From a virus, in the IMG/VR virus record IMGVR_UViG_3300046777_002415, positions 1 to 64,000 of that record: 64,000 nt of DNA, one strand, 5' to 3'. Positions 1-64,000 of the stretch are shown in pieces. A model generated the notes under the pieces. It did no database searches, was not told the origin of the DNA, and saw only the letters and a list, made by a program, of their open reading frames with translations. Numbering within the stretch: position 1 is the stretch's first letter; every line of letters starts with the position of its first letter. Both the position numbers and the translations under genes were made by a program.

Positions 1-458
1 TACATAGCCTTCTTGACCCCTTCAAGTTCGAGGAGGAGGGTCTCGGGGCGGGCGGGGTGGCGGTGGGGATTATCCATGTCCCTGCCGAAGATCACCCACT
101 CGTCGCTCATTTCGGGGTCGATGAGGGCGTGGGGGTCGGCATCCTTACGTCTGCTGAGCCTCTGGTAGATCCCAGACAGGCCCATGCCGGTGCGGGCAGC
201 CCATTCCTTGGGTGTCATGCGCTCGTTGTTGTGGGTCAGGAATACCGAGCCACCACGGCCCCGCTTGGTCGCTTGGTGGTTGCAAGCCTTGCAGGCGAGG
301 GTTTGGGTGCCTTTGGCGAAGGCGTTCCACATGCCGGTGTTGACGATCCGTATCGTCCCGCAGGAGGTGCAGGCCACCTCCCAGTTCTTGCCGGCATGTT
401 TTTTGGAGTCAGAAGGGCCCACCAAGCGGTAGCCCTTCACCTCTTCAGGCATTTTCAT
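1..458 (-). CDS. Zinc-finger plus HTH DNA-binding protein, partial at left edge
   Basis: About 152 codons are visible and the frame is still open at base 1, so the C-terminus is missing. Two CxxC pairs (Cys30/33 and Cys56/59) form a likely four-cysteine zinc finger, followed by a helix-turn-helix at about residues 81-103 (starts MTPKEWAARTG). That helix shares the W-A-x3-G-x5-[IV]-Y-Q pattern with the HTH of the plus-strand gene at 4187. The ATG at 458 was chosen because GGAG lies at a normal distance upstream. A role as an accessory regulator or homing-associated binding protein is inference. Confidence 0.7.
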   Translation of the reverse strand, partial: MKMPEEVKGYRLVGPSDSKKHAGKNWEVACTSCGTIRIVNTGMWNAFAKGTQTLACKACNHQATKRGRGGSVFLTHNNERMTPKEWAARTGMGLSGIYQRLSRRKDADPHALIDPEMSDEWVIFGRDMDNPHRHPARPETLLLELEGVKKAM

Positions 459-491
459 GTGTATTCTCCATTCTAGGTCTAAGAAGTAGGC

Positions 492-520
492 ACTATAACA
501 TAAGGGCGTTGGGCGTTTAG
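492..520 (-). promoter_or_regulatory. Candidate promoter of the left-edge gene
   Basis: On the minus strand a TATAGT -10-like hexamer (plus 492-497) lies about 35 nt upstream of the ATG at 458. The hexamer 17 nt further upstream (plus 515-520) matches TTGACA poorly. One arm of the long inverted repeat starting at 517 overlaps it, so activator or repressor control would fit. Weak call. Confidence 0.25.
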
Positions 521-601
521 CAGAATGGAAAAAATAAGTAAGCGAGTCGATACATAGAAGAAACGTAGCGAGTCGAAGTCCTATATTTTCCGTTCTGCTA
601 A
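517..601. repeat. 20-bp inverted repeat enclosing a direct repeat
   Basis: Arms 517-536 and 582-601 match at 18 of 20 positions. The 45-bp interior holds two copies of AGCGAGTCGA (541-550 and 567-576), 26 bp apart. There is no T-tract, so this is not an ordinary terminator. It lies just upstream of the left-edge gene and may be an operator, an origin-type iteron or a recombination site; the sequence does not decide. Confidence 0.7.
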
Positions 602-1131
602 GAAAGTCTATTTCTGACGTTTTCAGGGCTCGATTTCATGTGTGGAAAATGGCTGTACATCCTGTGATTCCTGTGACTGTCACAACAAATTCTGCAAAAA
701 GGACATATTAGTTTTTCATAGAAGGGGTATGGCCCCGGCGGCTCAAGAGGCGCACTTGTCGGGCTCATGTGGTGAGCCCGAGCAAATCCCCCAAAAAAAA
801 CAATAGCGCTCTAAAAAAAAAAAAAAAACAATAATTTTAAGAAGAGAAGAGAATAGAGACCCTTGGCCTAAATCTTGCATCCCTGTAAATCCGCTCGCAT
901 CCCTACGAAATTGACCAAATGTCATTGACATGGGATCAATCTCCTGTTCTACTCTATCCCGCTACCCCGTCCTGCCCCCGTTGAAGGCCGCTCTGTCGGT
1001 GCTCCAAGGTCCGGGACCGGTGGCGAGCTGCAGGTACCGTGTGCTGACGGCCTGCGGAAGTCTGGATCCCTGCAATGTGGGGGCGCAGCTGGGGTCCAGG
1101 CGCACTAAATTCCGCATCCTTATCGATCCAT
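602..1131. other. Intergenic stretch with hairpin and A-tracts, no supported gene
   Basis: No convincing coding frame. It holds a hairpin with a 9-bp stem (759-767/773-781) and a 5-nt loop, then two A-tracts (8 A at 793-800, 16 A at 813-828), each followed by CAATA. On the minus strand the A-tracts are long T runs. Short open frames here (near 743-931 and 930-1256) have low-complexity or unremarkable proteins and no ribosome binding site. Confidence 0.5.
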
Positions 1132-1159
1132 ACGAAAAAGCCCGCACTAGGCGGGCTTT
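1132..1159 (-). terminator. Rho-independent terminator after the Rha gene
   Basis: Perfect 9-bp stem (1137-1145/1151-1159) with a 5-nt loop. On the minus strand the stem runs into a five-T tract. It lies about 20 nt beyond the stop of the Rha-family gene. Confidence 0.85.
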
Positions 1160-1179
1160 CTTGCATCCGTAGGGTTGAT

Positions 1180-1755
1180 CTACTTGAGCTTGAAGTACGG
1201 ATCAACGTGTTTGAGCGCCCTGCCGAATGCCTGCCTGGTCGGCAAGGGCACTGCAAAGCTCTGGGAAAGCAGATTAACCGCTGATATCCCCATGTTTATG
1301 GCCTTCTGAGGGTTCTCATTGACCATCACGGCGGTGATGCGGTTATCCCAGAGCGCCTTGTTGCGGGCGAGCTCCACTTCTTTCTTGTGGAGTTCTTCGC
1401 GTAAGGTGCTGATTTCATTGCGCATTCTTACGAATTCTCGGACGTAGGCAAGCCGAAAGAGCTTTGCCTTGTCCCCGGTATAGCCTAATGCCAGGAGGGA
1501 GAAACCCTCCTCTGTCATGAGGTAAGCAGGCTGCGGATCGCCATTTTTATCAATAAAATCAATGGGCACGATTTGGTGCAGGGTCCATTCGGCCTCTCCA
1601 GCAGCCTCGTAGAATTCCAGCAGGTCGCGAATATCCTGTAGAACACGCTTGTGTGCTTTCTCAAATATCCGGGCGACATCCAGGGAACCAACCATAGGTT
1701 GGCCATCCACGACTTGGACGTGAAGATCAGATGGAATGATAGAATTGCTTTGCAT
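1180..1755 (-). CDS. Rha-family phage regulatory protein
   Basis: 191 aa. Residues about 12-115 match the Rha domain: an N-terminal VVDGQPMVGSLDVA stretch, a middle segment ending LMTEEGFSLLALGYTGDKA, and a helix LFRLAYVREFVRM. A coiled-coil-like region and a C-terminal tail follow. Known family: Rha proteins of temperate phages (phi80, P22 relatives) affect phage growth in particular host backgrounds and are presumed DNA-binding regulators. The start ATG has GAGAGG upstream. The gene has its own leader and terminator, so it is a monocistronic accessory unit. Confidence 0.85.
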   Translation of the reverse strand: MQSNSIIPSDLHVQVVDGQPMVGSLDVARIFEKAHKRVLQDIRDLLEFYEAAGEAEWTLHQIVPIDFIDKNGDPQPAYLMTEEGFSLLALGYTGDKAKLFRLAYVREFVRMRNEISTLREELHKKEVELARNKALWDNRITAVMVNENPQKAINMGISAVNLLSQSFAVPLPTRQAFGRALKHVDPYFKLK

Positions 1756-1766
1756 CGTATTACCTC

Positions 1767-1879
1767 TCGTAGTGTGGTGATGCGTTGAAGTGCTGGCCGG
1801 GAGTTCGTATCTCCCAGCCAGTGCGCCCCATTATAAGTCGCTGATCTGCAAAAGACATTGATCTGAGATCACACTACGA
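1767..1879 (-). promoter_or_regulatory. Promoter, leader hairpin and candidate operators of the Rha gene
   Basis: On the minus strand a perfect TATAAT lies at plus 1830-1835; no good -35 is seen at 17 bp. Upstream is an inverted repeat TGATCT-G-AGATCA (1859-1871), with another TGATCTG at 1842-1848. The ten-mer TCGTAGTGTG (1767-1776) recurs inverted at 1870-1879, bracketing the promoter. The transcribed leader carries a strong hairpin (about 1792-1803/1811-1822, one mismatch, 7-nt loop). The arrangement suggests repressor control and a structured 5' UTR. Confidence 0.55.
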
Positions 1880-1897
1880 ATCCTTTCCTACCGACAT

Positions 1898-1937
1898 GAA
1901 AAAGCCCAGGGTCGCGAACACGACACTGGGCTTTTTC
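1898..1937 (-). terminator. Rho-independent terminator of the 2.1-2.5 kb small-gene operon
   Basis: Perfect 12-bp stem (1898-1909/1926-1937) with a 16-nt loop. A/T-rich stem ends give a T run on either strand, so it may work both ways. It sits back to back with the Rha promoter region. Confidence 0.8.
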
Positions 1938-2134
1938 GTACGGTCTCACAGTCTATTCGGCAAGCCCCCACTGTGCGTAGGCGGTGTGCTGCTTTACGGG
2001 CCAGAGGTTGCCCTCTGCTAGTCCCGCCGTCTGCCTTATTAGTCCCTGACATTGACGGTCTTGATCCGTGAGACCGCAGAAGGTCTTAGCATCTGCTAAG
2101 CAGAGCAAATGCTAAGACAGCTCCAACCACCTTG
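1938..2134 (-). other. Structured noncoding 3' region, possible small RNA
   Basis: About 200 nt between the stop of the 52-aa gene and the terminator, with no supported ORF. It has a 10-bp perfect stem GTCTTAGCAT (2083-2092/2109-2118) whose 16-nt loop contains another GCTAAGC block, a 6-bp CGGTCT stem (from 2056), and a short CAGAGG-type stem near 2020. The transcript would carry a folded 3' UTR; a separate sRNA is possible. Confidence 0.35.
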
Positions 2135-2293
2135 TCAATGTGGTTTACGTACACCTTTCATAGCGTAGGCCTTTTTCAGCTCACGCTTGGTCATGGGTCG
2201 GGCCATGGGTCGCAGTGCCCATATAACGTCCTCCACAAAGCTGTAGAGGCCCAGGATGGCCAGAAAAGCCACGGGCAGAAGTAGGGCGCTCAT
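2135..2293 (-). CDS. 52-aa small membrane protein
   Basis: Too short for routine ORF lists. The ATG overlaps the upstream gene's TGA as ATGA, the usual sign of coupled translation. The N-terminus (MSALLLPVAFLAILGLY) is a single hydrophobic segment; the C-terminal 25 residues are basic (MTKRELKKAYAMKGVRK), giving an N-out/C-in topology by the positive-inside rule. Function unknown. Confidence 0.6.
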   Translation of the reverse strand: MSALLLPVAFLAILGLYSFVEDVIWALRPMARPMTKRELKKAYAMKGVRKPH

Positions 2294-2481
2294 GCGCCCA
2301 ACCCTGTCCAACCCTCCGGGCTTGGCTCAGGCACGTACTGACTGAGGTCTTCGGGTTCCCATCTGTCGAATGCCAGGGATTCGAACTCGCCCCCGCGCTT
2401 GGCAAGGACATACGCTTCTCGGGCTTGCTCGGCCCAAAAAGCGCGACGGAAGGAAGCGGACTGTCTGTGGGCATTTTTCAT
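2290..2481 (-). CDS. Hypothetical protein, 63 aa
   Basis: The frame could extend to a GTG at 2562, but that extension is made from the CCCACCCCTACCC repeat block. The ATG at 2481 has GGAG 9 nt upstream and is preferred. The protein is charged and soluble (MKNAHRQSASFRRAFW start), with an acidic Trp-containing C-terminus. Its stop overlaps the start of the 52-aa membrane protein. No family recognised. Confidence 0.55.
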   Translation of the reverse strand: MKNAHRQSASFRRAFWAEQAREAYVLAKRGGEFESLAFDRWEPEDLSQYVPEPSPEGWTGLGA

Positions 2482-2505
2482 GTTGTGGTGCTCCAGTAGG
2501 TCTAA

Positions 2506-2624
2506 GGGGTCTACCCCGTCGGGGTAGGGGTGGGCGCCCTGGTAGAGGGCGTGGTCGTCCACCCCGACAGGGTAGGGGTGGGCTTGGTCTACCCCATCAG
2601 CGCGGGAGTAAGGGTAGGGGTGGG
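2506..2624. repeat. Three imperfect copies of a G-rich repeat
   Basis: The core GGGTAGGGGTGGGC occurs three times (near 2521, 2571 and 2611). Each copy is preceded at a variable distance by a C-rich TCTACCCC/TCCACCCC block that is partly complementary to the G-rich core, so each can fold. It lies between terminator 2651-2710 and the 63-aa gene, where that operon's promoter would be expected. Confidence 0.7.
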
Positions 2625-2650
2625 CTTTGTTGTGCCGGCCTTTTCGACAG

Positions 2651-2710
2651 GCACAAAAAAGCCCACCAAAGCGCCGTGAAACGTCTGTGAGTCACGGTAT
2701 TGGTGGGCTT
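2651..2710 (-). terminator. Strong terminator of the 3-4 kb minus-strand operon
   Basis: An outer 11-bp perfect stem (2659-2669/2700-2710) encloses an inner CCGTGA/TCACGG stem. On the minus strand the outer stem is followed by six T. It ends transcription coming from the AT-rich island. Confidence 0.8.
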
Positions 2711-2983
2711 GATGGTCCGCTGCCACCCTAGATTGCTGGTCTGGATGGCGCGGTATGTCTACCAGTGCGGACATTGCGGGGTAATTGCTGCGCACGTTAT
2801 ACCGGACCCAGACCCAGCTAAACGCGCACGACAAAAACCACGCCGGCATAATGCCCGCATGGCTGAAACCTAGTAGCACATAGGCGCAACATGGAAGCCG
2901 CTATGGTTTATGGCTCATACCCCAAGGTACAAACAGCCAACCTAGCGCCATTACATGCGGCTTTATTCCCTTGCCTTACGTTA
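2711..2983. other. Intergenic, no supported gene
   Basis: Nothing convincing. On the minus strand an open frame crosses the terminator and is rejected. On the plus strand a 43-codon ATG frame starts at 2891 but lacks a ribosome binding site. With the palindromes up to 3163 this makes a noncoding tail of about 450 nt downstream of the gene at 3164-3772. Confidence 0.4.
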
Positions 2984-3155
2984 CCAGATAATCCATTTAT
3001 CTGGCACCAAGCGATTAGCTAATAACCCACGAAGAGCGAATAGCTATAACCTGATTCCCTGTATAATCACCTATCCTATTAGGTGATATTTATAAACGGA
3101 CTAGAGTTTAATCCGTTTATAAATGCCGGCAAACTATAACGTTATAGTTTGCCGG
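2984..3155. repeat. Cluster of perfect palindromes and hairpins
   Basis: In 172 bp: CCAGATAA/TTATCTGG (2984-2991/2997-3004); palindrome ATTAGCTAAT (3014-3023); palindrome ATAGCTAT (3040-3047); ATCACCTA/TAGGTGAT (3066-3073/3080-3087); a 12-bp perfect pair TTTATAAACGGA (3089-3100/3112-3123); and a 30-bp gapless palindrome at 3126-3155. All arms are mismatch-free. AT-rich. Likely a replication origin or folded RNA 3' region. Confidence 0.85.
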
Positions 3156-3163
3156 ATTAGAAG

Positions 3164-3772
3164 TTATGCAGCTTGGCTAACTGCACTCGATAGCCGTGCT
3201 ATGGTTTCCCTAAGTTCTTTGTTTTCCTTTTCAAGTATCGTTATCTGATGGCGCAAGGATTCTATGGTTTCCTTGGTTTCCTTGACAGTTTCCTTGGTTT
3301 CGGCAAGTTTAACTTGTAGGTCTTTTGCCTTTGCTTGATATGCTTGGGTTTCGCTTGCTTGTTTCTTCAGATCAAGTAAATCCTGTTCCTTTTTGGCCTT
3401 GTCGGCTTTGCGTTTAGCATCGCGGGTTTCCTTGGTTTCCTTTTCATCGTCTGACAGTTCATGCTGATAGTCAGACGGATTGACGTTAGCAGGAACGGGT
3501 TTAAATTCCTTTTCCTTGTTCTTGGACGCTGATAGCTTTCCTTCACGATAGCTAAACGCTACGGGGGTGAAGTCACGGTAAAACGCCATAATGCTAGTCT
3601 TTAGCGTTTGCATATGGATAGCATTTAGCAACTGTGCCATGGGTGAAAAGTCGCCATGATGGATAGCATGATCAACAGTCATCAAAGCCGTTTTACCTGC
3701 GAGTTCCTTGGCATTCTGTTGCGACTTGCCAATGCTGACGATGTTACGGTTTATGGTTTTTATATTGTTCAT
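3164..3772 (-). CDS. Coiled-coil hypothetical protein, 202 aa
   Basis: The N-terminal half (about residues 1-80) is a small folded region. The rest is highly charged, with Lys/Glu/Thr repeats such as KETKETVKETKETIE and a leucine-zipper-like end (LEKENKELRETIARL), predicting a long coiled coil. Base composition is clearly AT-richer than the structural genes, suggesting recent acquisition. It is last in a three-gene operon (30 aa, 43 aa, 202 aa) and has the same leader (ATAAATAGGTG then ATG) as the 43-aa gene. Function not recognised. Confidence 0.75.
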   Translation of the reverse strand: MNNIKTINRNIVSIGKSQQNAKELAGKTALMTVDHAIHHGDFSPMAQLLNAIHMQTLKTSIMAFYRDFTPVAFSYREGKLSASKNKEKEFKPVPANVNPSDYQHELSDDEKETKETRDAKRKADKAKKEQDLLDLKKQASETQAYQAKAKDLQVKLAETKETVKETKETIESLRHQITILEKENKELRETIARLSSAVSQAA

Positions 3773-3784
3773 GATTGCACCTAT

Positions 3785-3916
3785 TTATTGTGGGATTATA
3801 TCGACTTTTATGCTGTTATCTAATGCAATGCCGGCAAACTCTAGCGCATCTGTGATGGTATAGAATATGTTATACAATTCACCAATGCTAGTATACTGTT
3901 TTACTATATAGCGCAT
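3785..3916 (-). CDS. 43-aa hypothetical protein
   Basis: MRYIVKQYTSIGELYNIFYT start; AT-rich codons. Its AGGTG ribosome site is in the same AAATAGGTG(Y)AAT(Y)ATG leader that precedes the next gene (3772), so the two starts look duplicated. 12 nt separate its stop from the next start. No family recognised. Confidence 0.55.
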   Translation of the reverse strand: MRYIVKQYTSIGELYNIFYTITDALEFAGIALDNSIKVDIIPQ

Positions 3917-3928
3917 AATTACACCTAT

Positions 3929-4021
3929 TTAGTTGAATCTAGCAAACTCTAAATAAAGCCAAGCAAAAAGCAAACCGGCAAACACAAAAGGGAAGACATA
4001 CTCTTCTAGGAATTCTGACAT
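3929..4021 (-). CDS. 30-aa single-span membrane peptide
   Basis: MSEFLEEYVFPFVFAGLLFA then a short charged end: acidic N-terminus and one hydrophobic helix. AAGGTGG lies at a normal distance upstream. First gene of the AT-rich operon, directly below the divergent control region. Function unknown; small membrane effectors of this size are common in phage accessory loci. Confidence 0.5.
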   Translation of the reverse strand: MSEFLEEYVFPFVFAGLLFAWLYLEFARFN

Positions 4022-4046
4022 GATGGCCACCTTGTTTTATTGTTGC

Positions 4047-4186
4047 GTGGGAAAATTCCCACACCGCTATGGTACACGAAATCACTCCCCGGGCATACTT
4101 TTATGCCCTGGAGCTTCGCCTGGCTTAATAGGCTATTCAAAAAATTTTAAGTTATAATCCATTTCTGTTAACTCGGAGACTGACTC
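4047..4186. promoter_or_regulatory. Divergent control region with two operator-like inverted repeats
   Basis: Separates the minus operon (start 4021) from the plus operon (start 4187). GTGGGAA-AA-TTCCCAC (4047-4062) sits upstream of the minus operon. GGGCATA-CTTT-TATGCCC (4091-4108) is central. A perfect TATAAT (4153-4158) faces the plus-strand gene without a clear -35, which suggests an activated promoter. The HTH protein encoded at 4187 is a natural candidate to bind here. Confidence 0.55.
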
Positions 4187-4546
4187 ATGTACCTCGTCAA
4201 CCCATACTCTGTCCTCCGCAAAACCGGCCGCTTCTACCACGCCTCTCTCACCATCAAAGGCCGTCCCGTCGCCAAACTCTCCGGCTTCCGCTCCCTCGAA
4301 CACGCCCGCCAAGAAGGCCAAGCCATCGCCGACCGACTCAACCGCGGCGAAATCACCCTCGACGAAGTCAAGGAACAGAGGAGCTCACGCTTTATGGGCC
4401 TGACCCAGCAGCAATGGGCCGACAAGCTCGGGGTCTCCCGCAATGCTGTCTACCAAGGCGCCAAGCGCCACGGCATCAGCTGGGAGGAGTGGGTGGTGAG
4501 GCGGCTGCCGCTGGGGGAGCGGAAGGCGATCATGACGGAGGAGTAA
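4187..4546 (+). CDS. HTH regulatory protein, 119 aa
   Basis: A basic N-terminal region of about 65 residues is followed by a clear HTH at 72-93 (LTQQQWADKLGVSRNAVYQ) and a short tail. CGGAG precedes the ATG. It is first in the long rightward transcript and followed by a terminator, so it probably controls the adjacent divergent promoters. The HTH resembles that of the left-edge zinc-finger protein. Whether it is the lysogeny repressor cannot be told; it is not a typical CI. Confidence 0.7.
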   Translation: MYLVNPYSVLRKTGRFYHASLTIKGRPVAKLSGFRSLEHARQEGQAIADRLNRGEITLDEVKEQRSSRFMGLTQQQWADKLGVSRNAVYQGAKRHGISWEEWVVRRLPLGERKAIMTEE

Positions 4547-4602
4547 CTGCTTCACATTTGATACTGCTCGTGTTTTACTATTGAGACACTCCTTAGGACC
4601 TT

Positions 4603-4631
4603 GGCCGTGGCCCATACCCGCGGCCTCCTTT
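4603..4631 (+). terminator. Probable terminator after the HTH gene
   Basis: An 8-bp stem GGCCGTGG/CCGCGGCC (4603-4610/4618-4625, one G-U pair), 7-nt loop, followed by TCCTTTT. The rest of the 270-nt gap to 4818 shows no gene or clear promoter. Confidence 0.5.
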
Positions 4632-4817
4632 TCCAGAAAGGACGCACCACAAGGAAGTACAGCCAGCTCCAAGGCTAGGAGCAGCAAGGACGCGAGCACG
4701 GATTGCTGCTCTAGGGATGGAGCATTAACATTGCGGGGTAGTCAGCAGCACCTGCCTATCCCTGCGGAAACCCAGCACGGCGACCGCAAAATCACCCAAG
4801 ACCAACGAGAGATCACC

Positions 4818-5093
4818 ATGAAAACCTTCGAATCCCTCTGCAAAGAAGCCGCCAAGATCGTCGACGAACGGGTCAAGGCTGAGTCCCCGTCCATCAAGGA
4901 CACCCCGCAACGCCGGTTCTCTGTCTTCCAAGGTGAGCTGACCGTCCTTCTGGTCCAGAACAACACCCCTGTGGACGTCGAAAAGGTCCGGGAAGCCGGC
5001 GAAAAGTACGCATTTGGTACCGTCGACGAGCCTGAAAAGCCCGTAATTCCACCCTCAGAACCTGCCAAGACCGTCATTTCTGACGAAAAATAG
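4818..5093 (+). CDS. Hypothetical protein, 91 aa
   Basis: The frame is open from 4581, but the extension has no ribosome site and is low-complexity. The ATG at 4818 follows GAGAGATC and begins a sensible protein (MKTFESLCKEAAKIVDERVK). The last 25 residues are Pro/Glu-rich and probably disordered. No family recognised. Confidence 0.6.
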   Translation: MKTFESLCKEAAKIVDERVKAESPSIKDTPQRRFSVFQGELTVLLVQNNTPVDVEKVREAGEKYAFGTVDEPEKPVIPPSEPAKTVISDEK

Positions 5094-5099
5094 GCCAAA

Positions 5100-5180
5100 T
5101 TTTGCAGATTTCCTGCAAAAACGGGGCTAAAACGCCGCTAAAACAGCGAATTCGCGCTTTTTGGGAGCGTTTGGGCCTTT
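5100..5180. other. Hairpin pair between 4818 gene and lysis cassette
   Basis: TTTTGCAG/CTGCAAAA (5100-5107/5113-5120) with a 5-nt loop, then AGCG/CGCT around the palindrome GCGAATTCGC, followed by five T (near 5158-5163). The second could be a weak terminator. A promoter for the lysis genes is not evident. Confidence 0.4.
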
Positions 5181-5221
5181 TATGGATCTGGTGGACGTGG
5201 ACTTAACCGAGACTTAGCAAT

Positions 5222-5491
5222 ATGGAAACTTTTTTCAAATACGCGGCCTTCTTCATCATCAGCCAGTTCACTGAGCAGGCGCTGGACAAGGAGCAGGTCA
5301 ATCGCGTCCGCAATCTGATCGTCGATCTGGCCGGCCAGGCCATCGATACGGCAGTGAAGCACGAACGAGCGGCTGCTCTGATCAAGGATTTCGCGGAAGA
5401 CCTGACTGACAACGTCATCGACTACGTCATCAAGACGATCCTGTGGACCGCCCGGGCCACCGGCCAGATCAAATACGAGGTGAAGGCATGA
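5222..5491 (+). CDS. Hypothetical protein, 89 aa, lysis-region operon
   Basis: Mostly helical and mixed in charge; METFFKYAAFFIISQFTEQ start is mildly hydrophobic but not a clear membrane span. The stop overlaps the next ATG as ATGA. Co-located with lysis genes; no function recognised. Confidence 0.65.
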   Translation: METFFKYAAFFIISQFTEQALDKEQVNRVRNLIVDLAGQAIDTAVKHERAAALIKDFAEDLTDNVIDYVIKTILWTARATGQIKYEVKA

Positions 5492-5739
5492 ACACCAGAG
5501 CTCTGAAGTTCAAGGCTGTCCACTTCGCTGTCGACGCCTACCTGGGCGAAGACGACAACGGCATCTCCATTCTCGATCGCGTGGTGGGGGCCGTGAAGCG
5601 GGCCAAGAAGCGGGACATCCCGCACGACCACGCGCTGCGTGAAGCCACGAGGGAGATCGACAAGATGGAGGAGTTCAATCTGTCCGACAGCGACCTGCAT
5701 CTGGCTCTGGACGCTGCCGTCATTCTGCTGGAGGGCTGA
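5488..5739 (+). CDS. Hypothetical protein, 83 aa
   Basis: Starts at the ATG overlapping the previous stop, with GAGGTGAAG upstream. An upstream in-frame extension lies inside the previous gene and is rejected. Soluble, acidic C-terminus. Unknown function. Confidence 0.6.
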   Translation: MNTRALKFKAVHFAVDAYLGEDDNGISILDRVVGAVKRAKKRDIPHDHALREATREIDKMEEFNLSDSDLHLALDAAVILLEG

Positions 5740-5740
5740 T

Positions 5741-6001
5741 ATGAAAAAGCAGCTATCTACTGACGAAGGCCAGACCAAGAAGGGCGACGTCTACCTGTTG
5801 CTGGCTTTCATCCAGCCCGTCATCTACGCCATGAGCCCAGGTTGGCCGCAGGTCATCGCCGCCAGTGTGGCACTACTGATTCTGGCTGTTCTGTCCTACC
5901 GGACGGTCGGCAGCGGGGTACGCCCAGAAGAGGCGAAGGCGTTCCGCGAGAAGCTGGACACCCTCTCTGAGGAGGAGCTGGTCAGGGAGGGTCGCGAATG
6001 A
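5741..6001 (+). CDS. Putative holin, 86 aa, two membrane spans
   Basis: Two hydrophobic segments (about residues 18-33 and 38-56) joined by a short SPGWPQ turn, a charged N-terminus and an acidic C-terminal tail. Start chosen at MKKQLSTDEG with GAGGG upstream. Small size, topology and position two genes before the endolysin fit a class II holin, which would make lesions in the inner membrane for endolysin release. Inference from context, not homology. Confidence 0.5.
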   Translation: MKKQLSTDEGQTKKGDVYLLLAFIQPVIYAMSPGWPQVIAASVALLILAVLSYRTVGSGVRPEEAKAFREKLDTLSEEELVREGRE

Positions 6002-6252
6002 ACGAGATCCCTGACACCACTTGGCTGGAGCGCGTCAAGATCGAGGCCGAGGAACTCGAGACCAAGGTCAACAAGCTCGGCGCCTTCATCGAGGGCGAGG
6101 CCTACCGGGCGCTCAATATGGACCATAGGGTCGTGCTGGGCACCCAGCTGATGGCCATGTGCTCGTACCTCGCCTGCCTGAAGCATCGGATGCTGCTGGC
6201 TGAACCCACCTCCACGGAAGGAGAAAACGATGACAACGACACAGGATGCTGA
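5998..6252 (+). CDS. Conserved small phage protein (crAss001_48-type), 84 aa
   Basis: Pattern of an N-terminal helix (LERVKIEAEELETKVNKLGA), then a middle YRAL...HRVVLGTQL segment and a final helix with LKHRM. I recall this arrangement as the small 'crAss001_48-related' phage family of unknown role. Overlaps the next gene by 23 nt and the previous by 4. Confidence 0.6.
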   Translation: MNEIPDTTWLERVKIEAEELETKVNKLGAFIEGEAYRALNMDHRVVLGTQLMAMCSYLACLKHRMLLAEPTSTEGENDDNDTGC

Positions 6253-6796
6253 CAAGAGCCTAACCCCGCTCCTCGACTCTCTCTACACCAACCGGGATTA
6301 CACGACCCGGGAGGGCACGGTGCGGGCCATTCTGGCCGAGTGCGATCGGCAAGGCCTGACGCTCGACACCCAGAAGGCCTACGTGCTGGCCACGGTCCAG
6401 CATGAGACCAACAACACCTTCAAGCCGGTATTCGAGGCCTACTTCCTGAAGAACCCGCTGAAGTACCTGCGGAAGCTGCGGTATGCCCCCTACTGGGGTC
6501 GCGGGTTCGTCCAGCTGACCTGGAAGGCCAACTACGCCAAGTACTCCGAGCTGCTCGGCATCGATCTGGTGAAGAACCCGGAAAGGGCCTCGGAGCCGGC
6601 GATTGCCTGTTTCGTCCTAGTCCACGGGTTCCGCACCGGCGCCTTCACCGGCAAGCGGCTGAAGGATTACATCCGGGCTGACAAGTACGACCCGGTCGGC
6701 GCCCGTCGCTGCATTAACGGCACCGACGCGGCCCGGAAGATCGCCGGCATTTCTGACTGGTGGGTCAACCGCCTGCGGAGCCGGGATGACATCTGA
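6230..6796 (+). CDS. Endolysin, GH19-type lysozyme/chitinase fold
   Basis: 188 aa, a single catalytic domain without signal peptide. QHETNNTFKPVFEA (catalytic Glu probably 59, second Glu 69) and the substrate-cleft motif YWGRGFVQLTWKANYAKY are diagnostic of phage GH19-like muramidases. It would cleave peptidoglycan glycan strands once the holin opens the inner membrane. AAGGAG upstream of the ATG. Standard length for the family. Confidence 0.9.
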   Translation: MTTTQDADKSLTPLLDSLYTNRDYTTREGTVRAILAECDRQGLTLDTQKAYVLATVQHETNNTFKPVFEAYFLKNPLKYLRKLRYAPYWGRGFVQLTWKANYAKYSELLGIDLVKNPERASEPAIACFVLVHGFRTGAFTGKRLKDYIRADKYDPVGARRCINGTDAARKIAGISDWWVNRLRSRDDI

Positions 6797-6974
6797 GATT
6801 ACCCCGCTCTGCAACGGCATCCAGTGGCACAAGGACACCGAGTGGCAGCGATGCCCGAAGGCGTCCAGCTGCCTGCGCTATATCCGGCGCATGGACGACC
6901 GGGCGCATGCGGTCGACAAGCTCTGCAACACCGTGGAGTTCGAGCACTATTTGGAGGCACCGAATGCGACCTAG
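6786..6974 (+). CDS. Small cysteine-containing protein, 62 aa
   Basis: Starts inside the end of the endolysin gene. Four cysteines (CNG, RCPKAS, SCLRY, LCNT) could bind metal or form disulphides. Follows the tight overlapping pattern of this operon. Unknown function. Confidence 0.5.
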   Translation: MTSEITPLCNGIQWHKDTEWQRCPKASSCLRYIRRMDDRAHAVDKLCNTVEFEHYLEAPNAT

Positions 6975-7146
6975 ATTTTTACGTGGCGGTATCCCGAAGG
7001 ATGCCAGAGGAAGAATGGAACCGACCGAGTTTGATGAGTACGACCAAGAGGTCCTGGACGAGTTTGTGAAGGGCGTGAAGACCGTGGCCCTGCTGGTCGT
7101 GGGCATGGTACTGGTGATTGCCGGGGTGGCTGGGAAGTGGGCATGA
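6964..7146 (+). CDS. 60-aa single-span membrane protein
   Basis: ATG 6964 has GGAGG 6 nt upstream; an internal ATG at 7015 also has an AGAGGAAGA site, so two products are possible, as in holin/antiholin pairs. An acidic stretch (EFDEYDQEVLDEF) precedes one hydrophobic helix (TVALLVVGMVLVIAGVAG). Candidate antiholin or pinholin. The stop overlaps the next start. Confidence 0.55.
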   Translation: MRPRFLRGGIPKDARGRMEPTEFDEYDQEVLDEFVKGVKTVALLVVGMVLVIAGVAGKWA

Positions 7147-7397
7147 GGTTCGCCTTTCTGCTGCTGCTGGCCGGCTGCACCCCTGCGGTTCAAGTCAACC
7201 ACGAGGTCCCTCAATTGGACAAGGCCGGCGAGGCGATCAAGAAGATCGTCGTAGCGGGCTGCCAGCCCACGAAGTACGCCATGAAGCCGATTCCCCAGGA
7301 CGTCGAAATCAACATCAAAGGTGACAAGGTGGAGGCCAACGACGGCGGCGTCGAACTCCTCAGGGAGTATGTCACCGCCCGCAAACTACTGAGGTAA
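7143..7397 (+). CDS. Lipoprotein, 84 aa, candidate outer-membrane spanin
   Basis: Begins MRFAFLLLLAGC: signal peptide with lipobox LLAGC, cleaved before Cys12. Start at the ATG overlapping the previous TGA. The mature part is small with two beta-like segments. In a lysis cassette this could be the o-spanin, but no embedded i-spanin partner is seen, so that is inference. Confidence 0.65.
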   Translation: MRFAFLLLLAGCTPAVQVNHEVPQLDKAGEAIKKIVVAGCQPTKYAMKPIPQDVEINIKGDKVEANDGGVELLREYVTARKLLR

Positions 7398-7401
7398 GAC
7401 C

Positions 7402-7608
7402 ATGTTTTCAGTGAGGCAGAAGAGGGAAATCGCGGATGCTGTTCAGCAGATTCTGCGGGACACGAACCATCCGGAACTCCCTGAAGGGGAGATCCAGTTC
7501 CACCTCCACGTAGATGGCGCGGAGTCATGGAGTTGGGCTGACATCCGGAACAATGGCGCCGTCGAGGCGCCGGCAGTCAACCCGTGGAACGAGGCCCAGG
7601 ATAAATGA
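7402..7608 (+). CDS. Conserved small phage protein, 68 aa
   Basis: MFSVRQKREIADAVQQILR start, central HPELPEGEIQFHLHV, WSWADIRNN near the end. I recognise this pattern as a small conserved protein of lysis regions in gammaproteobacterial phages, function unknown. Overlaps the next ATG. Confidence 0.65.
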   Translation: MFSVRQKREIADAVQQILRDTNHPELPEGEIQFHLHVDGAESWSWADIRNNGAVEAPAVNPWNEAQDK

Positions 7609-7697
7609 CCCCGGCACTGATCGGCATGCTGATCTACGCGATCATGATCGGACTGACAGTGGTGTTCATGCTCGGCAGGAAGGAGGACGACCATTGA
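7605..7697 (+). CDS. 30-aa single-span membrane peptide
   Basis: MTPALIGMLIYAIMIGLTVV is nearly all membrane-spanning, followed by GRKEDDH. Starts at the ATG overlapping the previous TGA. Its 3' end supplies the AGGAGG site for the next gene. Possible holin-like or spanin-partner peptide. Confidence 0.5.
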   Translation: MTPALIGMLIYAIMIGLTVVFMLGRKEDDH

Positions 7698-7887
7698 CCA
7701 CCACCGCTGCGCTGTTCTTGCTGCTCTCCTCTTGGCGACCGCCGCGGCCACGTCACTGAGTGGGTGTGCGATTAAAAGCTGCAAGATTCGTCCGGCCTTG
7801 GCCGGCTCTATTTGGCTGGGCGGGGCTGAGGAGATCGATGAGGCGAATATGGAAAGGCTACGGATGCACCTGATATGCGAATTCTGA
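7693..7887 (+). CDS. Lipoprotein, 64 aa, apparently starting at ATT
   Basis: The frame from 7657 to 7887 has no ATG, GTG or TTG before the signal peptide, yet encodes a good one: hydrophobic AVLAALLLATAAATSLSGC with lipobox LSGC. AGGAGG (7681-7686) lies exactly 6 nt before ATT at 7693. The overlapping TTG at 7694 opens another frame that stops after 22 codons. The product would be a small o-spanin-like lipoprotein. Start codon is inference. Confidence 0.5.
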   Translation: MDHHRCAVLAALLLATAAATSLSGCAIKSCKIRPALAGSIWLGGAEEIDEANMERLRMHLICEF

Positions 7888-7893
7888 GGACTC

Positions 7894-8343
7894 ATGGATT
7901 TTGAGGAATACATCGAGCGATACGGTATTGACGTCAACGAGGTCGCCAAGGCCCTGCTGTCCCGTATAGATTCGCTCGACAACTTTAGCCGCAACGCCCT
8001 CTACCAGGAGCTGGCGCCCGGCGACGGCAAGAGCGCGTCACAAACCAACCTGCTGAACCTCGTCGACGAGGCGCAAGAGAACCTCGCATTGGCCCGGAAG
8101 CTGCGGGATAGCATCATAGGCAAGCAGGGCGAACTGCTCGGCACGGTCGGTGACGTCACCAAGACACTGATGGCCGTGGACAAGTGCCTGGACGGGGCGG
8201 CGAAGCGGTTCCAGACCATCTACAGCGTCCACTCCCAACAGGCGGTTGAGGAATGTGTGAAGGAGACGCTGCAGGAGATGAGCCAGGAGCAGTACGAGCG
8301 GTTCATGTGGCTGCTGGAGGATAAGTTGAGGGCGGTGAGATGA
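7894..8343 (+). CDS. Protein upstream of terminase; candidate small terminase subunit
   Basis: 149 aa, acidic and helical throughout, no clear HTH. GAGGACTC directly before the ATG. It overlaps the large terminase start by 4 nt (ATGA), the usual place for the small subunit. C-terminal amphipathic helices (ECVKETLQEMSQEQYERF) could mediate oligomerisation. The assignment rests on position only. Confidence 0.5.
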   Translation: MDFEEYIERYGIDVNEVAKALLSRIDSLDNFSRNALYQELAPGDGKSASQTNLLNLVDEAQENLALARKLRDSIIGKQGELLGTVGDVTKTLMAVDKCLDGAAKRFQTIYSVHSQQAVEECVKETLQEMSQEQYERFMWLLEDKLRAVR

Positions 8344-10091
8344 ACCCCACCGCGCTGGCTTTCCTCGATCGGATCCGAGACGCACAGGAGTCGACGACGG
8401 GTTCCCTGGGCCGACTGTCGTACTGGCTGGAGAAGCACACGACGCTGGCCGGCCGGAAGTTCTCGTTCAAGGATCACGAGTTTCAGCGCGATATCTGTGA
8501 CGACACGTCATCGTCCATGGTGGTGATCAAAAATTCGCAAGCCGGCGTCTCAGAACTTACAGCCCGCATGACGCTGGGTTTTCTGGCGACCAATCCCTCA
8601 GTGACCGCCATCTACGGCCTTCAAGCAGTTTTCTTCCAGACCCGTTTCTTTAAGGCACGTATCGACCCCATCATCAGGGAGTCGGATACGCTCTCCGCTC
8701 TGATCCTGCCGGCAGCCGACTCCGCCAGCTTCAAGCAATTTACCAACGGCAGCCAGCTGCATGGCGCAGGCTTTTCGCCCGGGATAGCCGTGATCAGTAC
8801 GCCGTCGAGCATGGTGGTCGCAGATGAGTATGATTTCTGTGACCCCCAGTCAATCGCCACGGCAGAATCTCGACTCTCGCACTCGCCATTTGTTGATGCC
8901 GGAACAGGGGTCAGAGGTATTCGCCGTTTCTTCTCGACCCCGACGACGGAGGGCTACGGCGTATCCGGACTCTACGAGAAGAGCAACAAGCGGAAGCGCC
9001 TGGTCAAGTGCCGCTCTTGTTCGGAATGGTTTTGGCCGAACCTGCTGGACCAAGGGGTCATCGACGGGTGGGACCGCTCCGTCAGAGAGCTGACCGCGGC
9101 GGATGCCCAGTCGTTGGATGACCGCGGGTTGTTGGTTTCGGCCAGACTGCTATGCCCACACTGCCACGGGGTCGTCACTAATGAAAACCTGGGGCCAGAC
9201 CACAGGGAATGGGTCGCAGAAAAGCCGGATGTGAGGCGCATGTCCGGATGGCAGGTGTCGCCGTTCGACTTACCGGCCTACCACACCCCAGAATCATTGA
9301 TTCGGAAGCTGATCGAGACCGGGGACCATGCGGTACATCACTGGCACAACTTTGCACTGGGCCTGCCGTACACCAATGCCCTGAACAGCGTGAACCCGCA
9401 GGCGGTTACCGAGAACACCACGGTCAGCCCGATACCGCCCGCCAATGCACCTGGCATGATTTCAGGGTGCGTGGCGGGGGTGGACATCGGCAAGATCAGC
9501 TGGATCACCATCGGCAAAATCGTTGACGGGCGGCTGCACATTGTCTGGGTGGAGCAGATCCGGCTACGGGCCGACGACGGATCCGACCTAGAGGAAAGGG
9601 TGCTGGGGCTACTGAAGGCATACCGGGTATCCCTCTGCATCATGGACGCTTTCCCCTACACCGACACGATCCTCCGCATCATCGCCCGGTACCCATCGGT
9701 GCGGGCTGCCGAATACTCGATCCGGGACAAGACGTTGCCAATGATGCTGGCCAAAGAGGACGACGATATCGTCAAGCTGAACCGATCGAAGACGCTCTCC
9801 TACATGGTCAAGCGAGTGAATTCCGGACAGATCAAGTTCCCGACTATGGATGAGACACGAATCGTGGCAAATCACCTGAAAGCGCTGAGGCAGATCGAGC
9901 GAATCAAGGAATCAGGCGAGGTGGTGCAGGAGTGGGTCAACACAGGCCCCGACCACTACGGACACAGCCTGAACTACTGCAATATGGCGGCTCAATCCTT
10001 GATGGATTCGTTCACTACGGGCTTTGCGCCCATGCCCTCCCTGAAAGAAGCCTTCATCAGTTCAAAGTACGTCCCTTCCAAAGCTGCATAA
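8340..10091 (+). CDS. terL: Terminase large subunit (lambda GpA type)
   Basis: 583 aa. ATPase with a Walker A-like VIKNSQAGVSE (about 62-72) and Walker B MVVADEYDF (Asp162/Glu163). Zinc-binding pairs CRSC (224/227) and CPHC (272/275), as in GpA-like terminases. The C-terminal nuclease begins at GVDIGK (Asp382), with IMDAF later. It cuts concatemeric DNA and drives it through the portal. Directly followed by the portal gene. Confidence 0.9.
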   Translation: MNPTALAFLDRIRDAQESTTGSLGRLSYWLEKHTTLAGRKFSFKDHEFQRDICDDTSSSMVVIKNSQAGVSELTARMTLGFLATNPSVTAIYGLQAVFFQTRFFKARIDPIIRESDTLSALILPAADSASFKQFTNGSQLHGAGFSPGIAVISTPSSMVVADEYDFCDPQSIATAESRLSHSPFVDAGTGVRGIRRFFSTPTTEGYGVSGLYEKSNKRKRLVKCRSCSEWFWPNLLDQGVIDGWDRSVRELTAADAQSLDDRGLLVSARLLCPHCHGVVTNENLGPDHREWVAEKPDVRRMSGWQVSPFDLPAYHTPESLIRKLIETGDHAVHHWHNFALGLPYTNALNSVNPQAVTENTTVSPIPPANAPGMISGCVAGVDIGKISWITIGKIVDGRLHIVWVEQIRLRADDGSDLEERVLGLLKAYRVSLCIMDAFPYTDTILRIIARYPSVRAAEYSIRDKTLPMMLAKEDDDIVKLNRSKTLSYMVKRVNSGQIKFPTMDETRIVANHLKALRQIERIKESGEVVQEWVNTGPDHYGHSLNYCNMAAQSLMDSFTTGFAPMPSLKEAFISSKYVPSKAA

Positions 10092-10129
10092 TTCTCGTTA
10101 CACTGCACCAAACCTAATACAGGACGATC

Positions 10130-11620
10130 ATGGCAAGGAAGCCAACCCCCAAAAAGAGCTCGGCTGAGCAGGCCACAGTCCTGCCGCGTTCGCTTGTCGT
10201 CGGCATTCAGACCGTCGACAACTCGACCGGGAAAGGCAAAGACTTCCCGCTTACCGACAGTTCGCTTGTCGTCTTTAACAAGTCGATTGCGGATGTCCGG
10301 ACCCAGTCCAATATCTTCGATGCGCTGCGGTTGCTGCGGAGGATCTCCGGCGATACCGCCACGGCCATCGCCTCCTACGTTAGGCTGGCCAACACCCCAT
10401 TGAGCTTCAAGGTCTACGACGCTGCGCATCAGCTGTCCGACGAGGGCAGCACGCTCATCAAGAGCATTCTGAACAGCCTAGAGAATCTTTCAGATTACAC
10501 CTACGGCTTCGACGACCGACAAGGCATGAAAGGCCTGGTCGACACCCTACTGAACGAAGAGCTGCTGACCGGGGCCATCGGCCTCGAACTGGTCCTGGAT
10601 AAGCAGCGGTTGCCGTTCAAGCTGCAGCCTGTGTCCCCAGCGAAATTGAAGTGGCGGATCGGCAAGACCAGCACCGGAAAATCGAACACCAAGATCGTCC
10701 CCTACCAGCAGGCGCAGGGCGAGGAGGTCGTTCTCGACATCCCGACCTTCTTCTACGCGGCACTGGACTCTGATCCGACCGCAACCTACCCGAAGCCGAT
10801 GCTGGAATCCGCGGTCAATGCCGCCGTCTTCCATGCCGAGACCATCGAGGATATCCGCCGGGTCGTGAAGCGTTCCGGCCACAGCCGGTTGATCATGAAA
10901 CTGGCGACCGAGGAGCTGTTGAAGGCAGCGCCCCCTGAAGTGCGCGTTGACGCCCAGAAGCTCGCCGAGTGGATGGAGCAGACCCGGACAGATTTGGTCA
11001 CGGCGGTGGAGAATCTCAGCCCGGAATCGGCCCTGGTGCTGTTCGACACCGTCGAGGCCGACTACCTCAACTCCGAGATCGGAGCTTCCGCCGACTATTC
11101 TGCCTTCATGGAGATGATCGACGGGATTGAGGCCACCGCGCTGCGGACCCCTCCGTCGGTGCTGGGCAAGCGCATGGGCGGGTCCCAGAACGTCAGCTCG
11201 ACCGAGTCCTTACTGTTCATCAAGCAGGCCGCTGGGCTGCACACCCCGCTGATCGAAGTGTTGTCGAAGGCCATGACGCTGGCCCTCCGGCTGTATGGTT
11301 TCGACGGCTACTGCCAGGCTGAATTCGCAGCGATCGATCTCCGGCCGGAGTCCGAGCTGGAAGCATTTCGTACCATGGCCCAACAGCGCATCCTCGAGCT
11401 GCTATCTCTTGGCTTCGTCACTGACCAGGAAGCGGCTGAGATGCTCGGTACAGGTATGCGGGCGCCCGGGGCCCCACCACTGTCCGGGACATTTTTCCAA
11501 AAAGCTGACGCCAGCAAAGACCCTACAGGCATGACCCCTGCATCTTCTACTACCGGAGATCCAGGTAAACGGGCGCTGACCGGTAATGCCCCTAGCAAAG
11601 CAGGAGGCAGCAGCCAATGA
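10130..11620 (+). CDS. Portal protein
   Basis: 496 aa, right after the terminase. The N-terminal third has the portal-like wing region (SDYTYGFDDRQGMKGLVDTL); the middle has a long helix with ATALRTPPSVLGKRMGG; the C-terminus is a disordered Ser/Gly/Pro tail. It forms the dodecameric channel at one capsid vertex. AGGA before the ATG. Assigned by synteny plus general portal features. Confidence 0.75.
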   Translation: MARKPTPKKSSAEQATVLPRSLVVGIQTVDNSTGKGKDFPLTDSSLVVFNKSIADVRTQSNIFDALRLLRRISGDTATAIASYVRLANTPLSFKVYDAAHQLSDEGSTLIKSILNSLENLSDYTYGFDDRQGMKGLVDTLLNEELLTGAIGLELVLDKQRLPFKLQPVSPAKLKWRIGKTSTGKSNTKIVPYQQAQGEEVVLDIPTFFYAALDSDPTATYPKPMLESAVNAAVFHAETIEDIRRVVKRSGHSRLIMKLATEELLKAAPPEVRVDAQKLAEWMEQTRTDLVTAVENLSPESALVLFDTVEADYLNSEIGASADYSAFMEMIDGIEATALRTPPSVLGKRMGGSQNVSSTESLLFIKQAAGLHTPLIEVLSKAMTLALRLYGFDGYCQAEFAAIDLRPESELEAFRTMAQQRILELLSLGFVTDQEAAEMLGTGMRAPGAPPLSGTFFQKADASKDPTGMTPASSTTGDPGKRALTGNAPSKAGGSSQ

Positions 11621-11868
11621 GTGATTTCGTCAAGATGGCAGGCATGGTGATCGGCGTTGCCGTCACCATGTATGTGATGCTTCAGCAGCACGAGTACCGC
11701 CTATCTCGGGTTGAGTCCACGATCGAGCAGCACTTGCAGAAGCATGAATTGCAGAACGAGGCGATCCAGAAGACGCTCACCCAGATTCAAATTCAGTTAG
11801 GGGGCATGGCAGAGCAGGAGCCGGAGGCTAAACCCAAGCAAGTTGCTCCCACGCGGGCATTCCGATGA
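11617..11868 (+). CDS. Membrane-anchored coiled-coil protein, 83 aa
   Basis: N-terminal span (MAGMVIGVAVTMYVML) followed by a coiled coil (VESTIEQHLQKHELQNEA) and a charged tail. The shape resembles small i-spanins or phage accessory membrane proteins. Overlaps the portal stop and the next start (ATGA on both sides). No family call. Confidence 0.55.
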   Translation: MSDFVKMAGMVIGVAVTMYVMLQQHEYRLSRVESTIEQHLQKHELQNEAIQKTLTQIQIQLGGMAEQEPEAKPKQVAPTRAFR

Positions 11869-12041
11869 AAACCATGGGCATCCTTTTATCCTTCATCGCA
11901 GGAGCCCTCCTGTTCCTGACCCTCGACATGCTTTTCGGAGACGGGCGACTGGTTGCTCATAACCTGCATGACGCTACCCCCAACTGCAGCGCATCCTGCC
12001 ATGGACCTACTCCGAGACCCACTTCTTCGGACCCCACTTGA
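11865..12041 (+). CDS. 58-aa membrane/exported protein
   Basis: Hydrophobic N-terminus (MGILLSFIAGALLFLTLDML) then a polar C-terminus with two cysteines. The ATG overlaps the previous stop. Could be the partner of the coiled-coil membrane protein before it. Unknown function. Confidence 0.5.
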   Translation: MKTMGILLSFIAGALLFLTLDMLFGDGRLVAHNLHDATPNCSASCHGPTPRPTSSDPT

Positions 12042-12222
12042 ATCATGGCGCTGCGAGGTATGTCGGCAGCACATCGATCCGAGGGAATTCCGAGCAGATC
12101 CCGGCAGGCAGATTTGCGAATACTGCTGGTTATTTGCGCCGGAAGACTTGACAAATTGTTGCGACAGTAATAACAACACTGATACACTTCCTGTAACACC
12201 AACGCAAGGACAGCGTTCATGA
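12001..12222 (+). CDS. TraR/DksA-type C4 zinc-finger protein
   Basis: WRCEVCRQHIDPREFRADPG followed by CEYC is the classic DksA/TraR C4 finger spacing, in a protein of about 73 aa. The start is uncertain: ATG 12001 is used, ATG 11968 is also in frame, and neither has a clear ribosome site; it may depend on coupling to the overlapping 58-aa gene. TraR-like phage proteins enter the RNA polymerase secondary channel and alter promoter use without ppGpp. Overlaps the protease start. Confidence 0.65.
   Translation: MDLLRDPLLRTPLESWRCEVCRQHIDPREFRADPGRQICEYCWLFAPEDLTNCCDSNNNTDTLPVTPTQGQRS
12148..12176 (+). promoter_or_regulatory. Possible internal promoter before protease/capsid genes
   Basis: A perfect TTGACA (12148-12153), 17-nt spacer, then TAACAA (12171-12176), a poor -10. 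It lies inside the TraR-like gene, about 45 nt before the protease start. Confidence 0.3.
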
Positions 12223-13613
12223 ACCAAATTTGGCTCGGAAGCCTCGACTCTTACCGCGATTATCTGACCCGCCAGGACCGACTGGACAGCGCGGTTGCGT
12301 CCGGTATGCCGGCCCCCGCACAGGTGGAAGGGTATTCCCTCCACGGCAACGTCGCCGTTGTCGATGTCTCCGGTCCGCTCACCAATACCGACAGCTTTTG
12401 GAATGAGCTGTTCGGCCTGACGTCCTACAACTCAATCCGCAATAACCTGATCGAGGCCGCGTCGAACCCAGACGTCAAGGAAATCGTCATGAACATCGAC
12501 AGCCCCGGCGGTAGCCCGGCAGGCCTGTCCGATGTATCAAACCTGATCCAGAGCATCTCCAAGGCTATACCGGTATCGGCGTACACCGCCGGCCACATGA
12601 CCAGTGCGGCCTACTGGTTGGGCTCCGCCGCCGACAAGATATACGCCGGCCCGACCGCCACGGTTGGCTCGATCGGCGTTATCACCACCCACTTCGATGT
12701 CACCAAGAACCTCGAGGATAAGGGCGTCAAGCCGACTGTGATTCGCGCCGGTGACAAGAAGGCACTGGGCGGGCCGTATGAGGAGCTCTCCAAGGAAGCC
12801 AAGGCCGAAATCCAGGGCCAACTCGATCACCTCCATGACGTCTTCATCAGCAAGGTCGCGGATCACCGTGGCATGTCGCATGCGGACGTCAAAAAGAACC
12901 TTGCCGACGGGTCAACCTTCATCGGCGAGCAGGCTGTCAGCGTTGGGTTGGCTGACGGTCTCACCACGCTGGACGCCCTGGTGGGCGGACTGCAAACCCG
13001 TTACGAATCCAAATCAACACGAGGCACGGACGCTATGGCTACTAGAAAGAAGCTACTCAGCGAACGGGAAGTAGCACTCATCGCGGAGGGAGTTACTCCT
13101 CAGGCCGCGTTTGAATCTGCTCCCGCTGACGAAACCCCGCCGGCAACCCCACCTGAAGGTGAGACCCCGCCGGCACCCGCTACCACAGATGAGACGCCCC
13201 CGGCGGCTGCAGCATCTGCCGCTGCGCCTGCTGCAGCCACCCCGGATCTGGTGACCTTCCTCCAGGCCGATCTTGCTGCCAAGGCCACCGAGATCACTCA
13301 ATTGAGTGTCAAGCTGGCCGAACAGGAGCGTGAACTCAACGCATTCAAGGCGCATGACAGCGAGCTGAAAGCTATCGTCGCTGCCAGCGTCAACCGCATG
13401 CAGATTGGCCTGGGCGGCAAGTCCACCGATCTCAGCAAGCTCAGCACCGAGGCCTTGCTATCCCAGCATAGCTCGGTGATGACCCAGTTCAGCCAGACCT
13501 TCCCAGTGGGCGGTGTGGCAGCTGTGTCGACGGAAGAGGAGGGCGCCCCCAAGGCTGCCTCCAATTCGCCGCTGGACAAGGCCCGCATGCGGGTCGTCAA
13601 AACTCACAAGTAA
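12219..13613 (+). CDS. Prohead protease (S49, SppA/lambda gpC type) with scaffold domain
   Basis: 464 aa. Residues about 40-250 form the S49 fold: VMNIDSPGGSPAGL, nucleophile Ser129 in GHMTSAAYWLGSAAD, general base Lys180/181 in GDKKALGGPYEEL. After a Pro/Ala/Thr-rich linker comes a coiled coil and a basic tail. As with lambda C/Nu3, an in-frame ATG at 13035, preceded by GAGG, could start a separate scaffold of about 190 aa. It matures the prohead and scaffolds capsid assembly. Confidence 0.88.
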   Translation: MNQIWLGSLDSYRDYLTRQDRLDSAVASGMPAPAQVEGYSLHGNVAVVDVSGPLTNTDSFWNELFGLTSYNSIRNNLIEAASNPDVKEIVMNIDSPGGSPAGLSDVSNLIQSISKAIPVSAYTAGHMTSAAYWLGSAADKIYAGPTATVGSIGVITTHFDVTKNLEDKGVKPTVIRAGDKKALGGPYEELSKEAKAEIQGQLDHLHDVFISKVADHRGMSHADVKKNLADGSTFIGEQAVSVGLADGLTTLDALVGGLQTRYESKSTRGTDAMATRKKLLSEREVALIAEGVTPQAAFESAPADETPPATPPEGETPPAPATTDETPPAAAASAAAPAAATPDLVTFLQADLAAKATEITQLSVKLAEQERELNAFKAHDSELKAIVAASVNRMQIGLGGKSTDLSKLSTEALLSQHSSVMTQFSQTFPVGGVAAVSTEEEGAPKAASNSPLDKARMRVVKTHK

Positions 13614-13631
13614 CGAACACGGAGGTTCGAA

Positions 13632-14105
13632 ATGACTGCATTTGCATTTAGAGAGACGGTTCCGGCGTCTACGATGATGACCTCGGCCCTGGGTACGGGC
13701 GGAGCCAACATCTGGACCGATAAGGAACTAGGTAAGGCCGTAAAGCTGAGTCAGGCTGACGACAGCACCATGGTCCTGGCGACCAACGGCGACGAGATCG
13801 ACGGTTTCGTCGGCGCAATTGCCATCGGCACTGTCAATGACGGGTTCTCGCACGGTTCCGTTAAGACGGAAGGCTGGCAAGAGGCGCTGATCGGCACCCA
13901 TCAGCCGGATACCGGCGGGCAGACCCCGACCGTGGTCGCTGCCAAGGTAGGTGACTGGGTCGTCGCCGACGACCAGATCGCCTTTGGCACCGCGGGTCTC
14001 CCGAAGGTCAAGACGTCAGCCACTGCTCGCAGCGGCTGGAAAATCATGCGTATCTTGTCTGGCACCGGCGTGGTCGGCGACAAGGTGCTGCTGGCTCGCG
14101 ACTAA
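13632..14105 (+). CDS. Capsid decoration protein candidate
   Basis: 157 aa, beta-rich and Gly/Thr-rich, between the protease and the major capsid gene, exactly where lambda gpD-like decoration proteins lie. Strong GGAGG site. The leader (AACACGGAGGTTC) is duplicated before the capsid gene, suggesting matched high expression. Assigned by synteny. Confidence 0.65.
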   Translation: MTAFAFRETVPASTMMTSALGTGGANIWTDKELGKAVKLSQADDSTMVLATNGDEIDGFVGAIAIGTVNDGFSHGSVKTEGWQEALIGTHQPDTGGQTPTVVAAKVGDWVVADDQIAFGTAGLPKVKTSATARSGWKIMRILSGTGVVGDKVLLARD

Positions 14106-14128
14106 CAACTGAACACGGAGGTTCTACA

Positions 14129-15316
14129 ATGACTACTAGCTTCAGAGATGATAGCGGCCAGATACAGGAATTCACGCCGAAGCTCGAGCACTACGCGGAA
14201 GCATTCGGCAAAGGCCTGTCCCTGCGCCAGTACTACACCCAGACCCTGAGCACGGACGAGGACAAATACGGCAACGCATTTGACCAGATCTTGGCATCAG
14301 CAGGTGTCTTCCTGCAAGGTGACAAGCACACTGGCCTAAAGCCCCCGACTGTCTCCAGCATCCTGGGGAATGGGTCCCCGGAAGCAGGCATGGCCCTGAC
14401 CCGCAACGACGGCACCAAAGCGCTGACCCTCACTGGTCGTCTGCTGTTCCCGGCCGTTGTTATGGAACTGGCCGATGCCTTCCTGATGGACGATGATTCC
14501 AGCTACAACGCGCTGTTCGACAGCATGGTAGCTGTGAATCAGGCCATCGACAGCCCACATGCGTTCCAGCCGCTGATTGACGTGACCGGTCCTCGCGCTT
14601 CCCGCGCCATGCCGATCTCCCAGTTGGCAGAGCCGGTCAACATGGCGACGATCACCCTGAGTGAGCGTTCCATGCGCCTGCCGACTTGGTCGATTGGCCT
14701 CGAGATCTCCGACGAGGCGGCAAGAGCCTCGACGCTGGATCTCGTTGGTATCGCCATTCGCGAGCAAGCGCTGGGAGAAAGAAGTGCAAGAATCAACGAA
14801 GCCATCAAGCAATTAGTTGACGGCGATGTGGATCTAGGTATCTCTGCTCTTTCCGCGGTAGATATTTCGGATTTCGATTCTACTTCTACTAGCGGTAAGG
14901 TAACTAATAAGGCTTGGATCAAGCTACTTCGTGAGAAGTGGATGAAACAGACCTACTCACATGTAATATGTGATATAGAAAGTTATTTGGCCATTGAGCA
15001 GAGGGAAGGTCGTCCGGTGGTTGTCGATAATGACGGTACTGGTCGACTTACTTCTCTACCTACTGCGTTGAACCCTAACTTCCCGACCAGCTTACCTGTA
15101 TTCCTGATGGAAGATAGTTCGTTGCTGGGGGCTAATACTGTTATCCTACTGGATCGCAGTAAAGGTATTAGGAAGGTTACATATACTGGCGCTAGTTATA
15201 ATGCCGTAGAAAATTATGTGATGAGAAGGTCAACGGCCTTCCGTTTCGACTTCAGCGAGGGTTATTTCCGGCTGTTTGACAATGGCGATGGATGGAGAAA
15301 GGTTATACTGCAGTAA
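14129..15316 (+). CDS. Major capsid protein
   Basis: 395 aa, probable HK97 fold: N-terminal arm, a long central helix and a C-terminal domain. Same GGAGG leader as the decoration gene. Followed by a strong terminator. Composition changes inside the gene: the first 650 bp are GC-rich like the neighbours, while from about 14780 to the stop codons become AT-rich (AGT, ATA, TTA, GGT). The frame is intact, so the protein should work. The change abuts the homing endonuclease gene. Confidence 0.8.
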   Translation: MTTSFRDDSGQIQEFTPKLEHYAEAFGKGLSLRQYYTQTLSTDEDKYGNAFDQILASAGVFLQGDKHTGLKPPTVSSILGNGSPEAGMALTRNDGTKALTLTGRLLFPAVVMELADAFLMDDDSSYNALFDSMVAVNQAIDSPHAFQPLIDVTGPRASRAMPISQLAEPVNMATITLSERSMRLPTWSIGLEISDEAARASTLDLVGIAIREQALGERSARINEAIKQLVDGDVDLGISALSAVDISDFDSTSTSGKVTNKAWIKLLREKWMKQTYSHVICDIESYLAIEQREGRPVVVDNDGTGRLTSLPTALNPNFPTSLPVFLMEDSSLLGANTVILLDRSKGIRKVTYTGASYNAVENYVMRRSTAFRFDFSEGYFRLFDNGDGWRKVILQ

Positions 15317-15338
15317 TAGATACTGAGTATCTTCTACG

Positions 15339-15365
15339 AAAACCCGCTTCGGCGGGTTTTCTTTT
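15339..15365 (+). terminator. Strong terminator after the capsid gene
   Basis: Perfect 9-bp stem AAAACCCGC/GCGGGTTTT (15339-15347/15352-15360) with a TTCG tetraloop, followed by CTTTT. It separates the head genes from the endonuclease gene. Confidence 0.9.
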
Positions 15366-15367
15366 CC

Positions 15368-15396
15368 TTGACACATCGTTTTATACGAAATAGACT
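15368..15396 (+). promoter_or_regulatory. Sigma70-type promoter of the homing endonuclease
   Basis: Perfect TTGACA (15368-15373), 17-nt spacer, TAGACT -10 (15391-15396, 4 of 6). Transcription would begin near 15403, about 27 nt before the ATG. With the terminator upstream, the gene is an independent unit. Confidence 0.7.
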
Positions 15397-15429
15397 GTAG
15401 TCTTCTATCCTAGACCTTGGAGAGATCAG

Positions 15430-17535
15430 ATGTCTTTAGTTGATTTTTTAGGCAAGTGCCAGAAGAAGTACGGGGAGCTTTACGACTACAGCGCCGTGGA
15501 GTACAAGAACAGCCAGTCCCCCGTGACCATCATCTGCAGGACACACGGTCCATTTCAGATGCGGCCAGCAGCGCATCTGCATAAACAAGGGTGCCCGACA
15601 TGCGGTCGGGAAAGATCAGCCAGTTTGCGGAGGACTAGCGTAGCTTCCTTTGTAGAGAGGGCGAGCACGATACACAAAGGGGAGTATGACTACAGCCAGG
15701 TAATCCAACCACCGGACAACAAGACCAAGGTCACTATCATCTGCAAAAAACACGGTGCTTTCGCACAGAGCTTTAACGCTCACTTGGGAGGCACAGGGTG
15801 CCCGGGTTGCGGTGCGGAGAGGGCGGCAGGGAGCAGGAGATCCAACTTCGTTGAATTTTTGGAGAAGGCCAGAAAGGTTCACGGAGACAAGTATGATTAC
15901 TCTCTGACCGAATACAAAGGTTCGGAGACCAAGGTAAAAATCCGCTGTAAGGCATGTGACTCCTTATTTGAGCAAGCCCCGCATAATCACATCAACCAAA
16001 AACAAGGATGCCCAGATTGTGGCAGGCGCAGTAGTGAACGTAGTCGTCGCAAGGACCAGGATAAGTTTATTTCCGAGGCCGTGGCCATCCACGGAGATAC
16101 GTACATCTACGACTTAGTTCAGTACGAGGGGGCCAACAACAATGTAACCATCATTTGTAGGGAGCATGGTGAGTTTCTACAGCGCCCTGCCCAACACCTG
16201 AAAGGGCAAGGCTGCCGGAAATGCGGGATCACCCGTAGGACCCAAGCGAGCCGCAACACTACCGAGTGGTTTACTGCAGAGGCCAGAAAGGTTCATGGAG
16301 ATAGGTTTGACTACACAAACACCACATACACCACCTCCGCGGACAAGGTTACGTATATCTGCGAGGACCACGGGGAGGTAACCGTGCTGCCATACGACCA
16401 CCTCAAAGGGATAGGCTGCCCTACGTGCTCTCATACCTTGGCAGGGGAAAGGAGGCGCACGAGTTTCCGGGAATTCATGGTCAAGGCATTTGCCATTCAC
16501 GAAGGTAGGTACAGCTATATCGAAGATGGCTTCATCGACAGCAAGACGCCCGCCAACATCCTTTGTCACGTACACGGGGTGTTTCAGCAGCAACCCAATA
16601 GCCATCTAGGTGGCCACGGCTGCAAAGCATGCAGCGGGTCTAATGGCGAGAACTCAATGGCGGAGTTTCTATGGCACCTCGGCGTCAACGTCGTGCGATG
16701 GGACAGAACCATCCTTGATGGGTTCGAACTCGATTTCTACCTACCAGACCAGAATCTGGCGATCGAGTACAACGGTCTGCGATATCACAGTTCTTGGGCA
16801 GATGAACACCGTGGCAGGGACTGGGTTCGGAATCACCAGAAATGGAAGCAGGAACAATGCGCGAAGAAAGGTATTCGGCTACTCCACTATTACGAGGATG
16901 AGTGGATCAACCGTAGAGCAGCGGTCACCAAACAGTTGTCCCTCGCGCTTGGCCGCTACGACGGGCCGAGGCACTACGCAAGGCAAACCAAGACCACATG
17001 GCTGCCCTGGGCAGACGCCAAGGACTTCATGGACCTCCACCACTTGCAGGGTGCCCCCATGCAGGGTACGAGTTACGGGCTGGAAGTCGACGACAAGATC
17101 GTGGCAGTGATGATCTTTGCGGCGATCACATCCAAGCGAGGGGAGAAGGCATGTCCATCCAAATGGGAACTGGTTCGGTACGCCAGCGATGGCCAAGTAG
17201 TTGGAGGGGCCTCCAAGCTGCTGGCCGCGTTCGTAAAGCACCACCCGGAAGCCAGGGAGGTCGTCAGCTACTCTGATAACCGCTGGGCCAGCGGAGACGT
17301 ATACCGCAGGCTGGGCTTTACCGAGGACTCTCAAGTCCCCGTGGATTACATGTATATCAAGACCAGCACGGTCGAGCGGTTCCACAAATCCAACTTCCGC
17401 CGATCCGCCCTCGCCAAGAAGTACCCGGACCAATTCGACCCCGCCCTTTCCGAGCGCGAGAACTGCCACAAGCTGGGCTTCTATCAGATCTTCAATTGCG
17501 GCCTCACCAAATGGGTTCGCCACTTCCAAAGCTGA
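15430..17535 (+). CDS. Free-standing homing endonuclease with six DUF723 repeats
   Basis: 701 aa. Six tandem zinc-binding repeats (about residues 1-405), each running from a [AK]x[KIT][VIY]HG...[YF]D[YF] block to GC[PRK]xC. Then an EDxHD/Vsr-like nuclease (about 415-510: LDGFELDFYLPDQNLAIEYN). Then a C-terminal domain with a GNAT-like segment (ASKLLAAFVKHHPEA, VYRRLGF) common in Hef/SegF-type phage endonucleases. It would recognise and cut a long site in phages lacking it. Own promoter; lies between the capsid gene and the fibre cassette. Confidence 0.85.
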   Translation: MSLVDFLGKCQKKYGELYDYSAVEYKNSQSPVTIICRTHGPFQMRPAAHLHKQGCPTCGRERSASLRRTSVASFVERASTIHKGEYDYSQVIQPPDNKTKVTIICKKHGAFAQSFNAHLGGTGCPGCGAERAAGSRRSNFVEFLEKARKVHGDKYDYSLTEYKGSETKVKIRCKACDSLFEQAPHNHINQKQGCPDCGRRSSERSRRKDQDKFISEAVAIHGDTYIYDLVQYEGANNNVTIICREHGEFLQRPAQHLKGQGCRKCGITRRTQASRNTTEWFTAEARKVHGDRFDYTNTTYTTSADKVTYICEDHGEVTVLPYDHLKGIGCPTCSHTLAGERRRTSFREFMVKAFAIHEGRYSYIEDGFIDSKTPANILCHVHGVFQQQPNSHLGGHGCKACSGSNGENSMAEFLWHLGVNVVRWDRTILDGFELDFYLPDQNLAIEYNGLRYHSSWADEHRGRDWVRNHQKWKQEQCAKKGIRLLHYYEDEWINRRAAVTKQLSLALGRYDGPRHYARQTKTTWLPWADAKDFMDLHHLQGAPMQGTSYGLEVDDKIVAVMIFAAITSKRGEKACPSKWELVRYASDGQVVGGASKLLAAFVKHHPEAREVVSYSDNRWASGDVYRRLGFTEDSQVPVDYMYIKTSTVERFHKSNFRRSALAKKYPDQFDPALSERENCHKLGFYQIFNCGLTKWVRHFQS

Positions 17536-17588
17536 ATCAATAGGGTTACACTTTGTAGCAGGAATTTATCAACACAAGGATCTGTGTT

Positions 17589-17876
17589 ATGGCCAGAATG
17601 CGCCGACTCCCCGATTTTCAAGAACCTCAGGTCCCGTCCACTCCCGTGGTGGGCGAAGGCGACCGGCTATCCGTTAGCGGCCAAGTGCAAGTGACCGAGG
17701 CATCCGCTGCCCCCAAAGTGGAGGTCAGCAAACCCCTTCTCATCGAGGCCATCAAGTCCAGCCTCCTCGAGCCGCACGAGCTGATCTGGTTTCACCCCGG
17801 CAAACCCAAAGAGGTTGCCCGCATCACCAAGTGGATGCAGGCCCAGATCAATGCGGGATTGCTGAGGCAGGTCTAA
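17589..17876 (+). CDS. Hypothetical protein, 95 aa
   Basis: Basic N-terminus, a disordered Pro/Val middle, then a small C-terminal domain (EPHELIWFHPGKPKEVARIT). Located between the endonuclease and the fibre cassette; stop adjacent to the next ATG. No family recognised. Confidence 0.65.
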   Translation: MARMRRLPDFQEPQVPSTPVVGEGDRLSVSGQVQVTEASAAPKVEVSKPLLIEAIKSSLLEPHELIWFHPGKPKEVARITKWMQAQINAGLLRQV

Positions 17877-18245
17877 ATGCAGACCCTGCCTCCCTTCAAG
17901 CGCGGCGACACCTTCAGCCTCGGCTGTCTGGCTAAGGATGCCGGAGGTGTTCCAGAGGATCTGTCCAACATCACCCTGAGAGCACAGATCCGCCGCCAAG
18001 GCACCCGCCTGGCGCCGGAGCCGGTGTTCGTCGCGGAGCTGACGGTCGACAAGGCCAACCAATCCACCCACAAGGGTGAGTTCTCACTGACGGCGCTGCC
18101 GGCGGTAACCAAGCTGTGGCAGAGCGGTCTGGAGGCTACCCCGGTTATGCACGTCGTGGATATCCAGAAAGACGTCGCAGGCGTCGTTATCAGCTCCGAG
18201 ACCTTCGCGGTACCGGTGATCAAGGATGTCACCTATGACGATTGA
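17877..18245 (+). CDS. Probable beta-sandwich structural protein of the fibre cassette
   Basis: 122 aa, all-beta pattern (FKRGDTFSLGCLAKD, ITLRAQIRRQG, ETFAVPVIKDVTYDD). Small proteins of this pattern (BppU-like) often precede fibre genes and connect fibres to the virion. The assignment is inference. Confidence 0.5.
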   Translation: MQTLPPFKRGDTFSLGCLAKDAGGVPEDLSNITLRAQIRRQGTRLAPEPVFVAELTVDKANQSTHKGEFSLTALPAVTKLWQSGLEATPVMHVVDIQKDVAGVVISSETFAVPVIKDVTYDD

Positions 18246-20379
18246 AATCACATCTCTGTATGGCCCGGGCACTGCTCCCACCATAACCCTGCAATCTCAG
18301 GACGCTGGAGGAGCGATCGCCGCTCGTGCCGCGGCCGAGGCGGCAAAGACCAGCGCGGCTGCTGCACTGGCCAGCGAGGTGGCAGCAGAAGCAGATCGAA
18401 TGCAGACCGGGCTCGACCGGGTACAGACCGGTCAGGACCGGCAGGTCACGAGTGCGGATGCCACCGCGACCTCTCAGGACCGGGTACAGACAGGGCAGGA
18501 CCGCACCGCCACTGCCGCTGACCGGATACAGACCGGGCAGGACCGAAGCACTTCGACTTCGGCAGCTACTGTAGCCACAACCCAGGCAGGCATTGCTGTC
18601 AGCCAAGCCCAGGCAGCCGCGATTTCTGCCGGTGACGCTGCGGACAGCGCTGACTCCTCGATTGCTGCCGCCGAAGTGTCTGTCGCTAAAGCTGCGATTG
18701 CCACGCAGAAGGCAGCGGATGCATCGAACTTCGCACAGTCAGCTGAAACATCCAAGAATACGGCCCAGTCTCACGCTCAGACTGCGACCACGCAGGCAGG
18801 GATCGCCACCACGAAAGCTGGGGAAGCGAGCACTTCGGCCACAACTGCCAGCACACAGGCAGGAGCTGCCACAACCAAAGCTAATCAAGCGGGTTCATCC
18901 GCCGACGCTGCGTCAGCCAGCGCCACAGTGGCCACTGACCAAGCAGCCATAGCCACTGCCAAGGCCGCTGTAGCCACGACCAAAGCGAGCGAGGCCAGCG
19001 GCTCTGCATCCACAGCAACGACCAAGGCCGGGGAAGCTCTGTCTTCCGCCAATGCCGCCAGCGCTTCGGCAACTACCGCAACCACCGAGGCGGGGGAGGC
19101 ATCAGCATCGGCTGTCACGGCCAGCACCCAAGCAGGGACTGCCACAACCAAAGCGTCGGAGGCCAGCGCATCCGCCCTCAGTGCCAGCAGTAGCGCCCAG
19201 ACGGCAGTAACTCAAGCCAATACAGCGACAACCAAGGCGAGTGAAGCCGCCGCGTCTGCATCAGGTGCTGCTACCTCCGCATCCACCGCAACAACTCAGG
19301 CCGGTATCGCCACAACCAAGGCGAGCGAGGCTAGTGCCTCCGCATCCACCGCAACGACCCAGGCCGGCACCGCCACAACCAAAGCAGGGGAAGCATCTGC
19401 CAGCGCATCTGCTGCCAGTGGCAGTGCAGTGGCTGCTGCGGCTTCTGCAGACAGCGCGGCGGCAAGCGCCAGCACCGCCCAGGGCGTAATCAACGACCCT
19501 GATTTCGGGCTTGTCGTAGCGGGGCTGGAAGCCTTGGCCATCTCGGGCGAGATACAGACGGTCGCGGCCAATATAACGGACATACAGAACGCAGAAGAGA
19601 ATGCTGCCACTGCAGTCCTGAACGCAAGCATATCCGGTGTGCAGGCCGGTAATGCCATTGTTTCGGCGCAGGCCGCGCAGGCCGCCGCTGCCAATGCTGT
19701 TGCGGTTGTCACCGGAGGAACAGCCTCACTGACTCCGAGCGCGGGGAAAATCCCGATCGCCGACGCCACAGGCAAGATCGACTATGGGTGGGTTGACCCC
19801 ATCCCCGCTGTTGCCGCGAACCTCCACCGGTCCCCGAACGCCATCACGTCGATGTTCATTTATGACACCAGCAAAGCGTCAGACGGCGGGGCATTCATCG
19901 ACAAATTGGGTGCTACGTCCATCGTCAATGAAACGCTGAATGGCAAATGGTTGGGACAGCAAGCCAATGAATCGGCGGCTCGGGCAGTATCCGGTGCAGC
20001 CACGGGCGATTTTTATCAACTCACGTCAGACGGCAAGGTCTACAAGCTCAACGCAGGCTCTGGCGTCACCCAGGTTTACCGCGGCAACTCCGCCAAATGG
20101 CCGCGATTGATGGCGTTCGTCGCGGAATCCCTTGGACTATTCATCTACGACTTGACCCAGGCGGGTCGCCCGTTGTTTCGACACTTCCCGGTCGGCGCCA
20201 ATGAGATTGTGATCGCCACCCCCACCAGCGTTCAGGCGCTGGAATCCACTATCGCTATCGGCACGGCCAGCGGCTTGATCCTGATGGACTTTGCGCGGGA
20301 CGTTGCGAAAAAACTGACTACCGGCACCGATCAGGCATACAAGGGCTTTCTGGCTAAAGCCACCGCTGGATGGGCGTGA
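18235..20379 (+). CDS. Fibre protein with Ala/Ser/Thr-rich heptad repeats
   Basis: About 714 aa. Start at ATG 18235, 7 nt after AAGGA; ATG 18226 is too close to that site. N-terminal module (to about residue 40), then DRVQTGQDR-type repeats, then about 300 residues of TTKASEASASA-type repeats as in lambda Stf shafts, ending in a globular C-terminal part (from about 420). The fibre shaft would be trimeric. It is overlapped by the HNH gene. Confidence 0.75.
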   Translation: MTIEITSLYGPGTAPTITLQSQDAGGAIAARAAAEAAKTSAAAALASEVAAEADRMQTGLDRVQTGQDRQVTSADATATSQDRVQTGQDRTATAADRIQTGQDRSTSTSAATVATTQAGIAVSQAQAAAISAGDAADSADSSIAAAEVSVAKAAIATQKAADASNFAQSAETSKNTAQSHAQTATTQAGIATTKAGEASTSATTASTQAGAATTKANQAGSSADAASASATVATDQAAIATAKAAVATTKASEASGSASTATTKAGEALSSANAASASATTATTEAGEASASAVTASTQAGTATTKASEASASALSASSSAQTAVTQANTATTKASEAAASASGAATSASTATTQAGIATTKASEASASASTATTQAGTATTKAGEASASASAASGSAVAAAASADSAAASASTAQGVINDPDFGLVVAGLEALAISGEIQTVAANITDIQNAEENAATAVLNASISGVQAGNAIVSAQAAQAAAANAVAVVTGGTASLTPSAGKIPIADATGKIDYGWVDPIPAVAANLHRSPNAITSMFIYDTSKASDGGAFIDKLGATSIVNETLNGKWLGQQANESAARAVSGAATGDFYQLTSDGKVYKLNAGSGVTQVYRGNSAKWPRLMAFVAESLGLFIYDLTQAGRPLFRHFPVGANEIVIATPTSVQALESTIAIGTASGLILMDFARDVAKKLTTGTDQAYKGFLAKATAGWA

Positions 20380-21116
20380 TGGGAGTCTCTCTAAGCCACG
20401 AAATCGTTGCCGCTTACCAAAGCGGTCTGTCGATGCACGAATGCGCTAGGCGCTTCGGAATGTCACGCACGTCATTGTCGTACCGGCTAAAGAAGGCGGG
20501 AATCCGCATCAAGCAGAAGGCAGAGGTTATTGCCGAGCAATATGCCGACGCACCGTGGCGCAACAAAGACCAGATGCTTGATCTGTACGAGCGCCAAGGC
20601 AAATCAACGATTGAAATCGCCGAAATGTTTGGGTGCGACAGGTCAGTTGTGACTGACTGGCTGAATCGCTTTGGCGCAACCATGCGGACCACTGCCGAAA
20701 CTCAAAAAGGCAAAGAGCCCGCCACAAAAGGCAAAGGCAAGCGGAACAGTACCGAGACCGTGCTGTGTGCTTGTGGCTGCGGCACATCCATTAAGCGGTA
20801 CAGCTTCAGTAGCAGCGAGGTGCGGTTTGCCAGCGGTCATCGGATACATGGTGCCGATCACCCACGGTACAAGCCGAATGGCGGCAGACGGACGGACAGG
20901 CATGACAGGGCCGATTACCGAGTTTGGCGCAGAGAGGTTCTTGCCGCAAACAGCTATACCTGCGCCGTGTGCGGGGTTAAGGGTGGAAAACTGCATTCGC
21001 ACCATGTGCTGCCGTTTTCAAAATTCCCACAATACAGGTACGAAGTCACCAATGGTCTGGCCATGTGTAAACCCTACCATATCGAAACACACAAAGTTGC
21101 CAGGGAGATCATGTAA
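20370..21116 (+). CDS. HNH endonuclease with two N-terminal HTH motifs
   Basis: 248 aa (244-248 depending on ATG). HTH1 (LSMHECARRFGMSRTSLSYR) and HTH2 (KSTIEIAEMFGCDRSVV), a CACGCG zinc element, then an HNH domain: CAVCG, LHSHHVLPF, N, and a final CKPYHIETH. The last motif is normally CxxC-H; here the second Cys is Tyr, so the structural zinc site is incomplete. It overlaps the fibre gene before it and shares TAATG with the fibre gene after it. Probable homing endonuclease. Confidence 0.85.
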   Translation: MGVMGVSLSHEIVAAYQSGLSMHECARRFGMSRTSLSYRLKKAGIRIKQKAEVIAEQYADAPWRNKDQMLDLYERQGKSTIEIAEMFGCDRSVVTDWLNRFGATMRTTAETQKGKEPATKGKGKRNSTETVLCACGCGTSIKRYSFSSSEVRFASGHRIHGADHPRYKPNGGRRTDRHDRADYRVWRREVLAANSYTCAVCGVKGGKLHSHHVLPFSKFPQYRYEVTNGLAMCKPYHIETHKVAREIM

Positions 21117-24100
21117 TGCCTATAGTAAACAACACCGTCAACGCCGTCGCCATGACCATCCTCCCCGACGCGCCGGTTGATCCTGTTACCGGATTGAAGG
21201 TGCCGACGATTGCGGTGGCTACGGGCGGGGGAATTTCGGTTATCAAGCATAATGGGACGGTAGTTAATAGCAGTAGCACACTACAATACAATGCTGTTTT
21301 GTTTGCGGATAAACAGTATTTGTGCTCTGCCTACCAGCAATACGTTTACTTAACGCCTCGGTCAGTGTGGGAGCAGTCTGGATTCACGATCTCCAGTGGT
21401 GGGTATTACGACTCTAGCTTCCAATCACCACTAAGTATTCTTAGTGCAACCGGATCAACTACTGTTAGGCGTTTTGCGCGTGGCGATTCTCAATTTATTG
21501 TGCAAAGAGACAAGGGGGCGCAGATTCTAAAACGCCATAACACTACCACCAAGGCGACGGCAGCAGAAATTACCAACACCCACAACACCGGCCACCTCGT
21601 CGGTGACATCCGCCGCTGCTTTTTGGCCGACATCGGATCGGGGAGTGTGACGGGACCGGAGTTGGTGACGAACGGGGATTTCTCGAATGAGACGACGGGG
21701 TGGACTGCTGGGTCCGCGACTATGGCTGTTGTCGGTGGGCGACTGCAAATCACCAATACGGGCACAGTGTTTGGCAAAGCGTATCAATCGTTTGCGACAA
21801 CAATCGGCGGTTCCTATCGCTTGTCATTCAGCGCAGGGCCGGTGACAGCATCTGCGGCGGCTGTATATGCGTCTGTAGATACGACATCCAGCGGAAGTAT
21901 AGGGGTTATAAGTAGCATAACGACTTACGGAAACCGTGAATTTATTTTTAGAGCGACAACCACAACCACTTATGTCCTGCTGATCAATACCAATACTAAC
22001 AACGGCATTGGCGAATACGACAACATCTCCGTCCGCGAAGTCATCCCCGACCGCTCCTACAAGGCCCAAAGCGCGAACATTGTTGGCACCCTGACCAAAA
22101 CCGCTGCTGCTGTTAATGCTCAGATGGCAGCGTACTCCGGGTTCTCGGCGGCGAACTACGCAAGGGAGCCGTACAGTGCCGATCTCGATTTCGGCACGGG
22201 CGAGTGGACCGCGAGTGCGTGGGTGAATGTGCTTGTTGGGAACTTCCCGGTGGTTGGGGGTGAGCTTCTTACCGGCACATTCACCAACGGTTCACCGGGA
22301 TTCGATACGTTTTCACCGAGCGGCACGACGGAATTTACCGGCACAACAACAACGGCAAAATCCGCTCGTTGCTACATAGGTAATTTGTCTGCATTTGTCG
22401 GTAAAATAATTACAATATCAGGAACAGTATCATCAAGCGGGATATCAGCCGTGTCAATGAATTTCTCATCGGCTGGCTCGCAAAGCTCAGGATTAACTAG
22501 CGGATGGGTTATTACAGCAAACGGGAATTTCACCACTACCGTATATGTTCCGGTCAACGCTTCTAATCTGTTGATTCTAGGAACGTCAACTGGCGTTTCG
22601 ACCATGACGCTATCCAATCTATCCGTCAAAGAGCTTGCCCCCGCCCTCATCGCTGACCGTGCCTTCTCCACTGGCCCCAAGATCAGTCTCGGTGTTAGCG
22701 CCTTGGGCAATCTCACCGCCACTGCTTTCGACGGCACCACCACCCGCACGGTTACGACAAGCGCCGCTTACAACACCGGGACTTGGAACAAAGCTCGGGT
22801 CAACTACACCACGGACGGCACCCTGGCGCTGTTGGTGAATGGCGTGGAAGTAGCGGCGACTCGGGGTAATCCGCTGTTGAGTTTGAGTAGTAGGTATAAC
22901 TTACTGAATTACTCAGAGCAGTTCGATAACGGCGCATGGACAAAAGGAACTAATGTCACAGTCATTCCCAATTCAGCGACAGACCCTCTTGGTGGTAGTA
23001 CGGCTGACAAAATTTCCGTTTCATCGAGTTTAGACTCAAGTGCTACTCGCATTTCTCAGGCTGTAAATGTAGGCGGCGATCTTGTATTTTCGGTATGGCT
23101 TCGGGCTGCGACAGCCCAGACCGTAAGACTAAAAATCTTTGGGACAACAGGAACCGTCGTCATTAGCTCACTTGATGTTTCAGTTACGTCAAGCTGGACT
23201 AGGTTTTCTATAACAGGGGTGGGCGCTGTTCCCAACAGTACCGTGACCATAGGACCAGCGATTTCCGTGCTAACAGATATAGAGGTCTGGGGCGCTCAAG
23301 TTGAGGTTGGTTCCACTGCCAAAACCTACCAGCACACCACCACGGTAGCCGAAACAGAGGTTGCCCCTCTCACTATCGGCAACAGCTACGCCCTCGATGC
23401 GCCGTTCCCCGGTTCGCTGGCCTTGCTGAAGTTCTCCGCGACCGTTCCCACCACCGAGCAATCGGTCTGGATGTACGAGCAGGAGAAGCAACTTTTCCGC
23501 GAGGGTGCTCAGTGTGTTCTCCCCGACTCCGGGAATATCCTCGACCTGACCTACGACGACGCGACCGACAAGTGGATCGCGGTGTCTGCGACCAATGAGA
23601 GCGAATGGTCGGGTCTGGTTCGCACCTCGACGGCTACGCCAAGCGCGGGTTCGTTCAGCAAGACCGTAGCCAAGTCAGGTGTGCAGTTGCTGGCTCGGAC
23701 CACGACCAACCCCGGTGTCGATGTGATGATCCCTGCCTATGGTCTGCGGTCGGAACTGGTGAGACGGGCCGAGGCTGCGGCATTGCTGAATGCCCAACTG
23801 GCGACCTTCGATTTCGTTGGCGGGTTCACGGCGACCACGGTAGCTGGCAACACAGCGATCACCAGTGTGGCGGGCCTGACTTATCCGACCTCCTACATCG
23901 GCGCAGTCGTCACGGGTTCAGGTATTCCGGCCAACACCGTCATCGTCGCGGTATCGGGCACGACCATCTACCTGAGTGCGGCGGCGACCGCCAGTGCATC
24001 CGGCGTACAGGTGAGCTTCACTGACTTCATTCTGCCAGTGGGTTATGAGGCTAGTACGGTCGCCGCCGCAGGCACCAGAAGACGTGAAGGGTCCACCGCC

Positions 24101-24202
24101 GATTTTGTCCGCCGATTCGACGGCTTCAAGGAGACGATCCGCTTTGCAGTCGCCCCCGGCCATACCGCATGGGTATCCATTCAAGCAGCCAGGAGCGCGT
24201 AA
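21116..24202 (+). CDS. Large adhesin/fibre protein with lectin-like domains
   Basis: 1028 aa, all-beta. Three domains of the CBM4_9 type, recognisable by ELVTNGDFSNETTGW, ELLTGTFTNGSPGF and LLNYSEQFDNGAWTKG starts and by YDNISVREV / MTLSNLSVKE ends. They alternate with concanavalin-like (LamG) segments (FGTGEWTASAWVNV; LLVNGVEVAATRG). Such proteins bind host glycans. A C-terminal repeat region ends with an HTAWVSI-type trimer tip. Codon usage is uneven between domains, indicating domain shuffling. Confidence 0.7.
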   Translation: MPIVNNTVNAVAMTILPDAPVDPVTGLKVPTIAVATGGGISVIKHNGTVVNSSSTLQYNAVLFADKQYLCSAYQQYVYLTPRSVWEQSGFTISSGGYYDSSFQSPLSILSATGSTTVRRFARGDSQFIVQRDKGAQILKRHNTTTKATAAEITNTHNTGHLVGDIRRCFLADIGSGSVTGPELVTNGDFSNETTGWTAGSATMAVVGGRLQITNTGTVFGKAYQSFATTIGGSYRLSFSAGPVTASAAAVYASVDTTSSGSIGVISSITTYGNREFIFRATTTTTYVLLINTNTNNGIGEYDNISVREVIPDRSYKAQSANIVGTLTKTAAAVNAQMAAYSGFSAANYAREPYSADLDFGTGEWTASAWVNVLVGNFPVVGGELLTGTFTNGSPGFDTFSPSGTTEFTGTTTTAKSARCYIGNLSAFVGKIITISGTVSSSGISAVSMNFSSAGSQSSGLTSGWVITANGNFTTTVYVPVNASNLLILGTSTGVSTMTLSNLSVKELAPALIADRAFSTGPKISLGVSALGNLTATAFDGTTTRTVTTSAAYNTGTWNKARVNYTTDGTLALLVNGVEVAATRGNPLLSLSSRYNLLNYSEQFDNGAWTKGTNVTVIPNSATDPLGGSTADKISVSSSLDSSATRISQAVNVGGDLVFSVWLRAATAQTVRLKIFGTTGTVVISSLDVSVTSSWTRFSITGVGAVPNSTVTIGPAISVLTDIEVWGAQVEVGSTAKTYQHTTTVAETEVAPLTIGNSYALDAPFPGSLALLKFSATVPTTEQSVWMYEQEKQLFREGAQCVLPDSGNILDLTYDDATDKWIAVSATNESEWSGLVRTSTATPSAGSFSKTVAKSGVQLLARTTTNPGVDVMIPAYGLRSELVRRAEAAALLNAQLATFDFVGGFTATTVAGNTAITSVAGLTYPTSYIGAVVTGSGIPANTVIVAVSGTTIYLSAAATASASGVQVSFTDFILPVGYEASTVAAAGTRRREGSTADFVRRFDGFKETIRFAVAPGHTAWVSIQAARSA

Positions 24203-24699
24203 TGAGTTCCTTCATCGACATGATGGGCAGTGATGTTTGGTCCGACGCCGACATCACTCGCCGCACCGAAGCGATGGTTCGATCTGTCATGTCGTTGCAG
24301 GATGAGATGGTCCTGAATCGCAAGGTTCAGGGCGCGGCCTTGGGCGAATACACACTGACTGAGCAAGATCAGGCTGACATGGCGCGGCTGGCGCAAGCCG
24401 GGTTTGAGGCCCAGCAAATGGGTATCGCTGCGCGGGCGGATATGGCCCTGCTGCTGGAAGTATTCGATGTGGAAGCCGCTGAGGCGTGGCTGGCGCAATC
24501 GACTGTCGAGCCAGAACTGGATGAGGGCGGCAACGTCACCAACCAAGAGGCGGTTGACGCTGATGTTGAAGAACGCGCTGCCGCTCAGGCTGTGGTGGAT
24601 GCCGCTTCGCCTGAAGTCCTGGAGTGGGTGGAGAAACGTCGTCAACCCATTGTTGAAGAACCTGCTGTTGAACCTGAAACCCCGGAGATACCCGAATGA
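24202..24699 (+). CDS. Fibre-cassette protein, 165 aa; possible chaperone
   Basis: AGGAG 6 nt before the ATG at 24202, which overlaps the adhesin stop (TAATG). Helical, acidic, with a Pro/Glu-rich C-terminus. Small helical proteins directly after a fibre are often assembly chaperones, but no family motif is seen. Confidence 0.55.
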   Translation: MSSFIDMMGSDVWSDADITRRTEAMVRSVMSLQDEMVLNRKVQGAALGEYTLTEQDQADMARLAQAGFEAQQMGIAARADMALLLEVFDVEAAEAWLAQSTVEPELDEGGNVTNQEAVDADVEERAAAQAVVDAASPEVLEWVEKRRQPIVEEPAVEPETPEIPE

Positions 24700-25064
24700 A
24701 ATTCTTGCTGCTGTTGCTGCTGTCGCTCCCCGCGTGGGCCAATCAAGCCCCGGAAATCTCGCAGGTCATCGTCAACGAAAACACGATGGTCGTGCGCGGG
24801 GCCAACCTCTGGAAAGTCCAGAGAGCGACCTTAGGTGGAAAAATAGTCAATACGATGCTGGGCGGGGTTGATCTGGTTGTCTCTTGTCGCAAGCTGGATA
24901 AGGTTCCTTGCGCGAACGGTCGTTGGATACCAGGCGTCTACACATTGCGGTTGTTCAAGGCGGGAAAAGCCCTGGTGGCGTATCCCGTGACGATTACCGG
25001 TTTGGAAAAGCAGGACCGCCCGACCCCACCCGAAACCATCATGCCCCGTCCAGCTTGGCAGTAA
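24696..25064 (+). CDS. Secreted protein with IPT/TIG-like fold
   Basis: MKFLLLLLLSLPAWANQ is a cleavable signal peptide (AWA cut). The mature part of about 105 aa has the IPT/TIG pattern (VRGANLWKVQRATLGG) and two cysteines for a disulphide. Export to the periplasm or beyond is unexpected for a virion gene, so it may act on the lysogen surface, for instance in receptor masking. The stop is 3 nt before the next ATG. Confidence 0.6.
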   Translation: MKFLLLLLLSLPAWANQAPEISQVIVNENTMVVRGANLWKVQRATLGGKIVNTMLGGVDLVVSCRKLDKVPCANGRWIPGVYTLRLFKAGKALVAYPVTITGLEKQDRPTPPETIMPRPAWQ

Positions 25065-25067
25065 CCT

Positions 25068-25520
25068 ATGACCTCCCTCGCATTCCCTCAATTCCCCCAG
25101 CTCGACGAGACTTACACGCTCGGCGACCGCTCGTGGAAATGGAACGGGCTGGGTTGGGAGAAGCTGACCGAGGCGGTCTCTAAGCCTTACGGCATCGTGG
25201 CCTATTCCCCAGGAATACCAGAACCAAACGATGTACTGCTCCCGCACATAGCCGCATGGGCAGCCGAATTCCCACCAGACTTGGTGGGGAGCTACGCCAT
25301 CGCCGTGGTAGCCGCGACCTCACAGACTGATATCGCGATCAATGTCAGCGGCACCCAGGTCGGCACGATGCGGTTCGCCGCAGGATCTGCGGTTGGTACT
25401 TTCCTACCTGGGGCTGCATTCTCTTTGGCCCAAGGGGATGTGCTCACTGTAGTGGCACCTGCTCTCGCAGATGCCACGCTCAGTGATATTTCATTTACAT
25501 TAACGGGCAGTCGAGTATGA
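25068..25520 (+). CDS. Fibre-cassette structural protein with Trp-rich N-terminus
   Basis: 150 aa. The N-terminal 35 residues (FPQLDETYTLGDRSWKWNG) repeat the attachment-like motif of the collagen-like fibre at 26715. The remainder is a beta-rich domain (SYAIAVVAATSQTDIAINV) ending TFTLTGS-like. Likely anchored to the virion by the shared motif. The stop overlaps the next start. Confidence 0.6.
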   Translation: MTSLAFPQFPQLDETYTLGDRSWKWNGLGWEKLTEAVSKPYGIVAYSPGIPEPNDVLLPHIAAWAAEFPPDLVGSYAIAVVAATSQTDIAINVSGTQVGTMRFAAGSAVGTFLPGAAFSLAQGDVLTVVAPALADATLSDISFTLTGSRV

Positions 25521-26515
25521 GTTACGAGCTTTTCATTGATGGGTTTGATCACTATGCGACTGCGAACATTACAAAGAAGTGGCAGGAGACAACATCCACC
25601 ATTTACACGATAGCCCCGACATCTGGTCGGAGGGGCGGAGGGGCATTGAGCGTTGGCTCTTTCCCTAATACCAACGGCACCATCAAGTCAAAAACATTTA
25701 CAGCATCAAGTAAAGTTGTCGTCGGCTTCGCTTTGAAGATCACTACCGGGAGCCTTGGTGTTACGACCCGCTTTTATGCCGGCGGTGTACTGCAGTTCAG
25801 CATCGGCATGAACGGGTCTGGGCAGTTCTTCGCACAGCGCTCGGGGGTTGCGGTACACGCCACATCTATTAATTCATTTCCGATGGACTCTTACAATTAC
25901 GTGGAGATCGGTGTGCATCTGGCAGATGCAGGATCGTACGAGGTCCGCGTTAATGGTCAGTCGGCAGGATGGCTACCAGCTACAAGTTATGACACATTAG
26001 TCACTACCGGGGCTAGCATAAATCAAATCTGGTTTGAGCGCGTACCGACAGTAACTAGTGGGGCTTTCCTAGATGACTTATATATCGCGTATGGTAACGA
26101 ATTGAGGTGGCTAGGAGACTCCCGTGTTGATACCCTGGCGCTGACGGGAAACTCAACGCCGCAAGGCTGGATACCCAATACCGGCAATGCATGGGAGCAA
26201 CTCAATCAGGACGTAGGCTACATCTCTGCTAGTGCTGTGGGTGAGTCGTCGCTATTTGTGGTAGGCAACCTCACACATAACCCACAAATTATTCATGGTG
26301 TGCAACTAAACGGTCTTGCCAGCAAATCCGATACAGGGACACGAGCAGCAGCGCTGCTATTGAACTCCGGAGCGACGATCGAAGGCAGTTCTGTACCTTT
26401 GTCCGTAGACACGCTGTTAATCAGGGAGTCGTATATTCTGAATCCGGTAACTGCCTCAGCGTGGTCTAAATCAGATGTGGATGCCATGGAAGTTGGCGTG
26501 AAGGTAACTGCATGA
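25517..26515 (+). CDS. Concanavalin-like lectin structural protein
   Basis: 332 aa. MSYELFIDGFDHYATANITKKW and the jelly-roll pattern that follows (VVVGFALKITTG, YVEIGVHLADAGSYEVRVNG, FLDDLYIAYG) match the LamG/concanavalin-type virion proteins that cover phage heads or tails. I recall 'DGFDHY' starts in many such proteins. Overlaps the next small gene by ATGA. Confidence 0.7.
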   Translation: MSYELFIDGFDHYATANITKKWQETTSTIYTIAPTSGRRGGGALSVGSFPNTNGTIKSKTFTASSKVVVGFALKITTGSLGVTTRFYAGGVLQFSIGMNGSGQFFAQRSGVAVHATSINSFPMDSYNYVEIGVHLADAGSYEVRVNGQSAGWLPATSYDTLVTTGASINQIWFERVPTVTSGAFLDDLYIAYGNELRWLGDSRVDTLALTGNSTPQGWIPNTGNAWEQLNQDVGYISASAVGESSLFVVGNLTHNPQIIHGVQLNGLASKSDTGTRAAALLLNSGATIEGSSVPLSVDTLLIRESYILNPVTASAWSKSDVDAMEVGVKVTA

Positions 26516-26712
26516 CGACGGAAGCACGACTTCATAGATTAACAGCCGAAACCTTATCGACAGCGGATGCATCCGTTAGGCTGCAGCGTCTAGTGAGCGA
26601 AGTATTATCGCCCAATGCGCTAACCGCGGACCTGTCTAGGTTGTCAGTAGAGGTGCTCGGCTCCTGTACCGTAGTGGTCAAAAAGCGTCCCATCACTTTC
26701 CTGATCCTTTGA
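26512..26712 (+). CDS. 66-aa companion of the lectin gene
   Basis: Three imperfect copies of RLxRLxxExL ([30 protein letters not shown]) fill the protein, forming amphipathic helices. Small repeat proteins of this kind commonly follow 'DGFDHY' lectin proteins. Overlapping start. Likely a linker between virion and lectin. Confidence 0.6.
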
Positions 26713-26714
26713 CC

Positions 26715-27242
26715 ATGCCAGACTTCCCCGAAAACCCCGTCCTCAACCAGACCTACTTCAACGGCAACCGCTGGTACCGCTGGGACGGTTCCGCGTGGAA
26801 CCTGCAGTGGAAGATCCCAACGGCCAGCACGACTGAACTTGGCGGCATCATCGTCGGCGACAATCTGGAGGTCGATGAGAACGGCGTTCTCAGTGCCCCT
26901 CCCGGCGTCGAAGGCCCTCAAGGTATCGTCGGCCCCGCCGGCCCCGCCGGCCCCATAGGGCCACAAGGTCTCCAAGGGGTGCAGGGCCTGACTGGCCCCG
27001 CGGGCCCTGCGGGCCCGCCCGGGCCGGCCGGCCCGCAGGGCGAGCAGGGTCTCCAAGGCATCATGGGCCCGGCTGGCCCCATCGGGCCCCGCGGCCCGGG
27101 CATTCGCTGCTTCGTCGGCGGGATGCCTCCGGACATCACGGAAGAGAACATCCAGGAGGGTGAGTTCTGGATCAATGACGAGACCGGGGTGACCTACCAG
27201 TGGCACGTCTCAGCCTTCTCGTCGCAGTGGGTCGAGTTCTGA
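26715..27242 (+). CDS. Collagen-like fibre protein
   Basis: About 175 aa. Trp-rich N-terminal attachment motif ([17 protein letters not shown]), a short domain, then about 20 G-x-y triplets ([16 protein letters not shown]...) and a C-terminal head ([20 protein letters not shown]). Collagen-like repeats make trimeric shafts in phage fibres. The repeat DNA is very GC-rich and self-complementary. ATG 26715 is used; TTG 26709 is also possible. Confidence 0.75.
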
Positions 27243-27279
27243 TGTAGACTGTCGCAATACCGCTACACGGACGTAAGCG

Positions 27280-27714
27280 ATGGACATCCTCTATACCGAC
27301 ACGGACCAGATCCGCAGTTGCCTCCTCCTCGCCGAGGAAGACCTGCCCGACACCCTCTTCAATCAGGACCTGTACGAGCGCGAGCTGACGCTCCATCTTG
27401 GCGTATGGCTGCCCGACCACGCCACTCTGGTCTCAGGCACCAACCAGAACATCTCCTTTGCTCTGCAGAATTACTGCGCCTACTGGGCAGCCTACAAAGT
27501 CGCCAGTACTCTGGCCATCAGCGTCCCGCAGCAGGTCAGTGATGGCAAGAACATGCTGCAGCGCAGTCCCGACTTTGTCGCACTGATGACGGCGATGATG
27601 GCCGGCATGGGTGACGCCCGGGCGACGATCACCGCGGAACTGGGCGGAGCCACCACCTCGACGGTCACCCAGTTCTCGGTCGCGGGCCTGGCGGTGGATC
27701 CGGTCACCGGCTGA
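27280..27714 (+). CDS. Head-tail joining protein candidate
   Basis: 144 aa. MDILYTDTDQIRSCLLLAEE start, then helices with LQNYCAYWAAYKVASTLA, as in connector proteins encoded downstream of capsid genes. First gene of the connector group, overlapping the next by TGATG. Synteny-based. Confidence 0.55.
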   Translation: MDILYTDTDQIRSCLLLAEEDLPDTLFNQDLYERELTLHLGVWLPDHATLVSGTNQNISFALQNYCAYWAAYKVASTLAISVPQQVSDGKNMLQRSPDFVALMTAMMAGMGDARATITAELGGATTSTVTQFSVAGLAVDPVTG

Positions 27715-28304
27715 TGGGCCTCAAGACCGCCGCCAATTATTTCGTGCGGACACCCATCTACGGGTGGAACGGCACGACCTTCGTGCCGACCGGCGCCAAG
27801 GGCGCACTGGATCCTTACGACCGGTTTGTCTCTGAACGTGAGTTCGGCCTCAAGCGGCGGATGCTGCTGGTCAACCCGGACAGTCCGATACCGGCCCAGT
27901 ACTCCACGATTCGCATCGGCGCTGCCGGCCCGATCTATCTATTGGGCTGGATGAACCAGGACATCTACGCCGACCACCCCTACAGCCTCGTTTACCTGAT
28001 GTGCGTGGCCACCGAGGTCTGTCAGGTCGTCAGCCTAACCAAAACAGCCAAGGCCTCCGGCATGGCCTTCAGCACGACTGACACGCCGGTCGGTAACTAT
28101 CACTGCGTCACCGAGCGCGTCACGTTCTCCAACTCGCCTGAGTTCACGCAGATGCGTGTCACTGACGCCACGGTCACCTTGCCGATCGACTGCCCGGTCC
28201 ACGCGGATCACGAGATCATTGTCGGCGGGCACCGGTACGCCGTCCAGGAAGAATACAAAACCGCCGGCTTCCGGCAGGTCAGGTGTCAGGTGAAAAATGC
28301 CTAG
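27714..28304 (+). CDS. Head closure/stopper protein candidate
   Basis: 196 aa, beta-rich (ITFSNSPEF-like strands, HEIIVGGHRYAVQEEYKTAG). In this order (connector, stopper, terminator, tube) it would be the stopper that caps the filled head. Homology not visible by eye. Confidence 0.5.
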   Translation: MGLKTAANYFVRTPIYGWNGTTFVPTGAKGALDPYDRFVSEREFGLKRRMLLVNPDSPIPAQYSTIRIGAAGPIYLLGWMNQDIYADHPYSLVYLMCVATEVCQVVSLTKTAKASGMAFSTTDTPVGNYHCVTERVTFSNSPEFTQMRVTDATVTLPIDCPVHADHEIIVGGHRYAVQEEYKTAGFRQVRCQVKNA

Positions 28305-28743
28305 CAAATTCCCTCTCTGCGTGAAGTCGACGCTCGACTACACCGCTATGCAGATTGCTCAGACCCTGAGTCTGCCGGTTGTCGACATGGATTCGGCCGG
28401 CCTCTTCGCTGAGCTGCTCGATTCCGACGCCACCGCAATCGTCTGGGCCATCGGCAGCCTGTCCGAGGCTCCGACCGACCCGCTCTGGTTCGTCGACTTC
28501 GACATCGGCGCCAAGACATCCTTGGACCCCGCCCAGTACAAATCACTGGACGTTGTCGGCACCCTGACCGCGACCTTCAAGGTCGGCAAGGAGATCACCG
28601 TCAAGGACTACTCTGGGAACACCGCAGGGCCAGCGGTGGGGTCGCTGTTTATCACCAACGTGATCGCTTCCCCGTCGCAGCCGGATCGGCTGTCTGGAGT
28701 GCGGCTGATCAACGTGCAGGCGCGGGCGATGAGGACGGGCTGA
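28297..28743 (+). CDS. Tail terminator/completion protein candidate
   Basis: 148 aa, mixed alpha/beta (VVGTLTATFKVGKEITVKDY). Lies before the tube gene where tail terminator proteins sit. Overlaps both neighbours. Synteny-based. Confidence 0.45.
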   Translation: MPSKFPLCVKSTLDYTAMQIAQTLSLPVVDMDSAGLFAELLDSDATAIVWAIGSLSEAPTDPLWFVDFDIGAKTSLDPAQYKSLDVVGTLTATFKVGKEITVKDYSGNTAGPAVGSLFITNVIASPSQPDRLSGVRLINVQARAMRTG

Positions 28744-29762
28744 TGGCTTCTCCCCGTCGCCTCAAGATCAAGTCAGCTACTGTCAAAAAGCTAACCAATG
28801 ATCTGGGCAACGCCGTCGCTAGGCGAGTCCGTCTGGACATCGCGGACCTCAACCCGCGCAGCCCGCTCAATAGCCGAATCGAGCAGGTCGTTGCGAGAAG
28901 GCAGGAGAACGTGGCGAAGGTGATGGCAGGGTATTACTCGTCCATGGTCCGAGAAGTGGCGAACATACTCCGGGACCCTCCTGTAAAAGCGTACGTGTAT
29001 CCCAGCGAATTCGGCACGATGGGGTTCCCGGCAGCTGATAAGGTCAACTTCAGCAAGTCGGTATCTCTTTCAGTGGGGAAAGGCGTAACAGGTGCGCCAA
29101 CTTCAGAGACTGTGAAGATCGAGCCAGGTGTCTCAACTCGAAAGGCATGGAGACCACTTTCCATAGGATATGCGGCATCTCTCAAAGGAACCCGATGGGA
29201 AGGTATGCCGCGCTCAATCAACTTCTGGCGGAAGACCAGCAAGCTGAATGCATTGATGGCTGCCTGGTACGCGCAGAACTACAAGACGGTTTTCCACGCC
29301 AAGAACTACAAGGTTGGGAAAATCACGAGAACCAAAAGACTTGGCAAGAACGTACCTTACGCACCGGGCAAGGTCATCAGCGGCTATACCGCCCTACCTC
29401 GCGAAGGCGTCATGGTCTCATCTAACACCAAGCAACTGGTTGCGACATACACGTTCGCTGTTCAGCCCCCGCGGTTAGGACACCCTGCGTTGGATCAGGT
29501 TCTGAGAAGATCCTATATCTCCGGCAAGCCGCAGAAGTACTGGCCGACTAGACCCAAGGACATATCAGTCTCCTACAAGGCCGGGAAACTGGCAGGCAGG
29601 ACCATCGAGCAGACAAGGCAGGTATCCCGGCTGGCGGAAGACCCTCGTGACTTCTACAGGCTGCTGCTGCCAGAGCATTCCCGCCCCATGCTCGCCCGCT
29701 TCGCCGCCGCCGTTGGCCGCAAAGAGATGGCAGCATTGCGCAAACTCTTGCAACGCAAATGA
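28743..29762 (+). CDS. Basic structural-region protein, 339 aa
   Basis: Very basic (SPRRLKIKSATVKKL start; RKLLQRK end). No clear family. Position between tail completion and tube genes suggests a virion or assembly role. Composition slightly AT-richer around 28950-29500 than the neighbours. Confidence 0.55.
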   Translation: MASPRRLKIKSATVKKLTNDLGNAVARRVRLDIADLNPRSPLNSRIEQVVARRQENVAKVMAGYYSSMVREVANILRDPPVKAYVYPSEFGTMGFPAADKVNFSKSVSLSVGKGVTGAPTSETVKIEPGVSTRKAWRPLSIGYAASLKGTRWEGMPRSINFWRKTSKLNALMAAWYAQNYKTVFHAKNYKVGKITRTKRLGKNVPYAPGKVISGYTALPREGVMVSSNTKQLVATYTFAVQPPRLGHPALDQVLRRSYISGKPQKYWPTRPKDISVSYKAGKLAGRTIEQTRQVSRLAEDPRDFYRLLLPEHSRPMLARFAAAVGRKEMAALRKLLQRK

Positions 29763-29820
29763 GACAGTTGTAACATCAGAACTGGAAATTTCCTTCAACC
29801 ACCATGGATAGGTACTAACT

Positions 29821-30675
29821 ATGGCATCACTAGGCGCCGCAAAAACCGGCAAGTTCGCGATCGGCACTGCAGAATTGCGTGTCGGACCCCTCACCCTGGC
29901 TGGCAAGCTGAACCGTAAGCACGGTGTCGGTCTTATCGATTCCGCCACCCTCAACGTCGAGCAGACATCTGTCGACCTGAAGGGCGGCTTCCCCCAGGTC
30001 ATCATGGACACCCAGGTCACCGACCAGTCTGCCCAGATCACTGCAACCCTCCGCGAGTTCTCTCGCCGGAACTTGGGTATCTTATTGGGTCAAGGTCTCG
30101 TCTACGACGATTCCAACGATACCAATGATGCCGTCACGGCCACTACCGCTTCATATACCGCAGGCGGAGCCAGCCTGGCTGTACCCGCAGGTGCCATCGG
30201 TGCTGGGGACACCCAGTTTGCAGGTGCTCCCTGGATTTCAGTGTGGAATCCGGCTGACGCAGCCGAGTCCGTCATCTCCAAAGTCTCCTCCTGCGCTGGA
30301 ACCACTCTGACTCTCGACTCGGAATTTCTCATTCCCGTTGACATGCCGTCAGGGGCTAAGGTCAGCAAGCTGGTACCTATCTCCGTCGGTAACGTCAGCC
30401 AGGTGCAGTATTTCTCCGCTCAGCTGATTACCATCGACCGCCAATCCGGACGTCCGAAGATTTCGAACTTCTGGAAGTTGGCTATCGGTTCCGGCATGTC
30501 TCTGGCCAACAATGCCACTGACTTCGCCTCGACCGAAATGGTGTTGAAGGTCTTGCAGCCGTCGCTGGCGGACTACGAAAAGGTAGGGTCCCCGCTGTAC
30601 CACCTGCGCAACATCATCGGCGCCTACCCGATGGGCATGATGGGCGAAGTCTCCGACGAGTCCATCGCCGCGTAA
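29821..30675 (+). CDS. Major tail (tube) protein
   Basis: 284 aa, beta-rich with Gly/Ala/Thr-rich loops; followed by a strong terminator, as for highly expressed tube genes. Segments such as SVDLKGGFPQVIMDTQVTDQ and FSAQLITIDRQSG fit a tube beta-barrel with an extra domain. It polymerises around the tape measure. Confidence 0.7.
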   Translation: MASLGAAKTGKFAIGTAELRVGPLTLAGKLNRKHGVGLIDSATLNVEQTSVDLKGGFPQVIMDTQVTDQSAQITATLREFSRRNLGILLGQGLVYDDSNDTNDAVTATTASYTAGGASLAVPAGAIGAGDTQFAGAPWISVWNPADAAESVISKVSSCAGTTLTLDSEFLIPVDMPSGAKVSKLVPISVGNVSQVQYFSAQLITIDRQSGRPKISNFWKLAIGSGMSLANNATDFASTEMVLKVLQPSLADYEKVGSPLYHLRNIIGAYPMGMMGEVSDESIAA

Positions 30676-30696
30676 ACCAGTACATCTGGTCCTCCC

Positions 30697-30727
30697 AAAA
30701 GGCCCGCCTCGTGCGGGCCTTTTTATT
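30697..30727 (+). terminator. Strong terminator after the tail tube gene
   Basis: Perfect 11-bp stem (30697-30707/30713-30723) with a 5-nt CTCGT loop, running into a T-rich tract. Probably lowers expression of the tape measure relative to the tube. Confidence 0.9.
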
Positions 30728-30740
30728 ACTGGAGCATGGA

Positions 30741-31304
30741 ATGCTCGAAAAATTCATCGAACTCCCCGCTGACCTCCCGGCCCTCCCGCTGTCCTTCGGC
30801 CTTGAGGCTCTGATCGCCGAGAGGATCGGCCAAGACGGCCATATCTCGGCCCAGACCATTGCCGAATGTGCCCTTCGACTTTGGCCGGAAAAGGTGGTAC
30901 AACAGCATCTCGAAGACCTGTCTGCCCGATTCATCCAGCGCGTCGAGCGCATGGCGAAATCCCGGGAAGAGCCCGACAAGGGTAAAGGGTCCGAGAACCC
31001 CAAACGGAACTTGGGCGCCAACCTTCAAGAATGGACGCAATCTCTCGATCATACGGGCCTCTGCCTGTATCTGGCCGATTACGACCCCGAGCGGGCACAC
31101 CGCTTGTACTGGCGGGTCGAAGCGGATCTCCTCGAGCTGACGCTCCACGCGAAGCTGCGATTCGAGTCCACCAAACATCTCAATGCCCATGAGGCCGCGC
31201 TCTACGGTTTCGGGGGCAGCTATGCCGACGACGGCGAAGAAGGAACTTCTGTATCCGGGGAACTGGATGCGGGCGCTTTGAAAGATTTCGGTATCAACTT
31301 CTGA
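30741..31304 (+). CDS. Tail assembly chaperone candidate
   Basis: 187 aa, start at ATG 30741 with GGAG 6 nt upstream. Lies between tube and tape measure, the site of G/GT-type chaperones. Acidic, with a helical core (EALIAERIGQDGHISAQTI). Only 12 nt separate it from the tape measure, so there is no room for the usual frameshifted extension. Confidence 0.6.
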   Translation: MLEKFIELPADLPALPLSFGLEALIAERIGQDGHISAQTIAECALRLWPEKVVQQHLEDLSARFIQRVERMAKSREEPDKGKGSENPKRNLGANLQEWTQSLDHTGLCLYLADYDPERAHRLYWRVEADLLELTLHAKLRFESTKHLNAHEAALYGFGGSYADDGEEGTSVSGELDAGALKDFGINF

Positions 31305-31316
31305 CGGAGGCCAAGG

Positions 31317-34300
31317 ATGGCTACTTCTCTACCCAATGAACAGATTGAGATTGGTATTGACCTGCTGCTTGGTAAGGTCAACGACAAGCAACTCGCCAAA
31401 GGCCTCAGTGATCTTGCCAACCGGGTCAGCGAAATTGCGGCCAAGACGTCGTATGACCCTACCGTCAAGGTCGACATAAAACTGGGGGACGAGAAGAAGA
31501 TCAACCAGAGTGTCGCCAAGGCGACTAAGACGATCAATGACGCCCTCAAGGACCTAGCCCCAGATAGCGAGGACGCCGGAAAGACGGTTGATGCTTACCG
31601 AGAATACTTTCACAAGTTAGAGCGAGCCCTCTCGGTCAACACGGCGGAGTACAGCAAGACCGTCCAGGCTAATTACGAGGCGCTAGCGTCAGGTAATGAC
31701 CGAGTGCTGCGTAAACTTGGTGATAAGGAATTGGCCGCCGCTGTTCGCTACGGTAACGCCTCGAATCTTCGTAATAAGTTGCTCAAGCAGGCACTGGATT
31801 CCTCCGCGTCAATCTTCAACCGGGTAGGCAAGGAAGGTATCCCAGTAAAGCCGGTAGCTGTCGATGCTCTCGATACCGAGCTCAAGAAGCAAGCCGACAA
31901 GTACAGGAACTTCAACAGGTTCATCAAGGACTCGAATGTAGAGGCTCGTGTTCAAGCTGTTGAAAATCGCAGGTACCGCCAAGACCTAATCAAGAAAACC
32001 CAGAAACGCAATATCGAGAGGCTGGGGGAGGACTTCAACTTCTCAGGTGTCCAGCGAGCATACCGTAAAGAGATCGGTGACCTGCTCCGAGATCAGGAAT
32101 CTGCTCCCCTGAAGGGAAAAAGAGGGCTACTGAGCAAGGACCAGATCGGCAAGCAGGTTCAGACCCTGGAAGGCGAGCTTAAAGCTGTCCAGGGGCGATA
32201 CAAAATCCTGTTCGGCAGCACCCTTCAGGATAGTGCCAGAGCCGCCGAGGCTGGGTCTACTCAGGCTGAAATCAGATACAACAAGGCGAAGGAGCAGATC
32301 GGCAAGGCAGGGCTGCAGACTACGGAGAGGAAAGTCGCTGAAACCCTTGCCCAGAAGGAGCTGACCACGGCCCTGAACGGGGCGTATCAAGTTCTGAAGA
32401 AGCTGGCCCCACTTGGCGAAAAGGAAAGCAAGGACGCACAGGATCGGGTCGAACGTCTACTGAGTGAGAAAGAGGCCCTTGGCAAGCTGGTCTCTGCTCG
32501 CAGGGATGATGCCCGGCTTCGCAACCAACGAAACACCCTCGAGGTCAACGCCGCCAAGTCGGATGAGCGTGAGCAAAAGCGTGTCCGTAACCAACGAAAC
32601 ACCCTCGAGGTCAACGCCGCCAAGTCGGATGAGCGTGAGCAAAAGCGTGTCCGTAACCAACGAAACACCCTCGAGGTACAGGCTGCCAAACGGGAAGAAC
32701 AAGAGAAGATTCGGACCAGAAGGGGCACCAATCAGCTCGAGGTACAGGCTGCCAAACGGGAAGAACAAAGTAGGCAAAGAGGCCTCAACCAGCGGAACGC
32801 GATTGACGTCCGCATGGACAAGGCCGGCTTCTCCCCCGACAACATCGCCAGCCTCAGAGAGCGGGTAGGCGCCCTTGGGTACCGCAAAGGCACCATCTCC
32901 GAGACCTTGAAGGGCATGGTCGCCTCCAACGCTCTCGGCGTTGATGGTGCCGTCGCGGACCTGCAGATACTAAAGACGAAGCTCCTCGACGTGTCCCGGG
33001 CTGCCAAGGATTCTGGCATCCCGAAACTCGAATCTGAGTTCAAGGGGCTGGCCAATGCCGTTGGCAAGGCTGTCGGGCAGGTCAACAAATTCGACAAGCG
33101 CCCGCCGGCCGAAGACTTCGACGCCCAAGTACGCGCCTACCGGACGCGCCAGGCCCGCATCGAGGCCCTCGGCACCGCCAGGGACGCCCTGTTCACCCAG
33201 GTGTCTTCCCTCCGGTCCATGATGAGTAACGCCCAGACCGAGGGCGACATCAAGACGCTGCGGATCCTGCTGGCGGAAGCGCTTACCGATGTTCGCCGCC
33301 TGGGAACAGAGTCCAAAAAGCTGGGCTTCGAAGAAGGCATTGATTCAGCCCGTCGCCTGAAGAAGGAGATCTCCGAGGTTGGGGATGCCTCCAAAACCAC
33401 GCTCAAGGAGATCAAAGGCCCAACTGCTGCTGAACTCCGCCGCGCTGAGAAGGAGCGCATACGCGCAGCCCTGATCGCTCAAGGCGAAGAGGCCTTTGCG
33501 GCCGTCGGTGGCATACGCAACTATGCCAAAATCGGCGAAGGGGATTACCACGCGGCCCAAGCGTACGCTGCCTATACCCGTGACACGATCGACAAGAGAA
33601 GGCCAGATATTGTCAACGATCCTAACCTCACGGAGGTTCAGCGATCGAAGGCGCTCAAGGACCTGAGCAAGGAGTTCAACACCGCCAGCAAGGCTGCCAA
33701 CTATCTGCAGGCTGAGATCAACGGCAACGTCGGCGCCCTCCGTCAAATTCAGCTCGCCGCCCGCAATTTCGCCCGTTACTTCATCGTCTACGGTGGGCTG
33801 TATCAGGTCGTCGGTTACTTTCAGCAGCTCGCCCGCACCCTAGTCGACTTCCAGGACTCCCTGAAATCCACGCAGGTTATCGCCCAGGCCACCGGCCGGG
33901 ATATGGCCGGTATTGGGGAGGCGATTCGCAGTGTGGCCTCGGAGTCTGGTGACTCCCTGCGAAATGTGGCAGCCGCGGCTGAAACGCTCGCGCAGGCCGG
34001 CACCTCAGTCAAGGATATTCCTGCCGCCCTCAAGGCCGTCTCCGACTTTGCATTGGCGACCGGCAGCAGCATGCAGGTGGCTGCTGACATTATCACCTCG
34101 GCCAAGGAGATATTCGGAGAGGATCTGACCTTCGCCGGGGCGGCTGACCAGCTGACCCGCGCAGTCAATATCTCCAAGCTGCGGGCTGAGGATCTCAGAA
34201 CCATCTTCAACCTTGGCGCCCAGACGGCCCAGTCCTCTGGTCTGTCCTCGGCTCAGTTCCTCGGTGCGTCCGCGACCTTGTCGAATCTGGGTATCAAGAG

Positions 34301-37300
34301 CTCGACGGTCGCCACCGGTCTGCGGCAATTGCTGCTGGAGCTCTTCAACCCCGACGAAAAGACCATCGCCTTCCTACGCAAGCGCTACAACGAGATCGGT
34401 GAGCGCCTGTCGGACGGGGAGATTCGCACCCGCTTCCAGGGCTTCCAAAGCTCCAACAACCCGCTGCTCGAAGCGCTCGGGGAATTGCGCAGACTCGGCG
34501 CGGCCGGCTCCGGCCGGGATGACTTCCGCCGGGTGCTCGATATCCGGGCCGAGAACGTCGGGCTACCGCTTATGCAGCGGCTGGACGAACTGGCGAAGAG
34601 CATCGCTCAGGTCAGCGAGACCGGAGCGGCTGCCGCAGGCGCTGCCGATCGCGTCAATACCCTGAAGAAAGCTATCGAGCAGCTCGGGGTTAAGGTCCAG
34701 CTTCTGGCCGAGGACTTGGTCGGCGATCTGCCCAAGTCGCTGGAGACACTAGCCAAGTCCATTGGCGACTTCATCGATCGCATTCGCGGCAAACAGCTTG
34801 ACTTGTCCCTGTCAGGGCAAGAGTCCTCAATCGATAAAGGCACTGCGCTCGAAGGCGGCTATGTCGGCTACGCGCTGGCTCGTACCCGGCTGGGACGTAT
34901 CGGCTCTGCTGCTGTAGGCATGCTGACTGGCGCGACTTCGTACCTTGGCGGCAAGGCCGCAGAGGCAGGCGACGGTGCCAAAGGCGAGGTCGTATCACAG
35001 GCTGTGCAAGGTGCCGCAGGCATAGCCGCCGCGATCGAGATCGTCAGGAAACTGGGCCAGTATGACTGGATCAGAAAACTGATAGGGCTCGGCGGAAAAG
35101 TCGCCGCTGTCGCCAAGACAGCAGAAACGGCCGTCGAGGGCGTGGTAGCCGCCGCAGAAGCCGCTCCCGCTGCTGTCGGGATTCTCGGCCGTCTCGGGGC
35201 ACTCCTTGCCCGGTTCAACCCGTTCATCGCGGTCGCGTCTTTCGCTTTCGCCGCTTATGAATTGTTCGATCTACTCCGGGAGAAGTTCAAGGGACCCGGC
35301 CAGGGCGCCAATTCCGAGGCAGTAGCCAGAGCGCTGGCCCAGCAACAGCAGCAGGTAGGCGAAGCCGAGGCAGCTCTCAAGCAGATCACTGCTGATAACA
35401 AGAGCAGCATCAAGGCGCAGGCCGATGAGGTCAACAAGCAGGTCTTGTCGTACAGCAGCACCCTGCAGGACATTTTTGGCAAGAATGCTGATGAAGCAGC
35501 CAAGATGTTGGAAGAGCTGGGTAGCGTACCGCTGGAGGCAGGCACCAAGCGCACCAATGATCTGCGGGCGCGGCTGGAAGCCAAGGCTCCGAAGGGCCTA
35601 GACGAGCGAAAGTTTGCGGAGCTCTCCAAGGCCCGGGCCGACTTCACTGCGGCCCAGAGCACCTTGCAGACGCTGGCCAGTCAGCAACTGGACAAGGCTG
35701 CCAAGATCGTCCGCGAAGGTCAGGAAAACATGGATGAATCCGAGAAGAAATTCTTGGAGGCCATCGACACCCTGAAAGACAGCCCGCTGTTCAAGCCAGG
35801 GGCATTCACTCCGGAAAACTTGGTCCAGGGCCTGAAGGATCTCTTCACTCTGCTGAACATCGAGATCAAGAAAGGCGAGAAGGTTCTCGAAGACGCCAAG
35901 GCCAAAGTGGCCACGACCGAGAACCAGCAGACCGGCCTTGATCTACGTAGAGCTTTTGGCGAGGGCAGCACTCCAGACACTCGCCAGCAGTTCGATATCT
36001 TCATCCGGAAGGCGACCCAAAACCCGACCCCGGAGAATCTCGCGGAGCTTCAGCGCATCAAAGCCGAGACCGCGAAGTACCTGCAGGAGCAGATCGCCGC
36101 TGCCCCGAAGGATGCGCCTATCCCGCAGGATATGGCCGACCGAATCACCAACCTGGAGGATGTCCAGAAGAAGGTCGATGAGGCCATCAAGACGTCGTCC
36201 GAAGCCTTGATGACGGCCGAGGAGAAGAAGAAGAAAGCGGACGCGGACGCCGCCGAGCAGAAGAAGATCGACGAGGCCAAGCAAAAGCGCCGGGCTGCCG
36301 AAGAGGATGCCGCCAATCTATCCGAAGAAGAGCTGGCCATCCTGCGTAACCGACTCGAGACCGAGAAGGACGAATGGGAAGAGAAGGTCAAGCTCGCCAA
36401 CAAAGAGAAGCGGTGGAATGACCTACTCAAGGACGGCGGTCTCATCGACAAGCAGTACGAGGCTCGCGTCAAGCTGGCAGAGGCCGAGCAGGGGCTTGCT
36501 ATCCGCGCAGTGCGACGGGCTGCTGACGATGCCGGCATCGCTCTGCCAAAGAACGTCACTGACCTCAGCGCCAAGGACCGGGTTCTCGTAAAGCGGGCTG
36601 AGAAGGGTCCGGAGGCGCTCGCCCGTCTGGATCAGGCCAATACCGCACTAGCCACCATCAAGAAGACTCGGGACGAGGCCAAAGCCTCGATACTCGAGTC
36701 CTCGAAGCAGGTCATCCCGTTCACGGAATCTGTCGCCTACAACGACCGCCAGATCGAGATCCGCAAGCTCAAGGAGAGGATCAACGACAGCGAGAAGGAG
36801 AGCCTCTCCGAAATGCTGAGCATGATCGACCAGCTGTACGCGCTGGAGATCGCCAACATTCAGGAGGAGATTGATCACGTCAAGAGCCAGAAGAGCAACT
36901 ACGGCACCGACGAGGAAGGCCAAGCCAAGTACAAGATCGCGCTGGCCAAAGCCGAGGATCGCAAAGCTGACGCCATCAGCCAACTAAAGCGCCAGCGGCA
37001 GGCTGTCATCGACCGTGCTGAGGTTGAGTCCCTCAAGGCTGAAGAGAAGTCGGTCATCGCGCAGCAAAAGCTGATCGTCGCCCGCAACAAACAGAAGGCC
37101 CAGGCGCCGGAGACCACCCGCCGCGGGGTGCAGGTCCTGACCGGGGTACCGCCGCAGATGGGAGGGGTGCAGACTTCTGGCATCAGCCCGAACGCAAAAA
37201 CAGCATACGACTATTTCATTCGCAAAGGCCTGAAACCGTATCAGGCGGCTGGCATCGTCGGCAACCTGATGCAGGAGTCGTACGCCCAGGTTGAGCCGAC

Positions 37301-40300
37301 GACCACGAATAGCCGGGGTGCCGTAGGCATAGCCCAATGGCTGTACCCGTCCAGAAAAGCCGGACTGCTAAGCAAGAGCAAACCCTACGATTTGCAAACC
37401 CAGCTCGACTATATCTGGGAGGAGTACAACACCACCCAGAAGACCGCGCTGCGGAATATGCGCTCCTCTGGGGACCTTACCGGCGCAGTGGACTCCTTCC
37501 TTTGGGATTTTGAGAACCCTGGTAAGGACGAAGCACATCGCGACAAGCGACTGAAACACGCGCAACGGGTTCTGGCAGCAATGCAAGGATCCGGCGCTGC
37601 TTATGGCTCTAGGCCCATCCCTGCCGCCACCCCTGTGTCAGGCGGCCTGCGCCCCCGCGCATGGGAGGAGTTCAAGTTCATCGACCGTGACGGCAACGGC
37701 GGCGGCGATGTCTTCGGTGTAGAGAAATTCAAGCAGAAGGCCCCGCAGGTCTATCAGGCCATCATCGGCGGGGCCATGAAGTGGGTGGAGGAGCAAGGCG
37801 GCAAATCCTACGTCAAGATCCGTGACATCGGTAGAGGCAGGGACAAAGGCAACCACAGTATGGGGTATGCCGGCGACGTCGAGCTTTACGACGCTCAAGG
37901 CCGGAAGATCCCGAATCTGCGCAACACGGGCAAGCAGTTCCGCGCTTACGAACAGTTCTGGCAGGACGGCCTCGCCTATGCCATGCAACTGGAAGGCCCT
38001 GATGGCAAGAAGCTCTGGGGCCCCGAGCTTGAGAAGTATTTCCGCCACGGAGGGTATTTCACTGACACCTCCAGGGACGGCATGCACGGCGATGTCAGCA
38101 TGTTGTACCCGGAGGAGCGCAAAGCTGCGGGCTACAAACCTGCTGTCCCTGCTGCGGGTGGCAACCTACGCGAGGGTGCCTACCCCTGGTTCAAGAAGCA
38201 GTTCCGCCTCGAATCCCAAGGTATCCCGAACGGGGACTGGAACCAGTACTTCGCGGATCGCTTCCCGGGGCTGGCCAGCCAGATGGGTGCAGTATCTTCG
38301 GCCGGCCCTGATTACACTGGCGTCCTCAGCGGTATCCAATTCCCTGGCGGCATGGCTGCCGACGAGATCAGCCGGTCCCAGAAAGAACTTCGCGACCTCG
38401 ACCTTCAGCGTATCGAGATTCTGGCCAGACGCTCGCGTCTGGATCCCAATATCGATGTCGGTGCCGAGTCCAAGGACATTTCTGCCCGGGCCTACGAGCG
38501 GGACACCAAGGACCAGCAACGGGCGATCGATTCCCTGCGCTCCGGGCTAGAGGCGCAGCAGACATACCTGACCCGCCGGCAGACAGAAATGCTGCCGTAT
38601 GGCCCAGCGGAGGCTGCGGCCAGAAGCGCGGCAGGCCTGCCTTTCGCCCCGAAGGATGAGTTGACCCGCCTCCAATCAGTCAGGGAGGAGCTCGACAATG
38701 TCCAGATAGCTGCCGAGGAAGCCCTTCGCGCCTTGGGCCCCCTCAAATCAAGGATGGAGGATAACCGAGACCAGGCACAGGCTGACCTCAGCGCCGTCAA
38801 CAAGCAACTGGAAGACGCAAAGACCCGCGGAGACGAACAGGCAGTCAAGGCGTTGGAGGCCAAGGCCGGCTACTTCGACGATTACCTGACCGCCCTGAAC
38901 GACAACCTGAAGGGCTGGGACACGCTGACCGCGGAATTCCAGACCCGGGTCAATGAGTCCAGGGCAGCCGTTGCGGCCAACATTCAGGAGCAGCAGAACT
39001 TCGACCCGAGCCTGCTGAACCGGGAGATACCGGTCAAGGTCGTCGGCCCGGACGGTAAAGTCAGGGATGAGACCTTCACCCAATACGGACAATTGGCGCA
39101 AGGCTTCGACGCGAAAGCCATTGCCGCTGACCTGAATGAGCTCTCCTACTCCCTCAAGAACCTCGGACGGAATATCCGTGGCTTCTTCGTCAACGTCATC
39201 GACACCTTCGTCAGCACCGTCGCTGACCGCATCGTCAAAGGCGCGGCCGAGGTCGACACGACGGCGCTGAACGAGGCGAGAGCGAATCTGTACGCGGCTC
39301 AGGCTGATGGAGGTGCAGAAACAGCCAGGCTGCAGGCGGAATTGCGCCAGTACGAAGACTCCACCAAAGGTATGGACACGCCCGGCATTCGGGCGCGTCG
39401 TGCCGAACTGCAGAGCACGTATGCGCAGAGCGCACAGGCACGTTCTGCCGAGGTCAACGCCAGGCAGGCTCAGGTCAAGGAATTGGAGAAGCAGGCCGAA
39501 GGGCCGACCCTTGGAGATGCATTCACAGGGCTGATGCAGGAATTCAGCAGCCAGATGCTGAAGACCGTTCTGCTCATGCCGTTCCAGGGCATCATGGATA
39601 AGTTGGGTCTAGGCCAGAGAGGTTCCCAGGCCAACCCCATGTACGTCAAAGATGTCGACGCGCCCGCCAAGACTGCTGGAGCCGGGGGGTCCGCCGGAGG
39701 GGCATCGACAGGCGGGGTCATGGATTCCGTTCTGGGCCCGCTCAAGGATGTCTTCTACGGCATTGGAGACATGTTCGGGGGGATATTCAGCACCATTACA
39801 GGACTGTTCAGTAGCCTAGGTGGAGGCGGGGGCGGTGGCTGGGGCAATGCCATCGGCTCCATAGTCGGGGCCTTCTTCGCAGAAGGTGGGCCAGTCGGTC
39901 GGCAGCGCGTCACTGGCAAAGTCAAAGGGCCTGGCACCGGCACCTCCGACTCCATCCCCGCCTGGCTGTCCAACGGCGAATACGTCCTGACGGCTGCCGA
40001 GGTCCAGAAGATCGGGGTGCAGAACATCGAGAAGTGGAAATCGGCCATGGCCAGCCCGGCCAAGTTCGCCGCCGGCGGATTGGTTCAAACCTTTGACACC
40101 GCGACCCGCAATCCGGCAAACTACAGTAACGCTGGTGCTACAGGTGGTAGTACCGATGTGACAATCATCGACCAGCGCAGCCAGGCCTCTTCAGAGCCGG
40201 TATCAGTCAACCGCACCCGCGGACCCGACAACAAGGAAGTCATTCAGATCATGGTCAGGGACGCTGTCAAGAACGCCATCAATTCCGGCTATATGGATCG

Positions 40301-40349
40301 CACCATGGCCGCGAACTTTGGTGCCCGTAGGCCCGGAGCCCGCCGATGA
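31317..40349 (+). CDS. Tape measure protein with lysozyme and M15-peptidase-like domains
   Basis: 3010 aa, sets tail length and enters the cell at infection. Residues about 1-800 are coiled coil with 66-bp tandem repeats (403-490). The core has hydrophobic spans near 820 and 1300. Residues about 1955-2090 match the phage tail lysozyme family (AYDYFIRKGLKPYQAAGIVG; GAVGIAQW). Residues about 2112-2275 look like an M15-type peptidase: His/Asp in NHSMGYAGDVEL and His in GMHGDVSM. Gly-rich C-terminus. Overlaps the next gene by ATGA. Confidence 0.9.
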   Translation: MATSLPNEQIEIGIDLLLGKVNDKQLAKGLSDLANRVSEIAAKTSYDPTVKVDIKLGDEKKINQSVAKATKTINDALKDLAPDSEDAGKTVDAYREYFHKLERALSVNTAEYSKTVQANYEALASGNDRVLRKLGDKELAAAVRYGNASNLRNKLLKQALDSSASIFNRVGKEGIPVKPVAVDALDTELKKQADKYRNFNRFIKDSNVEARVQAVENRRYRQDLIKKTQKRNIERLGEDFNFSGVQRAYRKEIGDLLRDQESAPLKGKRGLLSKDQIGKQVQTLEGELKAVQGRYKILFGSTLQDSARAAEAGSTQAEIRYNKAKEQIGKAGLQTTERKVAETLAQKELTTALNGAYQVLKKLAPLGEKESKDAQDRVERLLSEKEALGKLVSARRDDARLRNQRNTLEVNAAKSDEREQKRVRNQRNTLEVNAAKSDEREQKRVRNQRNTLEVQAAKREEQEKIRTRRGTNQLEVQAAKREEQSRQRGLNQRNAIDVRMDKAGFSPDNIASLRERVGALGYRKGTISETLKGMVASNALGVDGAVADLQILKTKLLDVSRAAKDSGIPKLESEFKGLANAVGKAVGQVNKFDKRPPAEDFDAQVRAYRTRQARIEALGTARDALFTQVSSLRSMMSNAQTEGDIKTLRILLAEALTDVRRLGTESKKLGFEEGIDSARRLKKEISEVGDASKTTLKEIKGPTAAELRRAEKERIRAALIAQGEEAFAAVGGIRNYAKIGEGDYHAAQAYAAYTRDTIDKRRPDIVNDPNLTEVQRSKALKDLSKEFNTASKAANYLQAEINGNVGALRQIQLAARNFARYFIVYGGLYQVVGYFQQLARTLVDFQDSLKSTQVIAQATGRDMAGIGEAIRSVASESGDSLRNVAAAAETLAQAGTSVKDIPAALKAVSDFALATGSSMQVAADIITSAKEIFGEDLTFAGAADQLTRAVNISKLRAEDLRTIFNLGAQTAQSSGLSSAQFLGASATLSNLGIKSSTVATGLRQLLLELFNPDEKTIAFLRKRYNEIGERLSDGEIRTRFQGFQSSNNPLLEALGELRRLGAAGSGRDDFRRVLDIRAENVGLPLMQRLDELAKSIAQVSETGAAAAGAADRVNTLKKAIEQLGVKVQLLAEDLVGDLPKSLETLAKSIGDFIDRIRGKQLDLSLSGQESSIDKGTALEGGYVGYALARTRLGRIGSAAVGMLTGATSYLGGKAAEAGDGAKGEVVSQAVQGAAGIAAAIEIVRKLGQYDWIRKLIGLGGKVAAVAKTAETAVEGVVAAAEAAPAAVGILGRLGALLARFNPFIAVASFAFAAYELFDLLREKFKGPGQGANSEAVARALAQQQQQVGEAEAALKQITADNKSSIKAQADEVNKQVLSYSSTLQDIFGKNADEAAKMLEELGSVPLEAGTKRTNDLRARLEAKAPKGLDERKFAELSKARADFTAAQSTLQTLASQQLDKAAKIVREGQENMDESEKKFLEAIDTLKDSPLFKPGAFTPENLVQGLKDLFTLLNIEIKKGEKVLEDAKAKVATTENQQTGLDLRRAFGEGSTPDTRQQFDIFIRKATQNPTPENLAELQRIKAETAKYLQEQIAAAPKDAPIPQDMADRITNLEDVQKKVDEAIKTSSEALMTAEEKKKKADADAAEQKKIDEAKQKRRAAEEDAANLSEEELAILRNRLETEKDEWEEKVKLANKEKRWNDLLKDGGLIDKQYEARVKLAEAEQGLAIRAVRRAADDAGIALPKNVTDLSAKDRVLVKRAEKGPEALARLDQANTALATIKKTRDEAKASILESSKQVIPFTESVAYNDRQIEIRKLKERINDSEKESLSEMLSMIDQLYALEIANIQEEIDHVKSQKSNYGTDEEGQAKYKIALAKAEDRKADAISQLKRQRQAVIDRAEVESLKAEEKSVIAQQKLIVARNKQKAQAPETTRRGVQVLTGVPPQMGGVQTSGISPNAKTAYDYFIRKGLKPYQAAGIVGNLMQESYAQVEPTTTNSRGAVGIAQWLYPSRKAGLLSKSKPYDLQTQLDYIWEEYNTTQKTALRNMRSSGDLTGAVDSFLWDFENPGKDEAHRDKRLKHAQRVLAAMQGSGAAYGSRPIPAATPVSGGLRPRAWEEFKFIDRDGNGGGDVFGVEKFKQKAPQVYQAIIGGAMKWVEEQGGKSYVKIRDIGRGRDKGNHSMGYAGDVELYDAQGRKIPNLRNTGKQFRAYEQFWQDGLAYAMQLEGPDGKKLWGPELEKYFRHGGYFTDTSRDGMHGDVSMLYPEERKAAGYKPAVPAAGGNLREGAYPWFKKQFRLESQGIPNGDWNQYFADRFPGLASQMGAVSSAGPDYTGVLSGIQFPGGMAADEISRSQKELRDLDLQRIEILARRSRLDPNIDVGAESKDISARAYERDTKDQQRAIDSLRSGLEAQQTYLTRRQTEMLPYGPAEAAARSAAGLPFAPKDELTRLQSVREELDNVQIAAEEALRALGPLKSRMEDNRDQAQADLSAVNKQLEDAKTRGDEQAVKALEAKAGYFDDYLTALNDNLKGWDTLTAEFQTRVNESRAAVAANIQEQQNFDPSLLNREIPVKVVGPDGKVRDETFTQYGQLAQGFDAKAIAADLNELSYSLKNLGRNIRGFFVNVIDTFVSTVADRIVKGAAEVDTTALNEARANLYAAQADGGAETARLQAELRQYEDSTKGMDTPGIRARRAELQSTYAQSAQARSAEVNARQAQVKELEKQAEGPTLGDAFTGLMQEFSSQMLKTVLLMPFQGIMDKLGLGQRGSQANPMYVKDVDAPAKTAGAGGSAGGASTGGVMDSVLGPLKDVFYGIGDMFGGIFSTITGLFSSLGGGGGGGWGNAIGSIVGAFFAEGGPVGRQRVTGKVKGPGTGTSDSIPAWLSNGEYVLTAAEVQKIGVQNIEKWKSAMASPAKFAAGGLVQTFDTATRNPANYSNAGATGGSTDVTIIDQRSQASSEPVSVNRTRGPDNKEVIQIMVRDAVKNAINSGYMDRTMAANFGARRPGARR
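32523..32786 (+). repeat. 66-bp tandem repeats inside the tape measure gene
   Basis: Copies begin at 32523, 32589, 32655 and 32721. The first two are identical over 66 bp; the third shares its first 23 bp, then switches to a variant that the fourth repeats. Each unit encodes 22 residues (NQRNTLEVNAAKSDEREQKR type). The exact identity indicates very recent duplication. Confidence 0.9.
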
Positions 40350-40765
40350 GTGGCGCTATCGTCGACTGGCCGACCTATATGAATCCGGCTACCAACCAAG
40401 AAGAGCCCGTCCCACCACCGCAGTGGGATGGGCAGCAAATCGATGTGCAGGACATCTTGCTGCGGTCGCAGATGGACTCAGGCCCACCCAAGATTCGCCG
40501 CCGCTTCACCGGGGCGTCGAGGTACCTGACCTGCTCGTTCGTGTTCACGGTCGAGCAGGCCTATGCCTTCAATGTTTGGTACGAGGGCGAGCTTGGTTAC
40601 GGCGCCAATCGGTTCAACTGGATTACGCCCTACAGTAATACGCCTTGTGTGGCCAGCCTCCGCAAGCCTCCGACCGTCGTCCCTGCGTCATCCATCATTC
40701 GCCGAACAGACGGCGGTTACCACACGCTGTGGAAGTACACCTGCGAAGTTGAGATTCACCCATGA
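40346..40765 (+). CDS. Minor tail protein (lambda M-like position)
   Basis: 139 aa. RRRFTGASRYLTCSFVFTVEQ and GYGANRFNW fit the small tail-tip proteins encoded directly after tape measures. Starts at the ATGA overlap. Confidence 0.6.
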   Translation: MSGAIVDWPTYMNPATNQEEPVPPPQWDGQQIDVQDILLRSQMDSGPPKIRRRFTGASRYLTCSFVFTVEQAYAFNVWYEGELGYGANRFNWITPYSNTPCVASLRKPPTVVPASSIIRRTDGGYHTLWKYTCEVEIHP

Positions 40766-41280
40766 GAAACGTCTCCCTTGATGGCCTTCGGTCAATGATC
40801 GCCCAGCAGACCGATTCGATATGGGTGTTCGGTGTGACATTCATTCCCGGAGAAGGGGACTCCTACCCCGTCACCCGGTACTGCAACAATACGGAGAACT
40901 TCAGGTTCCCTTATCCGAGCGGCGATGAGTACGTCGCCTTACCTTTCGAGGTGACCCTAGCCTCTGAGAATGAGGAGTCCGTGCCGCAGGCCCGAATCCG
41001 GATTGACAACGTGTCCTTGGTGTTCTCGAACGTCATTCGGAGAACGGATATACCGCCGGAAGTTGAGCTTCGAATCTTCCGCCTTGAAGAGGAAGTGGTC
41101 GACGGTGAGAAGACATGGGTCCCGTATCTGGAGCTAGGGCCATCCGCCTTCACCTTGCTCGGGGCCACCGTCAATTCGGTAACGGTCGAGGGCACCATCG
41201 GCTACGAACATGACATTCTCAACGAGCCGGCAGTGCAACACCGGTTCACTCCGACACAAGCTCCGGCCATGTTCAGCTAA
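40762..41280 (+). CDS. Minor tail protein, DUF1833 family (L-like)
   Basis: 172 aa. PFEVTLASENEESVPQARIR, IDNVSLVFSNVIRR and a C-terminal ILNEPAVQHRFTPTQAPAMF match the DUF1833 tail protein pattern. Lambda L position, before the NlpC/P60 gene. Confidence 0.75.
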   Translation: MRNVSLDGLRSMIAQQTDSIWVFGVTFIPGEGDSYPVTRYCNNTENFRFPYPSGDEYVALPFEVTLASENEESVPQARIRIDNVSLVFSNVIRRTDIPPEVELRIFRLEEEVVDGEKTWVPYLELGPSAFTLLGATVNSVTVEGTIGYEHDILNEPAVQHRFTPTQAPAMFS

Positions 41281-41678
41281 TGTGGTTCGTAAAGTATCTC
41301 GGCATCCCGTTCGTCGAGCTCGGCAGAGACCGTAGCGGCTGGGATTGCTGGGGACTGGTACGGACTGTCTACGCCGAGGAGCTTGGCATTCTGTTGCCGG
41401 AGTGGTCCTCGCACAAGAGCTCGTTCGACAATGCTGAGATAGAGCGTGAAATCCAAGACGCCCATGCGTACTTCTCGAAGATACCCCAGCCAGAACCCAT
41501 GTCAATCGCATGGTTCAGCAGCCGAAGCATATACGCCCATGTCGGCATAGTTATCGACGCGCAGCGCATGCTGCATTGCACCGCAGGCAAGGATACCTGC
41601 GTCGAATCGTGGCAGCCCCGCCTTCACCAATTGAAAGGATTCTACGTACCCAATGATCAGAATCATCGCCCGGCCTAA
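41280..41678 (+). CDS. NlpC/P60 tail-tip peptidase (K-like)
   Basis: 132 aa. Catalytic Cys23 in SGWDCWGLVR, His87 in YAHVGIVID, likely third residue His99. Short form lacking the Mov34/JAB half of lambda K. It cleaves peptidoglycan stem peptides or acts in tail assembly. Its start shares TAATG with the previous stop. Confidence 0.85.
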   Translation: MWFVKYLGIPFVELGRDRSGWDCWGLVRTVYAEELGILLPEWSSHKSSFDNAEIEREIQDAHAYFSKIPQPEPMSIAWFSSRSIYAHVGIVIDAQRMLHCTAGKDTCVESWQPRLHQLKGFYVPNDQNHRPA

Positions 41679-44600
41679 TCCGTTTGAATCGGAAATCGTC
41701 TACTGCGACATAAAGCCCGGGCTCAACCTGACCGAGATCGTCGGCCGGAACAACAACAAAGTTCACATTCAGGTCGAGGGTGTCCCGGTACCCAACGAAG
41801 CATGGGACAGTACCTACCCAAAAAGCGGGGAGGTTGTCACTATAACAGTGGTGCCAGGGCTGTTTGGCCTCGAAGGGGTCATAGCGGGTATTGTCGGCGC
41901 AGCCGTCAACGCAGGGGCAACAGCAGGCCTCACCGTTGCTGGAGCTGTAGGGTTGACCGGTACGACCGCCACTACAGTGGCAGCTACCGTGGGTGGTGTG
42001 ATCGGCGGTGCCATAGGTATCGGAGCCATGATCGCTCCGATGATCTTGCCCTTTCTGGTAAAACCCCAGCTGCCATCGATATCCGGCAGTGGCTACACCG
42101 GGCAGACGGGCAGCCGTTTCAGTGTGCTGAACTCCAACAGCAACCCGAACATGCAGTACGGTGTCATCCCGAAGCTGTATGGCGAGTTCAGGATCACGCC
42201 CCCGGTAGCTGGCAATGCCTACACCAGACTCAAGAAGGCAGTCATCGTCGGGCAGCCGGGCACCTATGGCTACGCTGGAACGGAACCCACGCAGACGTAC
42301 CACCTTCTGCTGTGCCTAGGCTACGGGCCTTTAAAGATCGGCGGAGTCTGCATAGGCCCCCAAGGCTTACAAGTAACAGATCCCAGCACAGGTAACGTGC
42401 TCACTTGTCAATCGAAAGCAGGCACGAAAAGCCCTACTCAGCCGATCGACTGTCTGGACCAGGATGCTTTGGCGATTCTTGTAGGGGACACCCCATTCAG
42501 GCAGATACCGGGGTCGCTGTACACGGTCGGAACGGCCAAGGAAATCGTAGGCCTGCTGAACCGAGAGGGATGGGCATCATACCCGGCAGATATCGAAGAG
42601 GATTCCTTATCCCTCACGCTGCCTACCCCCAATACACCTCCGGACGTAGACAGCTCGTGGACTTCCGTGGACGGGGTGTATCAGGTCTGGACAGCTGCTC
42701 CAGATGCGTTGAAGGTTGAGGTCGACATCGTATTCGACGCGCTTTACGCCTCCAGAATGAAGGACGACCCGAATAATCCGGGCCTAGAGGACATGAATGT
42801 CGATGTCGTCTTTCGTGTGCTCTTCAAAAAGTCGAGTGCTGCAGGCACGATCACACGCGAGAAGATTGGAGTAGACCAGTGGGGCGCGGAACAATGGGTC
42901 GTAATAGCGGCTGGTAGTTGGCAGCAATTCACTTCTTTCACCGCGACTGCTCGCTCGAAAGGAGCATGTGCTTGGACGGTCAAAATAGACCTGCCCTCGG
43001 ATGCTGATCCCCCAGCCACTACCTATGACATCCTCGTCATCCGGCAGTCCACTAAATACCCTCGGCCGAACGTCTCCACATCTGCAGCCAATGCTACATG
43101 GATGGCTCTACGCTCGCTCAAGGCAGGCACTGTGTGGGACACCAGCGAAGATACGGGGCTCGACGAGGCCATCCTCATGGCGGTGGAGTTTCAAGCGTCC
43201 AGAGGCTTCAACGGCGGCGTAGATCCGATATCCATTCGGGCTAAGTCCATTGTGCGGCGTCCCGTAGCGGATACATTAGCTGCATGGGGCAGCAACAAGA
43301 ACCTAAAGTGGGTGGTCTCCTCGAGTCCTGCATGGGCTTTTGCCGACGCTTTCATAGGGCCACAACTGCAGGAACCCTTCAAGAAGGACCGCATCGATTG
43401 GCCCGCGCTTATCGAATGGGCCAACTGGTGCGACGGCACTACGAATACATTTATCGACCCAGATACTGGTGAAGTAACCAGAAAGATCACTGACTACAAC
43501 TGGTATCACGTCGAAGAAGAGACCATTCTCGACAGAATTCGCACGATTACCTCTTGCGGTAGAGCAGCATGGAATATCACCGGAGGTCTGTTTTCGGTCA
43601 CACAGGACGCGAATTTTTACCCGGTGCAGCTCCTGTCTCCGAGAAATAGCCGCAATCTGGAGATCACCAAGAGCTACCCAAAGATCCCTAATGCCCTGCG
43701 TGTCAGGTATGTGCATCCGAAGACTTGGCAGCAAGATGAAGTTATCGTTCTCGATGATTACTATCTAAGGAGAGTTAACAACCAATGGGTCGATAACTGG
43801 GGCGACCCACACACCCCCGGCCAAGACGGCTACAAAAAGGCGAAGACCTATGAGGTCCTTGAAACTCAAGGTGTAACCAGCAAGGCGCAAGCCAAACGCG
43901 AGGGCAGGTACCACTTGGCGAACCTGCGAATGCGTCCAGAATTCTTCACCTGCGAAGTCGATTTTGAGCATCTTGTCGCTCAGCGTGGTGACTGTGTCCT
44001 GCTGTCCCATGATGTGTTGTTGCGGGGGTGGGCTTTCGGCCGGGTACTCAAAATCACAGCGCCTACCCAGCAAAGCGCCGAGTACCGAATTGACGTCGAC
44101 ACTGATATCGAGATCAGCGATGACGCCAATTTCGCTGTGCAGGTCAGGTCGATGAACACCGATCCGACTTCCGCGGTCCCTCTGGCGTTTATCGAATTGC
44201 CTTTGAGCAACCCGCCCGGCACCTACCAGCAGCTCTGGGTGTCCAGCAGTCATGCTGCTGAAATCGCCAAGATTGCCGAAGGTGACCTGTTTGTTTTCGG
44301 CCCCCTCGACGAAGACGGGGACCCGACTGGCAGTCTGTTGGCCAAAATCACCCAGATAGACTATCAAGCCGACATGTCGGCAAAGATCACCATGACCTAC
44401 GCTGCCCCGGGTATCCCTGCGGCTGACGACGGCATCATGGATGACGACGGTGACGGCCCGGCACCGAAGGAAATACCCCCGCCGCCACCCTCGTCATTCC
44501 GCCTCCTGATCTCACAGTCGATACCGGATATGACCGTCGACGGGGCCCGCTACACCGTGGACGCAACATGGGAATTGCCGACGACAGGGGTACGGGACAA

Positions 44601-47600
44601 GATCGAGATCGTGGAGGTCACCTACAGGGTGGGTGAGGAAGCGTGGCAGGTTGTCCAGGTCAACCCGACAGCTGGTAATACTTACCCGATCAAGGGCGTC
44701 CCACCAGAGACTCAGGTCACTGGTAAGGCGCGGTGCCTCAATTCTATGGGGGCCTCGGACTACACCGCCGAGTCGACTCTGATTACCCCGTCGCTTAACG
44801 ATCTTCTACCTCAGATGCCCACCAACCTGGACCTTGTCCAGGACGATTATCGGGAGGCCAACGGCCGCATCCGCTATTTCATCAAGGTCAACTGGGTCGT
44901 CAACGGCCTGACAGCAGGCACCGAGATTCAGTGGATACGGTTCGGGGACATCGAAGATCCCGCCAACTGGCCAGATGACAACCGGCTGGGCAAGACCTTC
45001 ATCGATGGCAGTGGTCAGTTCTTCCAGATCGAGAACGTGGACGTCACCATGTACAAGGTGCGGCTGCGGTCGAAGAGCATCATCCCGATCAATGGCGCCT
45101 ACCAGTACTCCGCTTGGGCAGAAGGCTCAATAGACATTCTGGTCTACGACTACCCTCCGGGACCGCCCACCAATCTGCAAGCCAAGTCGACCCCATCGGG
45201 CATCATGCTGACGTGGGACAACCCACTGGACAGCGACTTCGCCGGCATCCAGATTTTCCACAGCACGACCAACAACCGAGAGGGGGATCTCACCAATATC
45301 CCGGTGATCCCGGAAGCTAAACCACTGGCATCGGTAGGGAACCCTGTCAACAGCTACTTCCACGTCCCGGACGACCGCCTCTGGCATTACTATTGGATCT
45401 ACGCCTACGACAGCGAGGACGGGATCCACCAGACCAACAAGTCCTCCTGGGAACGCCCAGGCAACAATGACGGTGTCCGCGGCCGGCAAGGCATATTCGG
45501 CGACGGCCTACCTCCGCCCCCGCCAATCAATCTGGTCCTGTACCCGGACACATGGCAGGTCAGTCTGCAATGGGAGCAGAGTCAGGAGATACCCGACCTG
45601 TACGGTACCCAGATTTACTGGTCCAAGACCAACGACCGGGGTCCCGACGACGCTCTCCTTGCTACCTACCTGTTCGTCACGGATGAGAACTTCGCTACTC
45701 ACCTCGGACTTGAGACCGGAGAAACCTATTACTATTGGATCCGGAACATGGACGTCGAGGACCCACCCCAGTTTTCGACGTGGCTACCAGAGGACCGCTA
45801 CGGCGGTGCGGCGGCGACGGTCCCGCCCGACCCCCGCAAATATCTTGAGCTGCTCAATGGCGCCATCACCGAAACACAGCTGGCGCAGTCACTGCTGGGT
45901 CTGATCAACAGCGACGGGCTGACCGAGAACGCGACCTTCCTGCAGCTGCAGAAGCTGGTCTCGGACATCGAGGCTCGAGTTGTTCTGAAGTTGCAGCAAA
46001 ACTACGAGGGTCTCTCTGAGGTCGCTGCCATTGGCTTCGGTACCGAGGTACAGAACGGCCAAATCGTCAGCCAGTTCTTGGTGCAGGCCGACCGGCTGGC
46101 CATGGGCGCCCCGCAGGTCTTCAACTCGGACGGCATTGAGCTGGTGCCGATCCAGTACGGCTGGGACGACGGCAACTTGCCGGTGGTCTACGATATCGCC
46201 GGCAATGTCATCACCCCTTGCGACCGCTATGGCCAGCCGCTGCCGGCCCATGACGAGACGGCGAAGGGCGCCATCCGGTTGGTCTATGATGAGAATGGCG
46301 AGCGGATGCCGATCTACGGTGCCGATCACGAACTGTTCCCGACACCGCGCTGGGACGGGTTCGTTATCACCACTGAGGAGTACTGGGACGAGAACGGCGT
46401 ACTGATCCCACCCGGGGTCTACATCCGCAATGCCAACATCGCGGAAGCCTCGATCGACGGGGCCAAGATTCAGGCGCATACCATCAAGGCCGACCGGATC
46501 GATGCCAATGGGCTGGTGTTGTTCGACAGTGAAGGTAAGCCTATCTTCGCAGGGGGCGGCGTCGGTGTTGATCTGGAAGCCATGTTCGGCCTTGAACTCG
46601 GCCAGGCCCTGAGAGACCTGAAGGCCAAGGACATCCATCTCTGGATGAAGAACGCGGTCATCGGGGACCTCTACATCGCCGACACGCTGTCATCGGTCGA
46701 CTATTCGCCGAGCTATATCAATGAACAAGGTGAATATGTGCCTGGCACAGGATGGCGCATTCACCGCGGCTCAAATCTAGGGGACCCCTCGACCATTGAG
46801 ACTGACAACCTCGTGGCGAGAGGGACGCTCAGCTCGGACATCTATGTAGCTGGCGCCCAGGGTTGGAAGTTGTTCAAGGACGGCAGCGTCGAGGTCAACA
46901 ACGGGGTGTTCCGTGGCACACTGGGCGCAGAGACGCTGCTGGTCGGGACTGACTTCACGCTGAAACAGCTCAGCGAACAGGTGCTGCTGGCCTCCTTGAA
47001 CATCAGCGCATCTGATCAGTATTTCTCGTTCAACTCCTCAGGGGTCTGCACGAGCGACCTGAATCTGACGATGTTCATCAACAACATCGACAACATCCTG
47101 TGGTCAGCTACCGGGTATCCAGGTGGGGTGCAATTGCAGTTGACAGAGGACGAGGCTAGACCGCGCTATCGGTTCCTGAACAATGAACAGATCAAGAAGG
47201 CCGGTGGGGGCTATTACGACTATATTGAGGTCAAGGCGCAGTTCCAGGACCGCTACGACATCGTCCGCATCTACCCGCTGATCTTCGAAAGCGGCATCGT
47301 CACCGCCGAGCTCTCGAACGCTCGTATCAACTTGGCAGCCGACAGCTCAGGCTACGTCGGCAACTACTCGCTCGGCACTGGGCGCTTTCGAGTCCACCAC
47401 GGTACGACAGAGGTGGCCAAGGCCTCCCTGGCCTTCTCGGTGGTCGGTAGCACCGGTTGTGCCGTCTCGATTGTCAGCGACCCCACCAAGCCCAACCACG
47501 GGGTCTACAAGGTCACGGACCTGACGTCTGCCGCAGCTACCGCAACCCTTCGGGCTACCTACAACGGGGTCAATTACGATAGGACGCTGGATGTTCTGAA

Positions 47601-48477
47601 GTATCAGGCGATCTTGAGCGGAGCCCCGGGCGAGCCCGGAGAAGATGGCACGGACGGCAAGCGCGGGTCCAAGTTCTTTGTCTTCTACACCTACAACCCT
47701 GATGGGTATTCGGATGCGACATGGTCGGTAACTCAGCCGCCCGTGGACCCGAACAAGGTCTTACCGCCAAGTACGAACACAGCCGAGCTACTGGTCGACG
47801 CTATGGTGAGGACTGACCCTGGGTCAGAAGGTATCGTGGTCTACTGGGACGTGGTGACCTTGATCAACTACGCCACCGGCTGGAGCGAGACCCGGATGCG
47901 CAGGGATACGGGCTGGGAAGTGGTTGCCGCGTTCTTCAATGGCGACATCATCGTCAAGGGAACGATCTACGCTGACAAGATCGTCAGCAATAGCATCATT
48001 CGCTTGACCTCAACATCCCTCTACGCCTCCACCGTTTTCGCCGGGGGTAACCAATGGCAACCGCAAATAGGGTGGATATCCCCCAACCCGAAGTATGTCG
48101 TAGACGCTCACCCAGAAAAGACGGGGATAAAGCTGGTGGTCACTGTCACCATGGACTGCCCGACTGATTTGACAGGTGTCCGCATCGCTTACGAGCAATA
48201 TGTAAAGGACTACTGGAACCAAGATGATCCACCCGCCTGGAGAACTCAGTACCGGGAGATATTCAATAGAGGATCCGCGTACTACTCTGCCCGGGTGTTC
48301 ACAGCCAGTATCGTACTGGAACTGCAGGTACCTCCGGGTAAGGCCTTCAACCTCTACGTCGAGGCTAAGCAGTTGGGGGCAGAGTGGGTCAACGCGGATG
48401 CCAACCTGCCCTCGCTCTCGGTAATCGAAACATTCTCTTACTACTTCCCCGATGATGATTGGCGCTATGCCTTCTAA
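41653..48477 (+). CDS. Tail tip attachment protein, I-like plus J-like fusion
   Basis: 2274 aa. The N-terminus (about 1-145) looks like lambda I, with long hydrophobic stretches (AAVNAGATAGLTVAGAVGLT). Then the J-type hub (about 150-960: YGEFRITPPVAGNAYTRLKK; TWQQDEVIVLDDYYL). Three fibronectin-III domains follow (near 990, 1170, 1290; PPGPPTNLQAKSTPSGIMLT), then a DUF1983-like stalk, a short collagen-like piece (GAPGEPGEDGTDGKRG) and a C-terminal domain, the probable receptor binder. Overlaps the peptidase by 26 nt. Confidence 0.88.
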   Translation: MIRIIARPNPFESEIVYCDIKPGLNLTEIVGRNNNKVHIQVEGVPVPNEAWDSTYPKSGEVVTITVVPGLFGLEGVIAGIVGAAVNAGATAGLTVAGAVGLTGTTATTVAATVGGVIGGAIGIGAMIAPMILPFLVKPQLPSISGSGYTGQTGSRFSVLNSNSNPNMQYGVIPKLYGEFRITPPVAGNAYTRLKKAVIVGQPGTYGYAGTEPTQTYHLLLCLGYGPLKIGGVCIGPQGLQVTDPSTGNVLTCQSKAGTKSPTQPIDCLDQDALAILVGDTPFRQIPGSLYTVGTAKEIVGLLNREGWASYPADIEEDSLSLTLPTPNTPPDVDSSWTSVDGVYQVWTAAPDALKVEVDIVFDALYASRMKDDPNNPGLEDMNVDVVFRVLFKKSSAAGTITREKIGVDQWGAEQWVVIAAGSWQQFTSFTATARSKGACAWTVKIDLPSDADPPATTYDILVIRQSTKYPRPNVSTSAANATWMALRSLKAGTVWDTSEDTGLDEAILMAVEFQASRGFNGGVDPISIRAKSIVRRPVADTLAAWGSNKNLKWVVSSSPAWAFADAFIGPQLQEPFKKDRIDWPALIEWANWCDGTTNTFIDPDTGEVTRKITDYNWYHVEEETILDRIRTITSCGRAAWNITGGLFSVTQDANFYPVQLLSPRNSRNLEITKSYPKIPNALRVRYVHPKTWQQDEVIVLDDYYLRRVNNQWVDNWGDPHTPGQDGYKKAKTYEVLETQGVTSKAQAKREGRYHLANLRMRPEFFTCEVDFEHLVAQRGDCVLLSHDVLLRGWAFGRVLKITAPTQQSAEYRIDVDTDIEISDDANFAVQVRSMNTDPTSAVPLAFIELPLSNPPGTYQQLWVSSSHAAEIAKIAEGDLFVFGPLDEDGDPTGSLLAKITQIDYQADMSAKITMTYAAPGIPAADDGIMDDDGDGPAPKEIPPPPPSSFRLLISQSIPDMTVDGARYTVDATWELPTTGVRDKIEIVEVTYRVGEEAWQVVQVNPTAGNTYPIKGVPPETQVTGKARCLNSMGASDYTAESTLITPSLNDLLPQMPTNLDLVQDDYREANGRIRYFIKVNWVVNGLTAGTEIQWIRFGDIEDPANWPDDNRLGKTFIDGSGQFFQIENVDVTMYKVRLRSKSIIPINGAYQYSAWAEGSIDILVYDYPPGPPTNLQAKSTPSGIMLTWDNPLDSDFAGIQIFHSTTNNREGDLTNIPVIPEAKPLASVGNPVNSYFHVPDDRLWHYYWIYAYDSEDGIHQTNKSSWERPGNNDGVRGRQGIFGDGLPPPPPINLVLYPDTWQVSLQWEQSQEIPDLYGTQIYWSKTNDRGPDDALLATYLFVTDENFATHLGLETGETYYYWIRNMDVEDPPQFSTWLPEDRYGGAAATVPPDPRKYLELLNGAITETQLAQSLLGLINSDGLTENATFLQLQKLVSDIEARVVLKLQQNYEGLSEVAAIGFGTEVQNGQIVSQFLVQADRLAMGAPQVFNSDGIELVPIQYGWDDGNLPVVYDIAGNVITPCDRYGQPLPAHDETAKGAIRLVYDENGERMPIYGADHELFPTPRWDGFVITTEEYWDENGVLIPPGVYIRNANIAEASIDGAKIQAHTIKADRIDANGLVLFDSEGKPIFAGGGVGVDLEAMFGLELGQALRDLKAKDIHLWMKNAVIGDLYIADTLSSVDYSPSYINEQGEYVPGTGWRIHRGSNLGDPSTIETDNLVARGTLSSDIYVAGAQGWKLFKDGSVEVNNGVFRGTLGAETLLVGTDFTLKQLSEQVLLASLNISASDQYFSFNSSGVCTSDLNLTMFINNIDNILWSATGYPGGVQLQLTEDEARPRYRFLNNEQIKKAGGGYYDYIEVKAQFQDRYDIVRIYPLIFESGIVTAELSNARINLAADSSGYVGNYSLGTGRFRVHHGTTEVAKASLAFSVVGSTGCAVSIVSDPTKPNHGVYKVTDLTSAAATATLRATYNGVNYDRTLDVLKYQAILSGAPGEPGEDGTDGKRGSKFFVFYTYNPDGYSDATWSVTQPPVDPNKVLPPSTNTAELLVDAMVRTDPGSEGIVVYWDVVTLINYATGWSETRMRRDTGWEVVAAFFNGDIIVKGTIYADKIVSNSIIRLTSTSLYASTVFAGGNQWQPQIGWISPNPKYVVDAHPEKTGIKLVVTVTMDCPTDLTGVRIAYEQYVKDYWNQDDPPAWRTQYREIFNRGSAYYSARVFTASIVLELQVPPGKAFNLYVEAKQLGAEWVNADANLPSLSVIETFSYYFPDDDWRYAF

Positions 48478-48886
48478 CTTCATAACCTACGAAGCGGCCA
48501 CCGGCCGCATTCTGTCCCTGGTTAAGAACCAGGATTTCGCCATCAGCGTGTCGACGATGCCCCCTGGGTATTTGGCTTTGCCTGTCGAGGATTCGATACC
48601 TGATTCGGTAGGCTGGAACTACTGGGTCGATGCCGGCAAAATAGTACCCAGAGAGGAACTACCTTTGACCGTCTCCGGCACTGAGATCGCCGCCGATGGT
48701 CAGACAGTCCTGTCAGTGGCCGGCATTCCTGCGGGCGCATCGCTGCGTCTGGTCGGGCCGGTTGCCGACGAATGGGTGGAGCAGGACGGGGAGACCGAGA
48801 TCACCACGACCGAGCCCGGGGAGTACCAACTGGTGATCGACCTCTGGCCTTACAAGACAGCGAGGGTGGACTTCAATGCGACGTAA
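48467..48886 (+). CDS. Tail fibre accessory protein, about 139 aa
   Basis: MPSNFITYEAATGRILSLVK is a common opening of proteins encoded after J-like genes. Beta-rich (TVSGTEIAADGQTVLSVAG). The start could also be 48452 or 48455; none has a clear ribosome site because the region codes for the end of the tip protein. Overlaps the next gene by 11 nt. Confidence 0.6.
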   Translation: MPSNFITYEAATGRILSLVKNQDFAISVSTMPPGYLALPVEDSIPDSVGWNYWVDAGKIVPREELPLTVSGTEIAADGQTVLSVAGIPAGASLRLVGPVADEWVEQDGETEITTTEPGEYQLVIDLWPYKTARVDFNAT

Positions 48887-49097
48887 CCTGACCGGCAGCT
48901 CAGAACAGCAGAAGGCCAAGCGCAACAAGCTGCTGGCCGACACCGACTGGATCGTCACCCGGCACCGAGACGAGAAGGACGAGGGCACCGGGACGACCCT
49001 GACCGCGAAGCAGTTCAAGGCTGTGCTGGCCTACCGGAAGGCGCTCCGGGACTGGGACAAGGTGTCGCCGCTGCCGGCGGCACCTGAACTCCCGTGA
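48876..49097 (+). CDS. Small phage tail assembly chaperone-like protein, 73 aa
   Basis: KRNKLLADTDWIVTRHRDEK and AYRKALRDWDKV match the short 'phage tail assembly chaperone' family found after tail fibres. Last gene of the plus-strand late operon; its TGA overlaps the first TGATCACA motif of the attachment region. Confidence 0.75.
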   Translation: MRRNLTGSSEQQKAKRNKLLADTDWIVTRHRDEKDEGTGTTLTAKQFKAVLAYRKALRDWDKVSPLPAAPELP

Positions 49098-49283
49098 TCA
49101 CAATTTTGATCACAGGCCCTTTGAATGGCGCCCCGAACACGATTCGAACGTGTGGCCTTTCCCTTAGGAGAACTATGTATTCCTCTGTAGGCCGCGCCGT
49201 TACTGGGTTCCCTTAAAAATGTGATTGCCGTTTGGCACGGCTGGAGCGCGTAGTTCCGCTGTGATCGTGTGCGGCAATCACAG
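49095..49283. repeat. Five TGTGAT[CT][AG] octamers around attP, probable arm sites
   Basis: On the minus strand TGTGATCA at 49102-49095 and 49114-49107 and TGTGATTG at 49282-49275; on the plus strand TGTGATTG at 49220-49227 and TGTGATCG at 49260-49267. Two lie left of the core and three right. The first pair also forms a hairpin (49094-49100/49107-49113) and the last two an inverted pair (49259-49283). Tyrosine integrases usually have arm-type sites like this. Confidence 0.55.
49126..49170 (-). other. attP core: 3' half of tRNA-Arg(CCT)
   Basis: The minus strand from 49170 to 49126 reads as tRNA positions 32-76: anticodon loop CTCCTAA (anticodon CCT), 3' anticodon stem strand GGGAA, variable loop, T stem ACACG/CGTGT around TTCGAAT, acceptor strand TCGGGGC, discriminator G, CCA. 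No 5' half precedes it, so this is not a tRNA gene but the identity segment that restores the host gene on integration. Confidence 0.88.
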
Positions 49284-50223
49284 AATCAAGCACACCCACT
49301 GCACCCCGCAAATTGCCCGGGGCCAGATGGGCGTAGCGCTCCGTTACCTTGATGGTCGAGTGCCCCAGTATCTCCTTGACCTCGTACAGGGGCACCCCTG
49401 CGCTGACCATCCACGACGCAGTGGTATGGCGGAGCGTGTGCGGGGTAACGTCCGTGAAGCCCGCATTTCTGCAGGCAGTCTCGAATGACCGGCGGAAGTT
49501 CTGGATGCCGTGGAACACCAGCGGGTGGCCTCGCTGTGATTCCAGCGTCTCCACCGCGACATCGGTCAGAGGGATCGTGCGGGATTTCTTGGCCTTGGTC
49601 GTCTCGGCCCGGAGTGTGATCAATCTGCGGGGCATGTCCACATCAGACCATCGAAGTGCCATCAGCTCCCCACGCCGCATGCCAGTGCTGACTGCCAGAA
49701 TCACGAAGGCCCTCAGATGCCCGTCACAGAGCGATATGAGCCGGGCGTACTCGTCACCCGTCAGCCACCGCAGTTTCCCTTCTGGCTCACGCAGCTTCAG
49801 CCCTGACACAGGGTTCGGGATGTGGGTGCCGTGATCAATGTTGTAGCAGTTGATGGCTGCCGAGATCATGACCAACTCTTTGTTAATCGTGCCTGGCGCG
49901 GCCCCCTCGGCCTGCCGGCGCTTGACGTGTGAGCGGAGTAGAGAGGGTGACAGGTCCCGGCCCCAGGTAGGGGCGAGACCTGTCAGATGGCGGGCAGTGG
50001 ATTTGTTCTGTGGGGTCAGCCGGGTAGACAAGTACTCGGTCAGGACCGTATCAAGCGTAACGTCGCCCCGGTGCTGGGTTTTGTTGCGGTGGGATTCGCT
50101 GCGGAGCTTCTGCTCGAGCGCCTTGGCTTCTTTGAAGTCGGTCCCAGCAGATCGCCTAACTTGCTTGCCGGTGCGGGGATCGTAATAGCTGATCCACCAG
50201 ATGTTGTTTCGTTGGTAGGGCAT
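49213..50223 (-). CDS. int: Site-specific tyrosine recombinase (integrase)
   Basis: 336 aa. N-terminal AP2-like arm-binding region (IWWISYYDPRTGKQVR), core-binding domain (about 52-145), catalytic domain with Arg183 (STGMRRGEL), Lys210, His262-x-x-Arg265 (PHTLRH), His288 (LGHST) and nucleophile Tyr297 (ERYAHL). It integrates at the tRNA-Arg(CCT) core 43 bp beyond its stop. Overlaps the putative excisionase. Confidence 0.95.
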   Translation of the reverse strand: MPYQRNNIWWISYYDPRTGKQVRRSAGTDFKEAKALEQKLRSESHRNKTQHRGDVTLDTVLTEYLSTRLTPQNKSTARHLTGLAPTWGRDLSPSLLRSHVKRRQAEGAAPGTINKELVMISAAINCYNIDHGTHIPNPVSGLKLREPEGKLRWLTGDEYARLISLCDGHLRAFVILAVSTGMRRGELMALRWSDVDMPRRLITLRAETTKAKKSRTIPLTDVAVETLESQRGHPLVFHGIQNFRRSFETACRNAGFTDVTPHTLRHTTASWMVSAGVPLYEVKEILGHSTIKVTERYAHLAPGNLRGAVGVLDSVIAAHDHSGTTRSSRAKRQSHF

Positions 50224-50372
50224 CCATTGATGATAAAGGCCTCAAGGTCGGATTCGCAAACCCGGATCACCTTGCCCTCCACAAAGGCTCTGAGCCGGCC
50301 CTGTCGGACCCACAGCCTGACCGTGGTCCTGCCGACGTTGAGGCGCTCGGCGACCTGTTTGACGGTCATCAT
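50040..50372 (-). CDS. Putative excisionase (MerR-like HTH) with a long overlap into int
   Basis: 110 aa. Residues 1-50 form an excisionase/MerR-type winged HTH (TVKQVAERLNVGRTTVRLWV). The remaining 60 residues are Ser/Thr/Pro/Lys-rich and disordered, and are encoded entirely within the first 184 nt of int in another frame. It would direct recombination towards excision. GGGGT upstream of the double ATG; coupled (ATGA) to the gene before it. Confidence 0.7.
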   Translation of the reverse strand: MMTVKQVAERLNVGRTTVRLWVRQGRLRAFVEGKVIRVCESDLEAFIINGCPTNETTSGGSAITIPAPASKLGDLLGPTSKKPRRSSRSSAANPTATKPSTGATLRLIRS

Positions 50373-50581
50373 ACCCCAGCCCTCGCTGCCTGCAGCGCCA
50401 CCAGCAGCACATCAATCTGCTCGTGTCGCAGGGCGAAGGCGCTCATGAGGGCGTGGGTCTCCTTGTCGTGGACCATGACACTGACGCCCTCGTGGTTGCC
50501 CCAAGTGGTGGCAATGACCACGACCCCGTGGCCCTCGATCTCAGCCTCGGTGACCGGGGTCTGCAGCACTTCGAGCTTCAT
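50369..50581 (-). CDS. Hypothetical protein, 70 aa
   Basis: Small alpha/beta protein (EIEGHGVVVIATTWGNHEGV) with a C-terminal helix. Coupled by ATGA overlaps to both neighbours. No function recognised. Confidence 0.6.
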   Translation of the reverse strand: MKLEVLQTPVTEAEIEGHGVVVIATTWGNHEGVSVMVHDKETHALMSAFALRHEQIDVLLVALQAARAGV

Positions 50582-50736
50582 TTCAGCACCTTCTCATACT
50601 TGACACACTCCGCATGCCCTTGTATCACCGCCGCCTCAATACAGGTGATCGCATGGGAATCGAAGAAGTCGGTAATCATGCGTTTAGTCGTTACTGCTGA
50701 GATCACGAAGATCAGTAACCAGGGTAGATACTTCAT
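50578..50736 (-). CDS. 52-aa membrane or exported protein
   Basis: MKYLPWLLIFVISAVTTKRM is a hydrophobic anchor or signal sequence, followed by a short domain with two cysteines (ITCIEAA, AECVKY). Coupled by 4-nt overlaps to both neighbours, strong support for a real gene below usual length cut-offs. Confidence 0.6.
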   Translation of the reverse strand: MKYLPWLLIFVISAVTTKRMITDFFDSHAITCIEAAVIQGHAECVKYEKVLK

Positions 50737-51074
50737 TTCGCCTCCCACCGTTCCGCCTGTCTATCCTTCGAATTCCACAGGACCTGAGTGACGACCGCGG
50801 AAGCGCAGATGCCTTCCTCGATCTCCCGCTTGGCTTGATTTTGGGACCGGATCAGTCCGCTCTCATCAGCCAGCACGGTAGCAACCTTGGCGCCGAACTC
50901 GTCGAACCGGAGGATCAGGTAATTCCCGGTCTTGTATTTCCGGCCAATGTCCAGCTCGCGCTGCAGATCAGCCAGCAGGGTCTCGATCGGCCCGCCTTCC
51001 TGGGTGACGATGTGGCATTCCCTGACCAGCTCCTCTATGCAGTCCTTGGCTTGCTCAATCAGATGCCTGCTCAT
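50733..51074 (-). CDS. Hypothetical protein, 113 aa
   Basis: Helical with a central beta hairpin (YKTGNYLILRFDEFGAKVA). Member of the tightly overlapped early operon. No family recognised. Confidence 0.6.
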   Translation of the reverse strand: MSRHLIEQAKDCIEELVRECHIVTQEGGPIETLLADLQRELDIGRKYKTGNYLILRFDEFGAKVATVLADESGLIRSQNQAKREIEEGICASAVVTQVLWNSKDRQAERWEAK

Positions 51075-51448
51075 AGCTCAATCTCCGGGGTGAATTTCTC
51101 ATTGAACTCTGGCAGTGGTCTGATCCAGATGCGCTGGTCCTCCGTGCTTTGGTAGACGACCATCTCATGCTGGGTCGACTCCATCTGGCCCACATGAAGC
51201 ACCCGGTAAATGTTTCCAGTCTTCTTGTGGACATGGAGGTCGCCCCGGGGCTCAGGGCTTTCAGGCTTGGCCTTCTCAGACTTTTCGACGAAGTCGGCCA
51301 TCATCAGAATCTGCGTGGCAACATACTTGGCCATGGCCGGCCGGAGGCCGGCGTAGGCCGAGGGGCCTACGTGGAGCGTGACGTAGCTCGACTTATTCCC
51401 CTCATTGAAGTCGTGACCGACTGCGACGGGATAGGTGGTTTTGATCAT
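51071..51448 (-). CDS. DUF1653-like protein, 125 aa
   Basis: The C-terminal 65 residues (LHVHKKTGNIYRVL, MVVYQSTEDQRIWIRPLPEF) match the DUF1653 pattern of small SH3-like beta barrels. The N-terminal half is a separate short domain. Role unknown; common next to nucleotide-metabolism genes in phages. Confidence 0.7.
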   Translation of the reverse strand: MIKTTYPVAVGHDFNEGNKSSYVTLHVGPSAYAGLRPAMAKYVATQILMMADFVEKSEKAKPESPEPRGDLHVHKKTGNIYRVLHVGQMESTQHEMVVYQSTEDQRIWIRPLPEFNEKFTPEIEL

Positions 51449-51981
51449 ACCCTTCCCTCCCCTCTCAGCACTCTCTGCACTCGCTCGACCTGCTCCTTGT
51501 CCTCCCTCTGCCCTTCTTCCCGTCTTGCCTTCAGCTCCAGCACGGCCAAGCAGTTCCAGGCGATGTGGGCTAAATGATCGAGGTTAGAGTCAGGATCAAT
51601 AGGCTGCCTCTGCATCTTCAGCAGATGCCGCATGAAGGCATCCAGGTATCTCTCTTCAGCGTTGGGCACAGACTGCCACCCGCCGCGGCAATACTTGTTG
51701 GCGCCAAACGTACCGACGTCGGCCACAGCTCCCAGAGCCCGGCTGAAGTCGAGCAGGACGCCGGCAAGCTGCTTTCCGGCATCCATCTTGGCGCCAGAGG
51801 CGTGGGGATCGGTGCCGTGGGGGTCGGACTCTGCCGGGGGTTTGCGGTAGGGCAGAGCTACGGCCTCATAACTCGGCCGTGCTATGGCTACCATATCCCC
51901 GTCGGCATCTCGAATAGTGCGCGGCTTCGGGGGGGCCGGGGGTATTTGTGTGCCAGGTACAGGTTGAACCATTACCGCCAC
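51445..51981 (-). CDS. dATP/dGTP diphosphohydrolase-like protein (DUF5664, MazZ type)
   Basis: 178 aa. After a disordered Pro-rich N-terminus, residues about 63-155 carry the family pattern: SGAKMDAGKQ, TFGANKYCRGGW, ERYLDAFMRHLLKMQRQ, DSNLDHLAHIAWNCLAVLE, with Asp/Glu/His residues of the metal site. Relatives hydrolyse dATP/dGTP; in phages with 2-aminoadenine DNA the MazZ member supplies dGMP. No PurZ or DatZ is present in the window, so general nucleotide-pool control is the safer reading. Confidence 0.75.
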   Translation of the reverse strand: MAVMVQPVPGTQIPPAPPKPRTIRDADGDMVAIARPSYEAVALPYRKPPAESDPHGTDPHASGAKMDAGKQLAGVLLDFSRALGAVADVGTFGANKYCRGGWQSVPNAEERYLDAFMRHLLKMQRQPIDPDSNLDHLAHIAWNCLAVLELKARREEGQREDKEQVERVQRVLRGEGRV

Positions 51982-52166
51982 CCTCCCACATCCTTCAGGT
52001 GTCGAACCTGATTCTCAGTGATCTCGGCCTCCATGCCATAGGCGACATAGAGCGCGGCAATATCGTCGACCAGTCGAAGGTCCTGGATGCGCTGCGCGAA
52101 GAAGCGGGCGTCGACCAGGAGCTCTTCGATGGTGTCCGGGTCCTGGAAAAAGTCAGAAAGTTTCAT
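51972..52166 (-). CDS. Small acidic protein A, 64 aa
   Basis: MKLSDFFQDPDTIEELLVDA start at ATG 52166, coupled by TGATG to the upstream stop. The C-terminus (AYGMEAEITENQVRHLKDV, then GGW) parallels the end of the next protein upstream (EYGSEMFISEKQLEILERI, then AGW). Probably paralogues. Confidence 0.6.
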   Translation of the reverse strand: MKLSDFFQDPDTIEELLVDARFFAQRIQDLRLVDDIAALYVAYGMEAEITENQVRHLKDVGGWR

Positions 52167-52354
52167 CACCACCCCGCAATCCTTTCAAGGATCTCGAGCT
52201 GCTTCTCCGAGATAAACATCTCGCTGCCGTATTCTGCGAACTTGACCTCCATGTCGGATACAAAGCCCATTTCCCAGTCAGTCTCCGCGTTGAAGCTGGC
52301 GTCTGCCAAAATGTCGGCGAAGTCAAAATTAAGATCAGCAACCGTGTTGCTCAT
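52166..52354 (-). CDS. Small acidic protein B, 62 aa
   Basis: ATG 52354 has GGAG 8 nt upstream; a longer frame to 52372 would start inside the intergenic hairpin. Very acidic (DFADILADASFNAETDWEM), with the E-x-[FI]-[ST]-E-[KN]-Q end shared with protein A. I recall such proteins as frequent, uncharacterised phage early products; DNA mimicry is possible but unsupported. Confidence 0.6.
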   Translation of the reverse strand: MSNTVADLNFDFADILADASFNAETDWEMGFVSDMEVKFAEYGSEMFISEKQLEILERIAGW

Positions 52355-52373
52355 TGGTATCTCCATAGTCAAA

Positions 52374-52394
52374 GGGCCGGTGTGCTGCCGGCCC
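52374..52394 (-). promoter_or_regulatory. Conserved-loop intergenic hairpin 1
   Basis: Perfect 7-bp stem GGGCCGG/CCGGCCC with a 7-nt loop; the transcribed (minus) loop is CAGCACA. It lies 10 nt beyond the SbcC stop and just before the ribosome site of small protein B. Same loop as hairpins at 62140 and 62689; no T-tract follows, so it is not a simple terminator. Confidence 0.7.
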
Positions 52395-52404
52395 AGGTAG
52401 GTTA

Positions 52405-54576
52405 TCAGAGGGCGATTACGACATCAGCGTTGACGGCATCACCTTCACGATGGGTGACGTAGATCACTTGGCTGCCCAGGCTCTGCAGCATCCCAGCGAT
52501 CCGGGCCGCATTCTCGGAGCTGGCATCGGCGGTCGGTTCGTCCAACAGCAACATGTGTTCGTCACCGTAGAACACCCTGCTCATGGCGATCCGGAGTGCC
52601 AGCCCGACCAGCGAACGCTGGTAGCCAGACAGCTCGGTGACTGCCACGCTGTCGCCTTGCTCGTCGACCATCAGCTCGCCGTCCTCGCGGTAGACCCGAG
52701 ACAGTTCTCCCGACGTCGTGGTCGAGATCAGGTGGGAGGCGTAGGCCAGCATGTTGTCCCAGAGCTCGATCATCAGGTCGGCCCGGGACTTCCGCAGCCA
52801 GACCTGCAGACGCTTGCGGAGATCGATCTCGGTGATGAGGCACTTCCGGGACTCCTGCGCCTTCTCTGCTCTTTCCAAGGCATCCTCCGATGCTAACAGC
52901 CGGATTTGGTTGCCGGCGACTTGCGTCTGCAGTAGAGATTGCCGGTCCTGTATGGCCCGGACTTGCTGCACCGACTGGTCCAGCAGCAGCCTGAGCTTGA
53001 CGATGTCCTCCACCGGCGGCAAAGCCAGTAGATCAGCTTCATGCTGCTGCAGGGCCATTAACTCTTCAGTTACTCTTTGCTGAAGGTCAGCCAACTTGGC
53101 TTGCAGAGAAGTCTGAGTGTTGACCCGGCTGGTCATGTCAGCCCAAGTGGCGCGGGCCCGGTCCATTGCGACCTTGGACTCCATCGTCGCCGAAGCCAGG
53201 TCCTCGATCGAATGGAAGCCCTGCAGGGCTGCGACGAAGTCGGCCTGAGCGTCTTCGAGCTGCTGGGTGATCTCCGCAAGTAGGTCGGCGGCGCCAGGGT
53301 TGTAAGCCTTCCGTAATTCCGCGACCTCTGACAGCTTGGTGCGGAGCGGGGTCTGGGCATCGGACCATTGCTGGTAGAGGGCCTCATAGGCGTCAACGGC
53401 CTCCTCTTGGCGCTTGATGGCAGCCAGGCGCTCTTCCTCATTGAAGGGGCGTTGGCACTCGTGGCAGACGCTCTTGTCTACCGCATCACGGGCAGATGCC
53501 AGCATGGCTTTCGCGGCGTCACAGGCGAGGTCCAGCCGGGTGCTCACCTCGCTCAGTTGCGCCAACTCTTCCTGCGCCTGCTGCAACTTGCCAGCCACGA
53601 TACTCGAAGCCCCTACCACTTGGTTTAGGTGCTCCTGCTTCTGAGCTAGTGTGTTGATGCGGGCGGACAAGGTCTGGGCCTGATCCAGCCGCTGTTTCCG
53701 GTGAGACCATGTCTGTTGCATGGCCTCGATATTGGCGGCTCCGATGTTGGCCCGCTCGGCCAGATCCGGTTCGAAGCCTTCCAAGGTGATGGAGGTTTCC
53801 TGAATACTGGCGTTCAGCGCCTTGACCCGGTCCTTCCGGGAGGTGATGGCGAAGTTCATCTGCTCCAGCTTGTTCGAGAGCGACTGGGCCTGCTCGTACC
53901 GCTGGCGCAGGTTGGTCTCTGCATCCTGCATGTTCCGCAGCTCGTTGGTGGTTTCCTTGAGAGACAGGTTGTCATCCTTGATCAAGGTCTGGTACATGTC
54001 GACCTCCTCACGCAGCTTGCCAAGGTCCGCGACCTCACCAAGGCCAGTCAACTGCCCTTCCATGCTGGTGACGTCCTTCCCGACCATGTCGAGGATCTTG
54101 TCGACCAGATCGCTCTTGGCCAGCCGCTCGATGGTCTTCTGCAGCGCCGTGGCGCCGAACTCCAGCAAGGCCTGGGACTGCCCCTGCTTGCTATACATCA
54201 GCAGTTGTAAGTCTGCAGCCGACATGCCGTAGGCTTCCTCGATCAGCTTGATGACCGGGGTTGTGCCGTTGGCCAGCAGGGTGCCGTCCTTGGCCCAGAC
54301 CTTGGCGCCCTTCAAAGTGCGCTCGATCTTGACGTCCCCGTGGACCGGCAGGCTGATTTCGAGGGTTGCGGTGGTGCTGCCCTCTGCGCCTCGGGTCGGG
54401 ATGCGCTCTACCTTGTGGCCGGTAGCGGTCGGCCCCAGCAGAGCGAAAAGGATCCCCTTCAAGATGGTTGACTTGCCTTGGGCGTTCTCACCCGTGACGG
54501 CTGCCAGACCGTCGGAGAAATCCGCCCGAAAGTCGTGGTGCTTCTTGAAATTCTCGAGATGAATTGAGCGGATCAT
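52405..54576 (-). CDS. sbcC: SbcC/Rad50-like SMC-type ATPase
   Basis: 723 aa. Walker A GENAQGKST (29-37), Q-loop near YSKQGQ, long coiled-coil arms with a zinc hook CHEC (Cys371/374), ABC signature LSGYQRSLVG, Walker B MLLLDEPTAD (Asp679/Glu680) and switch His in VTHREG. Shorter than bacterial SbcC (about 1050 aa), like T4 gp46 and other phage forms. With SbcD it processes DNA ends for recombination-dependent replication. Its ATG overlaps the SbcD stop. Confidence 0.92.
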   Translation of the reverse strand: MIRSIHLENFKKHHDFRADFSDGLAAVTGENAQGKSTILKGILFALLGPTATGHKVERIPTRGAEGSTTATLEISLPVHGDVKIERTLKGAKVWAKDGTLLANGTTPVIKLIEEAYGMSAADLQLLMYSKQGQSQALLEFGATALQKTIERLAKSDLVDKILDMVGKDVTSMEGQLTGLGEVADLGKLREEVDMYQTLIKDDNLSLKETTNELRNMQDAETNLRQRYEQAQSLSNKLEQMNFAITSRKDRVKALNASIQETSITLEGFEPDLAERANIGAANIEAMQQTWSHRKQRLDQAQTLSARINTLAQKQEHLNQVVGASSIVAGKLQQAQEELAQLSEVSTRLDLACDAAKAMLASARDAVDKSVCHECQRPFNEEERLAAIKRQEEAVDAYEALYQQWSDAQTPLRTKLSEVAELRKAYNPGAADLLAEITQQLEDAQADFVAALQGFHSIEDLASATMESKVAMDRARATWADMTSRVNTQTSLQAKLADLQQRVTEELMALQQHEADLLALPPVEDIVKLRLLLDQSVQQVRAIQDRQSLLQTQVAGNQIRLLASEDALERAEKAQESRKCLITEIDLRKRLQVWLRKSRADLMIELWDNMLAYASHLISTTTSGELSRVYREDGELMVDEQGDSVAVTELSGYQRSLVGLALRIAMSRVFYGDEHMLLLDEPTADASSENAARIAGMLQSLGSQVIYVTHREGDAVNADVVIAL

Positions 54577-55616
54577 TGTGCTGCCTCTCTGTAGTGCTGC
54601 CAGATTGAATGAAGGTCAGTGCTTTCCAGTGCGGCGGAAATGCGTGAAGGAAGATCGAGGGATCGGCACACGGCATGATCCACTTCAGGAACGATAGAAT
54701 CAGACTGGACATTGTTTCTCACCATCAACAAGTTCGGCCACTCCTTCCAGAGTTTGGTTATGGCCTGGGCGATGTTTGGAAGTTGTTCGCTCGGCACCGT
54801 GCCAGTCACTTCGATGAACTGGACCAGCTCATCCATGCGTACCGAATCTCCATATCGCAACTCCCGGTACCCATCAGCCTTGCTCCAGATCGGATGCTGG
54901 ATGAACTGCTTCCCGTCGAACTCCCACAAAAACTTGTCTCCCACATCGCTGAAACTGGTCGGGTGGGTGTTGCCGAGGATGATCAGCCGACCGTTGTGCA
55001 GCGTCCGCGGCATGTGCTCGTGGCCCAGCAGGACGTAATCGAAGGTCTCCAGCAGCTTCTCGGCCCTTTCTGCTGTGAGGTTGAGGCTGGCGTCGTTGTG
55101 GATCAGGCCGGAGTTGTAGTTGCAGTGGAGGCAAAGGATGCTCGTCTCATCTCGACCAACGAAATCAGTAACCTCATCGAGCGAAATATCAAACAACTCC
55201 TGTGTTGCCATGTGGGGTACAAGATATACGTAGGCGCCACAGTCCCCTACGAAATCGAACCCGGGCTGGCTAACGCTGCCCAGAACGATCGGGCTACGTT
55301 CATCACAGTCGCCTGGGAGCATATCGGCAAGTAGTTGCAACGATCCGAGCTTCCCCTCCCTATTTGGCAAGTCATGGTTACCTGCCATGACTCGACAGCA
55401 CTCCGCAGCAATCCTGTAACCCTGCAGGATGCCTGCTTCGTCATTGGATTCTGTATCGAATAGATCACCTAAGCAGTAAGGCGAGGTGCTGCAGAGGCTA
55501 AGGGCTTTGGTTGCTTGCCTGTATAGGGCCTCCCTCAACCTCAACCGCGAGGCCTGCGTCGTGTGTGATGTCCGCATCAATCCGAGATGCGGATCGCTGA
55601 AAAACCAGATGCTCAT
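54573..55616 (-). CDS. sbcD: SbcD/Mre11-like nuclease
   Basis: 347 aa from the ATG overlapping the previous stop; an upstream open extension of 115 residues is read in the wrong frame over the regulator gene and is rejected. Metallophosphatase motifs: SDPHLGL (Asp8/His10), CLGDLFDTES, AGNHDLPN, LHCNYN, LGHEHMPR. Manganese-dependent end-processing nuclease, subunit of the complex with SbcC. T4 gp47 analogue. Confidence 0.9.
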   Translation of the reverse strand: MSIWFFSDPHLGLMRTSHTTQASRLRLREALYRQATKALSLCSTSPYCLGDLFDTESNDEAGILQGYRIAAECCRVMAGNHDLPNREGKLGSLQLLADMLPGDCDERSPIVLGSVSQPGFDFVGDCGAYVYLVPHMATQELFDISLDEVTDFVGRDETSILCLHCNYNSGLIHNDASLNLTAERAEKLLETFDYVLLGHEHMPRTLHNGRLIILGNTHPTSFSDVGDKFLWEFDGKQFIQHPIWSKADGYRELRYGDSVRMDELVQFIEVTGTVPSEQLPNIAQAITKLWKEWPNLLMVRNNVQSDSIVPEVDHAVCRSLDLPSRISAALESTDLHSIWQHYREAAQ

Positions 55617-56200
55617 TGTTGTGCTCCCAAGGTCTTGAGTAGAACCCCGTTTCCACGGAGTTCGATGTGGCCCTCGTCCTTGAGTTTGGTGATCATCCGT
55701 GACACGTACTCCTTGCCAAGCCCCGCTCTCTGGGCCAGCTTGGTACGGCTCAGCGCCGGGATGAATATCCCGCCACTCTCTTTCTTCCCGCGGTTCTCCG
55801 CGATCTCCCTGATCAACATGCTGATGCGCTTGTCGCCCGGCAGCGCGGACATCATGGACTGCTGCAGGACTCGGTTCTGCTGCTGCGAAGCAGAACGCAG
55901 CACCTGACGGAGTGTTTCGGGGTCCGATAGACCTGCTGCCGAAAGGAACCCCACCACGCAAATGTCCTCAGCCCGCCAGGTAATCGAGGCAGAGGGCGGG
56001 CACTTGCAGTCGAGTGTCTCAACGCCAAGCCACTCGCCGTCGTAGACGAGGTGGGTGGAGTAAGCGTCGGGGTGATGCTTGTCCAGATAGGTCACGGCGA
56101 CGATACCGCGTGACAGAAACCCGACCGTCGGTGCTGCGGTCGGGCAGTGAAGGATGACGTCCCCTGGGACGAAGGTTCTGTAGTCGGCGTCGTTCAACAT
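55613..56200 (-). CDS. Crp/Fnr-family transcription regulator
   Basis: 195 aa from ATG 56200. Residues about 8-110 form a cupin-like sensor domain (FVPGDVILHC; LSRGIVAVTYLD; VYDGEWLGVE), with no obvious cAMP-binding Arg/Ser motif. Residues about 138-190 are the winged HTH (LSRTKLAQRAGLGKEYVSRM, then KDEGHIEL). Cysteines CKC near 78-80 could sense redox or metal. Lies between nuclease genes, overlapping SbcD and the resolvase. A phage-encoded Crp-like protein within a repair operon is unusual. Confidence 0.85.
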   Translation of the reverse strand: MLNDADYRTFVPGDVILHCPTAAPTVGFLSRGIVAVTYLDKHHPDAYSTHLVYDGEWLGVETLDCKCPPSASITWRAEDICVVGFLSAAGLSDPETLRQVLRSASQQQNRVLQQSMMSALPGDKRISMLIREIAENRGKKESGGIFIPALSRTKLAQRAGLGKEYVSRMITKLKDEGHIELRGNGVLLKTLGAQQ

Positions 56201-56619
56201 GACTGTGCTGCGAAAGTGAACATGGAATCGAAATCGTCGGTGGTGCCCTGCCAAACTGGCTTCTTTTTCCCCTCAGCCCTCACCACCTCCTCCCCTCGGT
56301 ACCAAGCCAGCAGGTTCTTGGCCCGGTCGGCGTAGATGAAGGCGGTGACATGGCCGGCCCGCTGCCAGAGGCGGTGCTTGCCGCACTGCCCGGAGTCCAG
56401 CAGGGACTTGAGAGACGCTGATTTCTCGGTGCTCTTGGCCTCAATCAGGATCGCCGGCTTCTCTGGCAGCAGCCAGAGGAAGTCCCCGGGCTGGGCCGGC
56501 ATGTAACCGCCGGCCGACTTCGAGTCGTAGAAGCGGTGGAAGAACGACTTATGCTCGCACTGCCACCGGTACAAAGCCTCCTGGATGTGCTTCTCCAGCC
56601 ATTTGCCGTCATTGGCCAT
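56194..56619 (-). CDS. PD-(D/E)xK nuclease, RecU/Holliday-resolvase-like
   Basis: 141 aa. FYDSKSAGGYMPAQPGDFLW followed by AILIEAKST gives the GxD...ExK catalytic core. It may resolve branched DNA before packaging. GGAGG 5 nt before the ATG; overlaps the exonuclease by 11 nt and the regulator by 7. Confidence 0.75.
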   Translation of the reverse strand: MANDGKWLEKHIQEALYRWQCEHKSFFHRFYDSKSAGGYMPAQPGDFLWLLPEKPAILIEAKSTEKSASLKSLLDSGQCGKHRLWQRAGHVTAFIYADRAKNLLAWYRGEEVVRAEGKKKPVWQGTTDDFDSMFTFAAQSC

Positions 56620-57346
56620 GGTGGCCTCCGAGGATGCTCAAGGCAGTGAAGCGGACGTCCGGATCCATGTCAGGCTGCGTGAACCACTTCAGGCTGGACG
56701 GCCTGAGTGAGGAGAACGGCATGCCCTTGTGCTTGCCGAACGGCACCAGACGCAGTTGCTGCGGGGCTCCAAGCCATGTCGCCATGCCTTCCAGAGTCTT
56801 CTGGGTCTGCTTCATGTAATGGTTGAGCAGCAGCCCAACCATCCAGCAATCGGCAAGTCCATCGTGAGCCTGCTTCGGCAACTCGGTGTCCAGCACGTAC
56901 CGCTCACCGACCAGATGGCTCAGGCGGTGATTGGATGCGATCGGATCCAGGCGCCGAGCTGCCCACAGGGTGTCGATCATCCGGTTGTGCGGCCATCCCG
57001 GCAGATGCCGGGCCACGATCGGCACGTCGAATTTCACGATGTTGTGGCCGACGAGGAAGACATTGGCGTCGTGCAGCATGGCGAACTCGTTGACGGTTTG
57101 CCGCCACCTCTGTGCCACCGTGCTGGACGGCTGCTTGCCTGCAACCCTCTCCTCGCTGATCCCGTGCGTGTCGAACGCCCCTTGCGCGATCGGCCGGTTC
57201 GGCTTGGCCAGCTCGTCGAAGACGACCGCCGTGCTGGGGTCACCCTCGACGAACATGACCGAGCTGAGCTGGACGAAATCGTCCTGCTTGGGGTCGGCGC
57301 CAGTTGTTTCTGTGTCGAAGCAGACTGCGATGGACTTCCTTGTCAT
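56609..57346 (-). CDS. DnaQ-like 3'-5' exonuclease
   Basis: 245 aa from ATG 57346. ExoI FDTETTG (Asp11/Glu13), ExoII VGHNIVKFDVPIV, ExoIII HDGLADC: a DEDDh exonuclease over residues about 1-175. The last 60 residues (LVPFGKHKGMPFSSLRPSSL) are the DUF3820-like tail seen in phage exonucleases. Proofreading or recombination role. Confidence 0.88.
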   Translation of the reverse strand: MTRKSIAVCFDTETTGADPKQDDFVQLSSVMFVEGDPSTAVVFDELAKPNRPIAQGAFDTHGISEERVAGKQPSSTVAQRWRQTVNEFAMLHDANVFLVGHNIVKFDVPIVARHLPGWPHNRMIDTLWAARRLDPIASNHRLSHLVGERYVLDTELPKQAHDGLADCWMVGLLLNHYMKQTQKTLEGMATWLGAPQQLRLVPFGKHKGMPFSSLRPSSLKWFTQPDMDPDVRFTALSILGGHHGQ

Positions 57347-57350
57347 AGTG

Positions 57351-57797
57351 TCAAACCCTCCCAGTTGAACCGAAGCCACCTTCTCGGTTGCTGGCACTCA
57401 GCTCCTCAGCTTCTGCCAGATCGACGCGGTAGAACGGTAGGAACATTGCCTGACAGATGCGCTCACCAGGGTTGATGTAGTAGGTATCGTCGCCGCGATT
57501 CCAGACCGAGACCTTTACCTCGTCCCGATAGTCTGGGTCGATCACCCCGATCAGGTTACCGAGGACGACGCCGTGCTTGTGCCCAAGGCCGGAGCGCGGG
57601 GTCAGCAGCATGACGATCGATTCCGGCACCTCGAAGATCAACCCGGTCGGCAGCAGAATGGTCTGCCCAGGGGCGAGGGTGGTTCTGGCGAAGGTCGCTG
57701 CCCTCAGATCGATGGCGGCGGCACCGGCAGTAGATCCGGAGGGGAGGGGGTGGTGTTCGTAGAACGCTGGGTCGATGACTTTGACGTTGATCTTCAT
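57351..57797 (-). CDS. dut: dUTPase
   Basis: 148 aa with all five trimeric dUTPase motifs: AAAIDLRA, PRSGLGHKHG, GVIDPDYRDEVKV, GERICQAMF, REGGFGSTG. Hydrolyses dUTP to dUMP, keeping uracil out of phage DNA and feeding dTMP synthesis. Standard length. Confidence 0.97.
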   Translation of the reverse strand: MKINVKVIDPAFYEHHPLPSGSTAGAAAIDLRAATFARTTLAPGQTILLPTGLIFEVPESIVMLLTPRSGLGHKHGVVLGNLIGVIDPDYRDEVKVSVWNRGDDTYYINPGERICQAMFLPFYRVDLAEAEELSASNREGGFGSTGRV

Positions 57798-58234
57798 GCC
57801 CTGGCACCCTCCGGTACCACCAAAAGCAGGTAGGTTGTATCCTCTGTTTGTATTACCTCGTGTTCGACCTTAGTCGTACGGAGATTGCCCAAGGAGATAC
57901 CCATTCCTTCCTTTAATGTCATGTGCAAGATTGGTTTGCTCTTTAGCTGTCCTATCTTTACGCCCTTGGCTAAGTCTGAGTCCGTCTTCTTCCGGTAAGC
58001 GAAAGTATTCGAGCTTGGGTCCACAAGAGGCGTAATTTTGTCTCCCAATTTCCAACCGAGTTCTTCGAGTACTTTTTCGCCTATTTCTACACGCAGAAAA
58101 TCCCCTTGCTTTCCCCGCCTTGTGATAGCGATTCTGACGTCTATTGACCTATCCACAGTCGCGGGATAGCCGCCCCTTGTTAGATAAAAGGACGAGGCAG
58201 GCGGAAACCTTGAAACATCAAATTCTTGAGTCAT
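57794..58234 (-). CDS. Hypothetical protein, 146 aa, AT-richer than neighbours
   Basis: Beta-rich (RIAITRRGKQGDFLRVEIG; TTYLLLVVPEGARA) and charged; no recognised motif. AAGGAGC before the ATG. Visibly lower G+C and different codon choice from the dUTPase and HU genes either side, so probably a later insertion into the operon. Confidence 0.6.
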   Translation of the reverse strand: MTQEFDVSRFPPASSFYLTRGGYPATVDRSIDVRIAITRRGKQGDFLRVEIGEKVLEELGWKLGDKITPLVDPSSNTFAYRKKTDSDLAKGVKIGQLKSKPILHMTLKEGMGISLGNLRTTKVEHEVIQTEDTTYLLLVVPEGARA

Positions 58235-58251
58235 AACTGCTCCTTAGTTTC

Positions 58252-58524
58252 CTAGTTCACCAGATCCTTCAGCGCCTTCGCCGGCTTGAACACCACCGCC
58301 TTGCTGGCCGGTATCTGGATCGTCTGGCCGGTGGCGGGGTTGCGGCCGGTGCGGGCTTCACGGTCCTTGACGTGGAAAGCGCCGAAGCCGTGGATGGTTA
58401 CGTCTTCTCCGACTGCCAGGTAGTCTGCGATCCTGCCGAATACAGCATCGAGCACCCGGCCGGCACTGGCTTTGCTGACATCAATTTCAGTGGTGATTGC
58501 GTTTACCAGTTCTGCTTTGTTCAT
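58252..58524 (-). CDS. HU/IHF-family DNA-binding protein
   Basis: 90 aa, full-length HU: MNKAELVNAITTEIDVSKAS, HGFGAFHVKDREARTGRNP (beta arm with the intercalating Pro of the RNP motif) and VVFKPAKALKDLVN. Bends DNA in replication or integration; could substitute for IHF at attP. Preceded by a 6-bp hairpin (58544-58549/58555-58560). Confidence 0.95.
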   Translation of the reverse strand: MNKAELVNAITTEIDVSKASAGRVLDAVFGRIADYLAVGEDVTIHGFGAFHVKDREARTGRNPATGQTIQIPASKAVVFKPAKALKDLVN

Positions 58525-58566
58525 CTCAGTTCTCTCATTGATTGCCGGGGACCGCCCGGCGCGGGT

Positions 58567-61500
58567 TCATGCTGCCTCGGCGTGGCCCAAGGCCTTGTCG
58601 ATGGCGTAATTGATCAGCTCCGGCGTCGGGTGCGGCCCGATCTCGACCTGCGTCCCGAAGTTCGGGCCCAGTGAAGGCTCTGCCCAGAGAGGGCAGGGCA
58701 GACCCGGGATGCCTTGGGTCATGATGGAGTGGACCTCCATGATCAGGCTTGGCGCCTTGCTGCTGTGGCAGGAAAACACCAGCTCGTCATGGATCGGAGC
58801 AAGGAACTGAGCCCCGTGACGCTGGAAGGTTTTGCGCTGGTAGAGGGCGGTCAGGACGACCTTCAAATAGTCGGCGCACACGCCTTGGATCAGGGAGTTC
58901 AAGGCCGACCGCTCAAGGTAGCCGCGCATGCCTTCATCGTTGGTCAGCAGCTTGCTGAACAGATGGCGCCGGGAACCGTAGAGCGTCGTCAGGTAACCCT
59001 GGCTGTGCAGCTGCTCGATGGACTTCTCGCGCCAGTCCTCGTACCCGGAGTACAGCTTCTTCTTGGCAGAGAGGTAGTCCTTGGCTATCTCCGGGTCACA
59101 GATCAGCTTCCGGGCCAGCTTGGTTGGGCCTCCACCGTATTGGCTGAGGAAGTTGACGCCCTTGGCATCGCCGCGGATCTTCTTGTAGCTCTTGGCGTCG
59201 GGGTGGGTATCGTCGTGGCGGGCTTCCTCGAACTGCTCGTAAGGCACCCCGGCAATCCCGGCAGCCGTCAGGCTGTGGATGTCCCGCAGTTCTGATGTCC
59301 GGAAACGCTCGACGAACTTGGGGCCCAGCTGTTCGATCATCCAGTCGGGCAGCGTCTTGAGGACGTTGCCGTCGATGTAGCAGCTCAGCATCTCAATGTC
59401 CCGGGATAGCCCGGCGCCGACCCGCAGTTCCTCGCCAGCCCAATCGATTGAGCAGATCAGGTCGTGGCCCTTGAGCGGGATCACAGCGTTCCGGAACTTG
59501 ATGCCGTCGCCGCGCTTCGGCATCTGCATCAGATTCGGCGAGCTGCCCGACATGCGCCGGGTTTCCGTGCCGCAGCTGTTGAGCTGGGGGTGGACCAGAC
59601 CGGTCTTGGGGTGCTGCCACAGCGGGTACTTGCTGTAGAAGTTGCTGTTGCGGGTCTGCGCCTTCTTGGCCTTCAGCAGGCACTCCAGTGCCTCACGCTT
59701 CCACGAACCTTCCGGTGCGTCCGTGGCCATCGCTGTCAAGATCGCGTCCTCGTTAGCCTGTGCTCCGCCTTCCAGCCCCAAGTCAGCGCGTTCCTCGGTG
59801 ACATCGAAGCTGCGTATCCGGAGCGGTAAGGCCAGCATGCCGTACAGCAACGCCTTCATCTGCAGAGGGGAGCTCAGCGACAGTTCGCTGCCGACCGTTT
59901 CGTACCGCTTGTCATCGGGCGTGGCCTCGACTTTAACCTCGCGGCAGAGCTCCATTAGTCTCTGGACTTTGGGCTTCTCGGTGCAGTTCTTCTGGTGCAG
60001 ACAATCCACTAGGTCACGAATTAGCCCCAGGATACGCTCGGCTCGACTGTCTGGGTGGTCTAGGCCCAGTGTGGCTTCCTTCCATGCCACCCAGGCCTTA
60101 TTGGTAGTCTTCTCCAGAGCAGGGAGCCCAAGGTACTCAAAAACCTCGCTGAACTGCACTGCCGTCATCTTGAAGTCGATCGGCTTCTCGACCCGTTCCA
60201 TATCCCGGTACGTCACCCTCTCCTCGATCTTGAGGGTCAGGGCGGCGATGTCCTCAGCCATCCTGCTTTTGGCGTCGTTCTCTTCGAGTTGCTTGGCCTT
60301 GACCGCCGCGGCGTACTTGGCATCGATCATCTCGCGCTCGACTTCCAGCAGGTTGCGGATACCCTCCTGCAGGACCTCGTCCGTCTGGTTCTCCCGCAGC
60401 AATTCACGGAGGCGGGCCATGTTGGTATCGAACACCTCTTGGTCCTCGATCCGCAGTCGGTCGAGTTCCTGCCAGTCGATGTCGATGCCGGCGAGGTAGG
60501 CGTCGGACAGCAGATAGATCGGCGGGAATTCATTCTGTCTGACGAAGTCCCAGGTGCCTTCCAGCAGCAACTGGAGCTTGAGGAATTCATACAAGTGGGC
60601 CGTGACCAACGGATCATCGGCGCCGTACTGCAGGACGTGCTCAGCGCTGTAGTCGCGCATCGCTGTCCCCTTCTCGATGACGTCGTGGTAGTGCAGCTGC
60701 TTGTAGCCAAGGATCCGGAGGCTCATATCCTTCAGACCGCTGGACTCCTGCTCGTCGACATGCGATGACATCACTTTGGTGTCATGCGCCGGCGGCAGAT
60801 CACGACCGAACTGATTCTTGTAGATGGTCTGTTCGAAATACAGGTTCTGGATCACCAGCGGGGTGCCCGCCGGAATGCAATCGATCAGCTTGGGGATGAA
60901 CTCGGCCGGCAGGTTGTTGTTGCCGGCGTGGTCGACCGTCGCGTAGAAGGTGTGCTCCAGGTTCTTGCCGAACGTGAAGCCGGCGCCGGTGATGGTCGAG
61001 GACAGCATGTCGACGTACTCACGACCATTAGCTGCTTCGATGAACGCATCGGTAACAGGTGCCGAGGTCTCCCAGTCGATCGAGATGAAGGGCGACTCGG
61101 CGAACAACTCGCGGGCCTGGGCCAGAGTGCCTTCCTCATCGTCCAGGGCCGAAGCGTCAAGGATGAAAGGCGGATTGGGCATGAACGGCGCCAGAGTCTG
61201 GCGCAGGTCCTGACAGCCGACGGCATCCAGCAAGGTGCCCAGTTTGTCAGCCCGGGGCAGGGCGGTGGACCACTTCGGAGTCAGGTAGATGCTCTTGCCA
61301 CTGATCTCGGTCTTGCTATTGACGAGGCTGGGGTGGAGGATCGCTAGGTCCCAGCACATTATCCAGTTTTGCAGGTCTCGGAAGATCATCTCCAGTAGCG
61401 GATCGCTACCTGACTCAGCCAGCTTTTTCAGCAGGTTGTAGCCGGCACCGGTCAGCATGTCCTGCAGCTGCTGCAGTCCGTCGTCGCCGTAGGTCTCGAC

Positions 61501-62118
61501 CAGCTTGAGCCACTTGGCAGGACCGAAGCCGTTGACACCCTTGTACCCGTCCGACGAATCGCCGACGAGCGACTTGTAGAGGGCGACCCGGTTGAAGGGG
61601 ACCTCGATGTCCTTGTCCTTGAAGCAGTCGATGAATTCGTGGCCGATGTTCAGGACGACGCTGTCCGATCCAAGCTGAGCCAAGTCGCGGTCGACGGTGT
61701 AGATCATGGAGGCCGGCAGATGCTTGGCCATCCAGGCGATCACGTCATCTGCCTCGACCGTGTCGACGACGACCTGGGTGATGCCCAAGTATTTCAGCAG
61801 CAGCTTGGTATGCTTGATGGTCTCGCTGATGGCGAACTTGAGCTCTGGCGATTGCTCGCGCTCCTTGCGGGCCTTCTTGTAATCAGGGAAGCGGGTTTCG
61901 CGGTAGAGGTTACCGCCGTCCCAGACAGCCACGACTTGCTTCACCCTGAAATCCTTCAGGATCGGGAGCAGGACGGAGTTGACGAGGTTGTCGATAGCGT
62001 GGCCGGCGGTGTTGACCGTCTTGCCAGTGATTGAGTCACGGTCACCGTCTCTGTCGGTGCCGGAGTGCAGGCTGCGAAGCGCAAGCCCACGAATATCCAG
62101 TAGGACGTAGCTGTCCAT
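58567..62118 (-). CDS. polA: DNA polymerase I, three-domain
   Basis: 1183 aa (E. coli Pol I is 928). 5'-3' exonuclease/FEN domain (about 1-300: VWDGGNLYRETRFPDYKKAR, DTVEADDVIAWM, VGDSSDGYKG). 3'-5' exonuclease with intact Asp348/Glu350 (SIDWETS). Polymerase motif A SIDWAGEELRV (Asp892), motif B RGDAKGVNFLSQYG (Arg982, Lys986), motif C IHDE (about 1109-1112). About 200 extra residues lie between exonuclease and palm (around 560-780). Replicative enzyme of the phage. GGAGG precedes the ATG. Confidence 0.93.
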   Translation of the reverse strand: MDSYVLLDIRGLALRSLHSGTDRDGDRDSITGKTVNTAGHAIDNLVNSVLLPILKDFRVKQVVAVWDGGNLYRETRFPDYKKARKEREQSPELKFAISETIKHTKLLLKYLGITQVVVDTVEADDVIAWMAKHLPASMIYTVDRDLAQLGSDSVVLNIGHEFIDCFKDKDIEVPFNRVALYKSLVGDSSDGYKGVNGFGPAKWLKLVETYGDDGLQQLQDMLTGAGYNLLKKLAESGSDPLLEMIFRDLQNWIMCWDLAILHPSLVNSKTEISGKSIYLTPKWSTALPRADKLGTLLDAVGCQDLRQTLAPFMPNPPFILDASALDDEEGTLAQARELFAESPFISIDWETSAPVTDAFIEAANGREYVDMLSSTITGAGFTFGKNLEHTFYATVDHAGNNNLPAEFIPKLIDCIPAGTPLVIQNLYFEQTIYKNQFGRDLPPAHDTKVMSSHVDEQESSGLKDMSLRILGYKQLHYHDVIEKGTAMRDYSAEHVLQYGADDPLVTAHLYEFLKLQLLLEGTWDFVRQNEFPPIYLLSDAYLAGIDIDWQELDRLRIEDQEVFDTNMARLRELLRENQTDEVLQEGIRNLLEVEREMIDAKYAAAVKAKQLEENDAKSRMAEDIAALTLKIEERVTYRDMERVEKPIDFKMTAVQFSEVFEYLGLPALEKTTNKAWVAWKEATLGLDHPDSRAERILGLIRDLVDCLHQKNCTEKPKVQRLMELCREVKVEATPDDKRYETVGSELSLSSPLQMKALLYGMLALPLRIRSFDVTEERADLGLEGGAQANEDAILTAMATDAPEGSWKREALECLLKAKKAQTRNSNFYSKYPLWQHPKTGLVHPQLNSCGTETRRMSGSSPNLMQMPKRGDGIKFRNAVIPLKGHDLICSIDWAGEELRVGAGLSRDIEMLSCYIDGNVLKTLPDWMIEQLGPKFVERFRTSELRDIHSLTAAGIAGVPYEQFEEARHDDTHPDAKSYKKIRGDAKGVNFLSQYGGGPTKLARKLICDPEIAKDYLSAKKKLYSGYEDWREKSIEQLHSQGYLTTLYGSRRHLFSKLLTNDEGMRGYLERSALNSLIQGVCADYLKVVLTALYQRKTFQRHGAQFLAPIHDELVFSCHSSKAPSLIMEVHSIMTQGIPGLPCPLWAEPSLGPNFGTQVEIGPHPTPELINYAIDKALGHAEAA

Positions 62119-62139
62119 GATGCCTCCAAGGAAAGCCTT

Positions 62140-62166
62140 CCCGGTCTGGAGTGCTGCCAGACCGGG
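62140..62166 (-). promoter_or_regulatory. Conserved-loop intergenic hairpin 2
   Basis: Perfect 10-bp stem CCCGGTCTGG/CCAGACCGGG around a 7-nt loop; transcribed loop CAGCACT. Between the 23-aa peptide stop and the polymerase ribosome site (GGAGG about 10 nt beyond). Confidence 0.75.
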
Positions 62167-62175
62167 TCGGTGGGT

Positions 62176-62247
62176 CTACTTATTCAGGTATCGCCAGGCG
62201 ACGTATCCTGAAACTGCAATTGCCAGAACGTCGAGTAGCAGGCACAT
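62176..62247 (-). CDS. 23-aa hydrophobic peptide
   Basis: MCLLLDVLAIAVSGYVAWRY then LNK. The ATG is coupled to the TerB-like stop (TGATG). Single membrane helix with a basic end. Translation is plausible but unproven; it may serve mainly to couple ribosomes into the hairpin region. Confidence 0.4.
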   Translation of the reverse strand: MCLLLDVLAIAVSGYVAWRYLNK

Positions 62248-62666
62248 CAGGCCAGTCCGTACTCTTTCGGATCCAGACGCAAAGTGCGGCAGACCTCCAT
62301 GATGACGGTGTGCTCCTCCGGCTCGATCTCACCATCAGCCTTGGCGATCGCCAGCATGGTGAGCAGAACCTCCTGCGCGTGGTCGTCGTTGTCGGCGATG
62401 TCACTGATCTCGTCCAGCATCTTCTTCTTGCCGATGCCGAAATCCGCGTCGAGGATGTTTTCGAAGCGGGTGATCGTCTTCGTGATCTCCCGGCCGCGGA
62501 AGGCTTCAAGCAGGTCATTGGCTTGCAGGAGCTTGGTCAGCTTGTCAGTCTCGGAACGCTCGATGGTTCCATCTGCTGCCGCCGTGAGCAAAGCCCCGGC
62601 GACAATGGCTTCCATCACGTTTTTGTTCTGGACTTTCTTGGCTTTGTTGAACAGGTTTCCAAACAT
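62247..62666 (-). CDS. TerB-like protein
   Basis: 139 aa. Two helical halves with acidic metal-binding loops: AAADGTIERSETDKL and AKADGEIEPEEHTVI, the hallmark of the TerB/DjlA superfamily. The N-terminus (MFGNLFNKAKKVQNK) is basic and amphipathic. Phage TerB proteins are common in replication regions; exact role unknown. GGAG upstream. Confidence 0.85.
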   Translation of the reverse strand: MFGNLFNKAKKVQNKNVMEAIVAGALLTAAADGTIERSETDKLTKLLQANDLLEAFRGREITKTITRFENILDADFGIGKKKMLDEISDIADNDDHAQEVLLTMLAIAKADGEIEPEEHTVIMEVCRTLRLDPKEYGLA

Positions 62667-62688
62667 TTTGATACTCCAAAGGAAGATA

Positions 62689-62713
62689 CCAGCCCGGGGT
62701 GCTGCCGGGCTGG
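62689..62713 (-). promoter_or_regulatory. Conserved-loop intergenic hairpin 3
   Basis: Perfect 9-bp stem CCAGCCCGG/CCGGGCTGG with a 7-nt loop; transcribed loop CAGCACC. It begins 10 nt past the stop of the gene at 62724 and lies upstream of the TerB-like ribosome site. Confidence 0.75.
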
Positions 62714-62723
62714 CTTATTGATA

Positions 62724-63482
62724 TTACGCAGCCTGATTCTGGGGCTGGTAATCACCTACTGCTTCAAACGTCCAAGGCTGGAACGTCCGGGTGCCGGTCT
62801 TGATCGGACTACCCACTCCTACCTTGGTGACTACCTGCGGGACCCTGCGGCCCTTGGTGACACCCAGTACCTTGGAGTACCCAGCAAACTTCTTCGCAGA
62901 AGTCTGTGGAATTGCCAGCATCGCTACCGCGCCGTCGTGCTCCCCGCCGATGATCATCGCCGCGGCCTCCAACGTATTCCTCACCACCGGCGAATGACCC
63001 TCTGCCTTCCACCGGGCGATGACCTGTGCAACAGGTTCACCGGCTGTGGTGACGGCGTTGGGGTTCTTGGTGATGTCCTCGTAGGACCAGACAGCCTGAG
63101 CGTCCGAACCTTCTTCCTTGGAGCGGTGGATGTACACCTTCTTCACCTGGAAAATGTTGCAGGTGAAATCGCTGCCCATCTTCTCTTCGTCGAACCAGAA
63201 GATGCCGCTGTCGAGCTTGACTCGGGAAAATGAGCCAAAGCCGATCTCGTCATCGAGGTCGTCGAAGCCGTCGTTGAACTGGGAGGCCTGGACAGGCAGA
63301 GGCTGTACCGCCGGAAGCGCATTGGCTGCCGGTTGCAGATAACCTGTGGTCTGGGGGACAGACTCCTCGTACGAGGCTACAGGAGGGAGAGGCTGCTCAA
63401 CAGGTGCTGCCGGGGCGGCAACGGTCGGGTTGGTGAGCGGGTTGGTGAGCGGGTTGACGGGCTGGTTTCTTAACAGAGTCAT
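62724..63482 (-). CDS. Replication-region protein, 252 aa, unknown
   Basis: The N-terminal 70 residues are Pro/Ala/Val-rich and disordered. A folded core of about 150 residues (GFGSFSRVKLDSGIFWFDEE; CNIFQVKKVYIHRS) follows, then an acidic/Gln tail. AAGGAG 6 nt before the ATG. Position beside helicase and polymerase would suit a single-strand-binding or annealing protein, but no diagnostic motif is visible. Confidence 0.65.
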   Translation of the reverse strand: MTLLRNQPVNPLTNPLTNPTVAAPAAPVEQPLPPVASYEESVPQTTGYLQPAANALPAVQPLPVQASQFNDGFDDLDDEIGFGSFSRVKLDSGIFWFDEEKMGSDFTCNIFQVKKVYIHRSKEEGSDAQAVWSYEDITKNPNAVTTAGEPVAQVIARWKAEGHSPVVRNTLEAAAMIIGGEHDGAVAMLAIPQTSAKKFAGYSKVLGVTKGRRVPQVVTKVGVGSPIKTGTRTFQPWTFEAVGDYQPQNQAA

Positions 63483-63612
63483 AATAGTCTCCTTGGTCGT
63501 TTACATGTGTCAGCTCTTCGACGTGCTGTCAGGCTGCTGACGTGGCCTACTTCTGGTGCTGCAGATTCGGCGTGAGTTGAATCTAACAGCACCGGAATCG
63601 GTTGACAAGAGG
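63483..63612. other. Intergenic, 130 nt, with a weak relative of the conserved-loop hairpin
   Basis: TCTG/CAGA (63552-63555/63562-63565) encloses GTGCTG, like the three strong hairpins but with only 4 bp. A TTGAC/GTCAA inverted pair lies near 63602-63616. No gene seen. Confidence 0.3.
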
Positions 63613-64000
63613 TCAATGCACAAAGCTGGCATGCACCATCACCAGGCGCTGCTTGGCGCGGGTGACGGCGGTGTACAAGAAGCGCTTGGCCTCCTCGAAA
63701 TCGTTGGCTTGCTCGAACGCCGCCACTTCTTCCACGTAGATCTGGACGGAGTCCCATTCAGAGCCCTGTGCGGTGTGGGCGGTGATGGCGTAGCCGAGCT
63801 GGAATTGGCAGTCCCTAAGCTCTGGCTGCCGGTCATGGATGCCGTCGATATGCATGTGCTCGAGGTGAACCCTCTTGCCTGCGTCGTCGACGACGTGGTT
63901 GTTGCCGGCGTACCACCAGAGTGAGTTATTGACGAGGCCAAGGTGGGCCCATGTTTTCACCGTGGCCTTGCACACCAGAGGTTCACCCTCGACCAGTTCC
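63613..64000 (-). CDS. RecD/UvrD-type helicase, C-terminal fragment
   Basis: The last 129 residues or so of a superfamily 1 helicase; the frame is open past base 64000. Motif V region YAITAHTAQGSEWDSV and motif VI FLYTAVTRAKQRLVMV are characteristic of RecD2/UvrD_C_2 domains. Probably the replicative or Dda-like helicase and the first gene seen of the leftward replication operon. Confidence 0.88.
   Translation of the reverse strand, partial: ELVEGEPLVCKATVKTWAHLGLVNNSLWWYAGNNHVVDDAGKRVHLEHMHIDGIHDRQPELRDCQFQLGYAITAHTAQGSEWDSVQIYVEEVAAFEQANDFEEAKRFLYTAVTRAKQRLVMVHASFVH

Follow-up and report, generated by a model that had tools for sequence, protein, structure and literature searches.

Why should several hairpins between the genes of one phage operon keep the same loop on stems that differ in sequence? 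The question is raised by a 64-kb window (the whole stretch of DNA analysed, 64,000 nucleotides), which forms part of the 79.5-kb phage contig G000. An earlier note had claimed three such hairpins in it, and the claim is correct in coordinates, strand (minus) and pairing, the stems of 7, 10 and 9 bp being perfect and the loops reading CAGCACA, CAGCACT and CAGCACC. The hairpins (loops in square brackets) and the genes around them are listed below; gene ends throughout are those of our own simple gene caller.

52374..52394, minus strand: hairpin GGGCCGG[CAGCACA]CCGGCCC, in the gap that separates the SbcC-like gene from a 62-aa ORF, with the stop 10 nt behind it and the next start 19 nt ahead
52405..54576, minus strand: gene for an SbcC-like exonuclease subunit (PHROG 28217 / 77), upstream of hairpin 52374
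58567..62118, minus strand: gene for DNA polymerase I with a 5' exonuclease domain (PHROG 17 / 107), downstream of hairpin 62140
62140..62166, minus strand: hairpin CCCGGTCTGG[CAGCACT]CCAGACCGGG, 9 nt past the 23-codon ORF and 21 nt ahead of the DNA polymerase I gene
62176..62247, minus strand: 23-codon ORF MCLLLDVLAIAVSGYVAWRYLNK, overlapping the terB stop (read directly from the sequence)
62247..62666, minus strand: terB-like gene, flanked by hairpins 62689 and 62140
62689..62713, minus strand: hairpin CCAGCCCGG[CAGCACC]CCGGGCTGG, 10 nt past the 252-aa gene and 22 nt ahead of terB
62724..63482, minus strand: 252-aa gene (P0004), whose homologues adjoin a SNF2-type helicase in most of the group

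The minimum-energy folds of the three gaps are dominated by the hairpins (compared with dinucleotide shuffles, z is -2.3 to -3.3). A count of three is right for the window and too low for the contig, as the leftward early arm of G000 holds eight intergenic hairpins with a CAGCA-core loop, five of them beyond the window (contig 72319-72350, 74057-74080, 75044-75067, 77858-77878 and 78697-78721). Their stems of 7-12 bp are mostly unrelated to one another; the third pair counted from the loop is T-A in hairpin 62140 and C-G in the remaining seven copies. The proposed weaker relative at 63552 is no family member, since its CAGCAC sits within a long stem, GGTGCTG...CAGCACC. Occurrences of GGCAGCACYCC at 59608 and 35964 were also rejected, being coding sequence with 3-bp stems.

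CAGCA-loop hairpins are carried by two further phages, G001 and G014, which like G000 are uncultured bacterial viruses, all three very distant from one another. Their DNA polymerases are about 41-43% identical and form a monophyletic group in the polymerase tree (support 100/100), with branches of about 0.8 changes per site across which the CAGCA loops are conserved. As both phages were found after the loop rule had been set, they provide an independent test of it. With stems of at least 7 bp, G001 has six hairpins with the loop CAGCAA and G014 has seven with the loops CAGCAC(A) and CAGCAT(A); family-wide, CAGCA-core loops of 6-8 nt top stems of 7-14 bp, and all the hairpins of G000 (8), G001 (6) and G014 (7) lie on the early-operon strand. 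The GG/CC pair that was said to close every loop does so in G000 only, A-U, C-G and other pairs also closing loops in the relatives. A gene for a tyrosine integrase, or for an integrase homologue, is present in each of the three genomes.

Neither P0004 nor the polymerase found any relatives as a lone protein query, a two-sequence polymerase alignment returned G001 again and nothing further, and bacterial genomes gave distant matches only. The cultured named relatives UAntarctica, Lana, PMBT3 and SHOU24 were inspected, and all are without the CAGCA loop. Scanning viral contigs for the pattern CCCGGCAGCACNCCGGG gave 53 matches, mostly single and apparently due to chance or unrelated, a scan that was uninformative because the stem is not conserved. 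For searching 2 Mb, the information in 21 positions without stem conservation is insufficient, and where loop lengths were unequal the hairpin arms were misplaced by MAFFT; family members were therefore detected by an explicit stem-plus-loop scan instead of a covariance model. When all of G000 (the window and the remainder of the contig), G001 and L111, a contig discussed below, were scanned with the curated families of Rfam 15, none scored as high as its gathering cut-off, and we found no published description of a CAGCA-loop hairpin element.

Orthologous gene junctions show most directly what has been kept. After the P0004 homologue the junction is orthologous in all three phages, and its hairpin has the loop CAGCACC in G000, CAGCAA in G001 and CAGCACA in G014 on unrelated stems. 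The junction ahead of a gene found only in the clade bears a hairpin in all three, and that ahead of a 241-aa gene in G000 and G014, in both cases with the loop kept and the stems unrelated. G000 and G001 also share the junction after SbcC, where the G001 copy, AAGTAAAGGCAG[CAGCAA]CTGCCTTTACTT, is orthologous to hairpin 52374. That two diverged relatives set this loop on stems of unrelated sequence, at orthologous junctions and in transcript orientation, supports the claim of the earlier note that selection acts on an RNA structure and that the loop is recognised. The outgroups bear other hairpins at a shared junction, so a hairpin occupied this position before the CAGCA loop arose. Conserved genes with other loops, named in the earlier note as evidence against its reading, are what the 12 outgroup genomes present, and this does not occur within the clade. 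The CAGCA loop is thus a clade-specific trait and not one common to all relatives.

The enrichment of the loop is strong by several measures. CAGCA forms the loop of 21 of 50 intergenic hairpins in the early arms of the three phages versus 2 of 171 intragenic ones (Fisher 1e-13), and of 0 of 485 intergenic hairpins in the outgroup set (n=12 genomes). Among intergenic occurrences of CAGCA, 23/40 are flanked by a stem of at least 6 bp versus 121/8202 for other 5-mers, while none of the nine intergenic occurrences of the reversed orientation, TGCTG, is stem-flanked. Twenty order-4 Markov genomes each held at most one CAGCA-loop hairpin on the same strand versus seven observed, and in them any loop 5-mer was common to at most two hairpins. 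This loop enrichment is the actual test; as the hairpins were selected for pairing, our table of stem pairs is descriptive only and was not used as a test of structure. Other loops also recur genome-wide, GGACWWGTCC in G004 and G005 and GGTCTSAGACC in SHOU24; these are perfect palindromes, more like operator DNA, and were set aside.

Placement relative to the genes is equally regular. In 18 of the 21 family members, all in transcript orientation, a start codon lies 16-34 nt downstream, and only 6 of 26 other hairpins have one at 15-35 nt (p=2.5e-5). A position a few nucleotides after a stop codon, as the earlier note had it, is found for most members, and the constant feature is the distance to the following start. 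An apparent Shine-Dalgarno lies within the 3' arm (TAGGAAA) of the hairpin at G001 30517-30536; in most copies it lies outside, where a hairpin could not act by simply occluding it.

The same loop letters with unrelated stems before many early genes suggest that some factor reads the loop and controls these genes together. Our best explanation, to which we give about an even chance, is that a loop-recognised RNA element coordinates early genes post-transcriptionally via a trans-acting factor. The hairpins would be copies of one RNA element within the polycistronic early mRNA of a phage clade, with stems that would serve solely to present the loop and whose sequence may drift. The loop CAGCA(M/H) would be read by a factor acting in trans, in all likelihood a protein that binds RNA, and the downstream cistron would then be translated from its start, and/or degraded, at a changed rate, creating a shared regulon in one phage. 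Post-transcriptional action is the most likely because, at many early and replication genes, the element has the sense of the transcript and immediately precedes the ribosome-binding site. The sequences themselves show the recurring structure, the constant loop, the orthologous sites with unrelated stems, the closeness to start codons and the confinement to early arm, strand and clade; binding of the loop by a factor, the protein nature of that factor, the level at which it acts (translation or stability) and whether it raises or lowers expression are what we infer. In the constant loop, the drifting paired stem and the repetition at genes thought of here as regulated, the hairpins match what is expected of loop-recognised RNA operators, a class they would belong to by mode of action.

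One candidate for the factor is a protein of 149, 144 or 137 aa that is found in these three phages only and whose own gene is preceded by a hairpin in all three. Pfam and PHROG hold no match to the 149-aa protein, and in the PDB none reached E<=0.001 (best E 0.007). Its structure was predicted and used in fold searches, which returned two viral proteins with E below 0.001 and query TM-scores of at most 0.47, no informative relative. A small gene that takes this place in the outgroups proved unrelated in a profile comparison. It is conceivable, if rather doubtful in its full form, that this is a phage RNA regulon not described before, in which a clade-specific protein, possibly the 149-aa one, would bind CAGCA loops in many early and replication leaders and set their expression jointly, each acquired gene gaining its own hairpin copy. 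An example would be terB, whose product is 90% identical in amino acids to the copy in L111, a contig otherwise unrelated; the 23-codon ORF also has a counterpart there, MCLLIDIIVIVGLVGAILYTKYKTN, downstream of terB.

The earlier note offered a boxB-like antitermination site, a site for a translational repressor and a signal for RNA processing. No decisive choice among them follows from the data, and classical boxB fails on loop sequence and size. The main rival, which we consider unlikely, is control of transcription, the hairpins being weak or conditional terminators or pause sites whose loop loads an antitermination or termination factor on the growing transcript, in the manner of boxB and N. 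Sites recurring along one long early operon fit processive antitermination, and a stem followed by a T-run stands at the P0004-homologue junction in the outgroups PMBT3, G004, G005, G007, G009 and SHOU24 and also in G001. Three family members are terminator-like, which likewise favours a role in transcription; at G014 19961-19995 a CAGCACA loop even tops a textbook terminator. However, a T-run of at least four follows only these 3 of the 21 family members and none of the window hairpins, which are thus not intrinsic terminators; the view that these are not plain terminators stands for the three named hairpins and for 18/21 of the family. Terminator-like copies are no more frequent than among the other intergenic hairpins of these arms (Fisher p=0.49). 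What stays constant is the spacing to the start codon, for which a terminator has no use, and where these genomes do have strong U-tract hairpins, their loops are different (G000 74088; G014 22247, 46015 and 49126). Less probable again is mRNA processing or end protection, where an endonuclease or a ribonuclease-blocking factor would read the loop and early mRNA would mature into stabilised, hairpin-ended units. Compact operons with a single hairpin at each cistron boundary, set between a stop and the next start, would suit it, as would the lack of a U-tract in most copies and the retention of structure while stems drift, but simple end protection does not require a fixed loop and we know of no nuclease that reads CAGCA in a loop.

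Spread without function is somewhat more doubtful still. A hairpin cassette might have been copied along with new genes, as two G000 hairpins bracket the acquired terB and small ORF (G014 has one there) and the inner four pairs are mostly CCGG/CCGG, in G000 alone; or CAGCA might be just a stable loop to which mutation or folding tends. Against this, the loops have been kept across polymerase branches of about 0.8 changes per site. The loop is not explained by copying, since stems are unrelated between genomes and, in G001 and G014, within the genome, and it is not generally favoured, as it is never used in the 12 outgroups, which have many intergenic hairpins. The least probable reading is a DNA-level element, its loop being recognised while the DNA is single-stranded or cruciform; the replication machinery might, for instance, use it as a site for priming, nicking or recombination. 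SbcCD-type nucleases act on hairpin DNA in other systems; genes for such nucleases are in the same arm, and every copy lies in the replication/early arm in a single orientation. Because all early genes run one way, this role keeps a small probability, but placement follows start codons and gene junctions, a DNA site needs no 16-34 nt spacing, and the late arms are nearly without loop hairpins (0/20 intergenic in G000, 1/18 in G014).

Phage mRNA operators are mostly known singly, gene by gene. If post-transcriptional control through the loop holds true, a multi-gene RNA regulon would have been recognised from sequence alone, with one loop before 6-8 genes kept through deep divergence while stems drift. 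Such elements are invisible to ordinary alignment and absent from Rfam, and the rule for finding similar ones would be to seek loops common to the intergenic hairpins of one genome, rather than conserved sequence. For finding the factor, the CAGCA hexa- or heptaloop supplies a short, specific ligand.

Several known phage elements resemble the family in part. The lambdoid boxB (nut site) is likewise a small phage RNA hairpin, with a short stem, a GNRA-like pentaloop (GAAAA/GAAGA type) recognised by the phage N protein and one site per operon, whereas the CAGCA hairpins have 6-8 nt loops, 7-14 bp stems and many sites before start codons; the boxB loop is not theirs. The intergenic C(UUCG)G hairpins of T4 also set a recurrent loop on differing stems, but UUCG is a widespread stability tetraloop, and the CAGCA loop differs from it in 21/21 copies, is clade-specific and has 6-8 nt. 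In T4-type phages, PeSLs are mobile stem-loop cassettes between genes that contain an early promoter. As in our phages, the repeats of cluster K mycobacteriophages are confined to the non-structural genome half, at the starts of some genes: SAS is a 13-bp sequence, GGGATAGGAGCCC, at translation starts, and ESAS are conserved 17-bp inverted repeats with a variable spacer, their function being unknown (PMC3203893). ESAS keep the arms and vary the spacer, the CAGCA family keeps the loop and varies the arms, and the SAS sequence is not the CAGCA element. The translational operator of T4 gp43, the DNA polymerase, is similar in that a hairpin precedes the ribosome site of a phage mRNA, with a UAAC loop kept between the relatives T4 and RB69 and read by a phage protein (PMC3014915). 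That operator is a single autoregulatory site for one gene, whereas the CAGCA family has another loop, at least 6-8 sites per genome before many genes and, as yet, a candidate binder only.

A scan of the whole record, G000 (79,498 bases, of which the window covers 1-64000), identified eight intergenic hairpins whose loop has a CAGCA core and whose stem is at least 7 bp long. The three in the window, for which an earlier note had described an invariant loop on different stems, are present exactly as it stated. Its proposed weaker copy at 63552 is not a member and was rejected because CAGCACC there folds into the stem. Loops of the eight are CAGCACA/T/C, CCAGCAC, TCAGCA (or CAGC closed by U-A) and ACAGCAAA. 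In order-4 Markov genomes, CAGCA-loop hairpins on the G000 hairpin strand numbered zero or one per genome, and any one loop 5-mer was common to at most two hairpins.

The same loop is found in two diverged relatives, which like G000 are metagenomic contigs. G001 (L089; 42.6 kb, 46% GC), found by a helicase-based search, is 41% identical to G000 in polymerase and 45% in helicase, and its intergenic hairpins carry the loop CAGCAA on unrelated stems. G014 (L166; 86.5 kb; helicase 48%, portal 54%) came from the last viral scan, made once the loop rule was already fixed, and has seven such hairpins plus weaker ones.

Hairpins with a CAGCA loop in the three genomes
G000, window 52374, 62140 and 62689, minus strand
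G000, contig 72319, 74057, 75044, 77858 and 78697
G001, CCCACCACTTGA[CAGCAA]TCAGGTGGTGGG
G001, AAGTAAAGGCAG[CAGCAA]CTGCCTTTACTT
G001, AGAAAGGCCCTGA[CAGCAA]TCAGGGCCTTTCT
G001, CCCATTGG[CAGCAA]CCGATGGG
G001, GATGGGTCTG[CAGCAA]CAGACCCATC
G001, 30517, 7-bp stem
G014, 1460, 13036, 18900 and 19961, loop CAGCACA
G014, 24155, loop CAGCAT
G014, 26483, loop CAGCATA
G014, 37908, loop CAGCAC

In the polymerase tree the three group as a single clade (support 100/100) whose end branches measure about 0.8 changes per site, and the helicase tree concurs (91/99). Searches of IMG/VR, each using just two short peptide patterns, found no further members. Known relatives are the Pseudomonas phages UAntarctica, Lana and PMBT3 and Vibrio phages such as SHOU24, at 30-32% polymerase identity to G000.

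The early and replication genes of G000 occupy a minus-strand arm at about 49-79 kb (SbcD, SbcC, DNA polymerase I, the terB-like gene, AAA/UvrD-type and SNF2-type helicases, and a protein of 943 aa whose primase match is weak), and the plus-strand arm encodes terminase, portal, protease and tail genes. A tyrosine integrase encoded at 49213-50223 (Pfam E 3.5e-33) suggests a temperate phage. Integrase homologues are also present in G001 and G014, and in the G000 region 49213-50368 the gap directly upstream of the integrase gene appears to encode a small helix-turn-helix protein that may be an excisionase. A 202-aa protein at contig 65412-66020 (L007, outside the window) resembles by eye an HNH/AP2-type homing endonuclease; G001 has a partial homologue at another place.

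Across the three early arms, CAGCA lies in the loop of 21 of 50 intergenic hairpins; among intragenic hairpins the count is 2 of 171 (Fisher 1e-13). Since CAGCA was picked on G000, G001 (6/8) and G014 (7/29) serve as an independent test. Outgroup genomes have many intergenic hairpins with other loops, none of 485 in 12 such genomes carrying CAGCA, and in the late arms the loop occurs in 0/20 (G000) and 1/18 (G014). Intergenic CAGCA is flanked by a stem of at least 6 bp in 23 of 40 cases, versus 121 of 8202 for other 5-mers; in the opposite orientation, none of nine intergenic TGCTG occurrences is in a hairpin. With gene boundaries from a simple gene caller written for the analysis, 18 of the 21 family members lie 16-34 nt before the next start, versus 6 of 26 other hairpins at 15-35 nt (p=2.5e-5).

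Orthologous junctions with a CAGCA hairpin
After the homologue of P0004, the 252-aa gene upstream of terB: G000 62689, G001 34778, G014 13036
Before the clade-only 149/144/137-aa gene: G000 72319, G001 40642, G014 18900
After SbcC: G000 52374, G001 24342
Before the 241-aa gene: G000 74057, G014 19961

At all four junctions the stems are unrelated and the CAGCA core is kept. Most outgroups also have a hairpin after the P0004 homologue; its loop is different in every case and it frequently has a T-run, so the position predates the CAGCA loop.

When a loop stays constant on drifting stems, in orthologous places and in transcript orientation, this marks an RNA hairpin that is recognised through its loop, as these appear to be. 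Because they lie close to start codons and mostly lack a U-tract, the most likely action, at about an even chance, is post-transcriptional: the hairpin, read at its loop in the transcript, would control the downstream cistron. Transcriptional control ranks next and is rather unlikely; in its favour, one of the G014 copies is a textbook terminator, and the hairpins of outgroups resemble terminators at one junction. T-runs of at least four follow 3 of 21 family members versus 7 of 29 other hairpins (p=0.49). One candidate for the loop-binding factor, guessed by context, is the clade-only 149/144/137-aa protein. Its gene adjoins a hairpin in all three clade genomes, and its predicted structure is beta-rich (model confidence 80); no known family or solved relative was found for it. 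The small gene of the outgroups at the same place is unrelated to it.

Other repeats and signals were also observed. The terB-like gene has a copy with 90% amino acid identity in L111, an otherwise unrelated phage contig. In both (window 62176-62666; L111 1622-2120), a short ORF that follows and overlaps the terB stop encodes a small, possibly membrane, peptide (MCLL[LI]D...), and in L111 its own repeated hairpin CTCGCCAGCCGCGTYAGYGCTGGCACTTTAA brackets the pair. The perfect palindrome GGACWWGTCC, with 13 and 16 copies in records G004 and G005 (L119-L122, L131-L134), several in intergenic gaps, resembles operator DNA more than an RNA hairpin. SHOU24 (L013) has nine copies in 50 kb of GGTCTSAGACC, often as TTTGGTCTSAGACCAAA, several within intergenic gaps. 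Contig G000 74105-74149 (L007) looks by its sequence like a regulatory junction: repeated operator-like palindromes (TCGGTAGATACCGA and TTCGGTAAATACCGAA) are followed by a U-tract terminator, AGCCCGG[CAAGT]CCGGGCTTTTTT, and then a CAGCA-loop hairpin. An extended ribosome site precedes many early-arm starts (ACCTTGGAG in G000, CCCTTTGGAG in G014).

Scans of G000, G001 and L111 against Rfam gave no match to the hairpins, and a literature search found no paper describing such a loop; the hairpin is not described in the Lana paper or in the PMBT3 paper, which reports only promoter and terminator prediction. They differ from intrinsic terminators, boxB, ESAS and UUCG hairpins, each in a tested feature. 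Their closest working likeness is probably the T4 gp43 operator, a loop-read hairpin upstream of a ribosome site (PMC3014915), but repeated over many genes.
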